DNA from: Sphingomonas sp. Leaf208
GTDB taxonomy: Bacteria; Pseudomonadota; Alphaproteobacteria; Sphingomonadales; Sphingomonadaceae
DNA length: 64,000 nucleotides
Assembly: GCF_001421415.1 (NCBI RefSeq)
Contig: NZ_LMKH01000012.1
Coordinates: 124,001 to 188,000 of the forward strand
Reading direction: 5' to 3'
Below, piece by piece: positions 1-64,000 of the stretch; the first letter of the stretch is position 1; each line of letters opens with the position of its first letter. The notes below the pieces were generated by a model. It worked only from the letters and a program-made list of their open reading frames with translations. It made no database searches and was not told the DNA's origin. The translations under genes and the position numbers were made by a program.

Positions 1-2250
1 GTCATCCTCGTCGTCATCGTCATGTTCGTGTTCCTGCAAAGCTGGCGCGCGACACTGATCCCGACGATCGCGGTGCCGGTCGTGCTGCTCGGCACGTTCG
101 GCGTGTTCTATCTCGCCGGCTTCTCGATCAACACGTTGACGCTGTTCGGGCTCGTGCTCGCGATCGGCCTGCTGGTCGACGACGCGATCGTCGTGGTCGA
201 AAACGTCGAGCGCCTGATGGAGGAAAATCCCGAGATGACGCCTCGGGAGGCGACGATCGAGTCGATGAACGAGATCACCGTCGCGCTGGTCGCGATCGCG
301 CTGGTGCTGTCGGCGGTGTTCCTGCCAATGGCGTTCTTCGGCGGCTCGACCGGCGTGATCTACCGCCAGTTCTCGCTGACGATGGTGTCGGCGATGGTCC
401 TGTCGGTGCTCGTCGCGCTGATCCTCTCGCCCGCCCTCACCGCGACGCTGCTCAAGCAGAAGCAGAAGGACGCCGACGGCAATCACGAGAAAAGCTGGGG
501 CGAACGCAAATTCCCGAAGGTCGCGCATGTCTTCACGCGCGCCGGCGACAAGTTCAACAGCGGGTTCGAGAAGGGCACGCAGAAATATACCGGTGCCGTC
601 CAGTCGGTGATCGACCGCAAATGGCTGTTCCTGCTGATCTACGCGGTGATCGTCGCGGTGCTGGCCGTTCTGTTCCTGCGGCTGCCGACAGGCTTCCTGC
701 CGACCGAGGACCAGGGCTCGGGCATCGTCCAGTTCCAGCTTCCCGCCGGCGCCACGCAAGGCCGCACCTTCGCGCTGCAGAAGCAGATCGAGCAATATTA
801 CTACACCAACGAGAAGGCCAACGTCCGCACGATGTTCACCGTCAGCGGCGGCGGCGGTGGCGGCGCGAGCGGCCAGAACACGGGCCAGGGCTTCATCGCG
901 TTCGCACCGTGGGATGACCGCAAGGGCAAGGAAAACACTGCCGAAGCGATCACCGGTCGCGCGTCGAAGGCGTTCGCCGGCTTCCGTGACGCGCAGGTCT
1001 ATTCGCTGGTGCCACCGGCCGTCCGCGGTCTCGGCTCGTCGAACGGCTTTACGATGGAGTTGCAGAACGCCGGCGGGCTGAGCCAGGTCGAGTTCAACGC
1101 GGCGCGCGACAAGCTGCTCGCGCTCGCCCGCGCCGACTCGTCACTGACCGCGATCCGCCTGACCGAACTGCCCGACGTCGCCACGTTGCGCGTCGATGCG
1201 GACCAGCAGAAGCTGTCCACGCTCGGCCTCACCCAGGCGAACGTCAACTCGACGCTATCGACCGCCTGGGGTGGCCAGTACGTCAACGACTTCATCGACC
1301 GTGGCCGTGTGAAGCGTGTCTATGTCCAGGGCGACGCACAGTTCCGTGCGCAGCCGTCAGACCTGAGCCAGTGGTTCGTGCGCGGTTCGAACGGCCAGAT
1401 GGCGCCGTTCTCGTCGTTCGCGAAGACCAGCTGGGGCCAGGCACCGACGACGCTGTCACGGTTCAACGGCATTGCTTCGTACGAAATTCAGGGCTCGGGC
1501 GCGCCAGGCGTTAGCTCGGGCGATGCGATGAACCGGATCGCCGAGCTTGCTGGGCAGATCCCCGGCACGTCGGTCGCATGGTCCGGCCTGTCGTATCAGG
1601 AACGCCTGTCCTCGGGTCAGGCACCGATCCTCTACGGGCTGTCGCTGCTGGTCGTGTTCCTGTGCCTCGCCGCGCTGTACGAGAGCTGGTCGATCCCGAT
1701 CGCCGTGCTGCTGGTGATCCCGCTCGGCCTCGTCGGAGCGATCCTCGCCGTGACGCTGCGTGGGCTGATCAACGACGTCTATCTCCAGATCGGCCTGCTG
1801 ACGACGATGGGTCTGGCCGCGAAGAACGCGATCCTGATGATCGAGTTCGCCGAGCAGGAGGAGAAGAAGGGCAAGCGCGTCATCGAGGCGGCGCTGTCCG
1901 CGGCGAAGATCCGATTGCGCCCGATCCTGATGACCTCGTTCGCGTTCATCCTCGGCGTGTTGCCGCTGGCGCTGTCGACCGGTGCGGGCGCGAACAGCCG
2001 TATCGCGATCGGGACCGCAGTGGTCGGCGGCATGCTGACCGCGACGATCCTCGCGATCTTCTACATCCCGCTGTTCTTCGTCCTCGTCCGCCGCGGCGCG
2101 CGTGACGGCATCGCCAAGCTGCGTGGCAAGCCGACCGGCTTCCAAGGCCATGACGGCCACGGCCCTGACGGCCATGGATCCGATGGCGATCACAACGAAC
2201 CGCTCGGACCACCCGAACCACAGGGCCCTCACCGGCCGGAGCCCGCATGA
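1..2250 (+). CDS. RND multidrug efflux pump, inner-membrane permease (5' end missing)
   Basis: This is the C-terminal 749 residues of an AcrB/MexB-type (HAE1) proton-driven drug exporter of the inner membrane. The frame is open from base 1, so the gene starts before the window; by comparison with AcrB roughly 345 residues are missing. The paired aspartates of transmembrane helix 4 that relay protons are present (GLLVDDAIVVVENV, D60-D61 here, equivalent to D407-D408 of AcrB). The funnel/docking domain (GLTQANVNSTLSTAWGG) and the second set of membrane helices follow. The last 40 residues form an unusual Gly/His/Asp-rich cytoplasmic tail (GHDGHGPDGHG) ending in Pro-rich sequence. The next gene overlaps it by ATGA, so pump and outer-membrane channel are co-translated. 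Substrate range cannot be read from the sequence. Confidence 0.95.
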   Translation, partial: VILVVIVMFVFLQSWRATLIPTIAVPVVLLGTFGVFYLAGFSINTLTLFGLVLAIGLLVDDAIVVVENVERLMEENPEMTPREATIESMNEITVALVAIALVLSAVFLPMAFFGGSTGVIYRQFSLTMVSAMVLSVLVALILSPALTATLLKQKQKDADGNHEKSWGERKFPKVAHVFTRAGDKFNSGFEKGTQKYTGAVQSVIDRKWLFLLIYAVIVAVLAVLFLRLPTGFLPTEDQGSGIVQFQLPAGATQGRTFALQKQIEQYYYTNEKANVRTMFTVSGGGGGGASGQNTGQGFIAFAPWDDRKGKENTAEAITGRASKAFAGFRDAQVYSLVPPAVRGLGSSNGFTMELQNAGGLSQVEFNAARDKLLALARADSSLTAIRLTELPDVATLRVDADQQKLSTLGLTQANVNSTLSTAWGGQYVNDFIDRGRVKRVYVQGDAQFRAQPSDLSQWFVRGSNGQMAPFSSFAKTSWGQAPTTLSRFNGIASYEIQGSGAPGVSSGDAMNRIAELAGQIPGTSVAWSGLSYQERLSSGQAPILYGLSLLVVFLCLAALYESWSIPIAVLLVIPLGLVGAILAVTLRGLINDVYLQIGLLTTMGLAAKNAILMIEFAEQEEKKGKRVIEAALSAAKIRLRPILMTSFAFILGVLPLALSTGAGANSRIAIGTAVVGGMLTATILAIFYIPLFFVLVRRGARDGIAKLRGKPTGFQGHDGHGPDGHGSDGDHNEPLGPPEPQGPHRPEPA

Positions 2251-3869
2251 TGCGCTCGCTAGTCCTGATCCTCGCCGCTTCGACCGCACTCGCCGGCTGC
2301 TCGCTAGCGCCGAAATACGCGCGCACCGAGCTCCCCGTCCCGCCCTCGCTCCCGGTCGGCGACGCGTACCTCCGCCAGTCCGAGGCGGCGCTTCCCGCGA
2401 TCACCTACCGCGACGTCTTCAAGGACCCGCGGCTCCAGCAGATCATCGTTCAGGCGCTCGCCAACAACCGCGATCTCCGCGTCGCCGCCGCCAACATCGC
2501 GTCGACCCGCGCGCAATACCGCATCCAGCGCGCCGACCTTTTACCGCAGGTCGATGCCAGCGGCCGCTACAGTTATTCGGGCGGCGGCAGGGGTACCCGC
2601 AACACCGTTACGAGCGGAACGGGCGGCAATACCGGGACTGGGACGGGCACCGGCAATACTGGAACCGGGACTGGAACTGGAACTGGAACTGGAACTGGAA
2701 CTGGAACCGGCACAGGTACGGGCGGCGTCGGTACGGGCGGCACGGGCACCGGCTCGGTGGTCAGTTCTTCCAGCTCGAACAGCGCCTTCTCGGTCGACCT
2801 CGGCACCACTGCGTTCGAGCTCGACCTGTTCGGCCGCATCCGTTCGCTCACCAGCGCCGCGCTCGATCGCTATTTCGCGACCGAAGCCGCCGCGCGCGCC
2901 ACCCGCCTGACACTCGTCGGCGACATCGCCGATGCGTGGCTCACCTACGCGTCGGACCAGAGCCTGCTCAAGATCGCGCAGGACACGGTGACGAGTTCGC
3001 AGCGCAGCGTCACGCTGACCAATGCGCGGCTGCGCGGCGGCGTCGCCCCGCGGACCGATCTCCGTCAGGCGCAGCAGATCCTGTTCACCGCGCAGTCCGA
3101 CCTCGCACAGCAACGCACCGCGCTCGCGCAGGACGTCAACGCGCTGCAACTGCTCGTCGGCGCACCGGTCGATGCCAGCCTGTTGCCCGCCTCGATCGAA
3201 CAGGCGCTGCCGACCATCGCCACGCTGCCCGCAGGGCTCGACAGCAGCATCCTCCTGCGCCGCCCCGACGTCGTCGAGTCCGAATACCAGCTCCGCGCCA
3301 CCAATGCCGAGATCGGCGCAGCCCGCGCGGAACTGTTCCCGAAGATCTCGCTGACCGGCATCCTCGGGTTCGCCAGCACGTCGCTGACCTCGCTGTTCAG
3401 CGGCGGCGCGTTCAACTATTCGGTCGCACCCTCGGTCAGCTACCCGATCTTCCGCGCGGGGGCCGGGATCGCCGGCGTCGCCTATTCGAAGGCGCAACGC
3501 GACGCCGCGCTCGCGACCTACGAAAAGACGATCCAGACTGCGTTCCAGGAAACCGCCGACGCGCTCGCACGCCAAGGCACGATCGCGGACCAGCTGAAGG
3601 CGAACCAGAACTTCTCCGAAGCGGCCCTCGATACATACCGCCTGTCCGACGCGCGCTATCGCGGCGGGATCGACACGTTCCTGAACTCGCTCGACGCGCA
3701 ACGTTCGCTCTACACCGCGCAACGCAACCTCGTCGCGACGCAACTCGTCGGCGCGAGCAACCGCGTGACGCTGTACCGGGTGCTGGGCGGCGATTCGACG
3801 CTCGAAGCCACCGCCGGCGGACCGCAACCGGTGACCATGAGCGGCGCACCGCGGCCGGAAACGGACTGA
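2247..3869 (+). CDS. Outer-membrane efflux lipoprotein, NodT/OprM family
   Basis: This is the TolC-like outer-membrane exit duct for the RND pump encoded just upstream; the start codon overlaps the pump stop. The signal peptide ends in a lipobox (LAGC, Cys18), so the mature protein should be lipid-anchored. Two outer-membrane-efflux repeats are recognisable, with the typical SILLRRPDVVESEYQLRA segment and LFPKISLTG in the middle and the second repeat to the end. An uncommon low-complexity insert of alternating Gly and Thr occupies about residues 112-170 and is followed by a serine run. It is encoded partly by a perfect tandem hexamer. It lies early in the first repeat, where the family normally has a short loop. 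At 540 residues the protein is longer than the usual 460-490, and the insert explains the excess. Confidence 0.93.
   Translation: MMRSLVLILAASTALAGCSLAPKYARTELPVPPSLPVGDAYLRQSEAALPAITYRDVFKDPRLQQIIVQALANNRDLRVAAANIASTRAQYRIQRADLLPQVDASGRYSYSGGGRGTRNTVTSGTGGNTGTGTGTGNTGTGTGTGTGTGTGTGTGTGTGGVGTGGTGTGSVVSSSSSNSAFSVDLGTTAFELDLFGRIRSLTSAALDRYFATEAAARATRLTLVGDIADAWLTYASDQSLLKIAQDTVTSSQRSVTLTNARLRGGVAPRTDLRQAQQILFTAQSDLAQQRTALAQDVNALQLLVGAPVDASLLPASIEQALPTIATLPAGLDSSILLRRPDVVESEYQLRATNAEIGAARAELFPKISLTGILGFASTSLTSLFSGGAFNYSVAPSVSYPIFRAGAGIAGVAYSKAQRDAALATYEKTIQTAFQETADALARQGTIADQLKANQNFSEAALDTYRLSDARYRGGIDTFLNSLDAQRSLYTAQRNLVATQLVGASNRVTLYRVLGGDSTLEATAGGPQPVTMSGAPRPETD
2670..2705 (+). repeat. Tandem hexamer ACTGGA x6 inside the efflux lipoprotein gene
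   Basis: Six perfect consecutive ACTGGA units are flanked by degenerate copies on both sides (about 2640-2750). Each unit encodes Thr-Gly, so gain or loss of units keeps the reading frame. It is a candidate slippage site that would change linker length without inactivating the protein. Confidence 0.9.
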
Positions 3870-4002
3870 AACGTCGGAGGGAACGGAAGAGCCAGACGCA
3901 ACTCCGTTCCCTCCGCCGCTATAACGCACTGAGCGGACGAAGTTTTTTTCGCGTCCCGCCAATCTTACCGTATCAGCAAGATATTCCAGTCAGAACGGTT
4001 GG

Positions 4003-6657
4003 ATGTACGCCCCCCTCCCCGTCGCGGATCGCCGCGCGCGCGATCGATCGCCAGCCCCCGCCGTGTTCGGGCTTGGCGAGGATGCGCGCGAACAGGTTGC
4101 CGAACTCCTCGATCGCAAGCTCGCGCAGGTCGCGGAAACCTGGCCGATCGCGATCGCCACGCAGATGGTCGGCTGTGCCCTCCTCGTCGCGCTTGCGCTG
4201 ATCGCACCGCCTGCCGCCGGTCTTGGCACCATCGTCCCGTCGATCGGCATCCATGCCGCGATCCTGGCGGCGCTGTCCGCAGGCGTGTTCGGCGTGCTGC
4301 GCCTGCCGGGATTGTGCGAATGGCCTGCCTATAAGCGCAACCGCGCGCTTACCGTCGGCGTCGCGGGAGTCGCCGCGCTGTCGCTGTCACTATTGTGGGC
4401 CGTTGCGCGCGCGCCGTCGGGGTCGCCGCAACTCGCCTGCTGCGTCGCGGTGCTGGGGATGATCGCGGTCACCGCGGTCAGCGTCCATGCGGTCCGCGCG
4501 GCGACGCTCGGGCTCGGCGTCGGGATCGTCGTGATGCTCGCGATATGCGCGGGGATCGGTATGCCGCTGGTGGTCGCGATCGTCTTCCTCGGCTGTCTGG
4601 GGATCGTCGCGCACCGCCTCGCGCGGATCGACGTCGCGCAGGAACTGAACCGTGCAGAGAACGCGAACGAAGGCCGGCTCGCGATCCGGATGGTCGCCGA
4701 ATTCGAGGACCAGGGTACCGGCTGGTTCTGGGAAGCCGACCGCCAGGGCCGCCTGACCTACCTATCCGCCAAGGTCACCGACGAACTCGGCCTCGCCGAC
4801 GACGCGGTCGGGCAACCGCTCACCGACCTGTTCCGCATGGACAACGACGCGCCCGGCACCGAACGGACGCTCGCCTTCCACATCGCCTCGCGCACGTCGT
4901 TCTCGGACTATTCGGTGTGCGCCGCGACCTCGCCCGATTGCGAACGCTGGTGGTCGATCTCGGGCCGGCCGGTGGTCGACGACCTCGGGCGCTTCCAGGG
5001 CTTCATCGGCTCGGGCCGTGATCTGACCGAACAACGCAAGTCGGAAGCCGAGATCACGCGGCTGGCGCTGTTCGACGGGCTCACCGGGCTCGCGAACCGC
5101 CAGCGGATGCGCTCGTCGCTCGACAAGACGCTGGCGCAGAAGACCGGTCCGTACCGCGCGACGTCGCTGTTCCTGATGGATCTCGATCGGTTCAAGGCGG
5201 TCAACGACACGCTGGGCCACCAGGCGGGCGACACGCTGTTGAAACAAGTCGCGCAACGGCTCCAGCGCGGCATCGCAGATGCGGGGCTGGTCGGGCGGCT
5301 GGGCGGCGACGAGTTCCAGGTCGTGCTGCCCGGCATCGCCGACCGCGATACGCTCGCCGCGCTGTCGCGCGAAGTGATCGCCTCACTGTCGGAGCCGTAT
5401 TTCATCAGCGGGACGTCGGTCACGATCGGCTGCTCGATCGGCATCGCTATCGCTCCGGACGATGGCGACGACGCCGAGACGCTGGTCCGTAACGCCGATC
5501 TCGCCTTGTACGCCGCCAAGGCCGATGGCCGCGGCGTCCATCGCTTCTATTCGGACGACATGCTGACCGGCGCGCGCACGCGAAAACTGCTCGAGGACGA
5601 TCTGCGCGCGGCGATCTCCGACGGCGCGTTCCACCTCTGCTACCAGCCGATCGTCAGCACGAAATCGGCGCAGATCGTCGGCTACGAAGCGCTGATCCGC
5701 TGGGATCATCCGACGCGCGGACTCGTCTCGCCCGCCGACTTCATTCCGGTCGCGGAGGAATGCGGGCTGATCGAGGCGATCGGCGAATGGGTGCTGCGGA
5801 CCGCGTGCCTGGAGGCGGCGCGCTGGCCCGGCTCGGTGCGCGTCGCGGTCAACGTCTCGCCGATCCAGTTCGCCAACCCCGCTTTGCCCGCGCTCGTCAC
5901 CAGCGCGCTCGCGCAGTCGGGAATTGCTGCGGGACGCCTCGAACTGGAGATCACCGAAGGCGTGTTCCTCGACGAGACGCGCTCGTCGGAACAGATGTTC
6001 AAGGCGCTGAAGGGGATCGGCGTGCGGCTTGCGTTGGACGATTTCGGCACCGGTTATTCGTCGCTCGGCTATCTGCGCAACGCCCCGTTCGACAAGATCA
6101 AGATCGACCAGTCGTTCGTGCGTGGCGCCGCCGAGCCCGGCAACCGCAATGCCGCGATCATCAAGGCGATCGTCACGCTCGCCGACACGCTCGGCATGGA
6201 GACGACCGCCGAGGGGGTCGAGGTGCAGGACGAGATCAACCTGATCCGCGACCTCGGGTGCAGCCATATCCAAGGCTATGTCTATGGCCGCCCGGTCCGC
6301 GCGGACGAGGCTTTGCGGCAATTGGGGGTCGAAAACGGCACCGCCGCCGCAAGCGGCTTCAAAGTCAGCCGCGCGCCGCGCACCAAGATGCTGCGCTCCG
6401 CCCGGATCGCGATCGACGGGGTCCGCGGCGACGTCCGCATCCGCGACATCTCGACCTCGGGCGCGATGCTCGACGGGCTGCGGATCGCCGGCAATCCCGA
6501 CGGCGTCGAGATGCAGATCGAACTGGTCGAGGACCAGATGTTCGGCGCCCGCATCCGCTGGGCGCGCGCCGGCAAGGCGGGCATCGAGTTCCACGAGGCG
6601 TTCAACCTGGAACGGCTGAACCAGGGCCACTCCGCGCGTCTTCGCCGGACTGGGTGA
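4003..6657 (+). CDS. Membrane-anchored cyclic-di-GMP protein: PAS-GGDEF-EAL-PilZ
   Basis: This 884-residue signalling protein should make and/or break cyclic-di-GMP at the inner membrane. Residues about 45-205 hold five or six hydrophobic segments. A PAS-like sensor follows (about 225-345), then a GGDEF domain with an intact GGDEF motif (434-438) and an EAL domain with EAL at 562-564. The EAL domain also has EITEG, LDDFGTGYSSLGYL and TTAEGVE, so both catalytic halves look competent. I do not see a clean RxxD inhibitory site before GGDEF. The last 95 residues resemble a PilZ c-di-GMP-binding domain (LRSARIAI then RDISTSGAML). The ATG start has only a weak ribosome-binding site; a GTG about 20 codons later is possible. 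It appears to be transcribed alone and ends just before an inverted repeat. Confidence 0.92.
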   Translation: MYAPLPVADRRARDRSPAPAVFGLGEDAREQVAELLDRKLAQVAETWPIAIATQMVGCALLVALALIAPPAAGLGTIVPSIGIHAAILAALSAGVFGVLRLPGLCEWPAYKRNRALTVGVAGVAALSLSLLWAVARAPSGSPQLACCVAVLGMIAVTAVSVHAVRAATLGLGVGIVVMLAICAGIGMPLVVAIVFLGCLGIVAHRLARIDVAQELNRAENANEGRLAIRMVAEFEDQGTGWFWEADRQGRLTYLSAKVTDELGLADDAVGQPLTDLFRMDNDAPGTERTLAFHIASRTSFSDYSVCAATSPDCERWWSISGRPVVDDLGRFQGFIGSGRDLTEQRKSEAEITRLALFDGLTGLANRQRMRSSLDKTLAQKTGPYRATSLFLMDLDRFKAVNDTLGHQAGDTLLKQVAQRLQRGIADAGLVGRLGGDEFQVVLPGIADRDTLAALSREVIASLSEPYFISGTSVTIGCSIGIAIAPDDGDDAETLVRNADLALYAAKADGRGVHRFYSDDMLTGARTRKLLEDDLRAAISDGAFHLCYQPIVSTKSAQIVGYEALIRWDHPTRGLVSPADFIPVAEECGLIEAIGEWVLRTACLEAARWPGSVRVAVNVSPIQFANPALPALVTSALAQSGIAAGRLELEITEGVFLDETRSSEQMFKALKGIGVRLALDDFGTGYSSLGYLRNAPFDKIKIDQSFVRGAAEPGNRNAAIIKAIVTLADTLGMETTAEGVEVQDEINLIRDLGCSHIQGYVYGRPVRADEALRQLGVENGTAAASGFKVSRAPRTKMLRSARIAIDGVRGDVRIRDISTSGAMLDGLRIAGNPDGVEMQIELVEDQMFGARIRWARAGKAGIEFHEAFNLERLNQGHSARLRRTG

Positions 6658-6681
6658 GTTGGACGAACAATAAACGTCCAC

Positions 6682-6783
6682 CACCCCGGCGGAGGCCGGG
6701 GCCCAGTTGGGAAACGTGGATTGGCGAACGCCGTCCTTCGTTATTACGACCTTTCCAACTGGGCCCCGGCCTCCGCCGGGGTG
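6682..6783. repeat. Dispersed inverted repeat, family A, copy 1
   Basis: A perfect 29-bp inverted repeat (6682-6710 and 6755-6783, arm core CACCCCGGCGGAGGCCGGGG) encloses a 44-bp spacer. It lies directly after the GGDEF-EAL gene and could fold into a long hairpin in RNA. A second copy in the opposite orientation lies at 9862-9961, which marks a dispersed element rather than a simple terminator. Confidence 0.9.
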
Positions 6784-6895
6784 GGTGACATTGAGGCGCA
6801 AGTTACCGAGTTCCCCGCTCAACGACGGCGTGCGCAAAGCCCTCGAAGTCCCCCATTCCTGGGAACCAACCGCCGCCTCCCACCGTCTCACCCTC

Positions 6896-7621
6896 ATGGT
6901 ACATCGCGCCCCGATCAAAGCCCTCGCGTTCGACGTGTTCGGGACCGTGGTCGACTGGCGCTCGGGCATCGCGCGCGACGCCGCGCCCGTGCTCGCGCGC
7001 CTCGGCCGCACCGATATCGATCCGCACCGCTTCGCCGACGGCTGGCGCAAACGCTATCAGCCGGCGCTCGAGGAGGTCCGCAGCGGACGGCGACCGTTCG
7101 TCATTCTCGACACGCTCCACCGCGAGGCACTCGAAGACCTTCTCCGTCACCACGGCATCGACCCCGCTGCGGTGGACGAAGATACGCTCACCGACCTGAC
7201 TCACGCCTGGCACCGGCTCGATCCCTGGCCCGATTCGGTCGAGGGCCTCACCCGCCTCAAGACCCGCTACCCGGTCGTCACGCTCAGCAACGGCAACATC
7301 GCACTGATGCTGGAGATGGCGCGCCGCGGTGGCCTGCCTTGGGACGCGATCCTCGGGGCGGAAGTCAGCAGAGTCTACAAGCCGCTTCCAGAATCCTACC
7401 TCGCCACCGCGCGGTTTCTCGGCATTGCCCCGGGCGAACTCTGCCTCGTCGCCGCGCACCACAGCGACCTCGCCGCGGCACGCGCCGCTGGCCTGCAAAC
7501 CGCCTATGTCGACCGCCCGCACGAATATGGCGGCCGCCCCGCGCCCGATGCGGATGCCGTCCAGGACTGGGACCATAGCGTCGACGTCCTGACGCGCCTG
7601 GCCGACGAACTGTGCCGATGA
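6896..7621 (+). CDS. HAD-superfamily hydrolase, haloacid dehalogenase type II family
   Basis: This 241-residue cytosolic hydrolase has the motifs of L-2-haloacid dehalogenase-like enzymes. Motif I is AFDVFGTVVDW with the nucleophile Asp13. Motif II is VTLSNGN, motif III contains the lysine in SRVYKPLPESY, and the closing motif is AAHHSDLAAARAAG. I chose the ATG at 6896 because homology begins there. The open frame extends upstream to 6707, but that part is translated inverted repeat and looks non-coding. The family includes true 2-haloacid dehalogenases and phosphatases; the substrate here is unknown. It sits between two signalling genes without obvious functional linkage. Confidence 0.85.
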   Translation: MVHRAPIKALAFDVFGTVVDWRSGIARDAAPVLARLGRTDIDPHRFADGWRKRYQPALEEVRSGRRPFVILDTLHREALEDLLRHHGIDPAAVDEDTLTDLTHAWHRLDPWPDSVEGLTRLKTRYPVVTLSNGNIALMLEMARRGGLPWDAILGAEVSRVYKPLPESYLATARFLGIAPGELCLVAAHHSDLAAARAAGLQTAYVDRPHEYGGRPAPDADAVQDWDHSVDVLTRLADELCR

Positions 7622-7726
7622 CCCGCCGACCTGCCCGCGAACCGGTAGAAACGCGCGACGCGGCCCCTTATCGAACGCGCACCGGAGTAAAATTCGGCCC
7701 GGCGTGCGACCCGGCAGGAATTTGAG

Positions 7727-9832
7727 ATGACCACACAAACGGCCGTGGCCGATTTCCTGACCGGTGGCGGCGAGATGGCCGCGATGATCCGCGCGCACGA
7801 CTGGTCGACGTCGCCGCTGGGGCCGATCGAGCACTGGCCGCAGTCGCTCCGATCGATCGTCTCGTTGATGTTCGCCTCCGAATTCGCGATGTGCCTCGCC
7901 TGGGGGCCGGAGCTCGGCTTCCTCTACAACGACCATTACGCGCGCATCATGCACGACAAGCACCCGCAGGCGCTCGGCCAGCGGTTCGCCAACGTGTGGG
8001 CGGATGTCTGGGACGATATCAGCCCCCTGGTCGACAAGGCGCTGGCGGGCGAAGCGTCGTTTTTCGAAAACCTGCCGCTCGTCACCGACCGCAAGGGCTA
8101 TGACGAGCATGCCTGGTTCACCTTCTCCTATTCGCCCGTCCGCGATGAAAGCGGTGCGATCGCGGGCATGTTCTGCTCGACCTACGAAAGCACCGAGCGC
8201 GTCCAGACCGAACGCGCGCTGCGTGACGAGCGCGAGCGGATGAACCAGATGTTCGCGCAGGCGCCGACCTTCATGGCGATGTTGCGCGGGCCCGAACACC
8301 GGTTCGAGCTGACCAACCCCGGCTACGACAAGCTGGTCGGCCACCGAGAGATGCTGGGTCGAACCGTTGCCGAGGCGTTGCCCGATGCGGTCGAACAAGG
8401 GTTTCTGGACCTGCTCGACGATGTGTATGCGACAGGCGAAGCGTTCACGGCGGTGGGCATGCTCTATGCGGTTCAGGCTGAACCCGGCGGTTCGGTCAAC
8501 GACCGCTACGTCGATTTCGTCTACCAGCCGATCCGCGACGCGACCGGCGCGGTCGTGGGCATTTTCGTCGAAGGCGCGGACGTCACCGACCGCAAGCGGC
8601 TCGAACGCGACCTGCAATCGCTCAACGCCGACCTCGAACAACGCGTCCGCGATCGCACGCAGGAGTTGGTCGAGGCGCAGGAGGCGCTCCGTCAGGCGCA
8701 GAAGATGGAGGCGGTCGGGCAGCTTACCGGTGGCATCGCGCACGACTTCAACAATCTGTTGCAAGGCATCACCGGCAGCCTGGAGATCGTCCAGCGCCGC
8801 GTTGCGCAGGGGCGTGTCGGCGAACTCGATCGCTTCATCACCGGTGCGACCACCGCTGCCAACCGTGCGGCGTCGCTCACCCACCGCCTGCTGGCGTTCT
8901 CCCGCCGCCAGCCGCTCGATCCGCGCCCGGTCAAGGTCAATCCGCTGGTCGCGTCGCTCGAAGACCTGCTCCGCCGCACCACGGGTGAGCAGATCGAACT
9001 CGAGTTGGTGCTCGGCGCCGGCCTGTGGATGACATTGTGCGATCCCAACCAGCTTGAGAACTCGCTGCTCAACCTCGTCATCAACGCGCGCGACGCGATG
9101 CCGCATGGGGGCAAGCTCACGATCGAGACGTGCAACGCGCAGCTCGACGACCATTTCACCGCCAGCCAGCGCGACGTCCGGCCCGGCCAGTACGTATGCA
9201 TCTGCGTGTCCGACACCGGCACCGGCATGTCGGCGGACACGATCGCCAAGGCGTTCGAGCCGTTCTTCACGACCAAGCCGATCGGCCAGGGTACGGGGCT
9301 CGGCCTGTCGATGATCTACGGTTTTGCGCGCCAGTCCGAGGGCTATGCGAGAATCTATAGCGAGCTCGGCCAGGGCACGACGATCAAGCTGTATTTGCCG
9401 CGTCACTACGGCGAAGCGGAGCAGGACGAGGCGCTGCCGGGGCTGACGCAGGACCACGTCACCGATGCGGGCGAGATCGTGCTGGTGGTCGAGGACGATT
9501 CGGTCGTCCGCGCGCTGATCGTCGAAGTGCTGGGCGAATTGGGCTATCAGGCGATCGAGGCGCATGACGGCCCCGCCGGGCTTGAGCGCCTGCGCACGAT
9601 GGAGCGCGTCGACTTGCTTGTGACGGACATCGGCCTGCCCGGATTGAACGGTCGCCAGGTCGCGGATGCAGGTCGTGCGCTGCGTCCGGGGCTCCGCGTA
9701 CTGTTCATGACGGGCTATGCGGAGAATGCCGCGCTGGCGTCGGGTTTCCTGGAGCCGGGGATGTCGATGATCACCAAGCCTTTCGCGATGGAGGCGTTGG
9801 CGACGCAAATCCGGACTATGATCGAGGGGTAG
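7727..9832 (+). CDS. Soluble hybrid sensor histidine kinase (PAS-PAS-HisKA-HATPase-REC)
   Basis: This 701-residue protein has no membrane segment or signal peptide, so it senses a cytoplasmic cue. Two PAS-type domains fill about residues 20-165 and 175-300. A short coiled coil (SLNADLEQRVRDRTQELVEA) leads into the dimerisation/phospho-acceptor helix with GGIAHDFNNLLQ (His339). The HATPase domain has the N box (NLVINARDAM) and glycine loops (DTGTGM, GQGTGLGLSM). A C-terminal receiver carries the phospho-acceptor in LLVTDIGLPGLNG (Asp634) and a conserved TKPF near the end. The partner response regulator is not next door. The first domain (PLGPIEHWPQSLRSIV) is typical of sphingomonad and rhizobial kinases of this class. 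The input signal is unknown. Confidence 0.93.
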   Translation: MTTQTAVADFLTGGGEMAAMIRAHDWSTSPLGPIEHWPQSLRSIVSLMFASEFAMCLAWGPELGFLYNDHYARIMHDKHPQALGQRFANVWADVWDDISPLVDKALAGEASFFENLPLVTDRKGYDEHAWFTFSYSPVRDESGAIAGMFCSTYESTERVQTERALRDERERMNQMFAQAPTFMAMLRGPEHRFELTNPGYDKLVGHREMLGRTVAEALPDAVEQGFLDLLDDVYATGEAFTAVGMLYAVQAEPGGSVNDRYVDFVYQPIRDATGAVVGIFVEGADVTDRKRLERDLQSLNADLEQRVRDRTQELVEAQEALRQAQKMEAVGQLTGGIAHDFNNLLQGITGSLEIVQRRVAQGRVGELDRFITGATTAANRAASLTHRLLAFSRRQPLDPRPVKVNPLVASLEDLLRRTTGEQIELELVLGAGLWMTLCDPNQLENSLLNLVINARDAMPHGGKLTIETCNAQLDDHFTASQRDVRPGQYVCICVSDTGTGMSADTIAKAFEPFFTTKPIGQGTGLGLSMIYGFARQSEGYARIYSELGQGTTIKLYLPRHYGEAEQDEALPGLTQDHVTDAGEIVLVVEDDSVVRALIVEVLGELGYQAIEAHDGPAGLERLRTMERVDLLVTDIGLPGLNGRQVADAGRALRPGLRVLFMTGYAENAALASGFLEPGMSMITKPFAMEALATQIRTMIEG

Positions 9833-9861
9833 AGCAGGCCACCCCCCGTCCAAATGCCACT

Positions 9862-9961
9862 ACCCCGGCGGAGGCCGGGGCCCAAGTGGAAAGGTCGCAG
9901 TAACGACGCACATCGTTCAGTTATCACCGTCCCCCAACTGGGCCCCGGCCTCCGCCGGGGT
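9862..9961. repeat. Dispersed inverted repeat, family A, copy 2 (inverted relative to copy 1)
   Basis: Two arms of about 28 bp (9862-9889 and 9934-9961) share the arm sequence of the copy at 6682-6783, with a small mismatch patch in the left arm (CAAGTGG against CAGTTGG). The spacer begins GGAAAGGTCG and continues with TAACGA. This matches the reverse complement of the copy 1 spacer, so the element has an internal direction and the two copies point opposite ways. It lies just after the histidine kinase gene. Confidence 0.88.
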
Positions 9962-10036
9962 GGTGAGGTTTTGGCGGGGTGGTGAGTCCTGGCGAGGCGA
10001 TGCTCTCGTTTTGGAAGTGGAAGAACGCCCCATCCC

Positions 10037-10116
10037 GTTCCCCCGCGAAGGCGGGGGTCCAGGAATCAAGCAGGACGACGTTAGTGGCTCCTGGGCCCCC
10101 GCCTTCGCGGGGGAAC
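10037..10116. repeat. Dispersed inverted repeat, family B
   Basis: Arms of 28 bp (10037-10064 and 10089-10116, core CCCCCGCGAAGGCGGGGG) differ at one position and enclose a 24-bp spacer. The arm sequence differs from family A, but the architecture is the same: a GC-rich palindromic core followed by a CCCAG/CCAGG edge. It lies 75 bp from a family A copy in a gene-free stretch. Confidence 0.85.
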
Positions 10117-10547
10117 TAGAGTGGTCACCCCCATATCCAGTGCATACTCCCACCCCCTCCCTCCGAAGCAACATTTGCCATCTTCCACCCCGAAATAATT
10201 TTTCGTTCCCCCTTCGCCCCCTTGCACATCTTGAACCCCGCAGAAGTCCACGCGTCGCGAATATCCCTGCCGACCAACCCGCACCCGAACGCGACGAACC
10301 GAGCCCCCTGAACCCTGCACACCCCCTTGCGTCTCTTCGCGCTATGGCACAATCTCTTGGGGTTGCGTTCGGGGGCGGACCCAATCGCTGGTAGAACAAC
10401 CCTCGCATAGCCATATGCGATATGACCGTAAGCGCGCCTTCCACCGCCGCGATGGTCACTTTTTGTTCTCCCGTTAGGGGCCGTCCGATGGTAGCATGGC
10501 GACAGGCGACCGATTCGAACGAATACAGAACACTAGGAGCGGTTTCG
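10117..10547. other. Gene-free leader upstream of nrdA
   Basis: I see no convincing gene in this stretch; the open frames crossing it lack homology and ribosome-binding sites. It is unusually pyrimidine-rich and A/T-richer than its surroundings (for example around 10185-10210). It must hold the nrdA promoter. A small inverted repeat, CATAT-GCG-ATATG, lies at 10412-10424 and could be a regulator site, but it does not clearly match the 16-bp NrdR box. Confidence 0.5.
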
Positions 10548-12467
10548 ATGGATTTCAGAGACAGCAGCCGGGATAGCGACATGACCACAGACACGATCGA
10601 CCAAGCAGCCCCCACTATCGAAGCCGAGGCACCCAAGGCCCCGCGCCAGGCGCAGGACAGCCACTCCGTGCGCGCGCAGATCTACCCGGTCGAGGTCGAT
10701 CACAGCCGCGACGCGCTCCTCACCGAATTCGGCAAGGATACGCTTAAGGATCGCTACCTCCTCCCGGGCGAAAGCTACCAGGACCTGTTCGTCCGTGTCG
10801 CCTCCGCGTACGCAGACGACGCCGGCCACGCGCAGCGCCTGTACGACGCGATCTCGAAGCTCTGGTTCATGCCCGCCACCCCCGTTCTGTCGAACGGCGG
10901 CACCGGCCGCGGCCTGCCGATCTCATGCTATCTCAACTCGGTCCCCGACAGCCTCGGCGGGATCGTCGACACCTGGAACGAGAATGTCTGGCTCGCCTCG
11001 CGCGGCGGCGGCATCGGCACCTATTGGGGCAACGTCCGCGGCATCGGCGAGCCGGTCGGCCTCAACGGCAAGACCAGCGGCATCATCCCGTTCGTCCGCG
11101 TCATGGATTCGCTGACGCTCGCGATCAGCCAGGGCTCGCTGCGCCGCGGTTCGGCCGCCGTGTATCTCGACGTCTCGCACCCCGAGATCGAGGAATTCCT
11201 CGAAATCCGCAAACCCTCGGGCGATTTCAACCGCAAGGCTTTGAACCTCCACCACGGCGTGCTGATCACCGACGACTTCATGGAAGCCGTCCGCAACGGT
11301 GAGGAATGGCATCTCCGCTCGCCGAAGGACCAGGCGATCCGCGCCACCGTCGACGCGCGCTCGCTGTTCCAGAAGCTCGTCGAGACCCGCCTCCAGACCG
11401 GCGAGCCGTACATCGTCTTCGCCGATCACGTGAACAAGGCGATGCCCAAGCATCACCGCGAGCTCGGCCTCAAGGTCTCGACCTCGAACTTGTGCTCCGA
11501 GATCACGCTGCCGACCGGCAAGGATCACCTCGGCAACGAGCGTACGGCCGTGTGCTGCCTGTCGTCACTGAACCTCGAGACATGGGATCAGTGGAAGGAC
11601 GAGAAGGGCCTGATCGAGGACGTCATGCGCTTCCTCGACAACGTGCTGCAGGATTACATCGATCGCCACGAACCCGGCATGGAGCGCGCCGCCTACTCGG
11701 CGGGCCGCGAGCGCTCGGTCGGGCTCGGCGTGATGGGCTTCCACTCGTTTCTCCAGGCACGCGGCATCCCGTTCGAGGGCGCGATGGCGAAGTCGTGGAA
11801 TCTCCGCATGTTCAAGCACATCAGCAGCCAGGCCAACGAAGCCTCGATGCAGCTCGCGATCGAGCGCGGCCCCTGCCCCGATGCCGCCGACGTCGGCGCG
11901 ATGGAGCGCTTCAGCTGCAAGATGGCGATCGCCCCGACCGCGTCGATCTCGATCATCTGCGGCGGCACGTCGGCCTGCATCGAGCCGATCCCGGCGAACA
12001 TCTACACGCACAAGACGCTGTCGGGCAGCTTCTCGATCAAGAACCCGTATCTCGAAAAGATGCTGAGCGAGAAGTCGAAGAACTCGGACGCTGTGTGGAA
12101 CTCGATCCTCGAACAGGGCGGCTCGGTCCAGCATCTCGACTTCCTCTCGGTCGAGGAAAAGGACTGCTACAAGACGTCGTTCGAGATCGACCAGCGCTGG
12201 CTGCTCGAACTCGCCGCCGATCGCACGCCCTACATCGACCAGGCGCAGTCGCTGAACCTGTTCATCCCGGCGGATGTCGAGAAGTGGGACCTGCTGATGC
12301 TCCACTTCCGCGCATGGGAGCTCGGCATCAAGTCGCTCTATTACCTCCGCTCGAAGTCGGTCCAGCGCGCGGGCTTCGCCGGTGGTGTCGAGGCGGACAA
12401 CACGATCGACCTGCGCCAGATCGACGTCGAGTCGAAGGATTACGATGAGTGCCTTGCCTGCCAGTAA
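10548..12467 (+). CDS. nrdA: Class Ia ribonucleoside-diphosphate reductase, large (alpha) subunit
   Basis: This is the catalytic subunit that reduces ribonucleotides to deoxyribonucleotides for DNA synthesis, working with NrdB encoded downstream. Visible landmarks are the first active-site cysteine in PISCYLNSV, the NLCSEITLP motif with the radical-site Asn/Cys/Glu, and the C-terminal redox pair in DECLACQ. The chosen ATG at 10548 has an AGGAG eight bases before it; the open frame runs further upstream without support. At 639 residues it is about 120 shorter than the E. coli protein because the N-terminal ATP-cone domain is absent. An intrinsic terminator and a leftward gene separate nrdA from nrdB, so the two are probably transcribed separately. 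Confidence 0.95.
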   Translation: MDFRDSSRDSDMTTDTIDQAAPTIEAEAPKAPRQAQDSHSVRAQIYPVEVDHSRDALLTEFGKDTLKDRYLLPGESYQDLFVRVASAYADDAGHAQRLYDAISKLWFMPATPVLSNGGTGRGLPISCYLNSVPDSLGGIVDTWNENVWLASRGGGIGTYWGNVRGIGEPVGLNGKTSGIIPFVRVMDSLTLAISQGSLRRGSAAVYLDVSHPEIEEFLEIRKPSGDFNRKALNLHHGVLITDDFMEAVRNGEEWHLRSPKDQAIRATVDARSLFQKLVETRLQTGEPYIVFADHVNKAMPKHHRELGLKVSTSNLCSEITLPTGKDHLGNERTAVCCLSSLNLETWDQWKDEKGLIEDVMRFLDNVLQDYIDRHEPGMERAAYSAGRERSVGLGVMGFHSFLQARGIPFEGAMAKSWNLRMFKHISSQANEASMQLAIERGPCPDAADVGAMERFSCKMAIAPTASISIICGGTSACIEPIPANIYTHKTLSGSFSIKNPYLEKMLSEKSKNSDAVWNSILEQGGSVQHLDFLSVEEKDCYKTSFEIDQRWLLELAADRTPYIDQAQSLNLFIPADVEKWDLLMLHFRAWELGIKSLYYLRSKSVQRAGFAGGVEADNTIDLRQIDVESKDYDECLACQ

Positions 12468-12528
12468 GGTCTCTAGGCGTTCAAGCGTGACCCCGGCCCG
12501 TGACACGCGGACCGGGAAGCGCCTGACG

Positions 12529-12564
12529 CAAAAAACCCCGGTCCGCGCGAAGCGGACCGGGGTT
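12529..12564 (-). terminator. Intrinsic terminator between nrdA and the DUF2171 gene
   Basis: A perfect 13-bp stem (12534-12546 with 12552-12564) has a 5-base loop. On the minus strand it is followed by six T residues, so it is a strong Rho-independent terminator for the leftward DUF2171 gene. On the plus strand it may also stop nrdA transcripts, but without a T tract. Confidence 0.85.
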
Positions 12565-12606
12565 CGGGCAGGCTATGCGGCGCGTGTCGAACGCACCGCG
12601 TTCGCG

Positions 12607-12867
12607 TCAGGCCTCTTCTTCGAACGTCACCGCCACGTCGGCGTTGGCGGAAAGCCGGACCTTGCCGTCCTCGATATCCGCGACCAGCCCGAGCGAGATG
12701 AAGTGATGATGCCCTTCATGGCTGCCCGTACCCTCGACGACCTGCGCGCCAGAGTCCTTCTTGGTCAGCTTGATGCGGTTGCCTTCGACCTTGTCGACGG
12801 TGCCGACATGGACGCCGTCCGCGCCGATGACTTCGGCATGTTCCTGGATCTTGGTTGCATCGACCAT
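12607..12867 (-). CDS. DUF2171 small protein
   Basis: This 86-residue soluble protein begins VDATKIQEHAEVIGADGVHVGTVD and matches the DUF2171 family, small PRC-barrel-like proteins common in sphingomonads. The pattern 'HVGTVDKVEGNRIKLTKKDSG' followed by a His-containing HEGHHHF segment is characteristic. No enzymatic role is known; family members have been linked only loosely to stress and membrane or RNA-associated functions. It is transcribed leftward and ends 43 bases before a strong terminator. It lies between nrdA and nrdB, but opposite to them, so functional coupling with nucleotide reduction is not implied. Confidence 0.85.
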   Translation of the reverse strand: MVDATKIQEHAEVIGADGVHVGTVDKVEGNRIKLTKKDSGAQVVEGTGSHEGHHHFISLGLVADIEDGKVRLSANADVAVTFEEEA

Positions 12868-12923
12868 GGTCGTTCTCCTGTGTTGAGTTCGGGTGCTGAA
12901 CGCGCGCCGGGCGAGTTGGTCGC

Positions 12924-13127
12924 ATGACGTATGGTTCAGCTATCATGTTCGTGGTCGCAGGCGTGCTCGGAATCGTCGGCACCGCGATGCTGCTCCGGTT
13001 GCGCAGCCCGAGCATCACCGAGCAACAGACCTACGCGTTCCGCATGATCGGCATCATGCTCACCTCCGCCGCGATCGTTCTCGCGATGTCCGCCGCCGCG
13101 ATGTGGCAATGGAGCACCGAGACATGA
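12924..13127 (+). CDS. Small two-helix membrane protein
   Basis: This 67-residue open frame encodes two hydrophobic segments (about residues 5-24 and 41-60) joined by a polar loop (RLRSPSITEQQTYAFR). This is the pattern of a small inner-membrane hairpin protein. The start has a modest GCGAG before the ATG. It is divergent from the DUF2171 gene and 62 bases before nrdB. I do not recognise a family, and the reading frame could be fortuitous, but the amphipathic/hydrophobic pattern argues for a real gene. Confidence 0.5.
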   Translation: MTYGSAIMFVVAGVLGIVGTAMLLRLRSPSITEQQTYAFRMIGIMLTSAAIVLAMSAAAMWQWSTET

Positions 13128-13189
13128 AACACGCGACCTGACCCCCCCAGTTTCTCGATATAAAACCAATCTTCCGAAAGGCTTACCCC

Positions 13190-14242
13190 ATGTCCCTCCT
13201 TCACGCCTCCAAGCAGTACAAGCCGTTCGAATACCCTTGGGCGTTCGAGTTCTGGAAGCGCCAGCAGCAGCTCCACTGGCTCCCCGAGGAAGTGCCCCTG
13301 GGCGAGGATTGCCGCGACTGGGCGCAGAAGCTCAGCGATCACGAGCGCAACCTGCTCACGCAGATCTTCCGCTTCTTCACGCAGGCCGATGTCGAGGTGC
13401 AGGATTGCTACCACGAGAAGTACGGCCGCGTGTTCAAGCCGACCGAGATCAAGATGATGCTGACCTCGTTCAGCAACATGGAGACGGTCCACATCGCCGC
13501 CTACAGCCATCTGCTCGACACCATCGGCATGCCCGAGAGCGAGTACGGCGCCTTCCTCGAATATGCCGAGATGAAGGAAAAGCATGACTACATGCAGCAG
13601 TTCACCGTCGACAACGACGAGGACATTGCGCGCACTTTGGCCATGTTCGGCGGCTTCACCGAGGGCGTCCAGCTGTTCGCGTCGTTCGCGATGCTGATGA
13701 ACTTCCCGCGCTTCAACAAGATGAAGGGCATGGGCCAGATCGTCACCTGGTCGATCCGCGACGAGAGCCTGCACTGCGAGGGCATCATCAAGATGTTCCA
13801 CACCTTCTGTCAGGAGCGCCAGTGCCTGACCAAGGCGGTGAAGGACGACATCGCCGACGTCTGCCAGACGACGATCCGCCTCGAGGATAATTTCATCGAC
13901 CTCGCCTTCGAGATGGGCCCGGTCAACGGCATGACCCCCAAGGAGATCAAGAAGTACATCCGCTTCATCGCCGACTGGCGCATGACGCAGCTCGGCCTGA
14001 AGCCGATCTACATGATCGACGAGCACCCGCTGCCCTGGCTCGCCCCGATGCTCAACGGCGTCGAGCACGCCAACTTCTTCGAACAGCGCGCGACCGAGTA
14101 TTCGAAGGCCGCGACCAAGGGCCAGTGGAACGACGTCTGGGACTCCTTCGACAAGCGCCAGACCGCGAAGAAGGGGCCGATCGCGAACGTGGACCTGAGC
14201 GAGGTTCGGGACATGTTCAGCGACTCGGTCGCGGCTGAATGA
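13190..14242 (+). CDS. nrdB: Class Ia ribonucleoside-diphosphate reductase, small (beta) subunit
   Basis: This 350-residue ferritin-like protein holds the di-iron/tyrosyl-radical cofactor for NrdA. Metal-ligand and radical regions are visible: QADVEVQDCYHEKYGRV, then NMETVHIAAYSHLLDTIG containing the putative radical tyrosine (AAYSHL) and the Glu/His ligands. Further ligands lie in DESLHCEGI. The length is normal for the family, and there is no N-terminal ATP-cone fusion to compensate for the one missing in NrdA. A GAAAGG lies upstream of the ATG. The following HAD gene overlaps its stop by ATGA. Confidence 0.95.
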   Translation: MSLLHASKQYKPFEYPWAFEFWKRQQQLHWLPEEVPLGEDCRDWAQKLSDHERNLLTQIFRFFTQADVEVQDCYHEKYGRVFKPTEIKMMLTSFSNMETVHIAAYSHLLDTIGMPESEYGAFLEYAEMKEKHDYMQQFTVDNDEDIARTLAMFGGFTEGVQLFASFAMLMNFPRFNKMKGMGQIVTWSIRDESLHCEGIIKMFHTFCQERQCLTKAVKDDIADVCQTTIRLEDNFIDLAFEMGPVNGMTPKEIKKYIRFIADWRMTQLGLKPIYMIDEHPLPWLAPMLNGVEHANFFEQRATEYSKAATKGQWNDVWDSFDKRQTAKKGPIANVDLSEVRDMFSDSVAAE

Positions 14243-15063
14243 CCGACCTGCTGCATCGAACCGCAATCGTGTACGATTTTGATGGCACACTGTCGCCAGG
14301 CTCGATGCAGCAACACAACCTGTTGCCGGAAATGGGATACGCCGACGCGAACATCTTCTGGCAAGAAGTGAAGGCGCTCAACCGAGAGATCGATGGTGAC
14401 GAAATTTTGACATACATGCACCTTCTTCAACAAAAAGAAGGTGACCATATGTCAAAGGAGCGCCTTGCTTCTCATGGTGCCTGTTTGCCGTATTTTGCGG
14501 GAGTAGACGACTGGTTCCCCCGTATTAGCGAGTACGGGAAAACAAGAGGCCTTGAAGTAGAGCATTACATTATAAGCTCTGGCCTTGAGGAAATTATCGA
14601 GGGAACGACGATAAGGAAGTACTTCAAGCATATTTTTGCGTCGAAATATGCTTATCGGGATGGCAAACCCCTTTGGCCGGCAGCTGCCGTAAATTATACC
14701 GGGAAAACTCAATATCTTTTCCGTATAAATAAGGGAGTTCTAAACCAGTCGGACGACAAAGCCGTCAATCGTTGGATACCAATGAACGAACGCCCGATAC
14801 CCTTTGAACGAATGATTTTCATCGGTGATGGCGATACCGATATTCCCGCCATGAAGATGCTCCGCCACCAACATGGTGTGCCGATCGCTGTTTTTGATCC
14901 AGATCGCTTTCAAGGGCCAGATTCCGATAAGGTCTACAATCTGATCGCGGAAGATAGGGCCGACCATGTTTGTCCGGCAGATTACAGAGATAAGTCACAG
15001 CTAGATATTACTGTAAAAGGCGTGTTGGGCCGCATGGCGCGCAACGCTGGGTATCGTCCATAG
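14239..15063 (+). CDS. HAD-family phosphatase, atypically A/T-rich, overlaps nrdB
   Basis: This 274-residue soluble HAD hydrolase resembles the SerB-like class. Motif I is AIVYDFDGTLSPG, motif II includes YIISSGLEE, and motif IV is MIFIGDGDTDIPAMKML. The substrate is unknown. From about 14270 codon use changes sharply: third positions are often A or T (for example around 14400-14450 and 14570-14760), unlike the flanking genes. That suggests recent acquisition. The start overlaps the nrdB stop by ATGA and would place it under nrdB translation. Its stop abuts the remnant of an antitoxin gene. Similar HAD proteins occur in variable islands, but I cannot assign a defence or metabolic role. Confidence 0.82.
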   Translation: MTDLLHRTAIVYDFDGTLSPGSMQQHNLLPEMGYADANIFWQEVKALNREIDGDEILTYMHLLQQKEGDHMSKERLASHGACLPYFAGVDDWFPRISEYGKTRGLEVEHYIISSGLEEIIEGTTIRKYFKHIFASKYAYRDGKPLWPAAAVNYTGKTQYLFRINKGVLNQSDDKAVNRWIPMNERPIPFERMIFIGDGDTDIPAMKMLRHQHGVPIAVFDPDRFQGPDSDKVYNLIAEDRADHVCPADYRDKSQLDITVKGVLGRMARNAGYRP

Positions 15064-15084
15064 ATGATTTACCGGGGATCGCAG

Positions 15085-15329
15085 GTGCTGAACATCGAAA
15101 CAACTGGATGGAACGCCACCGACCACCTCGACAGCGACGCCGCGATCCTCGCCTATCTCGAAGCGGCTTCAAGGACGGCAACCCAGCGTTGATCACCGCT
15201 CCGCTGTCCGACGTAGCGAAGGCCCGCGGTAGCGCCGACCCGCCCAAGCCCCGGCTTGATATCGCGCTCGACTCGGTCATCCAAAAGCTCAAGGATCTCG
15301 ACCTCGAACTAACCGCAAAAGCGGAGTAA
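15085..15329 (+). pseudogene. Broken HigA-type addiction-module antidote gene
   Basis: Two frames together resemble the HigA-like 'probable addiction module antidote' family. The first frame (15085-about 15168, GTG start) reads LNIETTGWNATDHLDSD and then AAILAYLEA. The second (about 15168-15329) continues FKDGNPALITAPLSDVAKARG. A one-base loss near 15165-15170 separates them; read straight through, the first frame stops at 15192. The second half then jumps to ALDSVIQKLKDLDLELTAKAE, so the helix-turn-helix segment normally present after ARARGM is missing. With a frameshift and an internal deletion it should be non-functional. No HigB toxin lies beside it; the HAD gene occupies that position. 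Confidence 0.65.
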
Positions 15330-15363
15330 AAACTGCGTCGCAAATCGCAGCGTTTCGCCATGT

Positions 15364-15510
15364 TCAAACGGTCAGTTCGCGCAATACCTGTTCGATCGGG
15401 ATCATCATCGATCGGTCGCGCGCTTGCGTCATCCCGCGCTCGATCTTGGCCCGCTTCCAAGCATCATAGTCGCACTGAGCCGGTTGCTCTGATTCATTCG
15501 GTCCGATCAT
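15364..15510 (-). CDS. Small antitoxin-like protein downstream of a ParE/RelE toxin
   Basis: This 48-residue protein has an excellent ribosome-binding site (GAGGAGG seven bases before the ATG) and overlaps the end of the toxin gene by 17 bases, so it is translationally coupled. The body (YDAWKRAKIERGMTQARDR) and the end (IPIEQVLREL) resemble the short C-terminal toxin-wrapping part of RelB/StbD/ParD-like antitoxins, in which a W..AK.E.G pattern precedes a terminal amphipathic helix. It lacks an obvious DNA-binding domain. It could be the cognate antitoxin of the toxin or an accessory partner, because another antitoxin-like gene lies on the toxin's other side. Confidence 0.7.
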   Translation of the reverse strand: MIGPNESEQPAQCDYDAWKRAKIERGMTQARDRSMMIPIEQVLRELTV

Positions 15511-15784
15511 CTTCTGCCTCCTCGTCCCGCGCCCCATGCCTGACCCGCAAAATGATCACGCAGTCGCCGACCACGCGATAGCGAAGAATATACGGCCATA
15601 CCGTCGTCCGCTCACGCCGTCCGTCGCCTACGTCGCGACCTTGATCTGGAAAACTCGCGAGGTTGTCTGCCACCGCGATAAGCCGCGCGCCCAATGCATT
15701 GGCAGCGACGGGATTGAACGCCGAGACATAGGTAACGATCGCCTCTAGATTGGCGACGGCATCGTCCGTCCAGACGATGCGCAA
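15494..15784 (-). CDS. ParE/RelE-family toxin
   Basis: This 96-residue protein starts RIVWTDDAVANLEAIVTYVS and contains AANALGARLIAVADNLASFP and ILRYRVVGDCVIILRVRHGA. These are the helical hairpin and beta-sheet core typical of ParE/RelE toxins of type II toxin-antitoxin systems. ParE members poison DNA gyrase and RelE members cleave ribosome-bound mRNA; the sequence alone does not decide which. The start is TTG, immediately after the TAG stop of the upstream antitoxin-like gene. The frame is intact. It forms a tight three-gene leftward unit with the small genes on either side. Confidence 0.85.
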   Translation of the reverse strand: MRIVWTDDAVANLEAIVTYVSAFNPVAANALGARLIAVADNLASFPDQGRDVGDGRRERTTVWPYILRYRVVGDCVIILRVRHGARDEEAEDDRTE

Positions 15785-15961
15785 CTAATCGCCGACGCGA
15801 GGTCGGGGTAGAGGTTCGGTCGAACCCCATGACGATAGCCAGCCCTTGACCGCGTCGTGACTGATCAACCGTCCGCTATGCACGGCTGCATCTGCACGCG
15901 CGTCGGCCTCAGCCTCCGCAGCGGGATCGCTCATATCGAACAGGGCATCATCGCGGGCCAT
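15785..15961 (-). CDS. Short antitoxin-like protein upstream of the ParE/RelE toxin
   Basis: The 58-residue product (ATG at 15961) reads SDPAAEAEADARADAAVHSG and then RLISHDAVKGWLSSWG, ending LPRPRVGD. This AGR.ISHE.V..WL.SWGT pattern is common in short antitoxins encoded directly before ParE/RelE toxins in alphaproteobacteria. Its stop codon is directly followed by the toxin start. The frame runs on upstream into the remnant of a nuclease gene, so the exact start is uncertain; MSDPA at 15934 is an alternative. It probably neutralises the toxin and may autoregulate the unit. Confidence 0.72.
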   Translation of the reverse strand: MARDDALFDMSDPAAEAEADARADAAVHSGRLISHDAVKGWLSSWGSTEPLPRPRVGD

Positions 15962-16063
15962 CCTTGAGGGATACACCTCGATTGCAATCACGACCAGTGG
16001 CAACTCGTGCCCGCTATCACCAAGGCGAGCGCTTGCCGCCACCATAACGGCGCGCGAGGCGTG

Positions 16064-16481
16064 GCGGACGAGTACCGCCCCCAGTGACACCCCGTCGCGC
16101 TCGACGATGCGAAGTTTGCGGCCGTAGCGGTTGCAGTCGCGCTTGATCGGGGTCAGTGTGAAGGGGTCGGCGTTGAGCAGTGCCTGCATCTTCAGCGTCG
16201 CCGCCTGCCCCCGGCGGGCTTGGCGAGCGCAGCGGGGGTGGGTGGGTTTCCGGCGTGTCGATGTCGGCGATGTGGATCTTGGTGCCCGCCATCCGGGCCG
16301 TGTCTCCGTCGACCATGCAGTCGATCCGCTTGGCGTGGCCGCAGATCGTGAACCGTGCGGAGGCCGCCTTGCCGCCCGACAGTGCGGAGGCGGTCGCAAC
16401 TGTGGACGCCGCACTGGCAACACTTGCCGCGGCTGACAGTTCGTCGCCGATCTCACGTACGAACTCCACACGACCGCACAT
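16064..16481 (-). pseudogene. Frameshifted thermonuclease-like (SNase) gene
   Basis: The first frame (from ATG 16481) carries the start of a staphylococcal-nuclease fold: ARFTICGHAKRIDCMVDGDT, then KIHIADIDTPETH. The remainder (CARQARRGQAATLKMQALL, then DCNRYGRKLRIV and SLGAVLVR) continues in another frame. The change of frame falls in a run of Gs on the plus strand at 16234-16238. The arginine normally found five residues before the DTPE aspartate is His here. After SLGAVLVR (about 16064) the similarity ends and the frame runs into the antitoxin-like gene. I read this as a decayed gene; a sequencing slip in the homopolymer could explain the frameshift, but not the truncated end. Confidence 0.7.
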
Positions 16482-16493
16482 CCGCCCGCACTC

Positions 16494-17507
16494 TCAACCG
16501 CCGCGCAGCAGGCGCATCACCAGCGTTCGGATACGCCCGTAAGTCTCCTTCGACGCGCCGAGCACGCCGTGGCGTTCGGGCGGGAGGAATGCGAGCGGGT
16601 GGCCGTCGGGGCGGAACACGTAATGATCGAACCACGCGCGCCACGCTGCGCGCTCGGCCGGCGGGCGTTCGGCGATCGTCAGCAGCGATAGCAGCATCGC
16701 GGTGTAGGGCTGGTCCGGGCCTGCGCTGAACCCGTCCCACCAGAAATTGACCAGGACGTTGACGTCGCCGACAGCCTCGACCTGATGCCACCAGAGTTTG
16801 GGCACGTAGAGCGCGTCGCCGGGCTCCAGCTCGACCACCAGTGCGCGGTCGCGGGCGTTCTCGAAGCGGGGGAAGCGCGGGTCGCCGGGCTCGCTGCCGA
16901 CCGCGAGGCTGATCGGCTGGCCGGCGAGCGTGTGGTCGATCGGTCCGACATACAGGTCGCGGATCGCGTCGGGCGGGAACAGCGTGAAGCGCCGCCGGCC
17001 CGCCGCGACGCACGCGACATTGTCCATCGTGTCGTAATGGCAGGCGACCGTCGAGGCGTGGCCGACCCAGAACCGGGGGCGCACCGCGGGCGGTACGAAC
17101 GGCAGGCGAGTGGCCTCCTCGATACCGGGGAAATACGTCTCCGCGGTCATCGACCCCATGTACATGCTGGTCCGGCCGGGGTCCGCCGCGCTGTCTAGGA
17201 TTCGCGTCAGCGCCTCGCCGAACGGCACCGAACTGCGTTCGAAATTGAACCCGGCGAGCGTCGCGTCGTAATTATACCGCGCGCCGATCTCGGGCTTGCC
17301 GACGAACACCTCCGCGAGCTTGCCGCTATCGAAGCGGCGAAGCTGCGCCACCACGCCGTCCAGCGCCGCACCCGGCGTCGTCGCGCCCGACAGCATCGGC
17401 CAATCCCGCGCCGCACCGCGCAGCACCGCGGGCTCGCAGCGCGCCATCACCTCGGCCTGGAAAGTGTCCGGGTCGCGCAACGCGTCGGCGGGCGGCTCGT
17501 GCAGCAT
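16494..17507 (-). CDS. Cupin-like (JmjC-type) protein of the SapC-halogenase cluster
   Basis: This 337-residue soluble protein belongs to the Cupin_8/JmjC-like group, which includes Fe(II)/2-oxoglutarate-dependent hydroxylases. The proximal metal motif HYDTMDNVACVAAGRRRF (H..D) is followed by FTLFPPD and GDALYVPKLWWHQVEA, which supplies the distal His. Its substrate is unknown. Related genes lie beside SapC, tryptophan-halogenase and TonB-receptor genes in sphingomonads and caulobacters. The start overlaps the SapC stop (TGATG), so the two are co-translated, divergently from TonB receptor 1. Confidence 0.85.
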   Translation of the reverse strand: MLHEPPADALRDPDTFQAEVMARCEPAVLRGAARDWPMLSGATTPGAALDGVVAQLRRFDSGKLAEVFVGKPEIGARYNYDATLAGFNFERSSVPFGEALTRILDSAADPGRTSMYMGSMTAETYFPGIEEATRLPFVPPAVRPRFWVGHASTVACHYDTMDNVACVAAGRRRFTLFPPDAIRDLYVGPIDHTLAGQPISLAVGSEPGDPRFPRFENARDRALVVELEPGDALYVPKLWWHQVEAVGDVNVLVNFWWDGFSAGPDQPYTAMLLSLLTIAERPPAERAAWRAWFDHYVFRPDGHPLAFLPPERHGVLGASKETYGRIRTLVMRLLRGG

Positions 17508-18190
17508 CAGCCGATGTCCGCCAGCCGGTTGTTGCGGATCCGGCCGAGCGTCCGCAGATGGCGGATCGACCCGGCCTGCGCATAGGCGAGTTGCAGGTCG
17601 CCGCGGCGAAACAGGTCGAGCACCGCGGCATCGGGCAATGCGTGCAGCGCGTCGAGGCTGATCGTGTAGAGCCCTTCGAGCGTCAAATGTTCGCCGTCGT
17701 CGAAGCTCATCGTCACGTCGATCGGCTCGAGCAGGCGATGCGCGAGGAAACGCTCGATCAGCGCGTCGGTCTCGGGGATGCCCGACTGAAGGACGTGCAG
17801 CGCCTGCTGGATGCGCTTGAGTGGTAGCGCTGCCTCAGCGTTCATGTCGAACAAAAGCTGGCCGTCTGGCGCCGCAAAGACACCGTGTTCGCGGTCGACG
17901 ACCAGTTGCCCGTCGGTGATGTAGAAGCCCTGGCGTTCGAGGTCGGCGGGTCGGTAGTCGGGCAACGCCCCCTTGACCGCCATCAGGTTGCGGCCCGGCT
18001 CCAGGCCCATCACGACGCCTGCATAGAAGGCGCCGGTTTCCGGGTGTTTCGTGAACAAAATCGCATAATACGGAGCGGCCTGGAGAAATTCGTCTGCGAC
18101 GATCTGCGCGAATTGCCGCTCTCCGTCATGCGCGCGCGATACGCGCAACGCCGCGTGCTGCGCATGGCTCAGCATCTCCCAGATCGGCAT
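17507..18190 (-). CDS. SapC family protein
   Basis: This 227-residue soluble protein begins MPIWEMLSHAQHAALRVS and contains FAQIVADEFLQAAPYYAILFTKHP in line with the SapC family. That family was named from S-layer-associated genes but has no established function. The start at 18190 has a GGAGAGAG ribosome-binding site; the open frame upstream is not supported. It has no signal peptide. It is first in a two-gene leftward unit with the cupin-like gene and faces TonB receptor 1 across a 239-bp control region. Co-occurrence with receptors and flavin halogenases suggests a role in glycan uptake or envelope modification, which is inference only. Confidence 0.85.
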   Translation of the reverse strand: MPIWEMLSHAQHAALRVSRAHDGERQFAQIVADEFLQAAPYYAILFTKHPETGAFYAGVVMGLEPGRNLMAVKGALPDYRPADLERQGFYITDGQLVVDREHGVFAAPDGQLLFDMNAEAALPLKRIQQALHVLQSGIPETDALIERFLAHRLLEPIDVTMSFDDGEHLTLEGLYTISLDALHALPDAAVLDLFRRGDLQLAYAQAGSIRHLRTLGRIRNNRLADIG

Positions 18191-18303
18191 CCGTCTCTCT
18201 CCGTACAGTCTTCTTGCCCGAGAGATCGCACATGGCGCCCCGGTTGCAAAGCCTCGCCGCGACCACTCATACAAAAGCTTGCATTGATTGTTAGCCTGAC
18301 TAT

Positions 18304-18317
18304 TGTGAGCGCTACCG
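18304..18317. promoter_or_regulatory. LacI-type operator in the SapC/TonB-receptor divergent promoter
   Basis: TGTGAGCGCTACCG is an imperfect palindrome centred on AGCGCT, placed between the divergent SapC and TonB receptor 1 genes. Closely related palindromes lie in front of three other transcription units of this locus (41567, 45937, 58822), so it is probably a site for a shared LacI-family repressor. Confidence 0.6.
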
Positions 18318-18429
18318 TAGATGATCGAGACGGTGCGGAAACGCGTATGATTCGATCATCCAAGTAACTTTGTCGTGAACGCCTCTCACAAGAAGGGCGG
18401 TGCGGCGCCGCATGAGGGGATGTTTGACC

Positions 18430-21400
18430 GTGACCACCACTACGCGCGCTTTCGGCTTTCGAGGACTGGCCCACCCATCGAGCGCACTCGCCTGCGCGAC
18501 CAGCGTATTGGCGATGATGTGGTCGATCCCGGCAATGGCGCAGGATCAGGGCAATCTTCAGAACAGCACGACCACGCAGCCGGCCGCGCCGCAGCCAGCC
18601 GTGCCGACGACCGCGAACACCACGACCGCGTCGGAAGCCGGACAGCCGCAGGACGCAGCGACCGCGCCAGACGTGTCGCAGGGTAACACGGTGCAGGGCG
18701 GTACAGCGCAGAGCGACGACATCATCGTCACCGGCCTGCGCGGATCGCTCCAGCGCAACCTCGACCTGAAGCGCACGTCGTCGGGCGTCGTCGATGTCAT
18801 CTCGGCCGAGGACATCGGCAAGTTCCCGGATTCCAACGTGGCGGCGTCGCTGCAGCGCCTGCCAGGCGTATCGATCCAACGTTCGGGTTCGCGCGGCGAA
18901 CCGACCGGCATCACGGTCCGCGGCTTCGGCGGCGATTTCAACACGACGCTGTATGATGGCCGCCGCATCTCGACCGCAACCGGCAACCGCCAGATCGACT
19001 TCAGCACCGTCGGCGTCGATTTCATCGGCCAGTTGAGCGTTTTCAAGACGCCGGACGTGACGGTCGCATCGAGTTCGATCGGCGCGACTGTGGATATCGC
19101 GTTCCCCAAGCCGTTCGACCATCCCGGTTTCCGCCTTGCCGCCACCGGATCGGGAGCGATCCAGGACCGTGCAGGCAAGATCGTGCCGACCGCCGGCCTG
19201 CTCATCAGCAGCACGAACAATGACGAGACGTTCGGCGTACTGGCCGACGCGATCTACACGCGCCGCGATACCGAGACCAATCGCGTCTACGTATCGGGTT
19301 GGCCGGGCGGCAATTTCGCGCCGTGCCAGCTGACCGGTAACGCCGGGGCCGCAAACTGTGCGCCAACCAGCGATCCGAAGTCGGCAAACTACGCCAATCC
19401 CAACAACCGCCAGAACCTGCCCGGCTGGTTCCCGCAGCAATATGGCGCCGAGCAACAGCGCGTGAAGGATGAGCGCGTCGATGCACGCGTCGCATTCCAA
19501 TATCATCCGACCGACGACCTGATGGTCACGCTGGACAACAACTTCTCGCGCCAGACCATCAACCAGGACAATTACGCGTTCGGCGTGTGGTTCAGCCAGG
19601 GCGATCTGCGCAACGTCACGGTCGACAAGAACGGCACCGCGGTCGACTTCACGCAGGCCGGCAGCCCGACCGATTTCACGGCGGCGGAAAACAAGCAGAT
19701 CCTGCAGACCAACCAGACCGGCCTGAACGTCAAGTACGACGCTACCGAACATCTGACGTTCGAAGCTGACGGCTCGTATGCGAAAAGCTGGCTCAATCCC
19801 GGCAACGTCATCGGTAGCAAGAATGGCGACATCGGGTACGGCAATGCTCTGGGTAACGTTCTGCGCTTCAAGGTCGACGGCAAGAGCAGCGACGCCTTCC
19901 CGACGATCAGCAACTTCGGTCCTGCGGGCGATGGCGCACGCTGGGCCGATCAGTCGGTGATCGGTACGCACGTCACGGTCAACCAGACGCAGCACAATAC
20001 CGATGAACTCGCCCAGTTCCGCGGCAACGCCACCTGGAAGCAGGACAATTTGACGCTCAAGGCCGGTGGCCAATATTATCAGGACACGTTCAACTTCCGC
20101 AACCAGAGCACGTTCACCAACAACTTCTGGCAGGCCTATGCCGGTTATGGCGGCCCATCGGGGCGGGCGACGGGCATCTCGCCAGTGCCCGCGAACATCT
20201 ACCAGGGCTCGGTCAGCCTCGACAACTTCATTCCCGGTTTCAACGGCAGCCTGCCGCCGTCGGTGTTCGTGTTCAGCCCGACCGCATATCAGAACTACCT
20301 GACGAGCCTGGGCAACCCGTACGCGAAGAACATCCCGGGCTTCAATTATCCGAGCCCGACGAGCGGCGATGGACTACTAGGCTTCCGCGGGAATTTCGAC
20401 GAAGCGGTCGATCCGGGCAGCGTGCTGAACGTGCGCGAGCGGACCTGGTCGCTCTACTTCAGCGCGAACTTCAAGGCGGACGTCGGCGGCATGCCGTTCA
20501 CGATGAACGCAGGCGTCCGCAACGAAACGACGAACCTGCGCGCGACTGGCCAAGGTCGCCTGCCGACCTCGATCACGACGAGCACCGCCGATCCGTCGTT
20601 GCTCGGCATCCCGACCTACACCGCGATCGTGCCGAACACGACCAACAGCTCGTATTCCTACCTGTTGCCCAGCCTTGATGCGAAGCTGGAAATCACCAAC
20701 ACGCTGCTGGTGCGCTTCGACGCGTCACGTACGCTGACCCGTCCGAGCCTCAGCGTGCTCAACCCGGTGCTGAACGTCGGCAACGGCCAGCGCGTCGGCG
20801 CCCTGACGGCCAGCGGCGGCAACCCGAATTTGAAACCGTACCTGGCGGACAATTTCGACATCGCCGCCGAATGGTATTATCAGCGCAACTCGTATTTGTC
20901 GGTCGACTTCTTCCTGAAGAACGTCAGCAACTTCATCATCGGCGGCGTGACGCGGCAGTCGATCAACGGGCTGATCGATCCGACGACGGGCATTCTGGCG
21001 AGCTTCGCCGTATCGCAGCAGGTCAACGGACCCAACGCGACCGTCCGCGGTGTCGAACTGGCGTGGCAGCAGGTGTTCGGCAACTCGGGCTTCGGGTTCC
21101 AGGCCAACGCAACCTTCGTCAACACCAACCGGCCCTACGACGACAAGAACATCTCGCAGACCGGCTTCGCGGTCACCGGCCTGGCAAATTCGGCGAACTT
21201 CGTCGGCTTCTATGACAAGGGTGGGTTCCAGTTCCGCACCGCTCTCAACTGGCGCGACAAGTATCTGCTTCAGTTCGGCCAGAACCAGAACACCGGCGCC
21301 TTCGGGTCGGAGCCGACCTTCGTCGACCAGAGCTTCCAGGTCGATCTGTCGACGAGCTACGACGTCAACAAGCAGTTCAGCGTCTTTGCCGAAGCGTTGA

Positions 21401-21507
21401 ACGTCAACAACAACCAGCAGAGCACGCACGGGCGCTTCGACAATCAGTTGCTCGACGTGTTCGATTACGGCCGCCGCTACACCGCAGGCGTCCGCTTCCA
21501 CTTCTGA
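18430..21507 (+). CDS. TonB-dependent receptor 1 (glycan uptake)
   Basis: This outer-membrane active transporter of about 1025 residues has a signal peptide (LACATSVLAMMWSIPAMAQ). A Gln/Thr-rich linker and a plug domain (DDIIVTGLRGSL and then ISAEDIGKFPDSNVAASLQR) follow. The long beta-barrel ends in an aromatic residue (GVRFHF). It would import oligosaccharides into the periplasm using TonB energy. I placed the start at GTG 18430 (spaced after GGGGATG); GTG 18400 and ATG 18412 are also possible and would lengthen the signal peptide. No SusD-like lipoprotein accompanies it, as usual for proteobacteria. It heads a rightward unit with the halogenase-like gene and glycosidases, although a strong terminator follows it. 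Confidence 0.92.
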   Translation: MTTTTRAFGFRGLAHPSSALACATSVLAMMWSIPAMAQDQGNLQNSTTTQPAAPQPAVPTTANTTTASEAGQPQDAATAPDVSQGNTVQGGTAQSDDIIVTGLRGSLQRNLDLKRTSSGVVDVISAEDIGKFPDSNVAASLQRLPGVSIQRSGSRGEPTGITVRGFGGDFNTTLYDGRRISTATGNRQIDFSTVGVDFIGQLSVFKTPDVTVASSSIGATVDIAFPKPFDHPGFRLAATGSGAIQDRAGKIVPTAGLLISSTNNDETFGVLADAIYTRRDTETNRVYVSGWPGGNFAPCQLTGNAGAANCAPTSDPKSANYANPNNRQNLPGWFPQQYGAEQQRVKDERVDARVAFQYHPTDDLMVTLDNNFSRQTINQDNYAFGVWFSQGDLRNVTVDKNGTAVDFTQAGSPTDFTAAENKQILQTNQTGLNVKYDATEHLTFEADGSYAKSWLNPGNVIGSKNGDIGYGNALGNVLRFKVDGKSSDAFPTISNFGPAGDGARWADQSVIGTHVTVNQTQHNTDELAQFRGNATWKQDNLTLKAGGQYYQDTFNFRNQSTFTNNFWQAYAGYGGPSGRATGISPVPANIYQGSVSLDNFIPGFNGSLPPSVFVFSPTAYQNYLTSLGNPYAKNIPGFNYPSPTSGDGLLGFRGNFDEAVDPGSVLNVRERTWSLYFSANFKADVGGMPFTMNAGVRNETTNLRATGQGRLPTSITTSTADPSLLGIPTYTAIVPNTTNSSYSYLLPSLDAKLEITNTLLVRFDASRTLTRPSLSVLNPVLNVGNGQRVGALTASGGNPNLKPYLADNFDIAAEWYYQRNSYLSVDFFLKNVSNFIIGGVTRQSINGLIDPTTGILASFAVSQQVNGPNATVRGVELAWQQVFGNSGFGFQANATFVNTNRPYDDKNISQTGFAVTGLANSANFVGFYDKGGFQFRTALNWRDKYLLQFGQNQNTGAFGSEPTFVDQSFQVDLSTSYDVNKQFSVFAEALNVNNNQQSTHGRFDNQLLDVFDYGRRYTAGVRFHF

Positions 21508-21520
21508 TCCCCCTCCCACT

Positions 21521-21555
21521 GGCGGAGCACGACCTGTTCGTGCTCCGCCTTTTTT
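21521..21555 (+). terminator. Intrinsic terminator after TonB receptor 1
   Basis: A perfect 12-bp stem (21521-21532 with 21538-21549), a 5-base loop and six T residues make a classical Rho-independent terminator 14 bp after the receptor stop. It probably attenuates rather than separates expression, because the halogenase-like gene starts only 16 bp later with no room for a separate promoter outside the hairpin. Confidence 0.9.
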
Positions 21556-21570
21556 CGATTACGCTGCACC

Positions 21571-23112
21571 ATGCACGAAATTCAGAACATCGTTATCGTC
21601 GGCGGCGGCACCGCAGGGTGGCTGACCGCGGGCGTGATCGCGGCCAAGCACCAGGCGCGGCGCCAGCACGGCTTCACCGTCACTTTGGTCGAGTCGCCCA
21701 ACGTGCCGACGATCGGTGTTGGCGAAGGGACGTGGCCTACGCTGCGTTCGACGCTCAAGAAGATGGGCGTGTCGGAGACCGAGCTGTTCCGGCAATGCGA
21801 CGCGTCGTTCAAGCAGGGCGCCCGGTTCAATCGCTGGACCACCGGTGCGCCGGACGACGGCTATTACCACCCGCTGATGCTGCCGCAGCATTTCGGGCAG
21901 GTGAACCTCGCACCGCATTGGCTAGCGGACGAGGGCAGCGCGACGTTCTGCGACACGGTCACACCGCAGGGCCGGATCTGCGACGAAGGGCTCGGCCCTA
22001 AGACGATCGCGACGCCCGAATATGACGGCCACGCGAACTACGCCTATCACCTCGACGCGGGCAAATTCTCGCATTTCCTCCAGCGGCATTGCTGCGACAC
22101 GCTCGGCGTCCGCCATGTGAAGGCCGACGTTACCGAGGTGCATCTCGACGAGAGCGGCGACATCGCCAGCCTCGATACCGAACAGGGCGTTTCGATCGCG
22201 GGCGACCTGTTCATCGACTGCACCGGGTTTGCCGCACTGCTGATCGGTGGCGCGATGAAGGTGCCGTTCCGCAGTTGCACCGACATATTGTTCTGCGACA
22301 CCGCGCTGGCGATGCAGGTGCCCTATGACGTGCCCGACGCGCCGATTGCGAGCCACACGATCTCGACCGCGCAGTCGGCCGGCTGGATCTGGGACATCGG
22401 CCTGCCGACGCGGCGCGGAGTCGGCCATGTCTTCTCCAGCAGCCACATCAGCGCGGACGCCGCCGAGCAGGAATTGCGCGACTATATCGGCCCCGCCGCG
22501 CGCGACCTGACCGCGCGCCGGCTGACGATCCGTGCCGGCCACCGCGAGCAATTCTGGGTGCGCAACTGCGTCGCGGTCGGGCTCGCCGCGGGCTTCCTCG
22601 AACCGCTGGAGGCCTCCGCGATCGTCCTGATCGAGCTGTCGGCGAAGATGATCGCCGAGCAGATGCCCGCCTGTCGCGAAGTGATGGACGTCGTCGCGCA
22701 CCGCTTCAACGACACGGCGCATTATCGCTGGGGCCGGATCATCGACTTCCTCAAGCTGCATTATGCGCTGACCAAGCGGACCGACACCGCGTTCTGGCGC
22801 GACAATGTCCGGCCGGAGTCGATCCCCGATCGGCTTTCGGGCCTGATAGAGCTGTGGCGGTTCCAGTCGCCTTGGGTCTATGACGAATTCGATCGCGCCG
22901 AGGAGGTCTTCCCGTCGGCGAGCTATCAATATGTGCTGTACGGCATGGGCGCGCGGACCGCGGTGATGCCGGGGTCGATCGACGACGATGTCGCGCTGGC
23001 TCGGCGCGCGCGGCACGACAATCAGGTGCAGACGCAGCGGCTGGTGAGCAGCCTGCCCGGCCACCGCGATCTCATCGACCGTATCAAGCGCCACGGCCTC
23101 CAGCCGATCTAG
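21571..23112 (+). CDS. Flavin-dependent tryptophan-halogenase-like protein
   Basis: This 513-residue FADH2-dependent halogenase family member has the nucleotide-binding GGGTAGW near the N terminus and the WIWDIGL motif (the family WxWxI signature). A lysine, K81 in ASFKQGARF, aligns with catalytic K79 of PrnA, and a glutamate, E347 in FLEPLEAS, sits at the place of PrnA E346. It therefore looks catalytically competent. Whether it halogenates free tryptophan is doubtful: members beside TonB receptors are widespread in sphingomonads and caulobacters, have no biosynthetic cluster, and their substrate is unknown. It lies 63 bp after TonB receptor 1, before a sialate-esterase-like gene. Confidence 0.88.
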   Translation: MHEIQNIVIVGGGTAGWLTAGVIAAKHQARRQHGFTVTLVESPNVPTIGVGEGTWPTLRSTLKKMGVSETELFRQCDASFKQGARFNRWTTGAPDDGYYHPLMLPQHFGQVNLAPHWLADEGSATFCDTVTPQGRICDEGLGPKTIATPEYDGHANYAYHLDAGKFSHFLQRHCCDTLGVRHVKADVTEVHLDESGDIASLDTEQGVSIAGDLFIDCTGFAALLIGGAMKVPFRSCTDILFCDTALAMQVPYDVPDAPIASHTISTAQSAGWIWDIGLPTRRGVGHVFSSSHISADAAEQELRDYIGPAARDLTARRLTIRAGHREQFWVRNCVAVGLAAGFLEPLEASAIVLIELSAKMIAEQMPACREVMDVVAHRFNDTAHYRWGRIIDFLKLHYALTKRTDTAFWRDNVRPESIPDRLSGLIELWRFQSPWVYDEFDRAEEVFPSASYQYVLYGMGARTAVMPGSIDDDVALARRARHDNQVQTQRLVSSLPGHRDLIDRIKRHGLQPI

Positions 23113-23128
23113 CCGACAGGGGAATAGT

Positions 23129-25081
23129 ATGCGGACCGTCACAGCGTGCCTGGCCATCGGCGCGATCCTAACCATCGGCGCGACCGCCGCGTCGGCGGCC
23201 CCGCGCCTCGACGGCGTGATGGGCGATCACGCGGTGATCCAGCGCGGGCAGCCGATCGTCCTGACCGGACAGGCCGCAGCCGGCGAAACCGTGATGATCA
23301 CGCTGGCCGGGCGCAGCGTCACCGCCAAGGCTGCGCGCGACGGCAGCTTTTCGGCGAGCCTGCCCGCCCTCCCCGCCGGCGGGCCGTACGACCTGACGAT
23401 CGCCGCTCCCAGCGGTGCGGCGGTCCTGCGCGATATCCTGGTCGGCGACGTGTTCCTGTGTTCGGGCCAGAGCAACATGGAACTGCGCGTCGAGCAGGGA
23501 CAGGGCCTGTTTCCGGACGCGCACCCGGAAGTCGACGACAAGCTCCGCCTGCTGACGATCGCCAAGGTCTCCGCCGCCGCACCGGTCGCGCGGTTTGCCG
23601 AACAGCCGCGCTGGACGGTGTCCGGCCCGACCACGGCACCCAGCTTCTCGGCCGCGTGTTTCTACATGGTCCAGGCGCTGCGCCGGACGTCGGGCGTGCC
23701 GATCGGCGCGGTGCATTCGAGCTGGGGCGGGTCGCGGATCAGCGCGTGGATGAGCGATCCTGCGCTGCGGCAGGCCGGGCTCGGCGCCCCCGCCGACCTG
23801 CTCGCGCTCTATGCCCGCGATCCCGCCGCCGCCAACCGGCAGGCATCGACGATCTGGGAAAGCTGGTGGCGCGACGGCTCGGGCGACGCTGCCGGCCGCG
23901 AACCGTGGCAGCCGGATGCCGCGCTCGACTGGAATCCGGTGCCCGCGATGACCAATTTCGAGACCTGGGGCGTGCCCGCACTCTCGGACTATAACGGCAT
24001 GATCTGGTACCAGCACGAGGTCCAGCTGACCGCCGAACAGGCACGCGGCCCGGCGACGCTGGTGCTGGGCATGGTCGACGACGCGGACCGTACCTGGGTC
24101 AACGGCGTGGGTGTCGGTGGCAGCAGCCTCGCGTCGCAATCGCGGGTCTACGCGCTGCCCGCGGGCAGCCTGAAGGTCGGGCGCAACGTCATCACCGTCA
24201 ACGACGACGACGTCTATGCCTATGGCGGGATGACCGGCCCGGCGGATTCGATGCGGTTGTCGTTTGCCGACGGGACCAGCGTACCGCTCGGCACTGGCTG
24301 GCGCTATGCGATCGCCAAGCGCCTCGCAGGCGCGGCACCGCGCGTGCCGTGGGACGACATCAACGGCGCGGGCACGCTCTACAACGCGATGATCGCGCCG
24401 CTTGGTGCTACGAAGTTCGCCGGCATGGCCTGGTACCAGGGCGAGTCCGACACCGGCATCCCCGGGTACGACCGCCGGATGACCGCGTTGATCGCCGACT
24501 GGCGCCGCCGCTTCGGCACACCCGAGACCGGCTTCGGCATCGTCCAACTCGCCAATTACGGCAGCCCGGCGATCGCGCCAAGCGAGAGCGGCTGGGGCGA
24601 CGTCCGCGATGCGCAGCGGCGCGTGGCGGCGGCGGACCCGCATGCCGGCATCGCCGTCGCGCTAGACCTCGGCGATGCGCTCGACATCCATCCCGGCGAG
24701 AAGCACGAGGTCGGGCAAAGGCTCGCCCGCGTGATGCGCGCCGCGGTGTACGGCGAGAAAATCGCGCCGTCCGGCCCTGCCGTCGCCGATGCGCGGCGCA
24801 CGGCGGATGGCGGCGTCACGGTGCGGTTCAGCGGCGTGACGGGCGCGCTGCATGCCCGCAGTGCCACGCAGGCGATCGGCTTCGAACTGTGCGGCGCCGC
24901 GGTCGGTACCTGCCGCTACGCTCCGGGCAAGGTCGCGGGGTCCGAGGTGACGCTGCGCGGCGATGGCCAACCCGTCACACGCGTCCGCTACGCCTGGGCC
25001 GACGCCCCGGCGACCAACCTAGCCGACGACGCACCGCTGCCCGTCGGCACGTTCGAAGTGCCGGTCCTGCCGGCGCGATAA
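23129..25081 (+). CDS. Secreted sialate O-acetylesterase-like SGNH hydrolase
   Basis: This 650-residue exported esterase has a signal peptide (LTIGATAASAA). The SGNH nucleophile motif is CSGQSNMEL with Ser115. A beta-sandwich insert sits in the middle (residues about 270-400, with WVNGVGVGG), and the catalytic Asp/His motif is DIHPGEKHEVGQRLA (D519, H521). In plant-glycan loci such enzymes usually remove acetyl groups from xylan or pectin rather than from sialic acid. It starts 16 bp after the halogenase-like gene and is followed after 64 bp by GH3, so it is part of the same rightward unit. Confidence 0.88.
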   Translation: MRTVTACLAIGAILTIGATAASAAPRLDGVMGDHAVIQRGQPIVLTGQAAAGETVMITLAGRSVTAKAARDGSFSASLPALPAGGPYDLTIAAPSGAAVLRDILVGDVFLCSGQSNMELRVEQGQGLFPDAHPEVDDKLRLLTIAKVSAAAPVARFAEQPRWTVSGPTTAPSFSAACFYMVQALRRTSGVPIGAVHSSWGGSRISAWMSDPALRQAGLGAPADLLALYARDPAAANRQASTIWESWWRDGSGDAAGREPWQPDAALDWNPVPAMTNFETWGVPALSDYNGMIWYQHEVQLTAEQARGPATLVLGMVDDADRTWVNGVGVGGSSLASQSRVYALPAGSLKVGRNVITVNDDDVYAYGGMTGPADSMRLSFADGTSVPLGTGWRYAIAKRLAGAAPRVPWDDINGAGTLYNAMIAPLGATKFAGMAWYQGESDTGIPGYDRRMTALIADWRRRFGTPETGFGIVQLANYGSPAIAPSESGWGDVRDAQRRVAAADPHAGIAVALDLGDALDIHPGEKHEVGQRLARVMRAAVYGEKIAPSGPAVADARRTADGGVTVRFSGVTGALHARSATQAIGFELCGAAVGTCRYAPGKVAGSEVTLRGDGQPVTRVRYAWADAPATNLADDAPLPVGTFEVPVLPAR

Positions 25082-25145
25082 GCCCCGAACGAGTGCGAAG
25101 AACAAGAACGGCCGCCACAGCGCGCCGCAACGGGAGAGACTGACG

Positions 25146-27818
25146 ATGCGCATGACCATGAGGGCGAAAGCCCTGGCGACGGCCGGGCTCGCGCTCGCAT
25201 TCTCCCCGGCGATCGCGCGCGAGCCCGCCGCCGCGCCGAGCCAGCGGACCGCGGCCGATCCCGCGGAGCAGATGGCGCGGACGATGGTGTCGCGGATGAC
25301 GCTCGACGAGAAACTGCCACAGTTGCTCAACGTCGCGCCTGCCATCCCGCGGCTCGGCGTGCCCGCGTATAATTGGTGGACGGAATCGCTGCACGGCGCG
25401 CTCGGGCCGCTTGCGACCACCAACTTCCCCGAGCCGATCGGCCTCGCCGCAAGCTTCGACGCGCCGATCGTCCACGACGTCGCGGGCGCAATCAGCCAGG
25501 AGGTGCGCGGGCTGCATACGCTCGGTCGCGAGACCGGCAGGAACGGGCATATCGGCACCGGGCTCGACACCTGGTCGCCCAACATCAACATCTTCCGCGA
25601 TCCGCGCTGGGGCCGCGGGCAGGAGACCTATGGCGAGGATCCGTTCCTGACCGCGACGATGGGCGTCGCGTTCGTGACCGGGATGCAGGGCCCCAACCCC
25701 GATCGCCCGCAGGTGATCGCCACGCCCAAGCATTTCGCGGTGCACAGCGGGCCCGAGGGCACGCGTCATCAAGCCAACGTCTACATCTCCGCGCACGACC
25801 TGGAGGACACCTACCTCCCCGCCTTCCGCGCGGCTCTCGTCGACGGGCACGCAGGCTCGGTGATGTGCGCGTACAACCGCATCGACGGCCAGCCGGCCTG
25901 CGCCAGCGACCTGTTGCTCAAGGAGCATTTGCGCGGCGCGTGGGGCTTCAAGGGCTATGTAGTGTCCGATTGCGACGCGGTGAAGGACATCGCCGACAAC
26001 CATAAATACGCCCCCGACAGCGCCGCCGCGGTCGCCGCCGCGATGCGCGCGGGCGTCGACAACGAATGCAATGGCGAGACGCTGGGCGATACCGCGGGCC
26101 TGGAGACCCGGTACCGCGAGGCGCTCAGCCGCGACCTGATCACCGAGGCGGACGTCGATCAAAGCCTCGTTCGCCTGTTCACTGCGCGGTATCGTAACGG
26201 TGACCTGCCCGGATTGGCCGGCGCCCCCAAGGCGTTGCCGACCAGCGTGGTCGGTGCCCCCGAGCATCGCCGTCTGGCGCTGGCTGCGGCCGAACGGTCG
26301 ATGGTGCTGCTGAAGAACGACGGAATCCTGCCGCTCAAGCCGGGCGTGAAGCTAGCCGTCATCGGCCCGCTCGGCGATGCCACGCGCGTGCTGCGCGGCA
26401 ATTATTCGTCGCCGCTTTCGGGCGCGCCGGTATCGGTGCTGGAGGGGCTGAAGACCGCGCTCGGTGCAAGCCAGGTCACGCTCGTACCGTTCGGGGAATC
26501 CGTCACGGACGGCGACCGCGTGCCGACGTCCGCGCTGCTCACGCCCGACGGCAAGCCCGGCCTGCTCGCGCGCTACTATAATCCGACCACGCCGATGCCC
26601 GCGCAATACGCCCGCGGCACGCGCGAGAAGCTTGTTGCCGCGGCCAAGTACCAGACGCAGCCGGTAGTGACGCGGATCGAGCCGGACGTCGGCGATCGCA
26701 ACCTCGATCTCGCGCGTGTCACCGACGTCCACCGCACCGAATGGACCGGCTTCCTGGTGGCCCCCGAAAGCGGCACCTACCGCGTTGGCCTGTCGGGATC
26801 GGGCGGTACGTTGACGCTCGACGGCAAGATGATTTCGGACCGGCGCAAGGCGCGCTGGAACGACCTGCCCGGCATGACGACGCTGAAACTCGAGGGCGGC
26901 AGGCGTTATGCGATCCGCGCCGAGGGCAGCGGGATCGACCTGGTGTGGAAGCGCGTGTCGGATGCGCCGTCCGCCGAGCTTCGTCGCGCGGCCGCTGCCG
27001 CCGACGTGCTGGTCGCGGTGGTCGGCCTCACCTCCGACCTCGAAGCCGAGGAAACCGGCGTGACGGTGCCGGGCTTCTCGGGCGGCGACAAGACCACGCT
27101 CGACCTGCCAGCAGACCAGATCGCAATGCTCGAACAGGCCAAGGCCACCGGCAAGCCGATCGTGCTCGTCACGATGAACGGCAGCCCGATCAATCTCGCC
27201 TGGGCAAAGGACAACGCCGCCGCCGTGCTGGAGGCGTGGTATCCGGGCGAGACCGGCGGCACCGCTGCGGCCAACATCCTGACCGGACGCACCAACCCGT
27301 CGGGCCGCCTGCCGCTCACCTTCTATCGCAGCGTCGGCGACCTTCCGTCGTTCGGCGATTACGCGATGAAGGGCCGCACCTATCGCTATTTCGCGGGCAC
27401 GCCGGTCTATCCGTTCGGCCACGGGCTCAGCTACACGAAGTTCGGCTATGCGCCGCTGACCGTCACGCCCGCCCGCGGCGGCGCCGAGAACGGCCTGCGC
27501 GTCACCACGCGGCTGACCAACCAGGGCGATCGACCCGGCGAGGAGGTCGCGCAACTCTATCTCGACTTCCCCGACCGGCCCGGCACGCCGCGGATCGCGT
27601 TGCGCGGGTTCCAGCGCGTCGCACTCCGCCCCGGCGAAGCACGCAGCGTCACCTTCGACCTGTCGCCGCGAGATCTCAGCTCGGTCGCGCTCGACGGAGC
27701 GCGCTCGGTGGCCGCCGGCACCTACCGCGTGACGGTGGGCGCGGGGCAGCCCGGCACGGGCGTCGCCGGGCAGACCGCCAGCTTCACGGCGCGCCAGTCG
27801 GCGGAGCTGCCTAAGTGA
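25146..27818 (+). CDS. GH3 beta-glycosidase with PA14 domain (probable beta-xylosidase)
   Basis: This 890-residue secreted or periplasmic GH3 enzyme has a signal peptide (ALAFSPAIA). The catalytic barrel contains WGRGQETYGEDPFL, CAYNRIDGQPACAS and the nucleophile motif GYVVSDCDAV (Asp275). The SDCD form is typical of the xylosidase/arabinosidase branch. The second alpha/beta domain is interrupted by a PA14-like insert (starting LLARYYNPTTPM, about residues 475-615), and the C terminus is a fibronectin-III-like module. It would release xylose or glucose from the non-reducing ends of oligosaccharides. The following GH27 gene begins inside its stop codon region. Confidence 0.92.
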   Translation: MRMTMRAKALATAGLALAFSPAIAREPAAAPSQRTAADPAEQMARTMVSRMTLDEKLPQLLNVAPAIPRLGVPAYNWWTESLHGALGPLATTNFPEPIGLAASFDAPIVHDVAGAISQEVRGLHTLGRETGRNGHIGTGLDTWSPNINIFRDPRWGRGQETYGEDPFLTATMGVAFVTGMQGPNPDRPQVIATPKHFAVHSGPEGTRHQANVYISAHDLEDTYLPAFRAALVDGHAGSVMCAYNRIDGQPACASDLLLKEHLRGAWGFKGYVVSDCDAVKDIADNHKYAPDSAAAVAAAMRAGVDNECNGETLGDTAGLETRYREALSRDLITEADVDQSLVRLFTARYRNGDLPGLAGAPKALPTSVVGAPEHRRLALAAAERSMVLLKNDGILPLKPGVKLAVIGPLGDATRVLRGNYSSPLSGAPVSVLEGLKTALGASQVTLVPFGESVTDGDRVPTSALLTPDGKPGLLARYYNPTTPMPAQYARGTREKLVAAAKYQTQPVVTRIEPDVGDRNLDLARVTDVHRTEWTGFLVAPESGTYRVGLSGSGGTLTLDGKMISDRRKARWNDLPGMTTLKLEGGRRYAIRAEGSGIDLVWKRVSDAPSAELRRAAAAADVLVAVVGLTSDLEAEETGVTVPGFSGGDKTTLDLPADQIAMLEQAKATGKPIVLVTMNGSPINLAWAKDNAAAVLEAWYPGETGGTAAANILTGRTNPSGRLPLTFYRSVGDLPSFGDYAMKGRTYRYFAGTPVYPFGHGLSYTKFGYAPLTVTPARGGAENGLRVTTRLTNQGDRPGEEVAQLYLDFPDRPGTPRIALRGFQRVALRPGEARSVTFDLSPRDLSSVALDGARSVAAGTYRVTVGAGQPGTGVAGQTASFTARQSAELPK

Positions 27819-29722
27819 GCCGCGTCCGGACACTCGCGACGCTCGGCACCGCGCTGGTTGCGCTCTGCACGCCGATCGCGGCACTGGCGGATCCGCTGAC
27901 CCCGACTGGCAAATGGAGCGCCAACACCGATGGCTCAGCAGCCGTGCCGCCGATGGGGTGGAGTTCGTGGAATGCCTTCAACAGCGACGTCGACGAGGAG
28001 AAGGTGCTCGCCTCGGCGCAGGCGCTGATCGACACCAAATTGCGCGACATCGGCTATCGCTACGTCAATATCGACGATGGCTGGTGGCTGAAGCGTCGCC
28101 AACCCGACGGCCGGCTGCTGATCCGCACCAGCCACTTCCCGTCCGCTGCGACCGGTGCGGACACCAGCTTCCGCCCGTTCACCGATCGGCTCCACGCGAT
28201 GGGCCTCAAGGTCGGCATCTATTCGGACATTGGCCGCAACAGCTGCGGCCAGATCTACACCCCCGATTTCAAGAACCAGCCCGAGGGCAATGTCGCCGAG
28301 CGCGAGGTCGGGCTGTACGGCCATGTCGACCAGGACATCCGGTTGTTCTTCGCCGAATGGAACTTCGATTTCCTGAAGGTCGACGGCTGCGGCGCACGCG
28401 GCCTGCCCGTGGACGCACCGCGCGTGAAGTCCGGCCTGTACCGCGCACTCACGCCACTCGTCGACATGCAGTCGCTTGGTGGAACGGACATCGCCGGTAT
28501 CCGCCGCCTCTACGAACAGGTTCACGCCGCGCTGCACACGCACGCCGGCGACCGCGCGTACGTCTATTCGCTGTGCCTGTGGGGCGCGGGCGACGTGCGC
28601 GCGTGGGGCAAGGACGTCGGCAACACATCGCGCACCAGCGATGACATCCAGCCGGTCTGGCCGCGGATGCTGACCAACCTCGACACCGTCACGCACCGTG
28701 CGCTCTACGCGCATCCGGGATCGTGGAACGACCCCGACATGCTGTTCGTCGGCACCGGCGATTTCGACGCGGCGCACAGCGCGGAGGCACGCTCGCACTT
28801 CGCATTGTGGGCGATGCTCAACGCGCCGCTGATCATCGGCTACGACTTGCGCAAGCTTACGCCGGACCTGCTCGCGATCTTCGGCAACGCGGATATCGTC
28901 GCGCTGAACCAGGATTCGGCGGGCAACCAGGCGGTGCTCGCCTACGACTCGTCGGAGGTGCAGACCTTCGTCAAGACGCTCGCGGACGGTAGCAAGGGTG
29001 TGGCACTGTTCAACCGTACCGCCTCGCCCGCCAAGGCCGTGCTGACCGCCGAGCAGCTCAAGATGCTGCCGACCGCCGACGTGCGCCTGAAGGACCTCTG
29101 GACCAAGAAGGAGCAGAGCTTCCGCAAGGAGATTGCGGTGACGCTGGCGCCGCACGAGACGCTGATCTTCCGCGCGACCGGCACGCGGCGTTTGCCGGGC
29201 GGGCTATACCTTTCGGAGCAGACCGGCAGCGTCAATCCGGCGACCGATGGCGTGGTCGTGCCGCAGCCCGATCCGACGATCTACCAGTCGATCACGCCGT
29301 GGACGGGCACCCGCGGCGGTGGCGAGCACCCGCAATATGGCGGCTGGGGCGGCGCCGAAGCCGACCGCGCGCCATACGGTAAGCTGTTGCGCGTTGCCGG
29401 CACTGACTTCGACACGGGGATCGGCGTGCTCGCAAACTCCCGCCTCGAAGTCCGCAACCAGGGTTACGCGCGGTTCGCCGCCAAGGTCGGCATCAACGAT
29501 TCCGGCCAACCGCGGTCGGGTAAGACGGTGTTCGAGGTATGGGGCGATGGTCGCCTGCTCGCCAAGTCCCGGCCGATTGGGTTCGGCGAGGCTGCGATAC
29601 CGCTGGAGGCGAAAGTGACGGGTGTACGGATCGTCGAACTGGTGGCGCGGGGGAGCGGGGCGGTGGTAAATGCCGGGACGCCGCAACCTGCGATTTGGGC
29701 GGACGCTGCGTTACTTAAATAG
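27815..29722 (+). CDS. GH27 alpha-galactosidase with C-terminal NPCBM-like domain
   Basis: This 635-residue secreted enzyme has a signal peptide (LCTPIAALA). The GH27 barrel begins MGWSSWNAFNSDV. The nucleophile is in FDFLKVDGCG (Asp190), and SWNDPDML contains the acid/base aspartate. The last 150 residues form a jelly-roll of the NPCBM type seen in many alpha-galactosidases. It would remove alpha-linked galactose (or related arabinopyranose) from hemicellulose side chains. The start is GTG, overlapping the GH3 stop by four bases. It is the last gene of the rightward unit and ends before a 30-bp inverted repeat. Confidence 0.92.
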   Translation: MSRVRTLATLGTALVALCTPIAALADPLTPTGKWSANTDGSAAVPPMGWSSWNAFNSDVDEEKVLASAQALIDTKLRDIGYRYVNIDDGWWLKRRQPDGRLLIRTSHFPSAATGADTSFRPFTDRLHAMGLKVGIYSDIGRNSCGQIYTPDFKNQPEGNVAEREVGLYGHVDQDIRLFFAEWNFDFLKVDGCGARGLPVDAPRVKSGLYRALTPLVDMQSLGGTDIAGIRRLYEQVHAALHTHAGDRAYVYSLCLWGAGDVRAWGKDVGNTSRTSDDIQPVWPRMLTNLDTVTHRALYAHPGSWNDPDMLFVGTGDFDAAHSAEARSHFALWAMLNAPLIIGYDLRKLTPDLLAIFGNADIVALNQDSAGNQAVLAYDSSEVQTFVKTLADGSKGVALFNRTASPAKAVLTAEQLKMLPTADVRLKDLWTKKEQSFRKEIAVTLAPHETLIFRATGTRRLPGGLYLSEQTGSVNPATDGVVVPQPDPTIYQSITPWTGTRGGGEHPQYGGWGGAEADRAPYGKLLRVAGTDFDTGIGVLANSRLEVRNQGYARFAAKVGINDSGQPRSGKTVFEVWGDGRLLAKSRPIGFGEAAIPLEAKVTGVRIVELVARGSGAVVNAGTPQPAIWADAALLK

Positions 29723-29767
29723 GCGACCGTCTTCGGGTTCAGGTCTTGAATCCGAACCAAGCTGAAC

Positions 29768-29850
29768 CCGTCATCCTGACGAAAGTCAGGATCCAGAGCC
29801 ACGAGTTCGCCGTCCGTTACTCTGGATCCTGACTTTCGTCAGGATGACGG
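29768..29850. repeat. Perfect 30-bp inverted repeat between convergent operons (family C)
   Basis: Arms 29768-29797 and 29821-29850 are perfect complements (core CATCCTGACGAAAGTCAGGA) around a 23-bp spacer. Each arm also contains its own small palindrome (TCCTGAC/GTCAGGA). It lies in the only gap between the rightward GH3-GH27 unit and the leftward eight-gene operon, so it may serve both as a bidirectional terminator. The sequence differs from families A and B. Confidence 0.9.
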
Positions 29851-29886
29851 AAGGTTGGGCGTGGTCGCTACGTTGGTCACTTAGTC

Positions 29887-31452
29887 CTAACGCACCCGCT
29901 CCGGCTTGCCCGGCGGCAACGCCGACAGCGTGAACCGGTCGACGTCCAGCCACCCGCGACTCCCCGTCGGCGCATAGCAGAACAGCGCAATCTGCTCGCC
30001 CTGGAACGTCCCCGTCCGCCACGCGAACGCGAGCGGGAAGTCGCCGCCCAGCCCGGTCCAGCGCCGCCCATCCACGCTATACGCCACGCGCGCCCGGTCG
30101 GTCGTGAAGTCCATGTCGGTCCGCAACCACAGCGCCTCGGTCCGCGGCAACGGCACGGTGGCGCGAACCTCGGTCCGGGCACCGGCGACCGTGTCCTCGG
30201 TCACCTCCATCGCCAGCGTCACCTTGCCGCCCGCCGCGCCCTGCACCGTGATATTCCCGCTGAACTGCCCTAACGTCCCGAACCCGCAGCGATCGCCCGG
30301 TGCCAGATGGCGGATGTCGAGCTTCACCTCGGCCCGGCTCGCCGGCCCCTGCCCCTTCTGCACGAGCGTATTGCGCGCGCGCCAGAACCCGGTCGCGACC
30401 GTCGGCTTCAGCCGCAACCAACCCGGCCGCTCGGACAAGGACCAGCGCGAAGGCTCCGGATTGTGGTTCCACTGCCACTGCAACCCGAGCGTCGGTTTAC
30501 CGAAATCGTCCGACGTCGCCGGCTCCGCGAAGGCCCCACCCAGGATCGGTTTGGCGGCACGCCGCGGCACGCGACCGGGTGCCTCGCGCGTGCCCCATAC
30601 CGGCCAGTCGTCCTGCCAGAACACCGGGCTGAGGTTCGTCATCCGCCCGATCGCGCCGCTATCCTCCATCACGAAGCCGAACCAGCGGCCATCTGGCAGG
30701 TCGACCAGCGCACCCTGATGCCCGCCGGTCTTGTCGTCGATCTGGTCGCGCGTTTCCCACGGCCCGAACAGGCTGCGCGACCGCGACACGGTCAGCGCCA
30801 GCCGCGGCGGCAGCGCGTTGAAGAGGTAGTAATACGCACCGCGCCGGATGATCTTCGACCCCTCCGCGCCCTTGATATAATGGACTTTCTGCGACGCGGT
30901 GACGTGCGCCAGGTCCTTGTCGAGCGTCAGCAGCGTGATCGTCCCGTCCGCGGTGCTCGCGGTCGCCAGGTACGCGCGCCCGTCCGGCTCGATGAACAGC
31001 CCCGGATCGAACGCCTCGCGCTCCAGTTCGTGATAACGCCACGGCCCGCGCACGTCCTTCGCGTACCAGATCCGCGTCTTCTGCCCGACCGGCGTATTGG
31101 CGAGATAATAGGTGCCGGCGTGATAGCGCAAGGACGAGGCATAGAGCCCGTGCCGGTACGCGTTGCCTCCCTTCAGGTCGTATTCGGGCTTGCCCTCCAG
31201 CCGATCGACGAGGTGCGAGGCAAGCGTCCAGTTGACCAGATCGCGGCTGTGCAGGATCGTGATGCCGGGCGTGTTCGCGAACGTCGTCGTCGCGAAATAA
31301 TAATCACTGCCGACGCGGATGATGTCGGGATCGGGATAATCCGCGAACAGCACCGGATTGCGGAAACTCCCGTCGCCCTGGTCCGACCGCCACACCTGCG
31401 CCGACGCGGCGGTCGCCAGCAGCCCCAGCGCGACCGCCACCGCAATCCTCAT
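29887..31452 (-). CDS. GH43 glycosidase with C-terminal beta-sandwich (xylosidase/arabinofuranosidase)
   Basis: This 521-residue exported enzyme has a signal peptide ending AASA. The five-bladed GH43 propeller has the base/nucleophile-side aspartate in FADYPDPDIIRVG, a second aspartate in AFDPGLFIE, and the general acid in KGAEGSKI. The last 200 residues are the concanavalin-like GH43_C2 domain. The NPVL.DYPDPD pattern suggests subfamily 12 type beta-xylosidase/alpha-L-arabinofuranosidase activity. I used the ATG at 31452, which overlaps the previous esterase stop by ATGA; the open frame upstream is a shadow. It is the last gene of the leftward operon. Confidence 0.9.
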   Translation of the reverse strand: MRIAVAVALGLLATAASAQVWRSDQGDGSFRNPVLFADYPDPDIIRVGSDYYFATTTFANTPGITILHSRDLVNWTLASHLVDRLEGKPEYDLKGGNAYRHGLYASSLRYHAGTYYLANTPVGQKTRIWYAKDVRGPWRYHELEREAFDPGLFIEPDGRAYLATASTADGTITLLTLDKDLAHVTASQKVHYIKGAEGSKIIRRGAYYYLFNALPPRLALTVSRSRSLFGPWETRDQIDDKTGGHQGALVDLPDGRWFGFVMEDSGAIGRMTNLSPVFWQDDWPVWGTREAPGRVPRRAAKPILGGAFAEPATSDDFGKPTLGLQWQWNHNPEPSRWSLSERPGWLRLKPTVATGFWRARNTLVQKGQGPASRAEVKLDIRHLAPGDRCGFGTLGQFSGNITVQGAAGGKVTLAMEVTEDTVAGARTEVRATVPLPRTEALWLRTDMDFTTDRARVAYSVDGRRWTGLGGDFPLAFAWRTGTFQGEQIALFCYAPTGSRGWLDVDRFTLSALPPGKPERVR

Positions 31453-32531
31453 TTGCCGAACGCCAGCGCGCGCGAGAAGAACGGCATCATCGTGTCCTGC
31501 ACGCGGCCGGCGACGCCGCTGGTATGACCGCCCGGATACACCTCGAAGCTGTTCGCGATCCCGTAGCTGTCGAGCGCGGCGTGGAGCTTGCCGGCATCGT
31601 CCTTCAGTCCGTCGCGGTCGCCGACGTCGATCCCGATCGCCGCATAACGCCGCAGATTGCCGACATATTGGTCGAGCATCGCCAGCGGCGCATTGGCGGC
31701 CCAGCGCGCCAGCACGTCGGGTTGCGCCACGCCGTCCTTGACCGGCAGGTCGAGGTACAGCGGCGGCGCCTTGGGATTGGGCGACCATGCCGCGGCGGTC
31801 GCGAGTTGCGCGCGCTGTCCCCAAGAGAGCGTAGCGCTATCCGCGGGCGACCGCAGCGCGCGGATCGCCGTCTCGGTCGCCGCATCGGGCGTGCCGAGCG
31901 CACGCGTCGACAGGCAACACGGGCTCATCATGTAGAGCGCGCCGAACGTTTCCGGATGCTTCATGCCGATCCGCGCGGTGCCGTAGCCACCCATCGAATG
32001 CCCCGCGAGCCCGCGGCTGCGGCGGTCCGCGATCGTCCGGTAATGGCCATCGACATAGCTGACCAGGTCGCGCGCGACGAACGTCTCGAAATCGCCGACT
32101 GTTACCGAACTCGAATAGAAGGACCCGTTATGCGCGGTCTTGCTGTCGGGGATCACGACGATCATCTCGCGCGCGCCCTTGGCGAACGCACCCTCGATCG
32201 TCTGCGGCACATGGATCTCGCCGATCCACTGCTCCGCGCCGATCGAATAACCGTGAAGTGCGTACACAACGGGATAGCGCCGCGTCGGGTTGGCGCGATA
32301 GCTCGGCGGCAGGACCACCAGCACCGCGCGGTCGGGGCTCTCGCCTTCCAGATTGCCCTCGATCGCGGGCGAGTGGACGGTGATCCGCTCGATCGTCACC
32401 GGCTTCGCACCGGCAACGAGCGGCGGTCCGGGCGTCTTGACCTGCGCCGAAGCGGGGCCGGTCGACAGCATCAACGCAGTGCCGAGTGCAACGAGAAGCG
32501 CTTTCACGGAAATCCCCTTTTGCTTGTTCAC
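31449..32531 (-). CDS. Secreted esterase-D/feruloyl-esterase-like hydrolase
   Basis: This 360-residue exported alpha/beta hydrolase has a signal peptide (LSTGPASA). The core contains YPVVYALHGYS and the nucleophile elbow GLAGHSMGGYG (Ser179), and a His near the C terminus is likely in YPGGHTSGV. The domain is of the esterase-D/feruloyl-esterase type, suiting removal of ferulate or acetate from arabinoxylan, but substrate preference is inference. It sits in the leftward operon, overlapping GH95 upstream and GH43 downstream by ATGA. Confidence 0.85.
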   Translation of the reverse strand: MNKQKGISVKALLVALGTALMLSTGPASAQVKTPGPPLVAGAKPVTIERITVHSPAIEGNLEGESPDRAVLVVLPPSYRANPTRRYPVVYALHGYSIGAEQWIGEIHVPQTIEGAFAKGAREMIVVIPDSKTAHNGSFYSSSVTVGDFETFVARDLVSYVDGHYRTIADRRSRGLAGHSMGGYGTARIGMKHPETFGALYMMSPCCLSTRALGTPDAATETAIRALRSPADSATLSWGQRAQLATAAAWSPNPKAPPLYLDLPVKDGVAQPDVLARWAANAPLAMLDQYVGNLRRYAAIGIDVGDRDGLKDDAGKLHAALDSYGIANSFEVYPGGHTSGVAGRVQDTMMPFFSRALAFGK

Positions 32532-34882
32532 GCGCGCACGAGGCCGTTACCGCGAAGCCGCACGGCCTTGCCCGGCGTCATCGTCACCTCGACCCGCCGC
32601 GTGCCGAGGCGGATCACGCGACGCCCCGATATCTCGCCACGGACCACCGCCTCGACCAGTTCGCCCTCCCGCCAGCGCAGATCGACCGAACACCGTCCGC
32701 GCGCGCGCAACCCTGTGACGGACCCGGTCGGCCAAGCGCTCGGCAGCGCGGGCAACACTAAAATCTCGTCGCCCCGGCTCTGCATCAGCATCTCGGCAAT
32801 CGCCCGCGTACCCCCGAAATTGCCGTCGATCTGGAACGGCGGATGCGCGTCGAACAGATTGGGATAGGTCCGCTCGGGGCCGAGCAGGAAGGCGAGGATT
32901 CGGTGCGCGTGATCGCCGTCGCGCAGCCGCGCCCACAGGTTCGCACGCCACGCGGTCGCCCATCCGGTCGATTCATCGCCGCGCAGTTCGAGCGACCGCC
33001 GCGCCGCCTGTGCCAGTGCAGGCGTACGGTCGAGATCGATCTGGTCGCTCGGGAACAGCCCGTAGAGATGCGAGACATGGCGGTGGTGCGGCTCGGGCGC
33101 CGCTGCGTCCCAGTCGCGCTGCCATTCCTGAAGCTGGCCCTGTGCACCGATATGATCGGGCGCCAAACGCGCGCGCGCCGCCGCGACTTCGGCCGCAAAC
33201 GGTGCATCGATCTTCAGCAACGCCGCCGCCTGTCCGATCTGATCAAACAGGTCGCGCAGGATCTGCATGTCCATCGCCGGCCCCGCGCAGATCGATGCGC
33301 CCGCCGGATGGATGTTCTCGGGCGACAGCGACGGATTGGTCACCAGCGTGCCGGTCGCCGGATCGGTCTGCAGCGTATCGAGGAAGAACAACGCCGCGCC
33401 ACGCATCAGCGGATAGACCGAGCGCAGATAATCTAGGTCGCGTCCGTAATCGTAGCGATCCCACAAATGCGTGCACAACCACGCGCCACCGGTCGGCCAC
33501 AGCCCCCATTGCGCCCCGTCGATCGGCGCCGTCGCGCGCCACAGATCGGTGTTGTGATGACACACCCACCCGCGCGCACCGTACATCGTCCGCGCGGTGC
33601 GCTCACCCGTGATGGCCAGTTCGCGGACCATCTGCACCAGTGGCGCGGTACACTCGGCCAGCGCGGTCGCCTCCGCCGGCCAATAGTTCATCTCGGTGTT
33701 GATATTGACGGTGTATTTGGACTCCCACGGCGGCTTGATCGTGTCGTTCCAGATACCCTGCAAGTTCGCCGGCTGCGTCCCCGGTCGCGACGACGCGATC
33801 AGCAGATACCGGCCATAGTCGAAATACAACGTCGCCAGTGCCGGATCGTCGCCTGCGCGATTGGCGCGCACGCGCTCGTCGGTCGGCTTGTCCGCCGCCG
33901 CCGTGCGCCCCAGGTCGAGCGTCACGCGATGGAACAGCGCACGATGCGCGGCGCTCGTCTCGGCCCGGATCCGCTCGATACCGCGCCGACTGGCACGATC
34001 GAGCGTGGCGAGCGTCGCGGCTTCCGGGTTTCCGCTCACATCGTCGAACCGGCGATAGCTGGTCGCCATCGCCACCAGCACCGTGACCGCACGCGCTCCC
34101 GTGATGCGAACCCGGCCGCCATCCTTCGAGACGGCACCGCCCACCGTCGAAACTCGCGCCCGCGCCGCGAACCGCAACCGGCCCGCAATCCCAGCCCGCT
34201 CGCCGTTATGCCCGGCCAGCGTCACCGTCGCACCGTCGATCGAGACGCTGGCGCCAAGCTGCGGCGACTGGAGCCCCACCAGCAGGTCGAACGGCCGATC
34301 GCCGACCAGGTGAACCGCAATCACCTGATCCCCGGGCGACGCGAACACGTCCCGACGAAACCGCGTGCCGCCCATCGTAAAACTGGTGGTCGCGACCGCC
34401 GCATCGAGATCGAGCTGCCGGACATAGTCGCCGACCGCCCCCGCCACGCCGGGCATCTCCAGCAGCAGATCACCCACTGGCTGGTACGCCATCTGCGTCT
34501 TGGGCAATCCCATGACCTGTGCATTGGCGAGCGCCTGCGCCTCGGCGAACTTGCCCGCGTCGATCAACCGCCGCACCTCGGGCAGCGCCGCGTGCGCCGC
34601 CGGGTTGACCGGATCATACGGCCCCCCGGTCCACAGCGTGTCCTCGTTCAGCTGCAACCGCTCGCTGGCGGTCCCACCGAACACCATCGCGCCGAGCCGG
34701 CCATTGCCGATCGGCAACGCCTCGGTCCAGGCGACCGCCGGCTGCCGATACCAGAGCCGCGGACCATCGGCGGGAGCCGCCGCCCAAGCCTGACACGGTC
34801 CGGCACCGGGTCCGGCAAGCGCAGCGACGGCGACCGCCGCTGCGCCTTCCAGCATGTCGCGACGCGTGGGTTCGACGGTCAT
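32528..34882 (-). CDS. GH95 alpha-L-fucosidase/alpha-L-galactosidase
   Basis: This 784-residue GH95 enzyme probably crosses the membrane folded by the Tat route (TRRDMLEGAAAVAVAALAG). The family N-terminal domain is obvious (PIGNGRLGAMVFGG, LNEDTLWTGGPYDPVNP), followed by the (alpha/alpha)6 catalytic domain (WNDTIKPPWESKYTVNIN, and EMNYWPAEATALAEC) and a C-terminal beta-sandwich. It would remove alpha-1,2-fucose or L-galactose from xyloglucan or pectin side chains, which widens the substrate range of this locus beyond plain xylan. It starts 7 bp after the GH51 gene and overlaps the esterase gene. Confidence 0.92.
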   Translation of the reverse strand: MTVEPTRRDMLEGAAAVAVAALAGPGAGPCQAWAAAPADGPRLWYRQPAVAWTEALPIGNGRLGAMVFGGTASERLQLNEDTLWTGGPYDPVNPAAHAALPEVRRLIDAGKFAEAQALANAQVMGLPKTQMAYQPVGDLLLEMPGVAGAVGDYVRQLDLDAAVATTSFTMGGTRFRRDVFASPGDQVIAVHLVGDRPFDLLVGLQSPQLGASVSIDGATVTLAGHNGERAGIAGRLRFAARARVSTVGGAVSKDGGRVRITGARAVTVLVAMATSYRRFDDVSGNPEAATLATLDRASRRGIERIRAETSAAHRALFHRVTLDLGRTAAADKPTDERVRANRAGDDPALATLYFDYGRYLLIASSRPGTQPANLQGIWNDTIKPPWESKYTVNINTEMNYWPAEATALAECTAPLVQMVRELAITGERTARTMYGARGWVCHHNTDLWRATAPIDGAQWGLWPTGGAWLCTHLWDRYDYGRDLDYLRSVYPLMRGAALFFLDTLQTDPATGTLVTNPSLSPENIHPAGASICAGPAMDMQILRDLFDQIGQAAALLKIDAPFAAEVAAARARLAPDHIGAQGQLQEWQRDWDAAAPEPHHRHVSHLYGLFPSDQIDLDRTPALAQAARRSLELRGDESTGWATAWRANLWARLRDGDHAHRILAFLLGPERTYPNLFDAHPPFQIDGNFGGTRAIAEMLMQSRGDEILVLPALPSAWPTGSVTGLRARGRCSVDLRWREGELVEAVVRGEISGRRVIRLGTRRVEVTMTPGKAVRLRGNGLVRA

Positions 34883-34889
34883 CGCCCGA

Positions 34890-36506
34890 TCAGCGCAGGT
34901 CGAGCACCAGGACAGACTTCGCCGGCGCCGTGAGCGTCAGATTGCCGCCTGCTACCTGCGCGCCCGTGAACGGCTGCGGCACGACCGTATCCGGCGCGTC
35001 GAAGCTGTTATGCGCGTCCATCGCGGTGCCGGTGATGATCCGCCCGCTCGCCTGCGTCGCCTGCAATCCGGCGAGTGCGACCGACACCGGCATCGCGCGG
35101 TTCGGATCGAGGTTGACCAGCGCGACATGCACCTGCCCCGCCGTGTCGCGGACCGCAGACGCGCTGACGGCCGGTACCGCCACCTCATCCTTGTGGTACC
35201 AGGGCGAGGTCACCTCGATCGGCAGCGACGTCGCGCCCTGCCACGGCTTGTAGAGGTCGAACACCCAATAGGTCGGCGTCTTCACCATCTTCGCGCCGTC
35301 GGTGAGCAGCATCGCCTGCAACACGTTGACCATCTGCGCGATCGCCGCCATCCGGACCCGGTCGGCATGATGCGCGAAGATGTTGAGGTTGAGCCCGGCG
35401 ACCACCGCATCGCGCAACGAATTCTGCTGCTCGAGGAACCCGGGATTGCTGCCCGGCGTCGGATCGTACCACGTGCCCCATTCGTCGACCGCGAGCATCA
35501 CGCGCTTGGCCGGATCGTATTTGTCCATGATCGCCGAATGCTTGGTGATGAACTCCTCCATCTCCAGCGTGTGCGACATGGTGGACGCCCATTCGCGCTC
35601 GGGAAAGCCGATCGCGGCGCCCTTGTCCTTCCAGTCCTTGTCGCGCGGCCGCGTGTAGTAATGCAGCCCCAGCCCATCGATGTTCTTGCCGGCGATCCGC
35701 ATCATCGCCTCGGTCCACTCGTAGTTCGAGTCGCTCGGGCCGCTCGCGATCTTGAGCATCGGGCCGTTCGCAGACTTGGCGAACTGCGCATAGCGGTTGG
35801 TCAGGTCGGCGGCATATTCGGCGCGCATGTTGCCACCGCAGCCCCACAGCTCGTTGCCGATGCCGAGATACTGGATCTTCCACGGTGCCGCATGACCGTT
35901 GCGCTCGCGCTCCTTGGCCAGCACGGTCGTGCCTTTCGCGGCGGTCATGTACTCGACCCATTGCGCGGTCTCGGACGGCGGTGCGCTGCCGACGTTGGCG
36001 GAGACGTAGGTGCTGGCGCCAAGGCGGTCCATCAACCCGAAATATTCGTGCGTGCCGAACGCGTTGTCCTCGTTGACGCCGCCCCAGTTGGTGTTGACCT
36101 TGGTCGGGCGCGACTTGGTCGCACCGATCCCGTCACGCCAATGATATTCGTCGCCAAAACACCCGCCGGGCCAGCGCACCATCGGCACGTTGATCGCCTT
36201 CAGCGCGTCCAGCACGTCGCGACGATAGCCGCCGTCGTTCGGGATACGCGAGCCCTTGCCCACCCAGATCCCGCCATAGATGCCGTGTCCGAGATGCTCG
36301 GCGAACTGTCCGAACACGTCGCGGTGGATGACCGCACCCGGCTTGTCCGCCTGCAACGTCGCCGTCACGGTAGGTGCCGCGGCGTCCTGCGCCACCGCCG
36401 ACGTCGCGAAGCCAGCCCCCGCGAGCAACAGTGCGGCGATCGCGCGCTTGAACCCGCGCGTCTGGCCGGAACCCGACTGTGAAGTGCGTTGCGTCAACAG
36501 GTCCAT
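34890..36506 (-). CDS. GH51 alpha-L-arabinofuranosidase
   Basis: This 538-residue exported enzyme removes arabinofuranose side chains from arabinoxylan or arabinan. The acid/base glutamate is in LGIGNELWGCGG (Glu219) and the nucleophile in AVDEWGTWYDP (Glu342). The barrel is followed by a beta-sandwich ending VLVLDLR. The start at 36506 follows a good AAGGGAGA; the open frame extends upstream but is not supported. The signal peptide is preceded by about 20 polar residues (MDLLTQRTSQSG), which is long for a signal but not exceptional. It lies in the middle of the leftward operon. Confidence 0.93.
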   Translation of the reverse strand: MDLLTQRTSQSGSGQTRGFKRAIAALLLAGAGFATSAVAQDAAAPTVTATLQADKPGAVIHRDVFGQFAEHLGHGIYGGIWVGKGSRIPNDGGYRRDVLDALKAINVPMVRWPGGCFGDEYHWRDGIGATKSRPTKVNTNWGGVNEDNAFGTHEYFGLMDRLGASTYVSANVGSAPPSETAQWVEYMTAAKGTTVLAKERERNGHAAPWKIQYLGIGNELWGCGGNMRAEYAADLTNRYAQFAKSANGPMLKIASGPSDSNYEWTEAMMRIAGKNIDGLGLHYYTRPRDKDWKDKGAAIGFPEREWASTMSHTLEMEEFITKHSAIMDKYDPAKRVMLAVDEWGTWYDPTPGSNPGFLEQQNSLRDAVVAGLNLNIFAHHADRVRMAAIAQMVNVLQAMLLTDGAKMVKTPTYWVFDLYKPWQGATSLPIEVTSPWYHKDEVAVPAVSASAVRDTAGQVHVALVNLDPNRAMPVSVALAGLQATQASGRIITGTAMDAHNSFDAPDTVVPQPFTGAQVAGGNLTLTAPAKSVLVLDLR

Positions 36507-36600
36507 ACTCTCCCTTTCGGCCACCATGAGGCAGCCCCATCTTTTCGATACTTGTAGGAGTAGTTCAATCTCGGCCGGCGTCAACGTCGGCTGGGATCGA

Positions 36601-38052
36601 CTACGGCCGCTTGAAGGTCCAGCGCCCGGCGGGGCTGGCCGGATCGAACTTGGCGAGCGTCGGCGTGCTGGCGCCGATCGCGACGAGCGCCAGGTTTGCG
36701 CGACCACCCGGTACGGACTTCGGCATGATGCGGTAGGTGCCATCGGTCAGCTGGTCGATCCGCCACAATTGCTCGGTCGCGCCCGTGAACGCTGGCACCG
36801 TCTCTACCTCGCCCTGCGCGGTCGCCGCGAGGACACGCGCGGTCCCGGCGATCGTGATCGTGTAATAGGGCGCACCGAAATACCCCCCGCCACCCGCCGC
36901 CGGCGCGATCGTCCACAATTGGTGCGGGCGGTTCATATAGTCGGCGAGGTCGACGCGGATGCGGCCCTGCGGCCAACCCGCCGAGTCCTGCGCCAATGTC
37001 TGATCGGGGATAGGGCTGACCGGATCGGTCGGCTTGGCCATGAAGGCGCGGCGCGGGTCGAACGCGATCCTGACGACATCGGTCGCGAGGCCGAGCGCGT
37101 AGCCGCTGCGTTCGGACGCGACTTCATAGGTGCCGGGGACGACGTTCTCCCCCGCGACCGGCCAGCCGTCGGTCCAGCGGAGCGGTTCGATCCCCAGCAC
37201 GCTGCGGCCGCTGCGATCCATGTCCGCCTCGTAATGCATCGAGAATTTTTCGACGCCGCCGTCGAGTTCGATCAGCCCGAAATGACCGGGGCCGATATTG
37301 CGACCACGCGCGCTGACGATCAGCTTGCCGCCGCCGCGCAGCAGCGGCGTCCCCATGTGATCGACATACGGCCCGAGCGGACTGCGCGATCGGCCGACGC
37401 GGATGTGATAGGTCGAATTGGGCCCGTCGCAGCACGTCCCGTGCGTCCCGAGCAAATAATACCAGCCGTCGCGGTGCATCATCGCGGTGGCTTCCATGTC
37501 GATCGCGACGTCGACTGGCTGATTGCCTGCGACGCGTAAGCCCGTCTTTGGATCAAGTTCGATGATGCGGATCGGCCCGAAATAGGTGCCGTAGGTCAGC
37601 CACAGACGGCCATCGACGTACAGGAATGCGGGGTCGATCGCGTCGGCGGTCTCCACCCCGTCGCTCGACGCGACCACGCCGACATCGTGATATTCGAACC
37701 GCGGCGATTTCGGATCGAGCGACAGCGTCCACATGATCTTGACCTGGCTCGCATGCCCGCCGGACATGCCGCCGCCACCGACCGCATAGGCGACGTAATA
37801 GCGGTCGCCGATCTTGATCACGTCGGGCGCGACGCCGCCGCCGGGACGCTTGGGGCCGCTGCGCCACGTCCAGCCGTCGTCGGAGACCAGCCCGCCGCCG
37901 CGCGTGCCGAACGTGTAGTATTTGCCGTCGGACTCGGTGACCGTCGACGGATCGTGGATGAACGTCTCCCCCTGCAACTGCGCGGCGGCGGGCGGCGCGC
38001 CGGCGGCGAGGATTGCGGACAGCCCGAGAGCGGCGGCGGCAAGACGCGTCAT
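36601..38052 (-). CDS. GH43 enzyme (arabinanase-like) with ricin-type C-terminal domain
   Basis: This 483-residue exported GH43 member has the nucleophile-side aspartate in FIHDPSTVTESDGKYY, the second aspartate in DAIDPAFLYVDG and the acid glutamate in DMEATAMMHRDGWYY, as in endo-arabinanase-like subfamilies. The C terminus (QLWTIAPAAGGGGYFG, then EQLWRIDQLTDGTYRI) resembles a ricin/beta-trefoil carbohydrate-binding module. It probably acts on arabinan or arabinosylated xylan. I chose the ATG at 38052 because GGAG lies seven bases before it; ATG at 38064 is an alternative. It is in the leftward operon. Confidence 0.88.
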   Translation of the reverse strand: MTRLAAAALGLSAILAAGAPPAAAQLQGETFIHDPSTVTESDGKYYTFGTRGGGLVSDDGWTWRSGPKRPGGGVAPDVIKIGDRYYVAYAVGGGGMSGGHASQVKIMWTLSLDPKSPRFEYHDVGVVASSDGVETADAIDPAFLYVDGRLWLTYGTYFGPIRIIELDPKTGLRVAGNQPVDVAIDMEATAMMHRDGWYYLLGTHGTCCDGPNSTYHIRVGRSRSPLGPYVDHMGTPLLRGGGKLIVSARGRNIGPGHFGLIELDGGVEKFSMHYEADMDRSGRSVLGIEPLRWTDGWPVAGENVVPGTYEVASERSGYALGLATDVVRIAFDPRRAFMAKPTDPVSPIPDQTLAQDSAGWPQGRIRVDLADYMNRPHQLWTIAPAAGGGGYFGAPYYTITIAGTARVLAATAQGEVETVPAFTGATEQLWRIDQLTDGTYRIMPKSVPGGRANLALVAIGASTPTLAKFDPASPAGRWTFKRP

Positions 38053-38065
38053 GAGGGTCTCCATG

Positions 38066-38785
38066 CTAGCGGACATCGGTCTTGAGGTCGGTGATCGGCC
38101 GGCCGGTCTCGTCGACGAAGCGGACGCAGAAGTCGCTCAGGCCGGGACCGTTGATCACCGCGCCGCGCAGGACGTTGCGGCCCTTGCGCAGCGTCACGCG
38201 ATCCGACAGCACGTCGTCCATCACCATCCGGCGATCGTTGAACAGCCCGGCCGTCTCCTTGCCGTTCAACCACCAGATCGACGCCGAGTTCGACCCGACC
38301 GCCAGCCGCACGTCGCGCATCTCGCGCGGGCTGTCGACGATCGTCACCGCCCAGAAGATCACGCCGTAGGTCGGCTTGCCGAGGCCCTTGGCGAAACTGA
38401 AAAGCTTGACGTCGAACGCGCCTGAATCGAGTGCGTGCCAACGTAGCGGTTGGGCCGCTTTCACGACTTGGCCGTCGCGCGGGATCGCGGTGAACTGGCC
38501 GGGGAAATACGGCGTGGTCAGCGCCTGCCGGACATAGGTGGCGGTGAAGCCCGTATTGCTGCGGTTGGGCTTGTCGATCGGCTCGAGCAACAGCCAGCGA
38601 CGCAGGAACCCGTCGCTGTCGGGCGTCGTGGGCCCTTGCGTCACCGGCTGGAAATACGGCGCGAGCCCCGGTGCCGGCGCCGCATCCTGCCCGTTCGCGC
38701 CGGACGACATCCCGGCCAGCGCACCCAACGCCAGCAGCGGAACGGCACGCAGCCCGATCGCCCGAACCTTCGTGAAGCGCGTCAT
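38066..38785 (-). CDS. Secreted protein of unknown function in the hemicellulase operon
   Basis: This 239-residue exported protein has a signal peptide (LALGALAGMSSGANG), then DGFLRRWLLLEPIDKPNRSN, LGKPTYGVIFWAVTI, LAVGSNSASIWWLNG and INGPGLSDFCVRFVDETG. The WWLNG and RNVLRGAV segments look like the jelly-roll fold of glycoside-hydrolase accessory domains. Very similar stand-alone proteins occur in plant-glycan loci of several phyla and are often labelled acetylxylan esterase, but I see no catalytic serine motif. It may bind sugar or assist the neighbouring esterases. The chosen start has a GGGGGAG ribosome-binding site. Confidence 0.75.
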   Translation of the reverse strand: MTRFTKVRAIGLRAVPLLALGALAGMSSGANGQDAAPAPGLAPYFQPVTQGPTTPDSDGFLRRWLLLEPIDKPNRSNTGFTATYVRQALTTPYFPGQFTAIPRDGQVVKAAQPLRWHALDSGAFDVKLFSFAKGLGKPTYGVIFWAVTIVDSPREMRDVRLAVGSNSASIWWLNGKETAGLFNDRRMVMDDVLSDRVTLRKGRNVLRGAVINGPGLSDFCVRFVDETGRPITDLKTDVR

Positions 38786-38807
38786 ATCCGTCTCCCCCTG
38801 CATCTTG

Positions 38808-39728
38808 TCATCGCCGTACGAGCATGCCGTTGGCGTCGAGCCAGTGCATGAAATCCTCGAACCAGCCGGTGCTGGTCGTGCCTTTCTTGCCCAGCCCGAA
38901 GCCGTGCCCGCCTGCCTGGTAAAGATGGAACTCGACCGGCTTCCCCGCCTTCTGCCAGGATTCGATCAGGCCGAATCCCTTGTTGGCGAACAGCGGGTCG
39001 TTGGCGGCGAGCACCGCGAACAGCGGCGGGGCGTCGGCCGGCACCTTCACCGCCTCCATCGATCCATAGATCGGCGCGATGAAGGCCAGATGCGTGTCGG
39101 GCGCGGCCAGCGCGGTCGCCATCGTCGTCATCGCCCCCGCCGAAAAGCCGACCATGCCGACGCGGGTGGGGTCGACCTTCCACTCGGTCGCGCGCGTCCT
39201 CACCAAAGCAACCGCGGCTCGCGCATCGGCGATCTGGTCGCTTAGCCCGGCGATCGCCTCGTCCGGACTCATCCGCCGATGCGGTTGCGCGGCGCCCGCG
39301 AACATCGCCGTGACCGATTGCTCGAACCCGCCCATGTCCGCCGGCGTCGGCTTCAGGCGGTATTTCAGCACGAACGCCGCGATGCCCCGGTCGGCGAGCG
39401 CCTTCGCCACGCGCCAGCCCTCGTTCTCCATCGACAGCATCAGGAAACCGCCGCCCGGCGCGACGATCACCGCCGATCCGGTCGCCTCGGCCGGATCGGG
39501 CAGGAACGGCGTCAGCGTCGCGGACGTGACGTTGCGCGTCATCGCTACGCCGTACTGGCTGAACCACGCTTCGGGTGCAGCCTGCCCCTTCACGCCGCCG
39601 GTGTTGAGCGGAATCGCGGCCGGCTCGGCCGGCGCCGCCGTCGCGGTCATCTTCGCGTCCTGCGCCAGCACCGGCGACGCCAGCGCCAGCGCGCTAGCAA
39701 ACAGCCCAAATCCGATCGACCAACGCAT
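38808..39728 (-). CDS. Secreted alpha/beta-hydrolase, acetylxylan-esterase-like
   Basis: This 306-residue exported hydrolase has a signal peptide (LALASPVLA), an oxyanion loop VIVAPGGGFLML, the nucleophile elbow VGFSAGAM (Ser196) and a C-terminal catalytic His in QAGGHGFGLG. The family (BD-FAE/acetylxylan-esterase-like, DUF1057-type hydrolases) deacylates hemicellulose. It lies between the carboxylesterase gene and the unknown secreted protein, all in the leftward operon. I started it at 39728, where the signal peptide begins; the open frame upstream overlaps the preceding gene and is a shadow. Confidence 0.87.
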   Translation of the reverse strand: MRWSIGFGLFASALALASPVLAQDAKMTATAAPAEPAAIPLNTGGVKGQAAPEAWFSQYGVAMTRNVTSATLTPFLPDPAEATGSAVIVAPGGGFLMLSMENEGWRVAKALADRGIAAFVLKYRLKPTPADMGGFEQSVTAMFAGAAQPHRRMSPDEAIAGLSDQIADARAAVALVRTRATEWKVDPTRVGMVGFSAGAMTTMATALAAPDTHLAFIAPIYGSMEAVKVPADAPPLFAVLAANDPLFANKGFGLIESWQKAGKPVEFHLYQAGGHGFGLGKKGTTSTGWFEDFMHWLDANGMLVRR

Positions 39729-39762
39729 CGTCTTCTCCCCCAGAGTGTCCGTCACACGACGC

Positions 39763-41418
39763 TCACGACAACAGGATACGCCGCGCGGCGCCCTCGGGAT
39801 CGTCGACCATGCGGCTCGTCGTATCGAACACCATCGTCTGGCAGCGCTGCGGATCGGTCGGCGCCCAGGCCAGCCCCGGCTGGCTCGGATTGCCGGTCCG
39901 CGCGAAGTTCGCCCAAGCGGTCGACATGGTCCGCGCGACGTGCTGCGCCTCGGGCGTATTGCCGGTGCCCTGGTCACAGAGCGCGGTGTTGTCGAAGCAG
40001 AAGGCGAGGTCGGCGGTGTGCCATGCGCCCGCGACGCCGCCGAGTTGCGGCGACTGCCACTGGAACAGATATTGGTACACCGGCGCGCCACGCTGCGCGT
40101 GTTTCAGCCGTACCATGTCCTGCACGCGGTTGCGGTTCTGCAAGCCCTGCACGCCGTACGCCAGGGTCCGCACCGCCTTTTCCGGATGCGCCTGCTTCAT
40201 CGCCGCGATCAGCCGACCCGCCTTGTCGGCGCCCATCTGCGCGGTGAGATCGGTCCGCCACTGCGCCTCGCTCGGGTTGTAGCCCCAGCGCATCCCCTCC
40301 TCGCTGACGTTGCCGATCATCACCGGCACGTCGCGCGACACCTCGGGCGCGATGTCCGAGTATGAGCGGACGTCGATCACCTTGCCATCGAGCGTCGGGT
40401 TCCAGCCCACGCGCGGTGTCAGCGAAGGCCCCATCGGCCCGCGTGGACCATTGATCTCGGTCGCGACCTTGTTGCCGGCGTCGAACAGCGGCTTCCACGC
40501 GATCCGCTGAAGCGCGCCGATATCCTTCGGTCCGATGTTCAGTTCACGCAGCACGCGCCGCGAGAAATCGCGCGACTGTTCCGCGATCGGCAGCGACCCG
40601 CCGCCACCCGACTGCACCGCGGCACGGTGGATCAGGCCCTTGCCGGTCGCCATGCCGAGCAACGTCGTCACCTTCGATCCGCCGCCCGACTGGCCGTAGA
40701 TCATTACCGTATCGGGATCGCCGCCGAACCGCGCGATGTTCTCCTGCACCCAGCGCAGCGCAGCAACGCAATCGGTCATGCTGACGTTGACCGACGTGTC
40801 GTACGCGCCGCCGCCGACCTCGGTCAGGTCGAGGAACCCGAGTACGTTCAGCCGGTGGTTGATCGATACCTGCACCACGTCGTGATGCCGCGCCATCTGC
40901 GCGCCGTCATGCGAGGCGAGTTCGTACGACGATCCGAACGCGAACCCGCCGCCGTGGAAATACACCATCACCGGCCGCTTGCCCGACAGCGACGGCGTCC
41001 AGACGTTCAGCTTCAGCATGTCCTCGCCAATGAACCCGTCGGTCCATTGCTGGAGGAACGTGTGCTCTACGGCACTAAAGTCGTGGAGCGTCTGCGGGCA
41101 GTTCGCGCCGTAGGACAGCGTGTCGCGCGTTTCGGTCCAGCGCTGCGGCGGCTTGGCGGGCAGCCAGCGGTTCTCGCCGCCGGTATCTGCGCCATAAGGC
41201 ACGCCCTTGAAGGTGTAGACGCCGTCCGAGACATAGCCGCGGACCGGACCGTATTGCGTCCGTGCGATCGCCGATTGCGGCGTCGAGCAGGTGCCGGTGC
41301 GCGATGCGGACGATCCGGGCGCAGCACGCGCGCGACCGATTGCGGGCAGCATCAGCCCCGCCCCGGTGGCAATCGATGCAAGCATCGCACGACGACGATC
41401 GACGGTTGGCCCGGTCAT
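39763..41418 (-). CDS. Type-B carboxylesterase with Tat signal
   Basis: This 551-residue exported serine esterase has twin-arginine signal features (DRRRAMLASIATGAGLML). Typical family motifs are GVPYGADTGGENRW, FHGGGFAFGSS (oxyanion hole) and the nucleophile elbow MIYGQSGGGSK (Ser244). In this context it probably hydrolyses acetyl or hydroxycinnamoyl esters. It is the first gene of the leftward eight-gene operon, and its promoter lies in the divergent region shared with GH9. The ATG at 41418 is preceded by AAGAGG; the frame upstream is not supported. Confidence 0.88.
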   Translation of the reverse strand: MTGPTVDRRRAMLASIATGAGLMLPAIGRARAAPGSSASRTGTCSTPQSAIARTQYGPVRGYVSDGVYTFKGVPYGADTGGENRWLPAKPPQRWTETRDTLSYGANCPQTLHDFSAVEHTFLQQWTDGFIGEDMLKLNVWTPSLSGKRPVMVYFHGGGFAFGSSYELASHDGAQMARHHDVVQVSINHRLNVLGFLDLTEVGGGAYDTSVNVSMTDCVAALRWVQENIARFGGDPDTVMIYGQSGGGSKVTTLLGMATGKGLIHRAAVQSGGGGSLPIAEQSRDFSRRVLRELNIGPKDIGALQRIAWKPLFDAGNKVATEINGPRGPMGPSLTPRVGWNPTLDGKVIDVRSYSDIAPEVSRDVPVMIGNVSEEGMRWGYNPSEAQWRTDLTAQMGADKAGRLIAAMKQAHPEKAVRTLAYGVQGLQNRNRVQDMVRLKHAQRGAPVYQYLFQWQSPQLGGVAGAWHTADLAFCFDNTALCDQGTGNTPEAQHVARTMSTAWANFARTGNPSQPGLAWAPTDPQRCQTMVFDTTSRMVDDPEGAARRILLS

Positions 41419-41512
41419 CCTCTTCTTCCTATCGGTTGCGTGCAGGCTGTTCTCCGACGTCCCGAAATCGGAACCGTCGCGTGCCCTTTGCAACCTTGTA
41501 TGAGTATTAGAG

Positions 41513-41526
41513 TGATACCGCTACCC
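41513..41526. promoter_or_regulatory. Degenerate LacI-type site in the esterase/GH9 divergent promoter
   Basis: TGATACCGCTACCC resembles the AGCGCT palindromes of this locus but has CCGC in place of the symmetrical centre. It lies closer to the leftward esterase gene than the better site at 41567, so the pair could control both directions or form a looped complex. Confidence 0.4.
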
Positions 41527-41566
41527 TGTCCATACGGAAACAGCATCAGCGGGTGGCGTATGCGAT

Positions 41567-41580
41567 TGTTAGCGCTATAG
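41567..41580. promoter_or_regulatory. LacI-type operator upstream of GH9
   Basis: TGTTAGCGCTATAG is centred on AGCGCT and lies 57 bp before the GH9 start in the divergent intergenic region. It matches the operator-like sites at 18304, 45937 and 58822 in its core and its A/T-rich flank. Confidence 0.6.
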
Positions 41581-41636
41581 TCCTGGGAATAGCAGGCGAA
41601 TCCAACGCCGCATGACGATACCGGAGAGGAAAAACC

Positions 41637-44198
41637 ATGGCGGCCAAATCCGCAATCTGCCTGATCGCGACCCTGCTCGCGAGCGCCGCGCCCGCGATCG
41701 CTCAGACAAGCCCGCGCGTCGCGTCGACCGACCTCACGCTCAACGCCGCCGGCTATTACGAAGCGCCGGCCGCAAACGTCCTCGTATTCTCCAACTGGTA
41801 TGATGGCCTGTTCGCCGATTCGAAGATCAGCGGCGTCGAGATCATCCAGCAGGGCGAACGGATCGCCACCAACGGCGATGTCCGCCTGTCTTCCACGCCC
41901 GGCCAATGGGACGCGATCGGACGCCTGGTCGACCGCAAGATCGACGCCGCGACCGGCGCGATCACCGTCACGCTCGAATATCCCGACTATAAGTGGCGCT
42001 ACCGCGTGCGCTCGGAAAAGCGCGGCGGCGCGGTCGCGGTCTCGGTGATCCTCGACCAGCCTGTGCCGGCTGCACTCGCGGGCAAGGCCGGGTTCAACCT
42101 CGAATTCCTCCCCGCCGCCTATTTCCACCACAGCTATATGGCCGACGGGGTGAGCGGTGCCTTCCCGGTCTATCCGGCCGATGCAATGATCCAGACGCCG
42201 CAGCGCAACGCGGCGAGCGGTCGCGCGGAAGGTCCCGGCGCGGAACCGACAGCGATCGCCAGGGGCAGTCGCTTCGTGCTCGCGCCCGAGGATCCGGCAC
42301 GCCGCGTGACGATCCGATCGACTGCTGAGGTGCAATTGTTCGACGGCCGCAACCAGGCGCAGAATGGCTGGTTCGTGCTCCGCTCGCTTCTTCCGGCCGG
42401 GCGCACCGGCACCGTGCTCGAATGGATGATCCAGCCCAACAGCGTGCCGGGCTGGCTCCGGCCCCCGGTGATCGCGCATTCGCAACTCGGCTACACGCCC
42501 GACGCGCGGAAGGTCGCGACGATCGAGCTCGATCGCAACGATCGCCGCCTGCTGCCCGCGCGCCTGCTCCGCGTCGGTGAGGACGGCAGCATGACGCCGG
42601 TGCCGACCGCGCCCGCCAAGCACTGGGGTGAGTATCTCCGCTACAGCTATCTGCAACTCGATTTCAGCGCGGTCCGCCAGCCCGGCACCTATGTGCTCGA
42701 CTACGGCACGACGCGCACCGCACCGTTCCGGATCGCCGCCGACGCCTATGCCGGCGCATGGCACCCGACGCTCGACGTCTATTTCCCGGTCGCAATGGAC
42801 CATATGTTCGTCAACGAAGGCTACCGCGTCTGGCACGGCGACGCGCACCGCGACGACGCGCGACAGGCGCCGACCGGCCACGAGCATATCGATCTCTACG
42901 CACAGGGGCCGACCACCGACACCAAGTTCAAGTCGGGCGAGCACATCCCCGGCCTCGCGATCGGCGGATGGTTCGACGCGGGCGACTATGACATCCGCAC
43001 CCAGTCGCAATATCAGGTGATCCGCTCGCTGGTCGACAGCTGGGAGCGCTGGCACCCGATGCGGGATACCACCGCGATCGACTGGACGCGGCGCAAGACC
43101 GAGATCCACGTTCCCGACGGCATGCCGGATCTCGTCCAGCAGATCCGCCACGGCACGTTGCAGCTCGTCGCGCAGTTCGATGCGGTCGGCCACGCGATCC
43201 ACGGCATCGTCGAGCCCGACGTCGCGCAATACACGCACCTCGGCGACGCCTCGACCAAGACCGACGGGCTGGTCTACGATCCGGCGCTGAAGCTCGGCGA
43301 GGAGAAGAGCGGCCGCAGCGGGACGCCCGACGATCGCTGGGCGTTCACGACCAAGGTTTCCGCGCTGAACTACGGCTCGATCGCCGGCCTCGCGGCCGCA
43401 TCGCGCGCGCTCGCCGAGGTCGATCCGGCGCTGTCGAAGAAGGCGCTCGGGATCGCAACGCGGACCTGGGCGGAGGAACAGTCGCACGCGCCCGATCTGT
43501 ACCAGCACGGCAACACCACCGGCGGGCCGGTCGACGCGGAACGCTTCTCCGCCGCGGTCGAGCTGCTCCGCACGACGCGCGATCCGCGCTATGCCGCCGC
43601 GGTCCAGTCGATGTGGCCGGCGACGGAAAAGACGTTCACCTTCACCCTGCGCGATGCGGTGGCGGCGATCCCCTTCATGCCGCCAGCGTACCGCGCAGCC
43701 ATGATCCCGGCGGTGCGCGCCTATGCCGCCGCCGCCGAGACCGCGGCCAAGGCCAATCCGTTCGGCGTGCCGATCACCACCGGCGGCTGGGCGGGCAGCG
43801 GCACCGTGCTCGGCTATGCGATGAACGCGTACACGCTGCACAAGGCGTTCCCGGAGATCATGCCAGCCGACGCCGTGTTCCGCGGGCTCGAGTTCCTGGT
43901 CGGCAACCACCCCGCGTCCGACGTGTCGTTCGTCTCCGCGGTCGGCACCGTCTCGAAGGAGGTCGCCTACGGCAACAACCGCGCCGACTTCTCGTTCATC
44001 GCCGGGGGCGTCGTGCCGGGCGTGCTGATCATCAAGCCGGACTTCCCCGAGAACCATGAGGACTGGCCGTTCTTCTGGGGCGAGAACGAATACGTCATCC
44101 CCGAAGGCGCGATGTGGATCGAACTCGCACAAGCCGCGCAGGAACTTGCCGCAGCGCCTGCAACGAAACCAGCCCAGACAGCCAGCGCACCCAAGTGA
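41637..44198 (+). CDS. GH9 endo-glucanase/xyloglucanase-like enzyme
   Basis: This 853-residue exported enzyme has a signal peptide (ASAAPAIA). A long N-terminal region carries a CelD-type Ig-like domain (HSQLGYTPDARKVA), followed by the GH9 (alpha/alpha)6 barrel. The catalytic base/nucleophile aspartates are in GGWFDAGDYD (D447, D450), and a glutamate in WGENEYVIPEG near the C terminus (E818) is the likely proton donor. The family cuts beta-1,4-glucans, and some members cut xyloglucan or mixed-linkage glucan. Its presence suggests the locus also handles glucan backbones. It is followed within 8 bp by a GH43 gene in the same orientation. Confidence 0.88.
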   Translation: MAAKSAICLIATLLASAAPAIAQTSPRVASTDLTLNAAGYYEAPAANVLVFSNWYDGLFADSKISGVEIIQQGERIATNGDVRLSSTPGQWDAIGRLVDRKIDAATGAITVTLEYPDYKWRYRVRSEKRGGAVAVSVILDQPVPAALAGKAGFNLEFLPAAYFHHSYMADGVSGAFPVYPADAMIQTPQRNAASGRAEGPGAEPTAIARGSRFVLAPEDPARRVTIRSTAEVQLFDGRNQAQNGWFVLRSLLPAGRTGTVLEWMIQPNSVPGWLRPPVIAHSQLGYTPDARKVATIELDRNDRRLLPARLLRVGEDGSMTPVPTAPAKHWGEYLRYSYLQLDFSAVRQPGTYVLDYGTTRTAPFRIAADAYAGAWHPTLDVYFPVAMDHMFVNEGYRVWHGDAHRDDARQAPTGHEHIDLYAQGPTTDTKFKSGEHIPGLAIGGWFDAGDYDIRTQSQYQVIRSLVDSWERWHPMRDTTAIDWTRRKTEIHVPDGMPDLVQQIRHGTLQLVAQFDAVGHAIHGIVEPDVAQYTHLGDASTKTDGLVYDPALKLGEEKSGRSGTPDDRWAFTTKVSALNYGSIAGLAAASRALAEVDPALSKKALGIATRTWAEEQSHAPDLYQHGNTTGGPVDAERFSAAVELLRTTRDPRYAAAVQSMWPATEKTFTFTLRDAVAAIPFMPPAYRAAMIPAVRAYAAAAETAAKANPFGVPITTGGWAGSGTVLGYAMNAYTLHKAFPEIMPADAVFRGLEFLVGNHPASDVSFVSAVGTVSKEVAYGNNRADFSFIAGGVVPGVLIIKPDFPENHEDWPFFWGENEYVIPEGAMWIELAQAAQELAAAPATKPAQTASAPK

Positions 44199-44206
44199 GA
44201 ACCGCC

Positions 44207-45850
44207 ATGAAAATCCAGAAATTCGCGCTGCTCGCCGGTCTCGCGCTCGGAACACCCGCCTTCGCCAGCGACGCACCGCGGTTCAGCAGCTTCAGCTATG
44301 ACGGCCACACGCAGGAGAAGGTCAGCGTCGGGCCCAATCAATATCGCAATCCGATCCTGTCGGGCTATTATCCCGACCCGTCGGTGACGCGCGTCGGCGA
44401 CGACTATTACCTCGTCCTCTCCTCGTTCGCGCACTACCCCGGCCTGCCGATCTTCACGTCGACGGATCTGGTGAACTGGACGCAGATCGGCAATGCGATC
44501 GACCGGCCGGAGCAGCTCGACTTCACCGGGATGCGCACGTCGCAGGCGGTGTTCGCGCCCGACATCTCGTATCACGACGGCGTGTTCTACATCGTCAACA
44601 CGTGCGTCGAGTGCAAAGGCAATTTCGTCATCACCGCGAAGGACCCGGCGGGACCTTGGTCGAACCCGATCTGGCTGCCGTTCGAAGGCATCGATCCGTC
44701 GATCTATTGGGAAGGCGACAAGGCGTATATCGTCAACAACCGCGCCCCCGCCGAGCCACCGCGTTACGACGGCCACCGCGCGATCTGGATCCAGGAATAT
44801 GACTGGCGCGCGGGTAAAATGGTCGGCGACAGCACGCAGCTGATCAACGGCGGCGTCGACATCTCCAAGAAGCCGGTGTGGATCGAGGGACCGCACATCT
44901 TCCGCAAGGACGGCTATTATTACCTGACCGCAGCCGAGGGCGGCACCAGCGTCAACCACTCGCAGGTCGCACTACGCTCGAAGTCGCTGCGCGGGCCCTA
45001 TGTCCCGTTCGCAGGCAATCCGATCCTGACTCAGCGCGATCTCGATCCAGCGCGGCCCAACCCGGTCACCTCGACCGGCCACGCCAAGCTCGTCGAGACT
45101 CAGAACGGCGACTGGTACGCGACCTTCCTCGGCGTCCGTCCGTACGAGGGCGACTATTACAATATCGGCCGCGAGACGTTCTTGTTACCGGTAACATGGA
45201 AGGACGGCTGGCCGATCATCCTGCCCAAGGGCCAGCCGGTCCCGTTCGTCGGCACCAAGCCCAGGCTGCCCGCGAGCCCGCCGAGCCGCATCCCGACCAG
45301 CGGCGATTTCGGCTATGTCGACAGCTTCGACGGCAGCAAGCTGGCGATGCAGTGGGTCGGCGTACGCACGCCCAAGACGCCCTTCTACCGGCTTGACCAC
45401 GGCGACCTGATCCTCGACGGCGGCGGACGCATCGGCGATCTTTCCAAGGTGTCGTCGTTCGTCGGACGCCGCCAGCAGCATCCCGTCGCGACGATGTCGA
45501 CGACGGTCCGCTTCACCCCCGACACCGATGGCGATCGCGCCGGGCTCGTCGCGATGCAGAGCGACGCGAACTATGTGTTCTTCGGCATCACCCGGATTGA
45601 GGGCAAGCCCGTCGTCGCGCTCTACACTGCCGACAAGGGCAAGGAACAACTGGTCGCCTCCGCACCCGTCACCGGGTCGGGGCCCGTCACGCTGACGATC
45701 CGCGCGAACGGCGGCACGATGGCGTTCGACTATGACGGTGCCGGCGGCAAGAAGACCCTCGCGCGCGACGTCGATGCCCGCTTCCTTAGCACCAAGACTG
45801 CGGGCGGCTTCGTCGGCACGCTGGTCGGCCCCTATGCGTGGATGAAATGA
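44207..45850 (+). CDS. GH43 beta-xylosidase/arabinofuranosidase (XynB type)
   Basis: This 547-residue exported enzyme has a signal peptide (LGTPAFA). The propeller contains GYYPDPSVTRVGDDYY, GIDPSIYWEGDK and the general acid in VWIEGPHIFRKDGYYY. A C-terminal GH43_C2 beta-sandwich starts near residue 365. The length and domains match beta-xylosidase XynB-type proteins. The start was chosen at 44207, 8 bp after GH9; the earlier open frame lies within GH9. It would trim xylose or arabinose from oligosaccharides in the periplasm. Confidence 0.9.
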   Translation: MKIQKFALLAGLALGTPAFASDAPRFSSFSYDGHTQEKVSVGPNQYRNPILSGYYPDPSVTRVGDDYYLVLSSFAHYPGLPIFTSTDLVNWTQIGNAIDRPEQLDFTGMRTSQAVFAPDISYHDGVFYIVNTCVECKGNFVITAKDPAGPWSNPIWLPFEGIDPSIYWEGDKAYIVNNRAPAEPPRYDGHRAIWIQEYDWRAGKMVGDSTQLINGGVDISKKPVWIEGPHIFRKDGYYYLTAAEGGTSVNHSQVALRSKSLRGPYVPFAGNPILTQRDLDPARPNPVTSTGHAKLVETQNGDWYATFLGVRPYEGDYYNIGRETFLLPVTWKDGWPIILPKGQPVPFVGTKPRLPASPPSRIPTSGDFGYVDSFDGSKLAMQWVGVRTPKTPFYRLDHGDLILDGGGRIGDLSKVSSFVGRRQQHPVATMSTTVRFTPDTDGDRAGLVAMQSDANYVFFGITRIEGKPVVALYTADKGKEQLVASAPVTGSGPVTLTIRANGGTMAFDYDGAGGKKTLARDVDARFLSTKTAGGFVGTLVGPYAWMK

Positions 45851-45936
45851 GCCATCCGGGGCGAAAGACGCCGTATGCGGCGTGGGTGTTGTCGACAGTC
45901 GTCCACCCGGCGTGCTAAGTGTTGACATGTTTCCTA

Positions 45937-45950
45937 CGGTAGCGCTACCG
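45937..45950. promoter_or_regulatory. Perfect LacI-type operator upstream of the GH43-xylB-xylA unit
   Basis: CGGTAGCGCTACCG is a perfect 14-bp palindrome 60 bp before the GH43 start. A TTGACA hexamer lies at 45922-45927, so bound protein would cover the presumed promoter. It is the best-matched member of the operator set in this locus. Confidence 0.75.
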
Positions 45951-46009
45951 CAGGTTAACTATGCTCGACACCACATCAGATGGTGAACTCTAGGAAGGAT
46001 CACGCACCG

Positions 46010-47146
46010 ATGCGTCTCAGCCTCGCGCCCACGCTCGTCATTGCCGCAATCGCCGCAACGGGGACGATCGCCCTCGCCCAGACCAATGGGGCGAACACCC
46101 AGACGAAAACCGCTTCCACCGGCAAGGAGCCGCGGAGCCCGGACGGCAAGCGCTATCTGTCGCAGCCCCTCGTCACCAGCATCTACACTGCCGATCCGTC
46201 GGCGCACGTCTTCGGCGGCAAGATCTACGTCTATCCGAGCCATGACATCGACGTGAAGATCAGCGACGACGATCTCGGCAACCAATATGCGATGCGCGAC
46301 TACCGCGTCCTGAGCATGGACCGCATCGGCGGCCCGGTGAAGGTCAACGGCGTTGCGCTCGACGTGAAGGACGTGCCCTGGGCATCGCAGCAGATGTGGG
46401 CCCCCGATGCCGCCTACAAGAACGGCACCTATTACCTGTACTTCCCGGCGCGCGACAAGCAGCTCGACAAGAACGGCCTCGGCACGTTTCGCATCGGCGT
46501 CGCCACGTCGAAGAGCCCGGTCGGTCCGTTCAAGGCCGATCCCAAGCCGATCGCCGGCAGCTTCTCGATGGACCCTGCGGTGTTCACCGACGCGAACGGC
46601 GCGAGCTACATGTATTTCGGCGGCATCTGGGGCGGGCAGCTCCAGCGCTGGAAGGACGGCAAGTTCGACGCCAACGGCTCGGATACCGATCTCGGCAAGG
46701 ATGACCAGCCCGCGCTCTCGGGCAAGATCGCCAAGCTCAATCCCGACATGAAGAGCTTCGCCGAGACCCCGCGCGACGTCCAGATCCTCGACGAGGCCGG
46801 CAAGCCCGTGCTCGGCGGCGACCATGAGCGCCGCTTCTTCGAGGCGTCGTGGGTCTTCACGCGCGGCGGCAAATATTACTACACCTACTCGACCGGCGAC
46901 ACGCACTTCCTGAACTACGCGACCGGCGACAACCCCTACGGCCCGTTCACCTATCGCGGCCATATCCTGAAGCCGGTCCAGGGCTGGACCAGTCACCATT
47001 CGATCGTCGAGTGGAACAAGAAATGGTGGCTGTTCTATGCGGACACGCAGATGAGCAACAAGAACCACCTGCGCAACGTCAAGGTGACCGAACTGAAGTT
47101 CGCGCCCGACGGCTCGATCCCGACCATCGATCCGTTCGTCAACTGA
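46010..47146 (+). CDS. GH43 enzyme encoded first in the xylose operon
   Basis: This 378-residue exported GH43 propeller has a signal peptide (TIALA). It carries TADPSAHVFGGKIYVYPSHD near the N terminus, a second aspartate in SMDPAVFTDANG and a candidate acid in FFEASWVFTRGGKYYY. It has no C-terminal extension, unlike the other two GH43 xylosidases here. The subfamily includes beta-xylosidases and arabinofuranosidases. The ATG at 46010 follows AGGAAGG. Its stop overlaps the xylB start (TGATG), which couples polysaccharide trimming with xylose catabolism. Confidence 0.88.
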   Translation: MRLSLAPTLVIAAIAATGTIALAQTNGANTQTKTASTGKEPRSPDGKRYLSQPLVTSIYTADPSAHVFGGKIYVYPSHDIDVKISDDDLGNQYAMRDYRVLSMDRIGGPVKVNGVALDVKDVPWASQQMWAPDAAYKNGTYYLYFPARDKQLDKNGLGTFRIGVATSKSPVGPFKADPKPIAGSFSMDPAVFTDANGASYMYFGGIWGGQLQRWKDGKFDANGSDTDLGKDDQPALSGKIAKLNPDMKSFAETPRDVQILDEAGKPVLGGDHERRFFEASWVFTRGGKYYYTYSTGDTHFLNYATGDNPYGPFTYRGHILKPVQGWTSHHSIVEWNKKWWLFYADTQMSNKNHLRNVKVTELKFAPDGSIPTIDPFVN

Positions 47147-48591
47147 TGTTCCTCGGAATCGATATCGGCACCTCGGGTGTCAAGGCCGTGGTGCTCGACC
47201 AGCATGGCAGCGTGGTGGGCCAGGGCACTGCCGCGCTGACCGTACAGCGGCCGCATCCGCTCTGGTCCGAACAGGATCCGGATGCGTGGTGGAAGGCGAC
47301 GATCGCCGCGGTCCAGGCGATCGACCCGAGCGTCCGTCGCTCGGTGCGCGGCGTCGGGCTTGCCGGCCAGATGCACGGCGCGACGTTGCTCGACGCCGAC
47401 GACCGACCGCTCCGCCCCGCGATCCTGTGGAACGACGGCCGTTGCTTCGCCGAATGCGAGGCACTGGAGCGCGCCGTTCCCGACCTGCGCACCATATCGG
47501 GCAACATCGCGATGCCCGGCTTCACCGCGCCGAAGCTGCTCTGGGTGCGCGAGCATGAGCCCGAGGTCTTCGCGAAGATCGCCACGGTGTTGCTGCCAAA
47601 GGACTATGTCCGGTTGCTGATGACCGGCGACAAGGCATCGGACCTGTCCGACAGCGCGGGCACGCTGTGGCTCGACGTCGGCGGCCGCTGCTGGAGCGAC
47701 GAGATCCTCACCGCGTGCGGACTGACGCAGGCGCAGATGCCGGCGCTGTACGAGGGCACGGAGATTACCGGCACGCTTACCGCCGAGGTCGCCGAACTGT
47801 GGGGCATGCCGCAGGTGCCGGTCGCCGCGGGCGGCAGCGACAATGCCGCGGGCGCGGTCGGCGTCGGTGTCGTCAAGGACGGCGATGCGCTGCTGTCGCT
47901 CGGCACGTCGGGCGTCATCTTCGTCGCGACCAACGACTTCCGCCCCAACCCGGCGCGCGCGGTCCACGCCTTCTGTCACGCGCTTCCCGGCATGTGGCAC
48001 CAGATGTCGGTCCACCTGTCGGCCGCGTCGTGCATCGACTGGGTCGCACGGATCACCGGTGCCGCCGGTGCCGCCGACCTGTTCGCGCGCGCCGAAGCCG
48101 CTGGTCCGGCCAGTGGCCCCGAGATCTTCCTCCCTTACCTCTCGGGCGAGCGCACGCCGCACAACGATCCGGAGGTACGCGGCGCGTTCCTCCGCCTCGA
48201 CAACGACACCGACGCCGGCCGCCTGTCGCAGGCGGTGCTCGAAGGTGTGGCATTCGCGCTCGCCGACGGCCTCGACGTGTTGCGGGAGGCCGGCACGACG
48301 GTCGAGCGCCTCGCGGTGATCGGCGGCGGTGCCCGCTCGCGCTATTGGGGCCAGGTGATCGCCGCGGCGATGGAGGTCGAACTCGTCTATCTCCAGGGCG
48401 GCGAAGTCGGCCCAGCGCTCGGCGCCGCTCGACTAGCCCAGCTCGGTGTCGACGGCGGCGACCCCGCCGAGATCTGCGTCGCGCCCCCCGTCTCGCACAC
48501 CATCGTCCCCGACCCTGCCCTCGTCTCGGCGCTCGCCGAGAAGAAGGCCGCGTTCCGCCAAGCCTATTCCCGCATCACCCCAAAATCGTAG
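47146..48591 (+). CDS. xylB: Xylulokinase
   Basis: This 481-residue FGGY kinase phosphorylates D-xylulose to xylulose 5-phosphate. The N terminus [18 protein letters not shown] is the ATP-binding fold signature. [22 protein letters not shown] and the C-terminal [11 protein letters not shown] are family landmarks. The length is normal. It overlaps the GH43 stop and is followed 8 bp later by xylA, with the xylB stop region providing the TAGGAA ribosome-binding site of xylA. Transcription from the operator-controlled promoter at about 45930 is likely. Confidence 0.95.
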
Positions 48592-48599
48592 GAATCCCG

Positions 48600-49907
48600 A
48601 TGTCCGACTTCTTCGCCGATATCCCCCAGATCAAATATGAGGGCCCCGACAGCACCAACGAGCTGGCGTACCGCTTCTACGACAAGGACAAGATGGTCCT
48701 CGGCAAGCGCATGGAGGATCACCTCCGCTTCGCCGCGTGCTTCTGGCACACCTTCTGCTGGCCCGGCTCCGACGTGTTCGGCGGCGGCACGTTCGATCGC
48801 CCGTGGCACCGCGGTGCCAACGACAGCGCCGCCGCGGCGATGAAGCGCGAGGTCGCGTTCGAGTTCTTCAAGACGCTCGACGTGCCCTATTACTGCTTCC
48901 ACGACGTCGACGTGATGGCCGACGCCGCCAACATCACCGAGCACCGGAAGTTCTTCGCCGAAGCGGTCGATCATCTCGAACAGCTCCAGGCAGCTTCGGG
49001 TCGGAAGCTCCTCTGGGGCACCGCCAACCTGTTCAGCCACCCGCGCTTTGCCGCCGGCGGCGCGACCAACCCCGATCCGGAAGTGTTCGCGTTCGGCGCG
49101 ATGCAGGTCCGCGATGCTCTCGAGGCGACGCACCGCCTCGGTGGCCAGAACTACGTGCTGTGGGGCGGTCGCGAGGGTTACGAGACGCTGCTCAACACCG
49201 ACATGAAGCGCGAACTGGACAATTTCGGCCGCTTCCTGAGCCTGGTCGTCGAGCACAAGCACAAGATCGGCTTCACCGGCACGATCCTGATCGAGCCGAA
49301 GCCGTTCGAGCCGACCAAGCACCAGTACGACTTCGACACCGCGACGGTGTATGGCTTCCTCAAGCGCTATGGCCTGGAGAACGAGGTCAAGGTCAATATC
49401 GAGGCGAACCACGCGACACTCGCCAGCCACACGTTCGAGCATGAGATCGCGACCGCCGCGGCGCTCGGCATCTTCGGCTCGATCGACGCCAACCGCGGCG
49501 ATCCGCAGAACGGCTGGGACACCGATCAATTCCCGAACTCGGTCGAGGAACTGACGCTCGCCAATCTGGAGATCATCCGCGCGGGCGGGTTCATCACCGG
49601 CGGCTTCAACTTCGACGCCAAGGTGCGCCGCCAGAGCATGGACCCGGCCGACCTGTTCTACGGTCATGTCGGCGCGATCGACGTCGTCGCGAAGGGCCTG
49701 CTCAACGCCGCCAAGCTGATCGAAGACGGCCGGATCGATGCGATCAAGACCAAGCGCTATGCCGGCTGGGACGGCGAGTTCGGTGGCGCGATCGGTGGGC
49801 TCGACCTCGCCGGGATCGCCGACCTCGCGATCGAGCGCGGCATCGATCCCAAGCCGGTCTCGGGCCAGCAGGAGCGGATCGAGAACCTCATCAACCGCGT
49901 CCTCTGA
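48600..49907 (+). CDS. xylA: Xylose isomerase
   Basis: This 435-residue metal-dependent isomerase converts D-xylose to D-xylulose. Typical motifs are [20 protein letters not shown] with the early active-site His50, [12 protein letters not shown], and [17 protein letters not shown] with metal-binding glutamate. [15 protein letters not shown] and [14 protein letters not shown] follow. The class II length is normal. With xylB it forms the isomerase pathway, so xylose enters the pentose-phosphate pathway rather than the Weimberg or Dahms routes. Confidence 0.96.
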
Positions 49908-49916
49908 TCGACGACC

Positions 49917-49948
49917 GCCCGATCCTGCGCTCCGGCGTAGGATCGGGC
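49917..49948 (+). terminator. Hairpin after xylA
   Basis: A perfect 10-bp inverted repeat (GCCCGATCCT paired with AGGATCGGGC) surrounds a 12-base loop just after the xylA stop. There is no T tract, so termination would be weak or Rho-assisted; it may instead protect the xylBA transcript end. Confidence 0.5.
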
Positions 49949-50020
49949 ACGTCCCGACAGCGCGATGATGCGCCTCGGCGGCCGGCGCTCGCGACATTCT
50001 GACCGACCGGGAGAGACGCG

Positions 50021-52162
50021 ATGCCGACCCTGACACGCGCGGTATCGACGATGGTGCTGATCGCGACGGGGGTCGCAGCTCAGCCATCCCCCGCGCTCGC
50101 GCAGCTTCCGCCACAACCGAACTTTCCGGTGATCGCACCGCCGGCAACGCCTGCGCGCCATCACATCGTCATCCCAAACCGCCCCGCCCCCGTGCCGGTC
50201 GTGCTCCACCTGTCGCCGAACGGATCCGACGCAGGCGACGGATCGACCGCGCATCCGTTCGCGACACCCGCGCGCGCGCAAGCCGCGGTGCGACGTCTCA
50301 ACCCGGATCACGACGTCACCGTGCGGATCGCGCCGGGCAGCTATCGGCTGACCGCACCGCTCCGCTTCACAGCCAATGATGGCGGCCAGAACGGCTTCAC
50401 CGTTCGCTGGGAAGGCGAGCCCGGCACGCGTCCGGTCCTGTCGGGCGGCATGCCGATCGACGGGTGGCGGCTCGCCGATCGCGCGAAGGGCATCTGGTCC
50501 GCCGCCGTGCCGAAGGGCGCCGATCCGCGGCAACTGACGGTGAACGAGCGGCTCGCCAGCCACGCCCGCATCGAGATCCCGCGCTCCGCCGTCACGTTCC
50601 AGACCTGGGGCCTCGACATCAAGGACCCGGCGTGGCGCGAACTCGCCTCGCTCCCCGACCAGCGCCGTATCGAGATCGAAGGCATGAGCTGGTTCACGCA
50701 CCGCCACGCAGTCGTCGACCGGATCGAAGGCGGATCGGTCGCGGCGGGATCGATCGAAGGCGCGCGCATCGTCATGCAACAGCCGGGCTGGCGCAATAAC
50801 CTGATCGGCTACGACACCATTGCTCGGCCGGTCTCGGCCGAGGTCGCGCGCCTGTTCCTGGTCAATGCGCTCGCCTTCCTGCGCGAGCCTGGCCAATGGT
50901 ATGTCGATCCCAAGGCGGGGCTGCTCTATTACAAGCCGTTGCCGGGCGAGGACATGCGCCGCGCCAAAGTCGTGATGCCGATACTCGAACGGCTCGTCTC
51001 GATCGGCGGCAGCTATGATCGACCGGTCCGCGACCTCCAGTTCCGCCACCTCGCATTTCGCCACACCAGCTGGCTGCAGCCGTCGGGCCCGCAAGGCTAT
51101 GCGAGCCAGCAGAGCGGTGCCTATCTGGCGGGCGACGTGACCGGCTATCCCGCCGATCCGATCCGCGATTGCAGCTGGGGATGCCCCGCGTTCGAGGCGA
51201 TGCGCAACCGCTGGAACCAGCAGCCCGCCGCAGTGCAAGTGGCCGCCGCGACCCGTATCGTTTTCGACGACGACCAGTTCTCGCAACTTGGGCAGGTCGC
51301 GCTCGGCATCGGCAACAATGCGGACGCGAACGATGGCGGCGTCGGGCTTGGCGCGGCGGCGATCGAGGTGACGCGCAACAGCTTCAGCGACCTCGCCGGC
51401 GGTGCGATCATGGTCGGCGGCATTCGTCCCGACGCGCACCATCCCTCGCGCCCCGAAATGGGCCTGCGCGACATTCTGATCCGCGACAACCGGATCGCCA
51501 GCGTATCGCGCGACTACAAGGAGCAGTCGGCGATCCTCGTCACCTATGCGTCGGGGACGGTGATCGCGAACAACGACGTGTCGGACGCGCCGTATGACGG
51601 GATCGACATCGGCTGGGGATGGGGCACGAACGACCCCGGCGGCAGCGCGGAATATTGGCGACAGCAGCGCGGCTATTACGACCAGCCGGGCAATCTGGTC
51701 TACGATACGCCGACGACGCTGCGCGACACGGTCGTCGTCGGCAACCGCGTGACCCGGGTGAAGCAGTGGTTTCCCGATGGCGGCGCGATCTATCATCTGT
51801 CCGCCGATCCGGGCGCGCTGATCGCCGACAACTACATCGCCGACGTCACGGGTGCGGGCGGGATTGCGATCTACCTCGACGAGGGATCGCGCTACGTCAC
51901 GATCCGCAACAATGTGATCGACCGCGTCGGCGGCGTCTGGCTGAACCTCAACTCGCAGGATTTCATCGCGCCGAAACGCACTGCGCTGGACAATCTGGCG
52001 ATCGGCAACTGGTATAATTCCGGCCGGCTCCAGGGGTCGTGGACCGACTATCTGAACAACCGGTCGGTCGACAATATCAAGGTCGAGGGCGATGCATGGC
52101 CAGCCGCCGCGCGCAGCGTGATCGACCACAGCGGCGTCCGGCCGGAGGACAAGAAGCCCTGA
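50021..52162 (+). CDS. Exported right-handed parallel beta-helix protein (GH141/lyase-like)
   Basis: This 713-residue exported protein has a signal peptide (PSPALA), then a segment GSDAGDGSTAHPFATPARAQ typical of pectate-lyase-fold enzymes. The repeats later on (IRDNRIASVSRDYKEQSAI, and VVGNRVTRVKQW) look like parallel beta-helix coils. The architecture matches GH141-like or related beta-helix glycosidases seen in pectin and xylan loci, but the catalytic pair cannot be fixed from one sequence. It follows the xylose operon in the same direction but behind a hairpin, so it may have its own promoter. Confidence 0.75.
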   Translation: MPTLTRAVSTMVLIATGVAAQPSPALAQLPPQPNFPVIAPPATPARHHIVIPNRPAPVPVVLHLSPNGSDAGDGSTAHPFATPARAQAAVRRLNPDHDVTVRIAPGSYRLTAPLRFTANDGGQNGFTVRWEGEPGTRPVLSGGMPIDGWRLADRAKGIWSAAVPKGADPRQLTVNERLASHARIEIPRSAVTFQTWGLDIKDPAWRELASLPDQRRIEIEGMSWFTHRHAVVDRIEGGSVAAGSIEGARIVMQQPGWRNNLIGYDTIARPVSAEVARLFLVNALAFLREPGQWYVDPKAGLLYYKPLPGEDMRRAKVVMPILERLVSIGGSYDRPVRDLQFRHLAFRHTSWLQPSGPQGYASQQSGAYLAGDVTGYPADPIRDCSWGCPAFEAMRNRWNQQPAAVQVAAATRIVFDDDQFSQLGQVALGIGNNADANDGGVGLGAAAIEVTRNSFSDLAGGAIMVGGIRPDAHHPSRPEMGLRDILIRDNRIASVSRDYKEQSAILVTYASGTVIANNDVSDAPYDGIDIGWGWGTNDPGGSAEYWRQQRGYYDQPGNLVYDTPTTLRDTVVVGNRVTRVKQWFPDGGAIYHLSADPGALIADNYIADVTGAGGIAIYLDEGSRYVTIRNNVIDRVGGVWLNLNSQDFIAPKRTALDNLAIGNWYNSGRLQGSWTDYLNNRSVDNIKVEGDAWPAAARSVIDHSGVRPEDKKP

Positions 52163-52281
52163 TGATCGCGGCCGCCCACGCGTGTCGCACTATGCCGCGG
52201 TGTATCGATTTCGGCCCGAATCCGCGCCTTCTGGGCCCCAGGACAGAAAATCTCTTATCGTCTCGCGATTGTCACGCGGCT

Positions 52282-52295
52282 ATCACCTTGGTGAT
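52282..52295. promoter_or_regulatory. Inverted repeat upstream of the GntR gene
   Basis: ATCACC-TT-GGTGAT is an inverted repeat of two perfect 6-bp arms with a 2-bp spacer. It lies 13 bp before the GntR start, a position suitable for autoregulation. No function can be shown from sequence alone. Confidence 0.4.
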
Positions 52296-52307
52296 GGGAG
52301 CTTACCA

Positions 52308-53108
52308 ATGACGAACTTCAATCCCGATCAGACGAGCCCGTCGTCGGATACGCCAATCGCGTCGGACGCGGCGATACCGTCGGAAAGCGCGACGCCGCCA
52401 CGCCCGCCACGCGGTACGGGACGGCGGCTGCACGGTGCGATCGCGCACAAGCTGGGCACCGCGATCCTGTCGGGCGAGTATCTCCCGGGCGATACATTGT
52501 CGGGCGAAGTCGCGTTTTCGGAGGCGCTGGACGTGTCGCGCAGCGCCTACCGCGAGGCGGTCCAGGTGCTGATGGCGAAGGGATTGGTCGAAAGTCGGCC
52601 CAAAACCGGCACCCGTGTGTTGCCGCGCAGTCGCTGGAACCTGCTCGATCCGGACGTACTCGCCTGGGCCTTTGCCGGCGAGCCCGACATCGACTTCGTC
52701 CGCGGACTGTTCGAGTTGCGCGCGATCGTCGAGCCAGCCGCTGCCGCGCTGGCCGCCGAGCGACGCGATCGTGCCGACATCGCCGTGATGAAGGAGTCGC
52801 TCGCCGCGATGCGGCGCCACACGCTAGCCACCGAAGCCGGCCGTGCCGCGGACCGCGAGTTCCACAACGCGGTGTTGCAGGCGACCCGCAACGACGCGCT
52901 CGTCGTGCTGAGCGCGAGCATCGGCGCGGCGGTAAGCTGGACGACGCAGTTCAAGCAGCGCACCCGGTCGCTGCCGCGCAACCCGATCCCCGATCACGTC
53001 CGCGTGTACGAGGCGATCGCCGCGAGCGACCCCACCGCCGCCAACGCGGCGATGCGCAAGCTGGTGGACCTGGCGCTCGACGATACGCAACTGGCGATGA
53101 CGCGGTAG
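52308..53108 (+). CDS. GntR/FadR-family regulator (FCD domain)
   Basis: This 266-residue regulator has an N-terminal low-complexity Ser/Pro/Thr-rich tail of about 40 residues. A winged helix follows (HKLGTAILSGEYLPGDTLSG, then DVSRSAYREAVQVLMAKGLV), then an FCD ligand-binding domain (DFVRGLFELRAIVEPAAAAL and ADREFHNAVLQATRN). The start at 52308 has GGGAG seven bases before it; the open frame extends upstream without support. FadR/FCD members often sense sugar acids, which suits its place beside uxuA. It is convergent with uxuA. Confidence 0.88.
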   Translation: MTNFNPDQTSPSSDTPIASDAAIPSESATPPRPPRGTGRRLHGAIAHKLGTAILSGEYLPGDTLSGEVAFSEALDVSRSAYREAVQVLMAKGLVESRPKTGTRVLPRSRWNLLDPDVLAWAFAGEPDIDFVRGLFELRAIVEPAAAALAAERRDRADIAVMKESLAAMRRHTLATEAGRAADREFHNAVLQATRNDALVVLSASIGAAVSWTTQFKQRTRSLPRNPIPDHVRVYEAIAASDPTAANAAMRKLVDLALDDTQLAMTR

Positions 53109-53117
53109 GCTCGGTTC

Positions 53118-54290
53118 CTACGCAGCGTCCCGACCATGCGCGATACCCGTTTCCAGTCCGCGCAGTTCCGCCAGCCCGCGCAGCCGGCCGATCAGCGAAT
53201 AGCCGGGATTGGTCCGCTTGTTGAGATCGTCCACCATCTGGTGCCCGTGATCGGGGCGCATCGGCAGCGACCGCCCGGTCCGTGCCTGCAACGCGACCAG
53301 CTCGGTCATGATCGCGGGCATGTTCGCATCGCCCTCCAGATGCGCCGCCTCGTGAAACGCGCCACCGGGTTCACGCTGCACCGATCGAAGATGCACGAAG
53401 CCGATGCGCTCGCCGAGCCGCCGGACCATCCCCGGCAGGTCGTTGTCCGCGCGCACGCCGAACGATCCGCTGCAAAAGCACAGCCCGTTGGCGACCGACG
53501 GCACCGCCGCGAACAGCGCGCTGACGTCCGCCTCGGTGCTCACCACGCGCGGCAGGCCGAAGATCGGGAACGGCGGATCGTCGGGGTGCACTACCAGCCG
53601 GATGCCCTCCGCCTCGGCGACTGGACACACCGCCTCCAGGAACGCGACGTGGTTCTCGCGCAGCCGCGACGCGTCGATGTCGGCGTAGGTCTCGATTTGC
53701 TCGAGCAACTGCGGCGAACTGAAGCTCTCCTCGCTCCCCGGCAGCCCGGCGATGATCGTCCGCTCCAGTGTCGCGCGCGCGGCATCGTCCATCGCCGCGA
53801 ACCGCTCGGCGGCGATGGCGGCGACATCGGGGGTGTAGTCCTGCTCGGCGCCCGGGCGGCGCAGGATATGGATGTCGTAGGCGGCAAGCGCGTGCAGCTC
53901 GAAGCGCAACGCGCGCGCGCCGTCCGGCAACGCCCAGCTCAGGTCGGTCCGCGTCCAGTCGAGCAACGGCATGAAATTATAGGTCACGACCTCGATGCCC
54001 TGCCCCGCCAGATTCCGCAGGCTGGCGACATAGGCCTCGATCAGCCGATCCCAGTCGCCCGAACGCCGCTTTAGATCCTCGACGACGGGCAGGCTCTCGA
54101 CCACTTTCCAGTCGAGCCCCGCGTCCTCGATCATCACGCGACGCGCGGCGATGGCGTCGACGGTCCACACGTCGCCATTGGCGACCTCGTGCAGTGCCGT
54201 GACGATCCCGGTCGCGCCGGCCTGGCGGATGGCGTTTAGCGGCACCGGGTCGTTCGGGCCAAACCAGCGCATGGTCTGGGTCATCTTCAT
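53118..54290 (-). CDS. uxuA: Mannonate dehydratase
   Basis: This 390-residue enzyme removes water from D-mannonate to give 2-keto-3-deoxygluconate in the hexuronate pathway. Landmarks are RWFGPNDPVPLNAIRQAGAT, the YNFMPLLDWTRTDL segment, the metal-binding VHPDDPPFPIFGLPR, and the C-terminal MRPDHGHQMVDDLNKRTNPG. The start at 54290 follows a weak ribosome-binding site; an ATG six bases further in is possible. It indicates that glucuronate or galacturonate from xylan or pectin is used. No uxaC or fructuronate reductase gene is in the window. Confidence 0.95.
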   Translation of the reverse strand: MKMTQTMRWFGPNDPVPLNAIRQAGATGIVTALHEVANGDVWTVDAIAARRVMIEDAGLDWKVVESLPVVEDLKRRSGDWDRLIEAYVASLRNLAGQGIEVVTYNFMPLLDWTRTDLSWALPDGARALRFELHALAAYDIHILRRPGAEQDYTPDVAAIAAERFAAMDDAARATLERTIIAGLPGSEESFSSPQLLEQIETYADIDASRLRENHVAFLEAVCPVAEAEGIRLVVHPDDPPFPIFGLPRVVSTEADVSALFAAVPSVANGLCFCSGSFGVRADNDLPGMVRRLGERIGFVHLRSVQREPGGAFHEAAHLEGDANMPAIMTELVALQARTGRSLPMRPDHGHQMVDDLNKRTNPGYSLIGRLRGLAELRGLETGIAHGRDAA

Positions 54291-54360
54291 CAGCCGCTCA
54301 TCCCCGTTTTCCCATGGCGGTGCAGCCACATGCTCACACTGTCGATAGCAACGATCGAAT

Positions 54361-54371
54361 TGGTCTGACAA
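54361..54371. promoter_or_regulatory. GntR/FadR-type operator upstream of uxuA
   Basis: TGGTCTGACAA matches the published FadR-subfamily pattern TNGTNNNACNA exactly. It lies 71 bp before the uxuA start, between uxuA and the GntR gene, so one of the two nearby GntR proteins probably controls uxuA here. Confidence 0.55.
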
Positions 54372-54398
54372 CCTATATGCGCTTGGTCACCATATGGA

Positions 54399-55196
54399 TC
54401 AATTGTTCGGGACGCCGCCGTAACGCTGGCGAGTCGTCGCAAGCGCCAGTCGAGCCTGTTCCATTGCCATCTCTTCGGTCTGGAACAGGAGGTGATCCAT
54501 CACCGACGTCAGGTGCGCGCGCATCGCGCCACGCGCCGCCGCCGCGTCGCGCGCGCGCAAAGCATCAACGATTGCAGCATGTTCGGCGACGACCGGCCGC
54601 ACCTTGGCGTTGCGCGCCTTGGCATGGAGAAGCGCGCATTCGGGCGACGTCGAGCGCAAATGCCACAGATCCTCGATCGTCCGAACCACGCCCGAATTCC
54701 GCGTCGCCTTGGCGATTGCCATGTGGAAATCGCGATCGGCAATCTCGGTGACTTCCGTTAGCAAATTCTCGGTCGTCATCGCCTCGACCAGTCCGTCGAG
54801 CAGGTCGATCTCGGCATCGGTGATCTGGACCGCTGCGAGCGCTGCCGCCTCACCCTCGAACATGATCCGCGCTTCGGTCAGTTCGAACGCAGTAATCGCG
54901 AAACCCGGCTCTTCGCCCTGCCCCGGCAGCCGGCAGACATACGCTCCGGAGCCGACACGGACTTCGATAAATCCCTGCACTTCCAAGGCGATGAGGGCTT
55001 CACGCACCGCCGGGCGACTGGCGCCGTAGCCGATCGCCAGCTCGCGTTCGGCGGGCAGCCGATCGCCGATCGCGTAGGTACCCGCGACTAGTTCCTCGAA
55101 CAGCCGCCGCGCCAGCCGCTGGTACAAGCGGTCGTTCGCTGGAGCGTCGTATTTTCCGACCGCGAACAGCGCGTTCTGGGAGGCGGGCTTTGCCAC
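54399..55196 (-). CDS. GntR/FadR-family regulator (FCD domain), uxuR/exuR-like
   Basis: This 265-residue regulator has a winged-helix domain (LFEELVAGTYAIGDRLPAER and ASRPAVREALIALEVQGFIE) and an FCD domain (LTEARIMFEGEAAALAAVQI, then ADRDFHMAIAKATRNSG, with the metal/ligand histidines). This resembles UxuR/ExuR-type hexuronate regulators. I chose GTG at 55196; TTG at 55208 is an alternative. It lies between TonB receptor 2 and uxuA, all leftward. A TACTAGTA palindrome at 55228-55235, about 30 bp before the start, may be its own operator. Confidence 0.87.
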   Translation of the reverse strand: MAKPASQNALFAVGKYDAPANDRLYQRLARRLFEELVAGTYAIGDRLPAERELAIGYGASRPAVREALIALEVQGFIEVRVGSGAYVCRLPGQGEEPGFAITAFELTEARIMFEGEAAALAAVQITDAEIDLLDGLVEAMTTENLLTEVTEIADRDFHMAIAKATRNSGVVRTIEDLWHLRSTSPECALLHAKARNAKVRPVVAEHAAIVDALRARDAAAARGAMRAHLTSVMDHLLFQTEEMAMEQARLALATTRQRYGGVPNN

Positions 55197-55227
55197 TGGA
55201 CTTACCAATCTAATGTCTGCGTATTCA

Positions 55228-55235
55228 TACTAGTA
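55228..55235. promoter_or_regulatory. TACTAGTA palindrome upstream of the uxuR-like gene
   Basis: A perfect 8-bp palindrome (extended CATACTAGTACG) lies about 30 bp before the regulator start. GntR-family genes often carry autoregulatory sites at this place; the link is inference. Confidence 0.35.
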
Positions 55236-55297
55236 CGGCAGCGTGTCGAGTGGAACGGGCATGGCCCAATTATTCGAGCGAAACCAACGCGGAACGC

Positions 55298-55340
55298 AAG
55301 AAAGATAGAGCGAGGCGATCCCGTCGAGACCGCCTCGCTC
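55298..55340 (-). terminator. Intrinsic terminator after TonB receptor 2
   Basis: A 10-bp stem (55308-55317 with 55331-55340, GAGCGAGGCG) lies just past the receptor stop on the minus strand and is followed there by TATCTTTCTT. It is a plausible Rho-independent terminator. Confidence 0.7.
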
Positions 55341-55349
55341 GCGCACGGA

Positions 55350-58300
55350 CTAGAAGGTGCCGCGCAGGCCGACCAGGAACTGACGGCCCGGCTTGTACTG
55401 CGTGAAGGTCGCATTCTCGAACTGGAAGTAAGACCGCAACGTCGCGTTCGTGAAGTTCGCAACATTGACCGTCAGCTGAGGCGCCCCGGCAAGGCCGAAG
55501 ATCTTGTCCAGATCGAACGACGACGAGAAGTCGTAGGTCGTATAGTCCGTACCGAACAATGCCGCTGCCGGGATGCCATTCTGCGCCGCACCGCTGTTCT
55601 GCGAGCCCTCGCGCGAGGTGGTCGACACCCGCAGCATGACCCCGTGCTTTTCGTAATAGCCCGTGATGTTGTAGGTAAACGGCGCCACGCCGAACGCGGT
55701 TGCCGCACCCTTGCTGGTCTGGTCGACGACCGTCGCATTGGCGTTGAAGCCGAACCCGGTGATGCCGATGTTCTTGGTCAGGAAGTCGAGTGGCTGGACC
55801 CACTGGAATTCGAGCCCGTTGATGGTCAGCTTGTCAGCCACGTTGACCTGTGACGTGACCTGGACCTGCGCGGTGCCGGGGCCGCCGCGCGAGTTGATCG
55901 CGATCTGCTGCGTCGGATTCAGCGTGTCGTAGGTGATCCCGTATTGCGACAGGTTCGAGAACGGAACCGTGCTGATCGCGGTGTTCGTGAAGCCCTTGAT
56001 CGACTTGCGGAACGCATTGAAGCTGACCACGCCTTCGCGGCCGGTATAATATTCGAAGCCCAGATCGATGTTCGTCGACATGTACGGCTCGAGCGCCGGG
56101 TTGCCGATCGACGCCTGATCCGCCGATGGCGCGCCGAAGTTCACGCCCGGCAGCTGCGCCGACGGATCGGGACGCGTCATGGTACGCGACCCGGCGACGC
56201 GGACTACCGCATGCTCGCTAACGTCATAGGCGAAGGTCGCTGCGGGCAGCCACTTCGAATAGACGTTGCGCGTCGACACGATGCTGACGAGGTTGGGATA
56301 GCGGCTACCGTCTGGCAACGCGACTCCGGTCGCGGTCGTATTGCGCGGATCAGGCAAAGACACGCGACCCGTGATCGTCTGGATCGTGTTGACGTAGCGC
56401 ACGCCGACGTTGAACCGCAGCATGTTGCCGCCAAGGTCCTGCTCGCCGTTCACCGTGGCGAACGCGGACTTCACAACTTCGCGAATGCCGCCGCCGCTTG
56501 CGCCCGTGGTGGACGCACCGCTTTCCGGCGAATTGTCGTGGTAGAAGTCATAGTTGGTTGCGGCTGCGAACTTCGGCCAGTCGACCGTCACGAAACCGGC
56601 CGGGCCTGGTGTCAGGTAGCTTGGGGCCGCCGAGTTGGGAACGAGCGAGCCACCATAGGTCACCGGGCCGGTCATGCCCGTGGTCGATCCGGTGCCGAAG
56701 CCCGGATAGGTCGGGTAGCCGGCGGGGATCACGCCCGGCGCATTCAGGCCTTCGCACGGCGGCTGCGAATTTGGCGAGGCGACGAACACGCTGGGATTAT
56801 TGCCGCAAACGGCGTTCTGGTAGGCCTGGCTGTTGTCGTTGCTGCTGATCCGGCGCGACACGTCGTCGAACGCGCCGCCGACCTTCAGGTTGAGGGCTGG
56901 CTTGCCCCAGGTCAGGTCGCCGCGCGCGCCCTTGCTCTTGTTGAGCCGGCGTTCGTCGGAGATGTTGACGCGGCTACCGGGATTCCAGCCGAAATTCGCC
57001 GGATCGTTCAGGTCCAGCGCGCTCTGGATCGTCGGGATGCCGCTGCCGTCGTTCGAATAGGTCACGGTGTTGCCGACACCCAGCGGGGTCGTCAGGCCGA
57101 CCGACGGGTTCTCGCGGTGGAAGGTCGAGCGCGCGTAATTGCCCTGCAGGTTCAGCTTGAGCGTTTCGGAGATTTCCCACTCGCCGCCGGGGTTGATGCT
57201 GAAGAGCTTCGTCGTCTCGGTGTACGGGCGGAATTCGTTGAAGAATTGCGCGTTGGCGAACGTCCCGCCGGTGACGACGCAGCCGATCGTGCAGTCCGCC
57301 TTGTCGAACGTCAGGTTGGTCGGGATGATCGCGCCGTTGCGGACGATCCACGCCATGTTCTCGCGCGTCAGGTCGTTCTTCTTGTAGCCGTACAGACCAT
57401 CAACGTAGAAGTGCAGCGTATCGGACGGCTGCCATTCGGCACTGATGATCGCGTTGATACGGTCACGCGGACCGCGAATGCTGGTCGAACGCCCGAGCCG
57501 CGGCAGCAGTGCGTTGTCGATCTGCTGGATCGTCGCACCTGGGTTGTTCGCGAGCAGGAAATCCTGATTAATCACCGTGCCGGCGACCAACCCGGCACCA
57601 GCGCCGGCCGGGACCAACCCGGGGATGGTCCAGTTGCCGCCCCCGGTGCCGTTGCAGCTCGCATTGTTGGCACGGCACTGGGCAGCAAGTGTCTGCGCAG
57701 CGGTTGGCGTGTTCTGAACGCCGTTGGTCGTACCGGCGATGCCGTTGGGCGTCGTCAGCGCTGGATTGGTATAGCCAATCGTCTCAAACCCGCGCGTGTC
57801 GGTGAACAGGCGCTGGGCGGACACGCCTGCGAGGATACCGACCTTGTCACCGCGCCAGCTGCCGATCAGCGAGCCGCGAGCACCGATCCGGTCCTCGGGC
57901 GACTGCTTCGTACCCTGCACGTTATACGCCAGGAACGAGGTCGCGCGATCGAACGGCCGCGCCGAACGAAGGTCGATGTTACCCGCCGCTCCGCCTTCAA
58001 GCAGGTCCGCGGTATAGCTCTTGTTGACGGTCAGCTTGGTGAACAGGTCGGTCGGGAAGAAGCTGAGATCGACCGAGCGATCGGTGCCCTGCGCATCGGT
58101 TGCGCCCGACGACGCCACCGCGATCGTCGCGCCGTTGAGCGTGACGTTCGTGAAGTTCGATCCGAGGCCACGGATCGCGACGTTCGTACCTTCGCCGGTC
58201 ACGTCGCGCGTGATGGTGATGCCGGGGATCCGGTTGAAGGATTCGGCGATGTTGGTGTCGGGGAACTTGCCGATGTCCTCGGCGAAGATCGAATCCGTAA

Positions 58301-58616
58301 AGCCGGTCGCTGCGCGCTTGGCGTTCGTCGACTTGGCGAGGCTCGAACGATAGCCGGTAACGACGATGTCGCCGCTGTCGGCCGCATCGATCGTGCCGGG
58401 AGTCTGGTCGGAGTCAGGCAGGGCCGCGGCTGGCGACGCGGCAGGCGCGGTCGGCCCGGCGGCGGCGGGCGCGGCACCTTGCGACGCCGCGGGTGCAGGG
58501 TCCTGCGTTGGCGGAATGGTCTGCGCCGCCGCAACGGTCGCCGACAGCGCTACCATGGTCGTCGCGCACAAGAGCGCAGCGCGCGTAAGACGAGGGGCCA
58601 TTTTGAAAGGCGTCAT
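55350..58616 (-). CDS. TonB-dependent receptor 2 (glycan uptake)
   Basis: This 1088-residue outer-membrane receptor has a signal peptide (LSATVAAA) and a Pro/Ala-rich stretch. The TonB-box-like region and plug read GDIVVTGYRSSLAKSTNAKR, EDIGKFPDTNIAESFNRIPG and TNVAIRGLGSNFTNVTLNG. The long barrel ends VGLRGTF. The ATG at 58616 follows AAGAGGAT. It is of the same size class as receptor 1, but the two share only general family features, so they probably take different oligosaccharides. Its promoter region has AGCGCT palindromes. A terminator separates it from the GntR gene. Confidence 0.93.
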   Translation of the reverse strand: MTPFKMAPRLTRAALLCATTMVALSATVAAAQTIPPTQDPAPAASQGAAPAAAGPTAPAASPAAALPDSDQTPGTIDAADSGDIVVTGYRSSLAKSTNAKRAATGFTDSIFAEDIGKFPDTNIAESFNRIPGITITRDVTGEGTNVAIRGLGSNFTNVTLNGATIAVASSGATDAQGTDRSVDLSFFPTDLFTKLTVNKSYTADLLEGGAAGNIDLRSARPFDRATSFLAYNVQGTKQSPEDRIGARGSLIGSWRGDKVGILAGVSAQRLFTDTRGFETIGYTNPALTTPNGIAGTTNGVQNTPTAAQTLAAQCRANNASCNGTGGGNWTIPGLVPAGAGAGLVAGTVINQDFLLANNPGATIQQIDNALLPRLGRSTSIRGPRDRINAIISAEWQPSDTLHFYVDGLYGYKKNDLTRENMAWIVRNGAIIPTNLTFDKADCTIGCVVTGGTFANAQFFNEFRPYTETTKLFSINPGGEWEISETLKLNLQGNYARSTFHRENPSVGLTTPLGVGNTVTYSNDGSGIPTIQSALDLNDPANFGWNPGSRVNISDERRLNKSKGARGDLTWGKPALNLKVGGAFDDVSRRISSNDNSQAYQNAVCGNNPSVFVASPNSQPPCEGLNAPGVIPAGYPTYPGFGTGSTTGMTGPVTYGGSLVPNSAAPSYLTPGPAGFVTVDWPKFAAATNYDFYHDNSPESGASTTGASGGGIREVVKSAFATVNGEQDLGGNMLRFNVGVRYVNTIQTITGRVSLPDPRNTTATGVALPDGSRYPNLVSIVSTRNVYSKWLPAATFAYDVSEHAVVRVAGSRTMTRPDPSAQLPGVNFGAPSADQASIGNPALEPYMSTNIDLGFEYYTGREGVVSFNAFRKSIKGFTNTAISTVPFSNLSQYGITYDTLNPTQQIAINSRGGPGTAQVQVTSQVNVADKLTINGLEFQWVQPLDFLTKNIGITGFGFNANATVVDQTSKGAATAFGVAPFTYNITGYYEKHGVMLRVSTTSREGSQNSGAAQNGIPAAALFGTDYTTYDFSSSFDLDKIFGLAGAPQLTVNVANFTNATLRSYFQFENATFTQYKPGRQFLVGLRGTF

Positions 58617-58764
58617 GTTCAGGATCCTCTTGGAACCTCGCTGTCCGACTGGCGGCAGGAAGCGTCTCGTTGTTATGAAAGCTTGAAAAACGTCAGGTAT
58701 CGGGCGCTAGCTACTGCGCGACGTACTCCACCGGCTCGACCAACTGGCCGACGGGCATGCGACA

Positions 58765-58778
58765 TCAATAGCGTTAAA
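58765..58778. promoter_or_regulatory. Degenerate LacI-type site in TonB receptor 2 promoter
   Basis: TCAATAGCGTTAAA has the AATAGCGTTA half-symmetry of the operator set. It lies 57 bp closer to the receptor gene than the perfect site at 58822 and could be an auxiliary site. Confidence 0.35.
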
Positions 58779-58821
58779 AGCCATCCCCATTCCTCGTCAC
58801 GCCTGTCTATGCAGGTCCGTT

Positions 58822-58835
58822 GATAGCGCTATCTC
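58822..58835. promoter_or_regulatory. LacI-type operator upstream of TonB receptor 2
   Basis: TGATAGCGCTATCT contains the perfect 12-bp palindrome GATAGCGCTATC. It is the same core and arm pattern as the sites at 18304, 41567 and 45937. It lies about 206 bp upstream of the receptor start, so the promoter is probably well upstream of the gene. Confidence 0.65.
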
Positions 58836-59126
58836 ACTGCTATTGGTCGACGAGTCAAGGTGGTTCGGTTAGGCCAATATTACGGGGTCGGCTCTACCGG
58901 TTCGAGGCCTTGGACAGTCTTCAGCGACTTTTCAGCGGGTTAAGTCGTGGTACGACCGCCGAACGCGCATCGTCATCGTGTCGCAAATTCATAAATCGCT
59001 CCATCGACGGTTTACGGACGAAGCGTCGCAGAGAACGGCTCAGTCCAACCGGGGCACACCCGTCAGACAGCCGTCTTTCAATAGCAAAATCACGCGATCG
59101 CTACCGGTACACAAGGCGCTGGACCC

Positions 59127-59879
59127 TCAGTAGGAGGCAGACAGAACCCCCTGGAACAATGCGAACATCCACCCGGTCGCCTGCGCGAACAGTGCCGCGT
59201 CGTACCGTGGCCCCTCGTCGCGCAGGAACGCGTGCGCGGCGTTGACCTCATGCCATTCATAGCGCGCACCGACCTCTTCCAGGCGCGCGCGAATGAGTGC
59301 CCGGCCGGCAAACGGCACATGCGGATCGGCGCGACCGAAGACGAACAGCATTTCGGCCTTCAGGTCCGCCATCCGCGCGAGGCTGTCGTCATCCTTGCCG
59401 AGCCCGAGCGATCCCGCATGGATATCCGTCGGATAAAAACACGCCGCCGCTTTAACCCGTGGATCGAGCGCCGCGCGATAAGCCAGATGCCCGCCCAGGC
59501 ACACGCCGACCGTCGCGAGCCGCCCCGAACAAGCCGCGTGCCCAGCCAGAAAATTCAGCCCGGCGGTCGCATCGGCATCGAACGCCGCAACCGGCTTGGC
59601 AATCTTCAACGCGTTGCCGCGATCCGTACCGGCGGTATCGTACGCCAGCACGGTCCCGGGCGCTTCATACTCGTGATACACCTCGGGGACCGCGACACAG
59701 TAGCCGTGCCCCGCGATATACGCCGCCAGTCGCCGGATCGGCGCCGTCACCTGATAGATTTCCGAGAACAGCAAAACCCCGGGAAACCGCCCCTCGATCG
59801 CCGGACGAAACACATGAACCCGCATCACGCCGCCATCGGCCGAGGGCAGGTCGACGAATTCGTCGCTGGAGATGATCAT
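59127..59879 (-). CDS. Dienelactone hydrolase family protein
   Basis: This 250-residue cytosolic alpha/beta hydrolase has the cysteine nucleophile of the dienelactone-hydrolase family in VGVCLGGHLAY (Cys127). A catalytic His lies in NAAHAFLRDEG, and an early Glu in LLFSEIYQV matches the Glu that activates the cysteine. The family hydrolyses lactones in chlorocatechol degradation, but many members are general esterases or carboxymethylenebutenolidase-like. Nothing nearby indicates an aromatic pathway. It stands alone between TonB receptor 2 and the metal-efflux genes. Confidence 0.88.
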   Translation of the reverse strand: MIISSDEFVDLPSADGGVMRVHVFRPAIEGRFPGVLLFSEIYQVTAPIRRLAAYIAGHGYCVAVPEVYHEYEAPGTVLAYDTAGTDRGNALKIAKPVAAFDADATAGLNFLAGHAACSGRLATVGVCLGGHLAYRAALDPRVKAAACFYPTDIHAGSLGLGKDDDSLARMADLKAEMLFVFGRADPHVPFAGRALIRARLEEVGARYEWHEVNAAHAFLRDEGPRYDAALFAQATGWMFALFQGVLSASY

Positions 59880-60123
59880 GGCGCGGTATCCCGATAGAGC
59901 TGCTCAGCCGCGCTACCGCATCGCCGGGGCTCGTTCACGGGAAATTCGGCGTACGCCGCCAATGCACGCGGCCAGTGTCGATGGTTCGATCGGAACTTGG
60001 CGAGATGGGTCCGGTCGATACCCGCCATGCCACGCATCTCGTGTCCAAGCGTCACGCCTGCTCCAACGCCACTTCGCCACAGTGCCGGTTACAGCGGCGC
60101 GAGCATCTGCTATTCGGTCGGCG

Positions 60124-60456
60124 ATGCGTAGGCTCCTGCCCTTCCTTGCCTGTCTGATGCTCGTACTGACCACTTGGGTCGGGCTGGCGCATGCGGCCGA
60201 GGTTGGCGGTTGCATCGAGACCAGCCAGTACGAAGCTGCCTTGCATATCGATAGCGATGGCGATCAGGTCGCGGCCGATGCCGACAAGGGCTATCCGCAT
60301 CATCACGGCAGTTGCCACGCGCACCATATGAGCGCGCCGGACTCCGACGCATTGGACGGCATAACCGGTCCAGCCGGCGCCACGCTCGTGTCCTTCGACG
60401 GCGCGGCGCTGGTCGGGCGGAGCGCCGATACTGCGCTGAGACCGCCCCGGGCCTGA
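60124..60456 (+). CDS. Small exported His-rich protein preceding the metal-efflux operon
   Basis: This 110-residue product has a signal peptide (LVLTTWVGLAHA), then a Cys and a His-rich patch (YPHHHGSCHAHHMSAPDSD). It resembles small periplasmic proteins found in front of czc/cus-type operons (CzcI-like or other metal-binding proteins), which may buffer or sense metal in the periplasm. It is 55 bp before the TolC-family gene in the same direction. There is no wider similarity that I can recognise. Confidence 0.68.
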   Translation: MRRLLPFLACLMLVLTTWVGLAHAAEVGGCIETSQYEAALHIDSDGDQVAADADKGYPHHHGSCHAHHMSAPDSDALDGITGPAGATLVSFDGAALVGRSADTALRPPRA

Positions 60457-60511
60457 CGCGTCGATCGGGTGCGCGATGCGCGCCTGCGTCTACTTCGTCA
60501 GGAGCATTCCC

Positions 60512-61774
60512 ATGCATCGTATTTTCGCGGCTATCGTGGCCGCAGGCGCCTGCGCATCGTCGCTGCAGGCCCAGACCCGTCCGCCGGTTTTAGCGGAACC
60601 GGTCCTAACGCTCGCCGAGGCGCTTGGCCGCGCCGGCGGGTTGTCGCCCTTCCAGGATGCTGCGTCCGCCGGCGTTCGAGCCGCCAAGGCCCAGCGCCGG
60701 GTCGCGGCGCTTCGGCCGAACCCGTCGATCGTCGCCGAGACCGAGAACGTCGCAGGGTCCGGGATCTATCGCGGCCTGCGCTCGTCCGAAACGACGCTGG
60801 GGTTGGCGCTGCCCCTGGAACGCGGCGGCAAGCGGCAGGCCCGGATGGCACTCGCCGACGCGCAGATCGGCCGCGCAGGTATCGCAGCAGCGATCGCGCG
60901 CGCCGACCTCCGACTGCGGGTCACGCAAGCATACGTCGTCGGGATGGCCGCGCAACGTCGTGTAGCGGTCGCACGCGATCAAGTCGGGATTGCCGCCGAA
61001 GTGCTCCGCGCCGCCAAGGTCCGGGTGCAGGCGGGGCGCGCCTCACCGCTGGAGGAACAGCGCGCAGACGTAGCGCGCCTTGCCGCCGAGGGCGCCTTGG
61101 AACGTGCGGACCGTTCAGCCGCCGTCGCCGCGACGAACCTTGCCCGGCTTATTGGAATGCCGGTCGGCGCGCTCGACAACTCCTGGTTCCAGCAGGTGGA
61201 CGCGCTCAACCCCCTCCAGCCATCCGGCCCGACGGGCACACTCATCGCCGCGGCCGCCCGCGCGGATCTCGACACCGCGACCGCGCAGGTGCGGCTCGCG
61301 CGAAGCCAGCGCGTGCCGGACCTGACGCTCAGCGCCAGCGCCCGACGGCTCGAGCAGACCAACGACACCGCCGCCGTCTTTGGCGTCTCGATCCCGCTGA
61401 CCGTCTTCAACAGCGGCCGATCGGCTATCGCCGTTGCCGATGCGCAGCGCGACCAGTCGGACGCGCTGCGCCGCGTGGCGTTGCTAGATGCCGAGCAGGA
61501 CATCGCGACCACGCGAGCCGAGGCGGCGAACGCAGCGACGACCGCGCGCAACGCGACCGGGCCTGCACTCGCCGCTGCCGTGGAGGCGGCGCGGATCGCG
61601 CGCATCGGCTACCGCGAAGGCAAGTTCGGGCAACTCGACCTGCTCGATGCCGAGCGGACGCTTCTCGACACCAGGACGGCGGCGATCGACGCGCTTGCCG
61701 CCTATCACGACGCACGCGCGCGCCTCGAACGGCTGACTGCCGAAGCGCCGATTGCTAAGGACACCGACCGATGA
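60512..61774 (+). CDS. Outer-membrane channel of a heavy-metal RND efflux system (CzcC family)
   Basis: This 420-residue TolC-family protein has a signal peptide (AAGACASSLQA), the first repeat with LRPNPSIVAETENVAGSG, and the second with DLTLSASARRLEQTND and REGKFGQLDLLDAERTLLD. It would form the outer-membrane duct for the CzcB-CzcA pump encoded next. There is no lipobox. The ATG at 60512 follows CAGGAG; the open frame extends 36 bases upstream. It overlaps the following adaptor gene by four bases. Confidence 0.88.
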   Translation: MHRIFAAIVAAGACASSLQAQTRPPVLAEPVLTLAEALGRAGGLSPFQDAASAGVRAAKAQRRVAALRPNPSIVAETENVAGSGIYRGLRSSETTLGLALPLERGGKRQARMALADAQIGRAGIAAAIARADLRLRVTQAYVVGMAAQRRVAVARDQVGIAAEVLRAAKVRVQAGRASPLEEQRADVARLAAEGALERADRSAAVAATNLARLIGMPVGALDNSWFQQVDALNPLQPSGPTGTLIAAAARADLDTATAQVRLARSQRVPDLTLSASARRLEQTNDTAAVFGVSIPLTVFNSGRSAIAVADAQRDQSDALRRVALLDAEQDIATTRAEAANAATTARNATGPALAAAVEAARIARIGYREGKFGQLDLLDAERTLLDTRTAAIDALAAYHDARARLERLTAEAPIAKDTDR

Positions 61775-62925
61775 ACCGCACGATTTTGCGCGCGATCGCG
61801 CCTGCCGCTGCCGCCTTGGCATTCGCAGGCTGTGGCCCCTCCCCCGACCCGGCGCCCTCTGCCAACGCGGTGGCAGGCGAGGATCGAGAGAAGGCTTCCG
61901 GCGATCCCACGGTCGTGACCCTGTCGGCACAGCAGATCGCCGACGCCGGTATCGAGGTCACGCGCCCGACCGTCGGCGGCGTCACCGGCGCGATCGAATT
62001 GCCCGCGACGATCGAGGGCGATCCGCAGGGCGTCCAGGTCGTGGCCGCGCCGATCGGCGGCCGGCTGGTCTCGCTCACCCGCAACCTCGGCCAGCCGATC
62101 GGCCGCGGCGAGACGCTGGCGATCATCGAGAGCCGCGAGGCAGCGTCGCTCAATGCCGAGGTCGAAGCGGCCGGTGCGCGGTCCGCGCTTGCCCAGTCGA
62201 ACCTACGCCGCGAACAGCGGTTGTTCGCTGAGCGCGTTTCACCCGAGCAAGACCTAGTCGCAGCCCGAACCGCCGCAACCGAAGCCAACATCGCGCTCCG
62301 ACTCGCGCGGCAGCAGCTGTCGGCCACCGGCGGCGGCGGCGGTGCGCTCAACCGTATCGCGGTGCGCGCGCCGATTGCCGGCCAGGTGATCGCCCGGTCG
62401 GCTACGCTGGGGCAACAGGTCGCGGCCGATGCCGAAATTTTCCACGTCGCCAACCTCACCAAGGTGTCGGTGACGATGTCGCTCGTTCCCGCGGATGCCG
62501 GCCGCGTGAAGCCGGGTGCCCGCGTGGAAGTCACGTCCGCCGGCCGCCGCCAGGATGGCCGCGTGACCTTCGTCTCGCCGATCCTCGACGAAACCACGCG
62601 CCTCGTCCCCGTGATCGCGACGATCGACAATGCGGGCGGCCTGTGGCGCGTCGGCGAGAATGTCGGCGTGTCGGTGCTTCTCCCCGCCAGCGGCGACCGC
62701 AGCATCGCCGTGCCCTCGGCTGCCGTGCAGATGATCGGCGACCGGCCGCACGTGTTCGTCCGGACCGCGACCGGCTTCCGGGCGACGCCGGTGACGCTCG
62801 GCCGCACCAATGGCGGCGCGGTTACCGTGACCGCGGGCCTCACCGGCGAGGAGCGCATCGCCTCGACCAACTCGTTCACGCTCAAGGCCGAACTCGGCAA
62901 GGGCGCGGCGAAGGACGAGGACTAG
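61771..62925 (+). CDS. Periplasmic adaptor of a heavy-metal RND efflux system (CzcB family)
   Basis: This 384-residue membrane-fusion protein has a lipobox (AFAGC, Cys21), so it is anchored by lipid. A barrel-sandwich lipoyl hybrid (AAPIGGRLVSLTRNLGQPI), a long alpha-hairpin with Ala/Arg-rich helices, and the matching half (RAPIAGQVIARSATLGQQV) are visible. The membrane-proximal domain ends VTAGLTGEERIASTNSF. It links the CzcA pump to the outer-membrane channel. It overlaps czcC-like gene by ATGA and precedes czcA by three bases. Confidence 0.92.
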   Translation: MNRTILRAIAPAAAALAFAGCGPSPDPAPSANAVAGEDREKASGDPTVVTLSAQQIADAGIEVTRPTVGGVTGAIELPATIEGDPQGVQVVAAPIGGRLVSLTRNLGQPIGRGETLAIIESREAASLNAEVEAAGARSALAQSNLRREQRLFAERVSPEQDLVAARTAATEANIALRLARQQLSATGGGGGALNRIAVRAPIAGQVIARSATLGQQVAADAEIFHVANLTKVSVTMSLVPADAGRVKPGARVEVTSAGRRQDGRVTFVSPILDETTRLVPVIATIDNAGGLWRVGENVGVSVLLPASGDRSIAVPSAAVQMIGDRPHVFVRTATGFRATPVTLGRTNGGAVTVTAGLTGEERIASTNSFTLKAELGKGAAKDED

Positions 62926-62928
62926 GCC

Positions 62929-64000
62929 ATGCTCTCGCGTATCGTAACGCTGGCCGTCGAGAAGCGCTGGCTCGTCCTCCTGCTGACGCTCGCCGCCGCG
63001 CTCGCCGGAATGTTCGCCATCCAGCGGCTGCCGATCGACGCCGTCCCCGACATCACCAACAACCAGGTCCAGATCAACGTCCGCGCGCCCGCGCTGTCGC
63101 CCGACCAAATCGAGAAACAGGTCGCCTTCACCGTCGAGACCGCGCTCGCCGGCATCCCCGGCCTCGACTACACGCGGTCGCTCAGCCGCAACGGCTTCGC
63201 GCAGGTCACCGCGGTGTTCGACGAGAAGACCGATATCTACTTCGCCCGCGCCCAGGTGGCAGAGCGGCTGCGCACCGCCGAGGAGGATTTGCCGGATGAC
63301 GTGGTGCCCGAGATGGGACCGATCGCCACGGGTCTCGGCGACATCTTCATGTGGACGGTCGAGTACCGCGAGCTCGACCAGGTCCGCCACCGCAACGGCG
63401 AGCCCGGCCTGCAAAAGGACGGCAGCTACATCACGCCGGAAGGCGACCACCTCGTCAGCGAACCCGACAAGGCGACGTATCTGCGCACCGTGCAGGACTG
63501 GATCGTCACCCCGCAGCTGAAGAGCAGCGCGGGCCTTGCGGGGGTCGACAGCCTCGGCGGCTATACCAAGCAGTATCTCGTCGTCCCCGATATCCAGCGT
63601 ATGGCGGCAATGAAGATCACGCTCCAGGACCTCGCCACCGCGCTCAAGCGCAACAACACCAGCGCGGGTGCGGGAATCGTCGACCGCAACGGCGAAGGCC
63701 TCGCGGTCCGTGCCGACGGCCGGATCCGCAACGCCGACGAGCTCGCACGCACCGTGGTCGCGACGCGCGAGAGCGTGCCGATCCTGCTCAGCCAGATCGC
63801 CACCGTCCGCACCGGCCAGGCATTGCGGATGGGTTCGGCGTCGGAGAACGGCCACGAAGTCGTCGTCGGCACAGCAGTCATGCGGATCGGCGAGAACAGC
63901 CGCACCGTCTCGACCGGTGTCGGCACGCGGCTACAGGAGATCGGCCGGGCGCTTCCCATCGACGTCGTGGTGAAGCCAGTGCTCAACCGCACCGAGCTCG
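62929..64000 (+). CDS. Heavy-metal RND efflux pump, inner-membrane permease (CzcA family; 3' end outside window)
   Basis: Only the first 357 codons are present. The start ATG lies three bases after the adaptor stop. The N-terminal membrane helix (WLVLLLTLAAALAGMFAI) and the HME-family motif DAVPDITNNQVQINV separate it from drug-type RND pumps such as the one at the left edge. Periplasmic porter domains are visible (GLDYTRSLSRNGFAQVTAVF, and SLGGYTKQYLVVPD). Such pumps export Co, Zn, Cd, Ni or Cu/Ag; the metal-determining transmembrane residues lie beyond the window. Confidence 0.93.
   Translation, partial: MLSRIVTLAVEKRWLVLLLTLAAALAGMFAIQRLPIDAVPDITNNQVQINVRAPALSPDQIEKQVAFTVETALAGIPGLDYTRSLSRNGFAQVTAVFDEKTDIYFARAQVAERLRTAEEDLPDDVVPEMGPIATGLGDIFMWTVEYRELDQVRHRNGEPGLQKDGSYITPEGDHLVSEPDKATYLRTVQDWIVTPQLKSSAGLAGVDSLGGYTKQYLVVPDIQRMAAMKITLQDLATALKRNNTSAGAGIVDRNGEGLAVRADGRIRNADELARTVVATRESVPILLSQIATVRTGQALRMGSASENGHEVVVGTAVMRIGENSRTVSTGVGTRLQEIGRALPIDVVVKPVLNRTEL

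Follow-up and report, generated by a model that had tools for sequence, protein, structure and literature searches.

Flavin-dependent halogenases (FDHs) are known best from natural-product pathways, and CUT loci are characterized by a TonB receptor, glycan-degrading enzymes, a sugar-type regulator and an inner-membrane transporter. Passages of the report on the CUT loci of Xanthomonas and Caulobacter describe these receptors and loci as conserved in aquatic bacteria including Sphingomonas (PMC1790865), and the terms "halogenase", "SapC" and "cupin" are absent from its text. The FDHs MibH and SrpI, which act on tryptophan inside a peptide, are placed by part of PMC12615548 in RiPP pathways. The native substrates of halogenases of the BrvH/Xcc type are stated to be unknown (a passage of PMC7336383); BrvH does not halogenate free tryptophan, and its open site is likened by its authors to that of the peptide-tryptophan halogenase MibH (a passage of PMC5945002). 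Neither the BrvH nor the Xcc4156 paper mentions TonB, a receptor, SapC or a cupin in its main text, and in the openly licensed literature we recognized no paper treating the linkage of receptor, halogenase, Cupin_8 and SapC genes, in agreement with the first-pass annotation, which had seen no accepted explanation for such a module.

In Sphingomonas and its relatives, an outer-membrane sugar receptor is genetically tied to a halogenase, an O2-dependent hydroxylase and SapC, and the arrangement is recurrent. In the 64,000-nucleotide stretch of Sphingomonas sp. Leaf208 analyzed here (the window), the receptor gene (18400..21507, plus strand, true start perhaps 18412) scores above the cut-off of the curated TonB-Xanth-Caul model TIGR01782 (567.2 bits against 310) and is followed after 63 bp by the FDH gene (21571..23112, plus strand; Pfam Trp_halogenase PF04820, E 1e-122, 410.7 bits, cut-off 21). 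Divergent from this pair are, on the minus strand, a SapC family gene (PF07277, E 2.5e-45, 155.2 bits, cut-off 28.9) at 17507..18190, where comparison with orthologues suggests that the likely start is the ATG at about 18190 and not the 18274 of the listed ORF, and, overlapping it by one base at its start, a Cupin_8 gene (16494..17507; PF13621, E 4.7e-59, 200.8 bits) for a JmjC/FIH-like putative 2OG-Fe(II) protein hydroxylase. The four genes thus lie where the first-pass annotation had placed them, with their catalytic residues intact. The same divergent layout is found at 27 of 27 related SapC loci (Sphingomonas, Croceibacterium and kin), with an FDH at 26 of them and the 27th running out at a contig end; outside these relatives, in other families, the module genes form a same-strand operon.

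Alignment of the orthologous regions delimits a divergent control region common to both gene pairs (18191..18399). Toward the receptor, on the plus strand, conservation points to a promoter-like element (18279..18306) in which TTGCAT (18279-18284) and, after 16 bp, TATTGT (18301-18306) may be read as -35 and -10. The palindrome noticed earlier in this region corresponds to a LacI-type operator-like site, TGTGAGCGCTACCG, at 18304..18317, found in 21 of 22 aligned rows (the window plus 21 of the 27 orthologous loci), the sole exception (L116) being a sequence cut short on extraction; the variants TGTTACCGCTAACT or TGGTAACGTTAACT occur in more distant species. A LacI-family regulator of the glycan locus would probably switch on receptor and module together. 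Like the CUT loci, the window combines a TonB receptor with glycosidases and also carries the conserved operator-like site; no inner-membrane transporter or cognate LacI regulator was identified in the part of the window genes scanned.

Linkage was counted in 11 FDH-bearing genomes, and the counts measure linkage and not frequency because the ten comparison genomes were picked from 15 others with a strong FDH. The FDH lists were those with every candidate scored; two receptor pieces of one genome (G186) and two FDH pieces of the Leaf208 genome were each merged as one gene, and FDH-like matches under 140 bits, partial or weak Cupin_8 matches under 190 bits, receptors under 310 bits and one weak DUF6445 match (G087, 45 bits) were excluded. 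An FDH lay within 6.2 kb of a TIGR01782 receptor in 71 of 77 cases (3.9 expected), as did full-length Cupin_8 genes in 21 of 24 (1.2 expected); SapC was within 1 kb of Cupin_8 in 12/28 (0.06 expected), and DUF6445, which has the HxD...H pattern of a 2OG-Fe(II) oxygenase, was likewise linked to an FDH (11/13 within 6.2 kb, 0.34 expected). These counts exceed chance expectation and establish the module as real. Among the control genomes, that of Caulobacter vibrioides gives matches to PF04820, SapC, Cupin_8 and TIGR01782; PF04820 also finds matches in control genomes in which no more than distant relatives would be expected. Because so many halogenases lie close to a receptor, in recurrent loci, the four genes are not unlinked, the outcome that the first-pass annotation had named as speaking against it.

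Linkage to an FDH tracks the receptor clade or subfamily: on a tree of 123 receptors, from which ORFs under 780 aa, receptors sharing an identical final 500 residues and 23 of the 27 orthologues of the window type had been dropped, it requires 15 changes, against a mean of 40 and a minimum of 32 in 500 shuffles. Other loci depart from the receptor association. Genome G131 has an FDH with DUF6445 and no TIGR01782 receptor; an ORF exceeding 6,500 codons lies at a distance of about 1 kb from this pair. Neighbor scans of FDH loci L084 and L091 found neither a receptor nor a giant exported protein; here the absence of other receptor types refers to Pfam scans of large ORFs, because the receptor HMM missed receptors outside TIGR01782.

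Considering the domain, the FAD motif (GGGTAG at 11), and K81, E347 and the WxWxI motif (WIWDI at 272-276), the last three already read as intact in the first-pass annotation and the first two of them catalytic, the window protein qualifies by sequence as a PF04820 flavin-dependent halogenase. BrvH (PDB 6frl, Brevundimonas) and Xcc4156 (PDB 6y1w, Xanthomonas) share this family, but the window FDH falls outside their group: in phmmer searches of the PDB its closest solved relative, matched over nearly the full length, is 2pyx at 531 bits, against 262 for 6frl and 239 for 6y1w. We take 2pyx to be a Shewanella "tryptophan halogenase" from structural genomics. For an FDH of the linked operon in G186 (L050), 6y1w is the top PDB match, at 638 bits, and 6frl the third, at 482 bits. 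In halogenases of free tryptophan (PrnA/RebH type) a C-terminal lid holds the amino and carboxyl groups of the substrate; matches of RebH and PyrH-type halogenases end near residue 430 of the window FDH, and those of Thal reach 502. The chain 5uao, presumably MibH, is a weak match (177 bits), and, as a difference from the MibH and SrpI pathways, no RiPP precursor-peptide gene or machinery was identified; inside the two gene pairs, the 63-bp gap and one-base overlap leave no room for a precursor.

The Cupin_8 protein fits an FIH-like 2OG-Fe(II) hydroxylase by its model and its HxD...H triad, with protein-side-chain hydroxylation as a putative activity. Its facial triad H157, D159, H241 is intact (HYD at 157-159) and does not vary among the 51 full-length homologues aligned, which came from the fetched loci and include orthologues (51 of 56 HMM matches, weak or short ones having been dropped). 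The nearest solved chains are FIH, then JMJD7, JMJD5 and C2orf60 (presumably TYW5), which have the HxD...H in common with it, although the alignment is confined to the catalytic core (best E about 1e-16). For SapC, a confident AlphaFold2 model (pLDDT 95.7, pTM 0.90) gave no function: no PDB relative was found by sequence or fold (Foldseek best E 0.15), and none of 996 chains reached Z 2 or more in VIA-align.

We tentatively propose that the module tailors or matures the exported surface protein encoded beside it, probably by acting on peptide side chains ahead of export, a reading that we hold as possible rather than probable. Among the options raised earlier (an imported aromatic ester, an envelope component or the receptor itself), linkage favors, without proving, the last two, and the chemistry of the module may be aimed at the receptor itself and not at the sugar. 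Receptor, halogenase, hydroxylase and SapC are one copy of a conserved receptor-partner module. The receptor goes to the outer membrane, and the halogenase, the FIH-like hydroxylase and SapC should stay cytosolic because no signal peptide is evident in their N-termini, read by eye. Side chains of the still unfolded receptor chain would be halogenated (probably brominated) and hydroxylated, with SapC possibly acting as a substrate-binding or export-side factor.

As support for such tailoring we would count the linkage in 11 genomes, its dependence on receptor clade, the varied glycosidases described below, the kinship of Cupin_8 to JmjC hydroxylases, the open site of BrvH and the giant ORF of G131. 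To these may be added weak matches of the window FDH to the NCBIfam models QhpG and GoxB, peptide-maturing flavoproteins (39 and 24 bits, far under the cut-offs), and, in a few genomes, stand-alone SapC genes that neighbor RTX, HlyD or SecA-like genes. Counted against it are the scarcity of RTX neighbors where SapC has no TIGR01782 receptor beside it (3 of 22 such loci); the frequent occurrence of SapC without a strong FDH (57 of 72 SapC genomes in a 200-genome sample); loci L084 and L091; the need for a cytosolic enzyme to act ahead of Sec export; and 71 of 118 TIGR01782 receptors without an FDH within 6.2 kb in the 11 genomes, from a receptor list that is possibly incomplete (39 of 43 to 84 candidates scored in five of the ten other genomes, 63 of 67 in the Leaf208 genome). 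A scan of receptor columns found no residue tied to the module, which also counts against tailoring. A loop Trp/Tyr at about residue 580 of the window receptor, placed with low confidence between two strands in the AlphaFold2 model (pLDDT 74.7, pTM 0.75), is present at 0.72 in linked and 0.26 in unlinked receptors; it was rejected as the halogenase substrate and is not used as support, because it follows receptor clade and not FDH, unlinked members retaining it and one FDH-linked clade being without it.

Alternatively, though this seems somewhat unlikely, the substrate could be a small molecule, aromatic or other, that comes in through the receptor (a hydroxycinnamate, an indole, or a fragment of lignin or a flavonoid) and that the enzymes would detoxify or funnel. 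The esterases among the neighbors of the module here would suit such a role. These neighbors are a SASA-type carbohydrate esterase downstream of the FDH (23129..25081), a GH3 glycosidase (25146..27818) and a Melibiase_2 alpha-galactosidase-like protein with an NPCBM domain (27815..29722), all assigned by Pfam on the plus strand, then GH43, Esterase and GH95 genes and, beyond GH95, an arabinofuranosidase, further GH43 genes and GH9. An FDH also directly follows the receptor in this window and at several other loci, and in vitro bromination of indole or its derivatives is described for relatives (passages of PMC5945002 and PMC7336383), but the indole activity of BrvH is low, at 2.5 mU/mg (a passage of PMC5945002). 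With many copies next to receptors in a single genome (Leaf208 has 14 FDH genes), a receptor-specific substrate fits better than a common aromatic. Moreover, the module enzymes adjoin GH13, GH97, GH31, GH2, GH3 and GH29 at other loci, the glycosidases varying by locus, and beside starch-, fucose- and other glycan-type enzymes an aromatic decoration would not be expected. The first-pass annotation had attached the module to a plant-glycan locus; the adjoining glycosidases and esterases stand at this locus, but varied glycosidases and linkage by receptor subfamily do not support a module specific to feruloylated plant glycan and disfavor feruloyl-ester specificity, which we reject as a general role.

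It is quite unlikely that the halogenase-like proteins no longer halogenate and instead serve as flavin monooxygenases or redox sensors tuning receptor expression or activity. The catalytic Lys is indeed gone in 8 of 110 FDH rows, mostly tandem-array copies, but Lys81 is kept in 102/110 and Glu at 347 in 103/110 (counts that include orthologues and a few sequences fetched in duplicate), and the window protein retains its catalytic residues. Production of a halogenated signal or other free metabolite, with the position in a glycan locus due only to common regulation, would agree with the natural-product renown of the family and with the operator-like site common to both gene pairs; no natural-product genes were found among the part of the neighbor ORFs scanned, and the linkage to a receptor subfamily holds across distant families, which makes this very unlikely. 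Very doubtful, too, is passive linkage, in which duplication or transfer of receptor loci would carry along an old gene set that has no functional tie to the receptor. The receptor-clade dependence would also result if the loci were simply inherited vertically, and the mirror-tree test of receptor-FDH coevolution (41 pairs), whose weakness also counts against tailoring, gave a weak correlation overall (rho 0.19, null sd 0.06, with some permutations higher) and no significant one within genomes, where 313 of 2000 permutations reached as high a value. Against passive linkage, the genes stay adjacent in distant families under differing gene orders (same-strand operon, divergent pairs, tandem FDH arrays), and most copies conserve the catalytic residues.

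The tailoring of a neighboring exported protein can be put in a stronger form, which we regard as unlikely: bacteria would halogenate and hydroxylate side chains in the glycan receptors of their outer membrane (at some loci, in giant exported proteins) ahead of export, with SapC serving as a dedicated adaptor; such a post-translational system for tailoring surface proteins would be encoded as one module per receptor. The linkage itself narrows the search for the substrate, since in the genomes examined a defined surface protein lies near almost every copy of the enzyme, frequently accompanied by SapC and by one or two 2OG oxygenases, and it provides a working context for two uncharacterized families, SapC and DUF6445. 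Should the receptor indeed be the substrate, this would represent a new kind of outer-membrane protein modification.

The module at 16494-23112 is built from known families. Cupin_8 (16494-17507) and SapC (PF07277, 17507-18190) lie on the minus strand, divergent from a TonB-dependent receptor (18400-21507) and a flavin-dependent halogenase (FDH; PF04820, 21571-23112) on the plus strand. The receptor belongs to the "TonB-Xanth-Caul" model TIGR01782 (567 bits against a cut-off of 310), as does a second one at 55350-58616 (556 bits, same cut-off). The SapC and Cupin_8 genes share one base, and 63 bp separate the receptor from the FDH; hence, each pair is probably co-transcribed. The FDH retains the FAD motif, K81, E347, and WIWDI, while Cupin_8 has H157-x-D159 and H241, with FIH, JMJD7, JMJD5, and C2orf60 as its closest solved structures. 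SapC has a very confident predicted fold (pLDDT 95.7), yet sequence search, Foldseek, and VIA-align found no match in the PDB; the model is perhaps that of an undescribed fold. The locus continues with esterase, GH3, Melibiase_2, GH43, Esterase, and GH95 genes and, further along, an arabinofuranosidase, GH43 and GH9 genes, and a GntR regulator. At 47667-52162, a 746-aa ORF matches a xylose-isomerase-like barrel weakly (below cut-off) and a beta-helix protein weakly resembles GH141; a GntR/FCD regulator follows at 52182.

Using the window SapC as query against a genome collection described as covering 84,980 species, a scan that detects close relatives only, we found 27 related loci, mostly from Sphingomonas, with two from Croceibacterium and one labelled Microvirga. 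The closest (97-98% SapC identity) are labelled Sphingomonas faeni, other Sphingomonas, and one uncultured bacterium. Being selected through SapC, this set measures conservation of layout and not frequency. The receptor and Cupin_8 are on opposite strands, as in the window, in all 27. The FDH is present in 26, the exception (L112) stopping at a contig end, and an open SapC also in 26, the exception being L114, where Cupin_8 is split into two ORFs. The Microvirga locus (L109, JAGSNX010000004.1) is of a typical Sphingomonas type (SapC identity 66%), reflecting either a wrong label or gene transfer. An alignment of the divergent region from 22 loci (the window plus 21 of the related ones) shows a CTTGCA/TATTGT promoter-like pair in most rows, and all but one keep an operator-like site. 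In distant species this site becomes TGTTACCGCTAACT or TGGTAACGTTAACT, with its symmetry retained; we take it to be LacI-type.

Linkage was counted in the window's genome and ten other FDH-bearing genomes, which together have 118 TIGR01782 receptors, 77 FDH, 28 SapC, 24 full Cupin_8, and 13 DUF6445 genes, with a receptor list that may be incomplete; expected values derive from the fraction of each genome that falls within the partner's vicinity. Within 6.2 kb, 71/77 FDH had a TIGR01782 receptor (3.87 expected), 20/24 Cupin_8 an FDH (0.56 expected), and 11/13 DUF6445 an FDH (0.34 expected), and 12/28 SapC were within 1 kb of Cupin_8 (0.06 expected); conversely, 47 of the 118 receptors had an FDH within 6.2 kb. 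The four genes are thus not unlinked in these genomes, in line with the first-pass annotation, which had treated them as one unit, and that a conserved module exists seems to us close to certain. All 11 genomes also carry one SapC apart from both receptor and FDH, and a twelfth receptor-distant SapC (G126:C5) has an FDH 193 bp away.

Across 200 sampled genomes of the phylum (strong counts tallied by hand), SapC was found in 72 and strong Cupin_8 (>190 bits) in 10. Scoring the best seven FDH candidates per genome, at least 16 had a strong FDH (>290 bits), all with SapC except G115, and 57 SapC genomes had none. The genes also occur as a same-strand operon, receptor-SapC-Cupin_8-FDH, in two paralogous loci of the window's own genome (L027, L029) and in other genomes (L039, L040, L041, L044, L049, L050, L076, L083, L087). 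L044 and L049 have an additional FDH, the former in one run of receptor-FDH-SapC-Cupin_8-FDH-DUF6445. The window's genome (G000) has 15 PF04820 matches, counted as 14 FDH genes, four of them in a row at C23:360972-366743, where one gene gives two partial matches. The catalytic Lys is lost in 8 of 110 FDH rows (L074:9041-10528, L033:9280-10857, L082:7994-9481, L051:7386-8846, L086:8481-10214, L080:10035-11531, L032:14061-15494, L093:10621-13440), seven of which have also lost the Glu. Seven of the eight belong to arrays of three or four tandem FDH close to a receptor; judging by sequence, these copies are possible pseudo-enzyme partners.

DUF6445 (PF20043) has H123-x-D125, H212, and R230 invariant across 12 rows, two of which repeat genes already included. 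This H-x-D...H...R arrangement is a 2OG-Fe(II) oxygenase pattern, so that the module would join halogenases to as many as two types of predicted oxygen-dependent hydroxylase. A sequence search of the PDB gave no relative of DUF6445, and at the window locus the ORFs searched include no DUF6445.

Some sugar-regulon work reportedly lists such genes. Among the papers listed by searches of the openly licensed literature, we recognized no description of a unit of FDH, SapC, Cupin_8, and TonB receptor. The words halogenase, SapC, and cupin are absent from the main text of PMC1790865 and of a review of sphingomonad TonB systems (PMC7142613), and TonB, receptor, SapC, and cupin from that of the BrvH and Xcc4156 papers. 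The native substrate of BrvH and three Xanthomonas halogenases is stated to be not known in PMC7336383.

FDH linkage tracks the receptor: on a tree of 123 receptors it requires 15 changes, whereas 500 label shuffles averaged 40 and never went below 32 (for an earlier set of 69 receptors, 8 changes, where 1000 shuffles averaged 21 and never fell below 15). The glycosidases vary: 19 neighbor ORFs of FDH loci included four of GH13 type, three of GH3 type, and others of GH31, GH2, GH29, and GH97 types, besides two receptors and some unrelated genes (the GH numbers assigned to Alpha-amylase and fucosidase models are presumed). The feruloyl-ester role raised initially may exist at the window locus but is unlikely to be shared. 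The best reading, offered tentatively and somewhat short of probable, is that the presumably cytosolic enzymes act on an adjoining exported protein or assist its maturation; in the bold case, they would tailor the receptor. This reading rests on the linkage to a receptor subfamily, the glycosidase variety, the FIH-like Cupin_8, and what two papers say of FDHs: the relative BrvH fails to accept free Trp, and its open site is likened to that of the peptide halogenase MibH (PMC5945002), and MibH and SrpI act on peptides (PMC12615548). Against it, no link was found between any receptor site and the module, receptor-FDH coevolution is weak, 71/118 receptors have no FDH within 6.2 kb, and modifying a Sec substrate before export would be unusual.

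Six of the 77 FDH are more than 6.2 kb from any TIGR01782 receptor. Other TonB receptors occur near FDH in L035 (about 75 bp upstream; G147, outside the 11 genomes) and in L030 of the window's own genome (two within 5 kb). In G131, an FDH-DUF6445 pair (L090:8484-10792) with no TIGR01782 receptor nearby lies about 1 kb from a single DUF11/RTX-type ORF of >6,500 codons (L090:11749-19501, continuing in L254:234-19901), and in G126 (L046, L253) FDH-SapC-DUF6445 is about 5 kb upstream of a ~900-codon ORF with a Calx-beta domain. L084 and L091 showed neither receptor nor giant exported protein, their ORFs of at least 600 residues being the FDH itself, a penicillin-binding protein, and an M3 peptidase. 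Stand-alone SapC has an RTX-type neighbor in L054, L057, and L061 (Pfam confirmed in L054 and L061), that is, in 3/22 SapC loci without a TIGR01782 receptor versus 1/117 control loci (L090 itself). Around L057:2780-9675 and L054:9202-12048, SapC is near an HlyD/GAF fusion, a SecA-like ATPase, and the RTX-type protein, which looks like an unusual export system: HlyD/GAF is beside SapC in L057, with SecA-like genes near, a SecA-like gene adjoins SapC in L054, and homologues of the L057 HlyD ORF are found in L054, L056, and L058. SapC also adjoins a TPS exoprotein in L059 and a non-TIGR01782 receptor in L070, while in most stand-alone loci no partner of these kinds was identified among the minority of neighbors scanned. 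These cases suggest, as a lead and not as proof, that the common neighbor is an exported surface protein, which would fit the name of SapC, a family presumably called after a Campylobacter S-layer locus.
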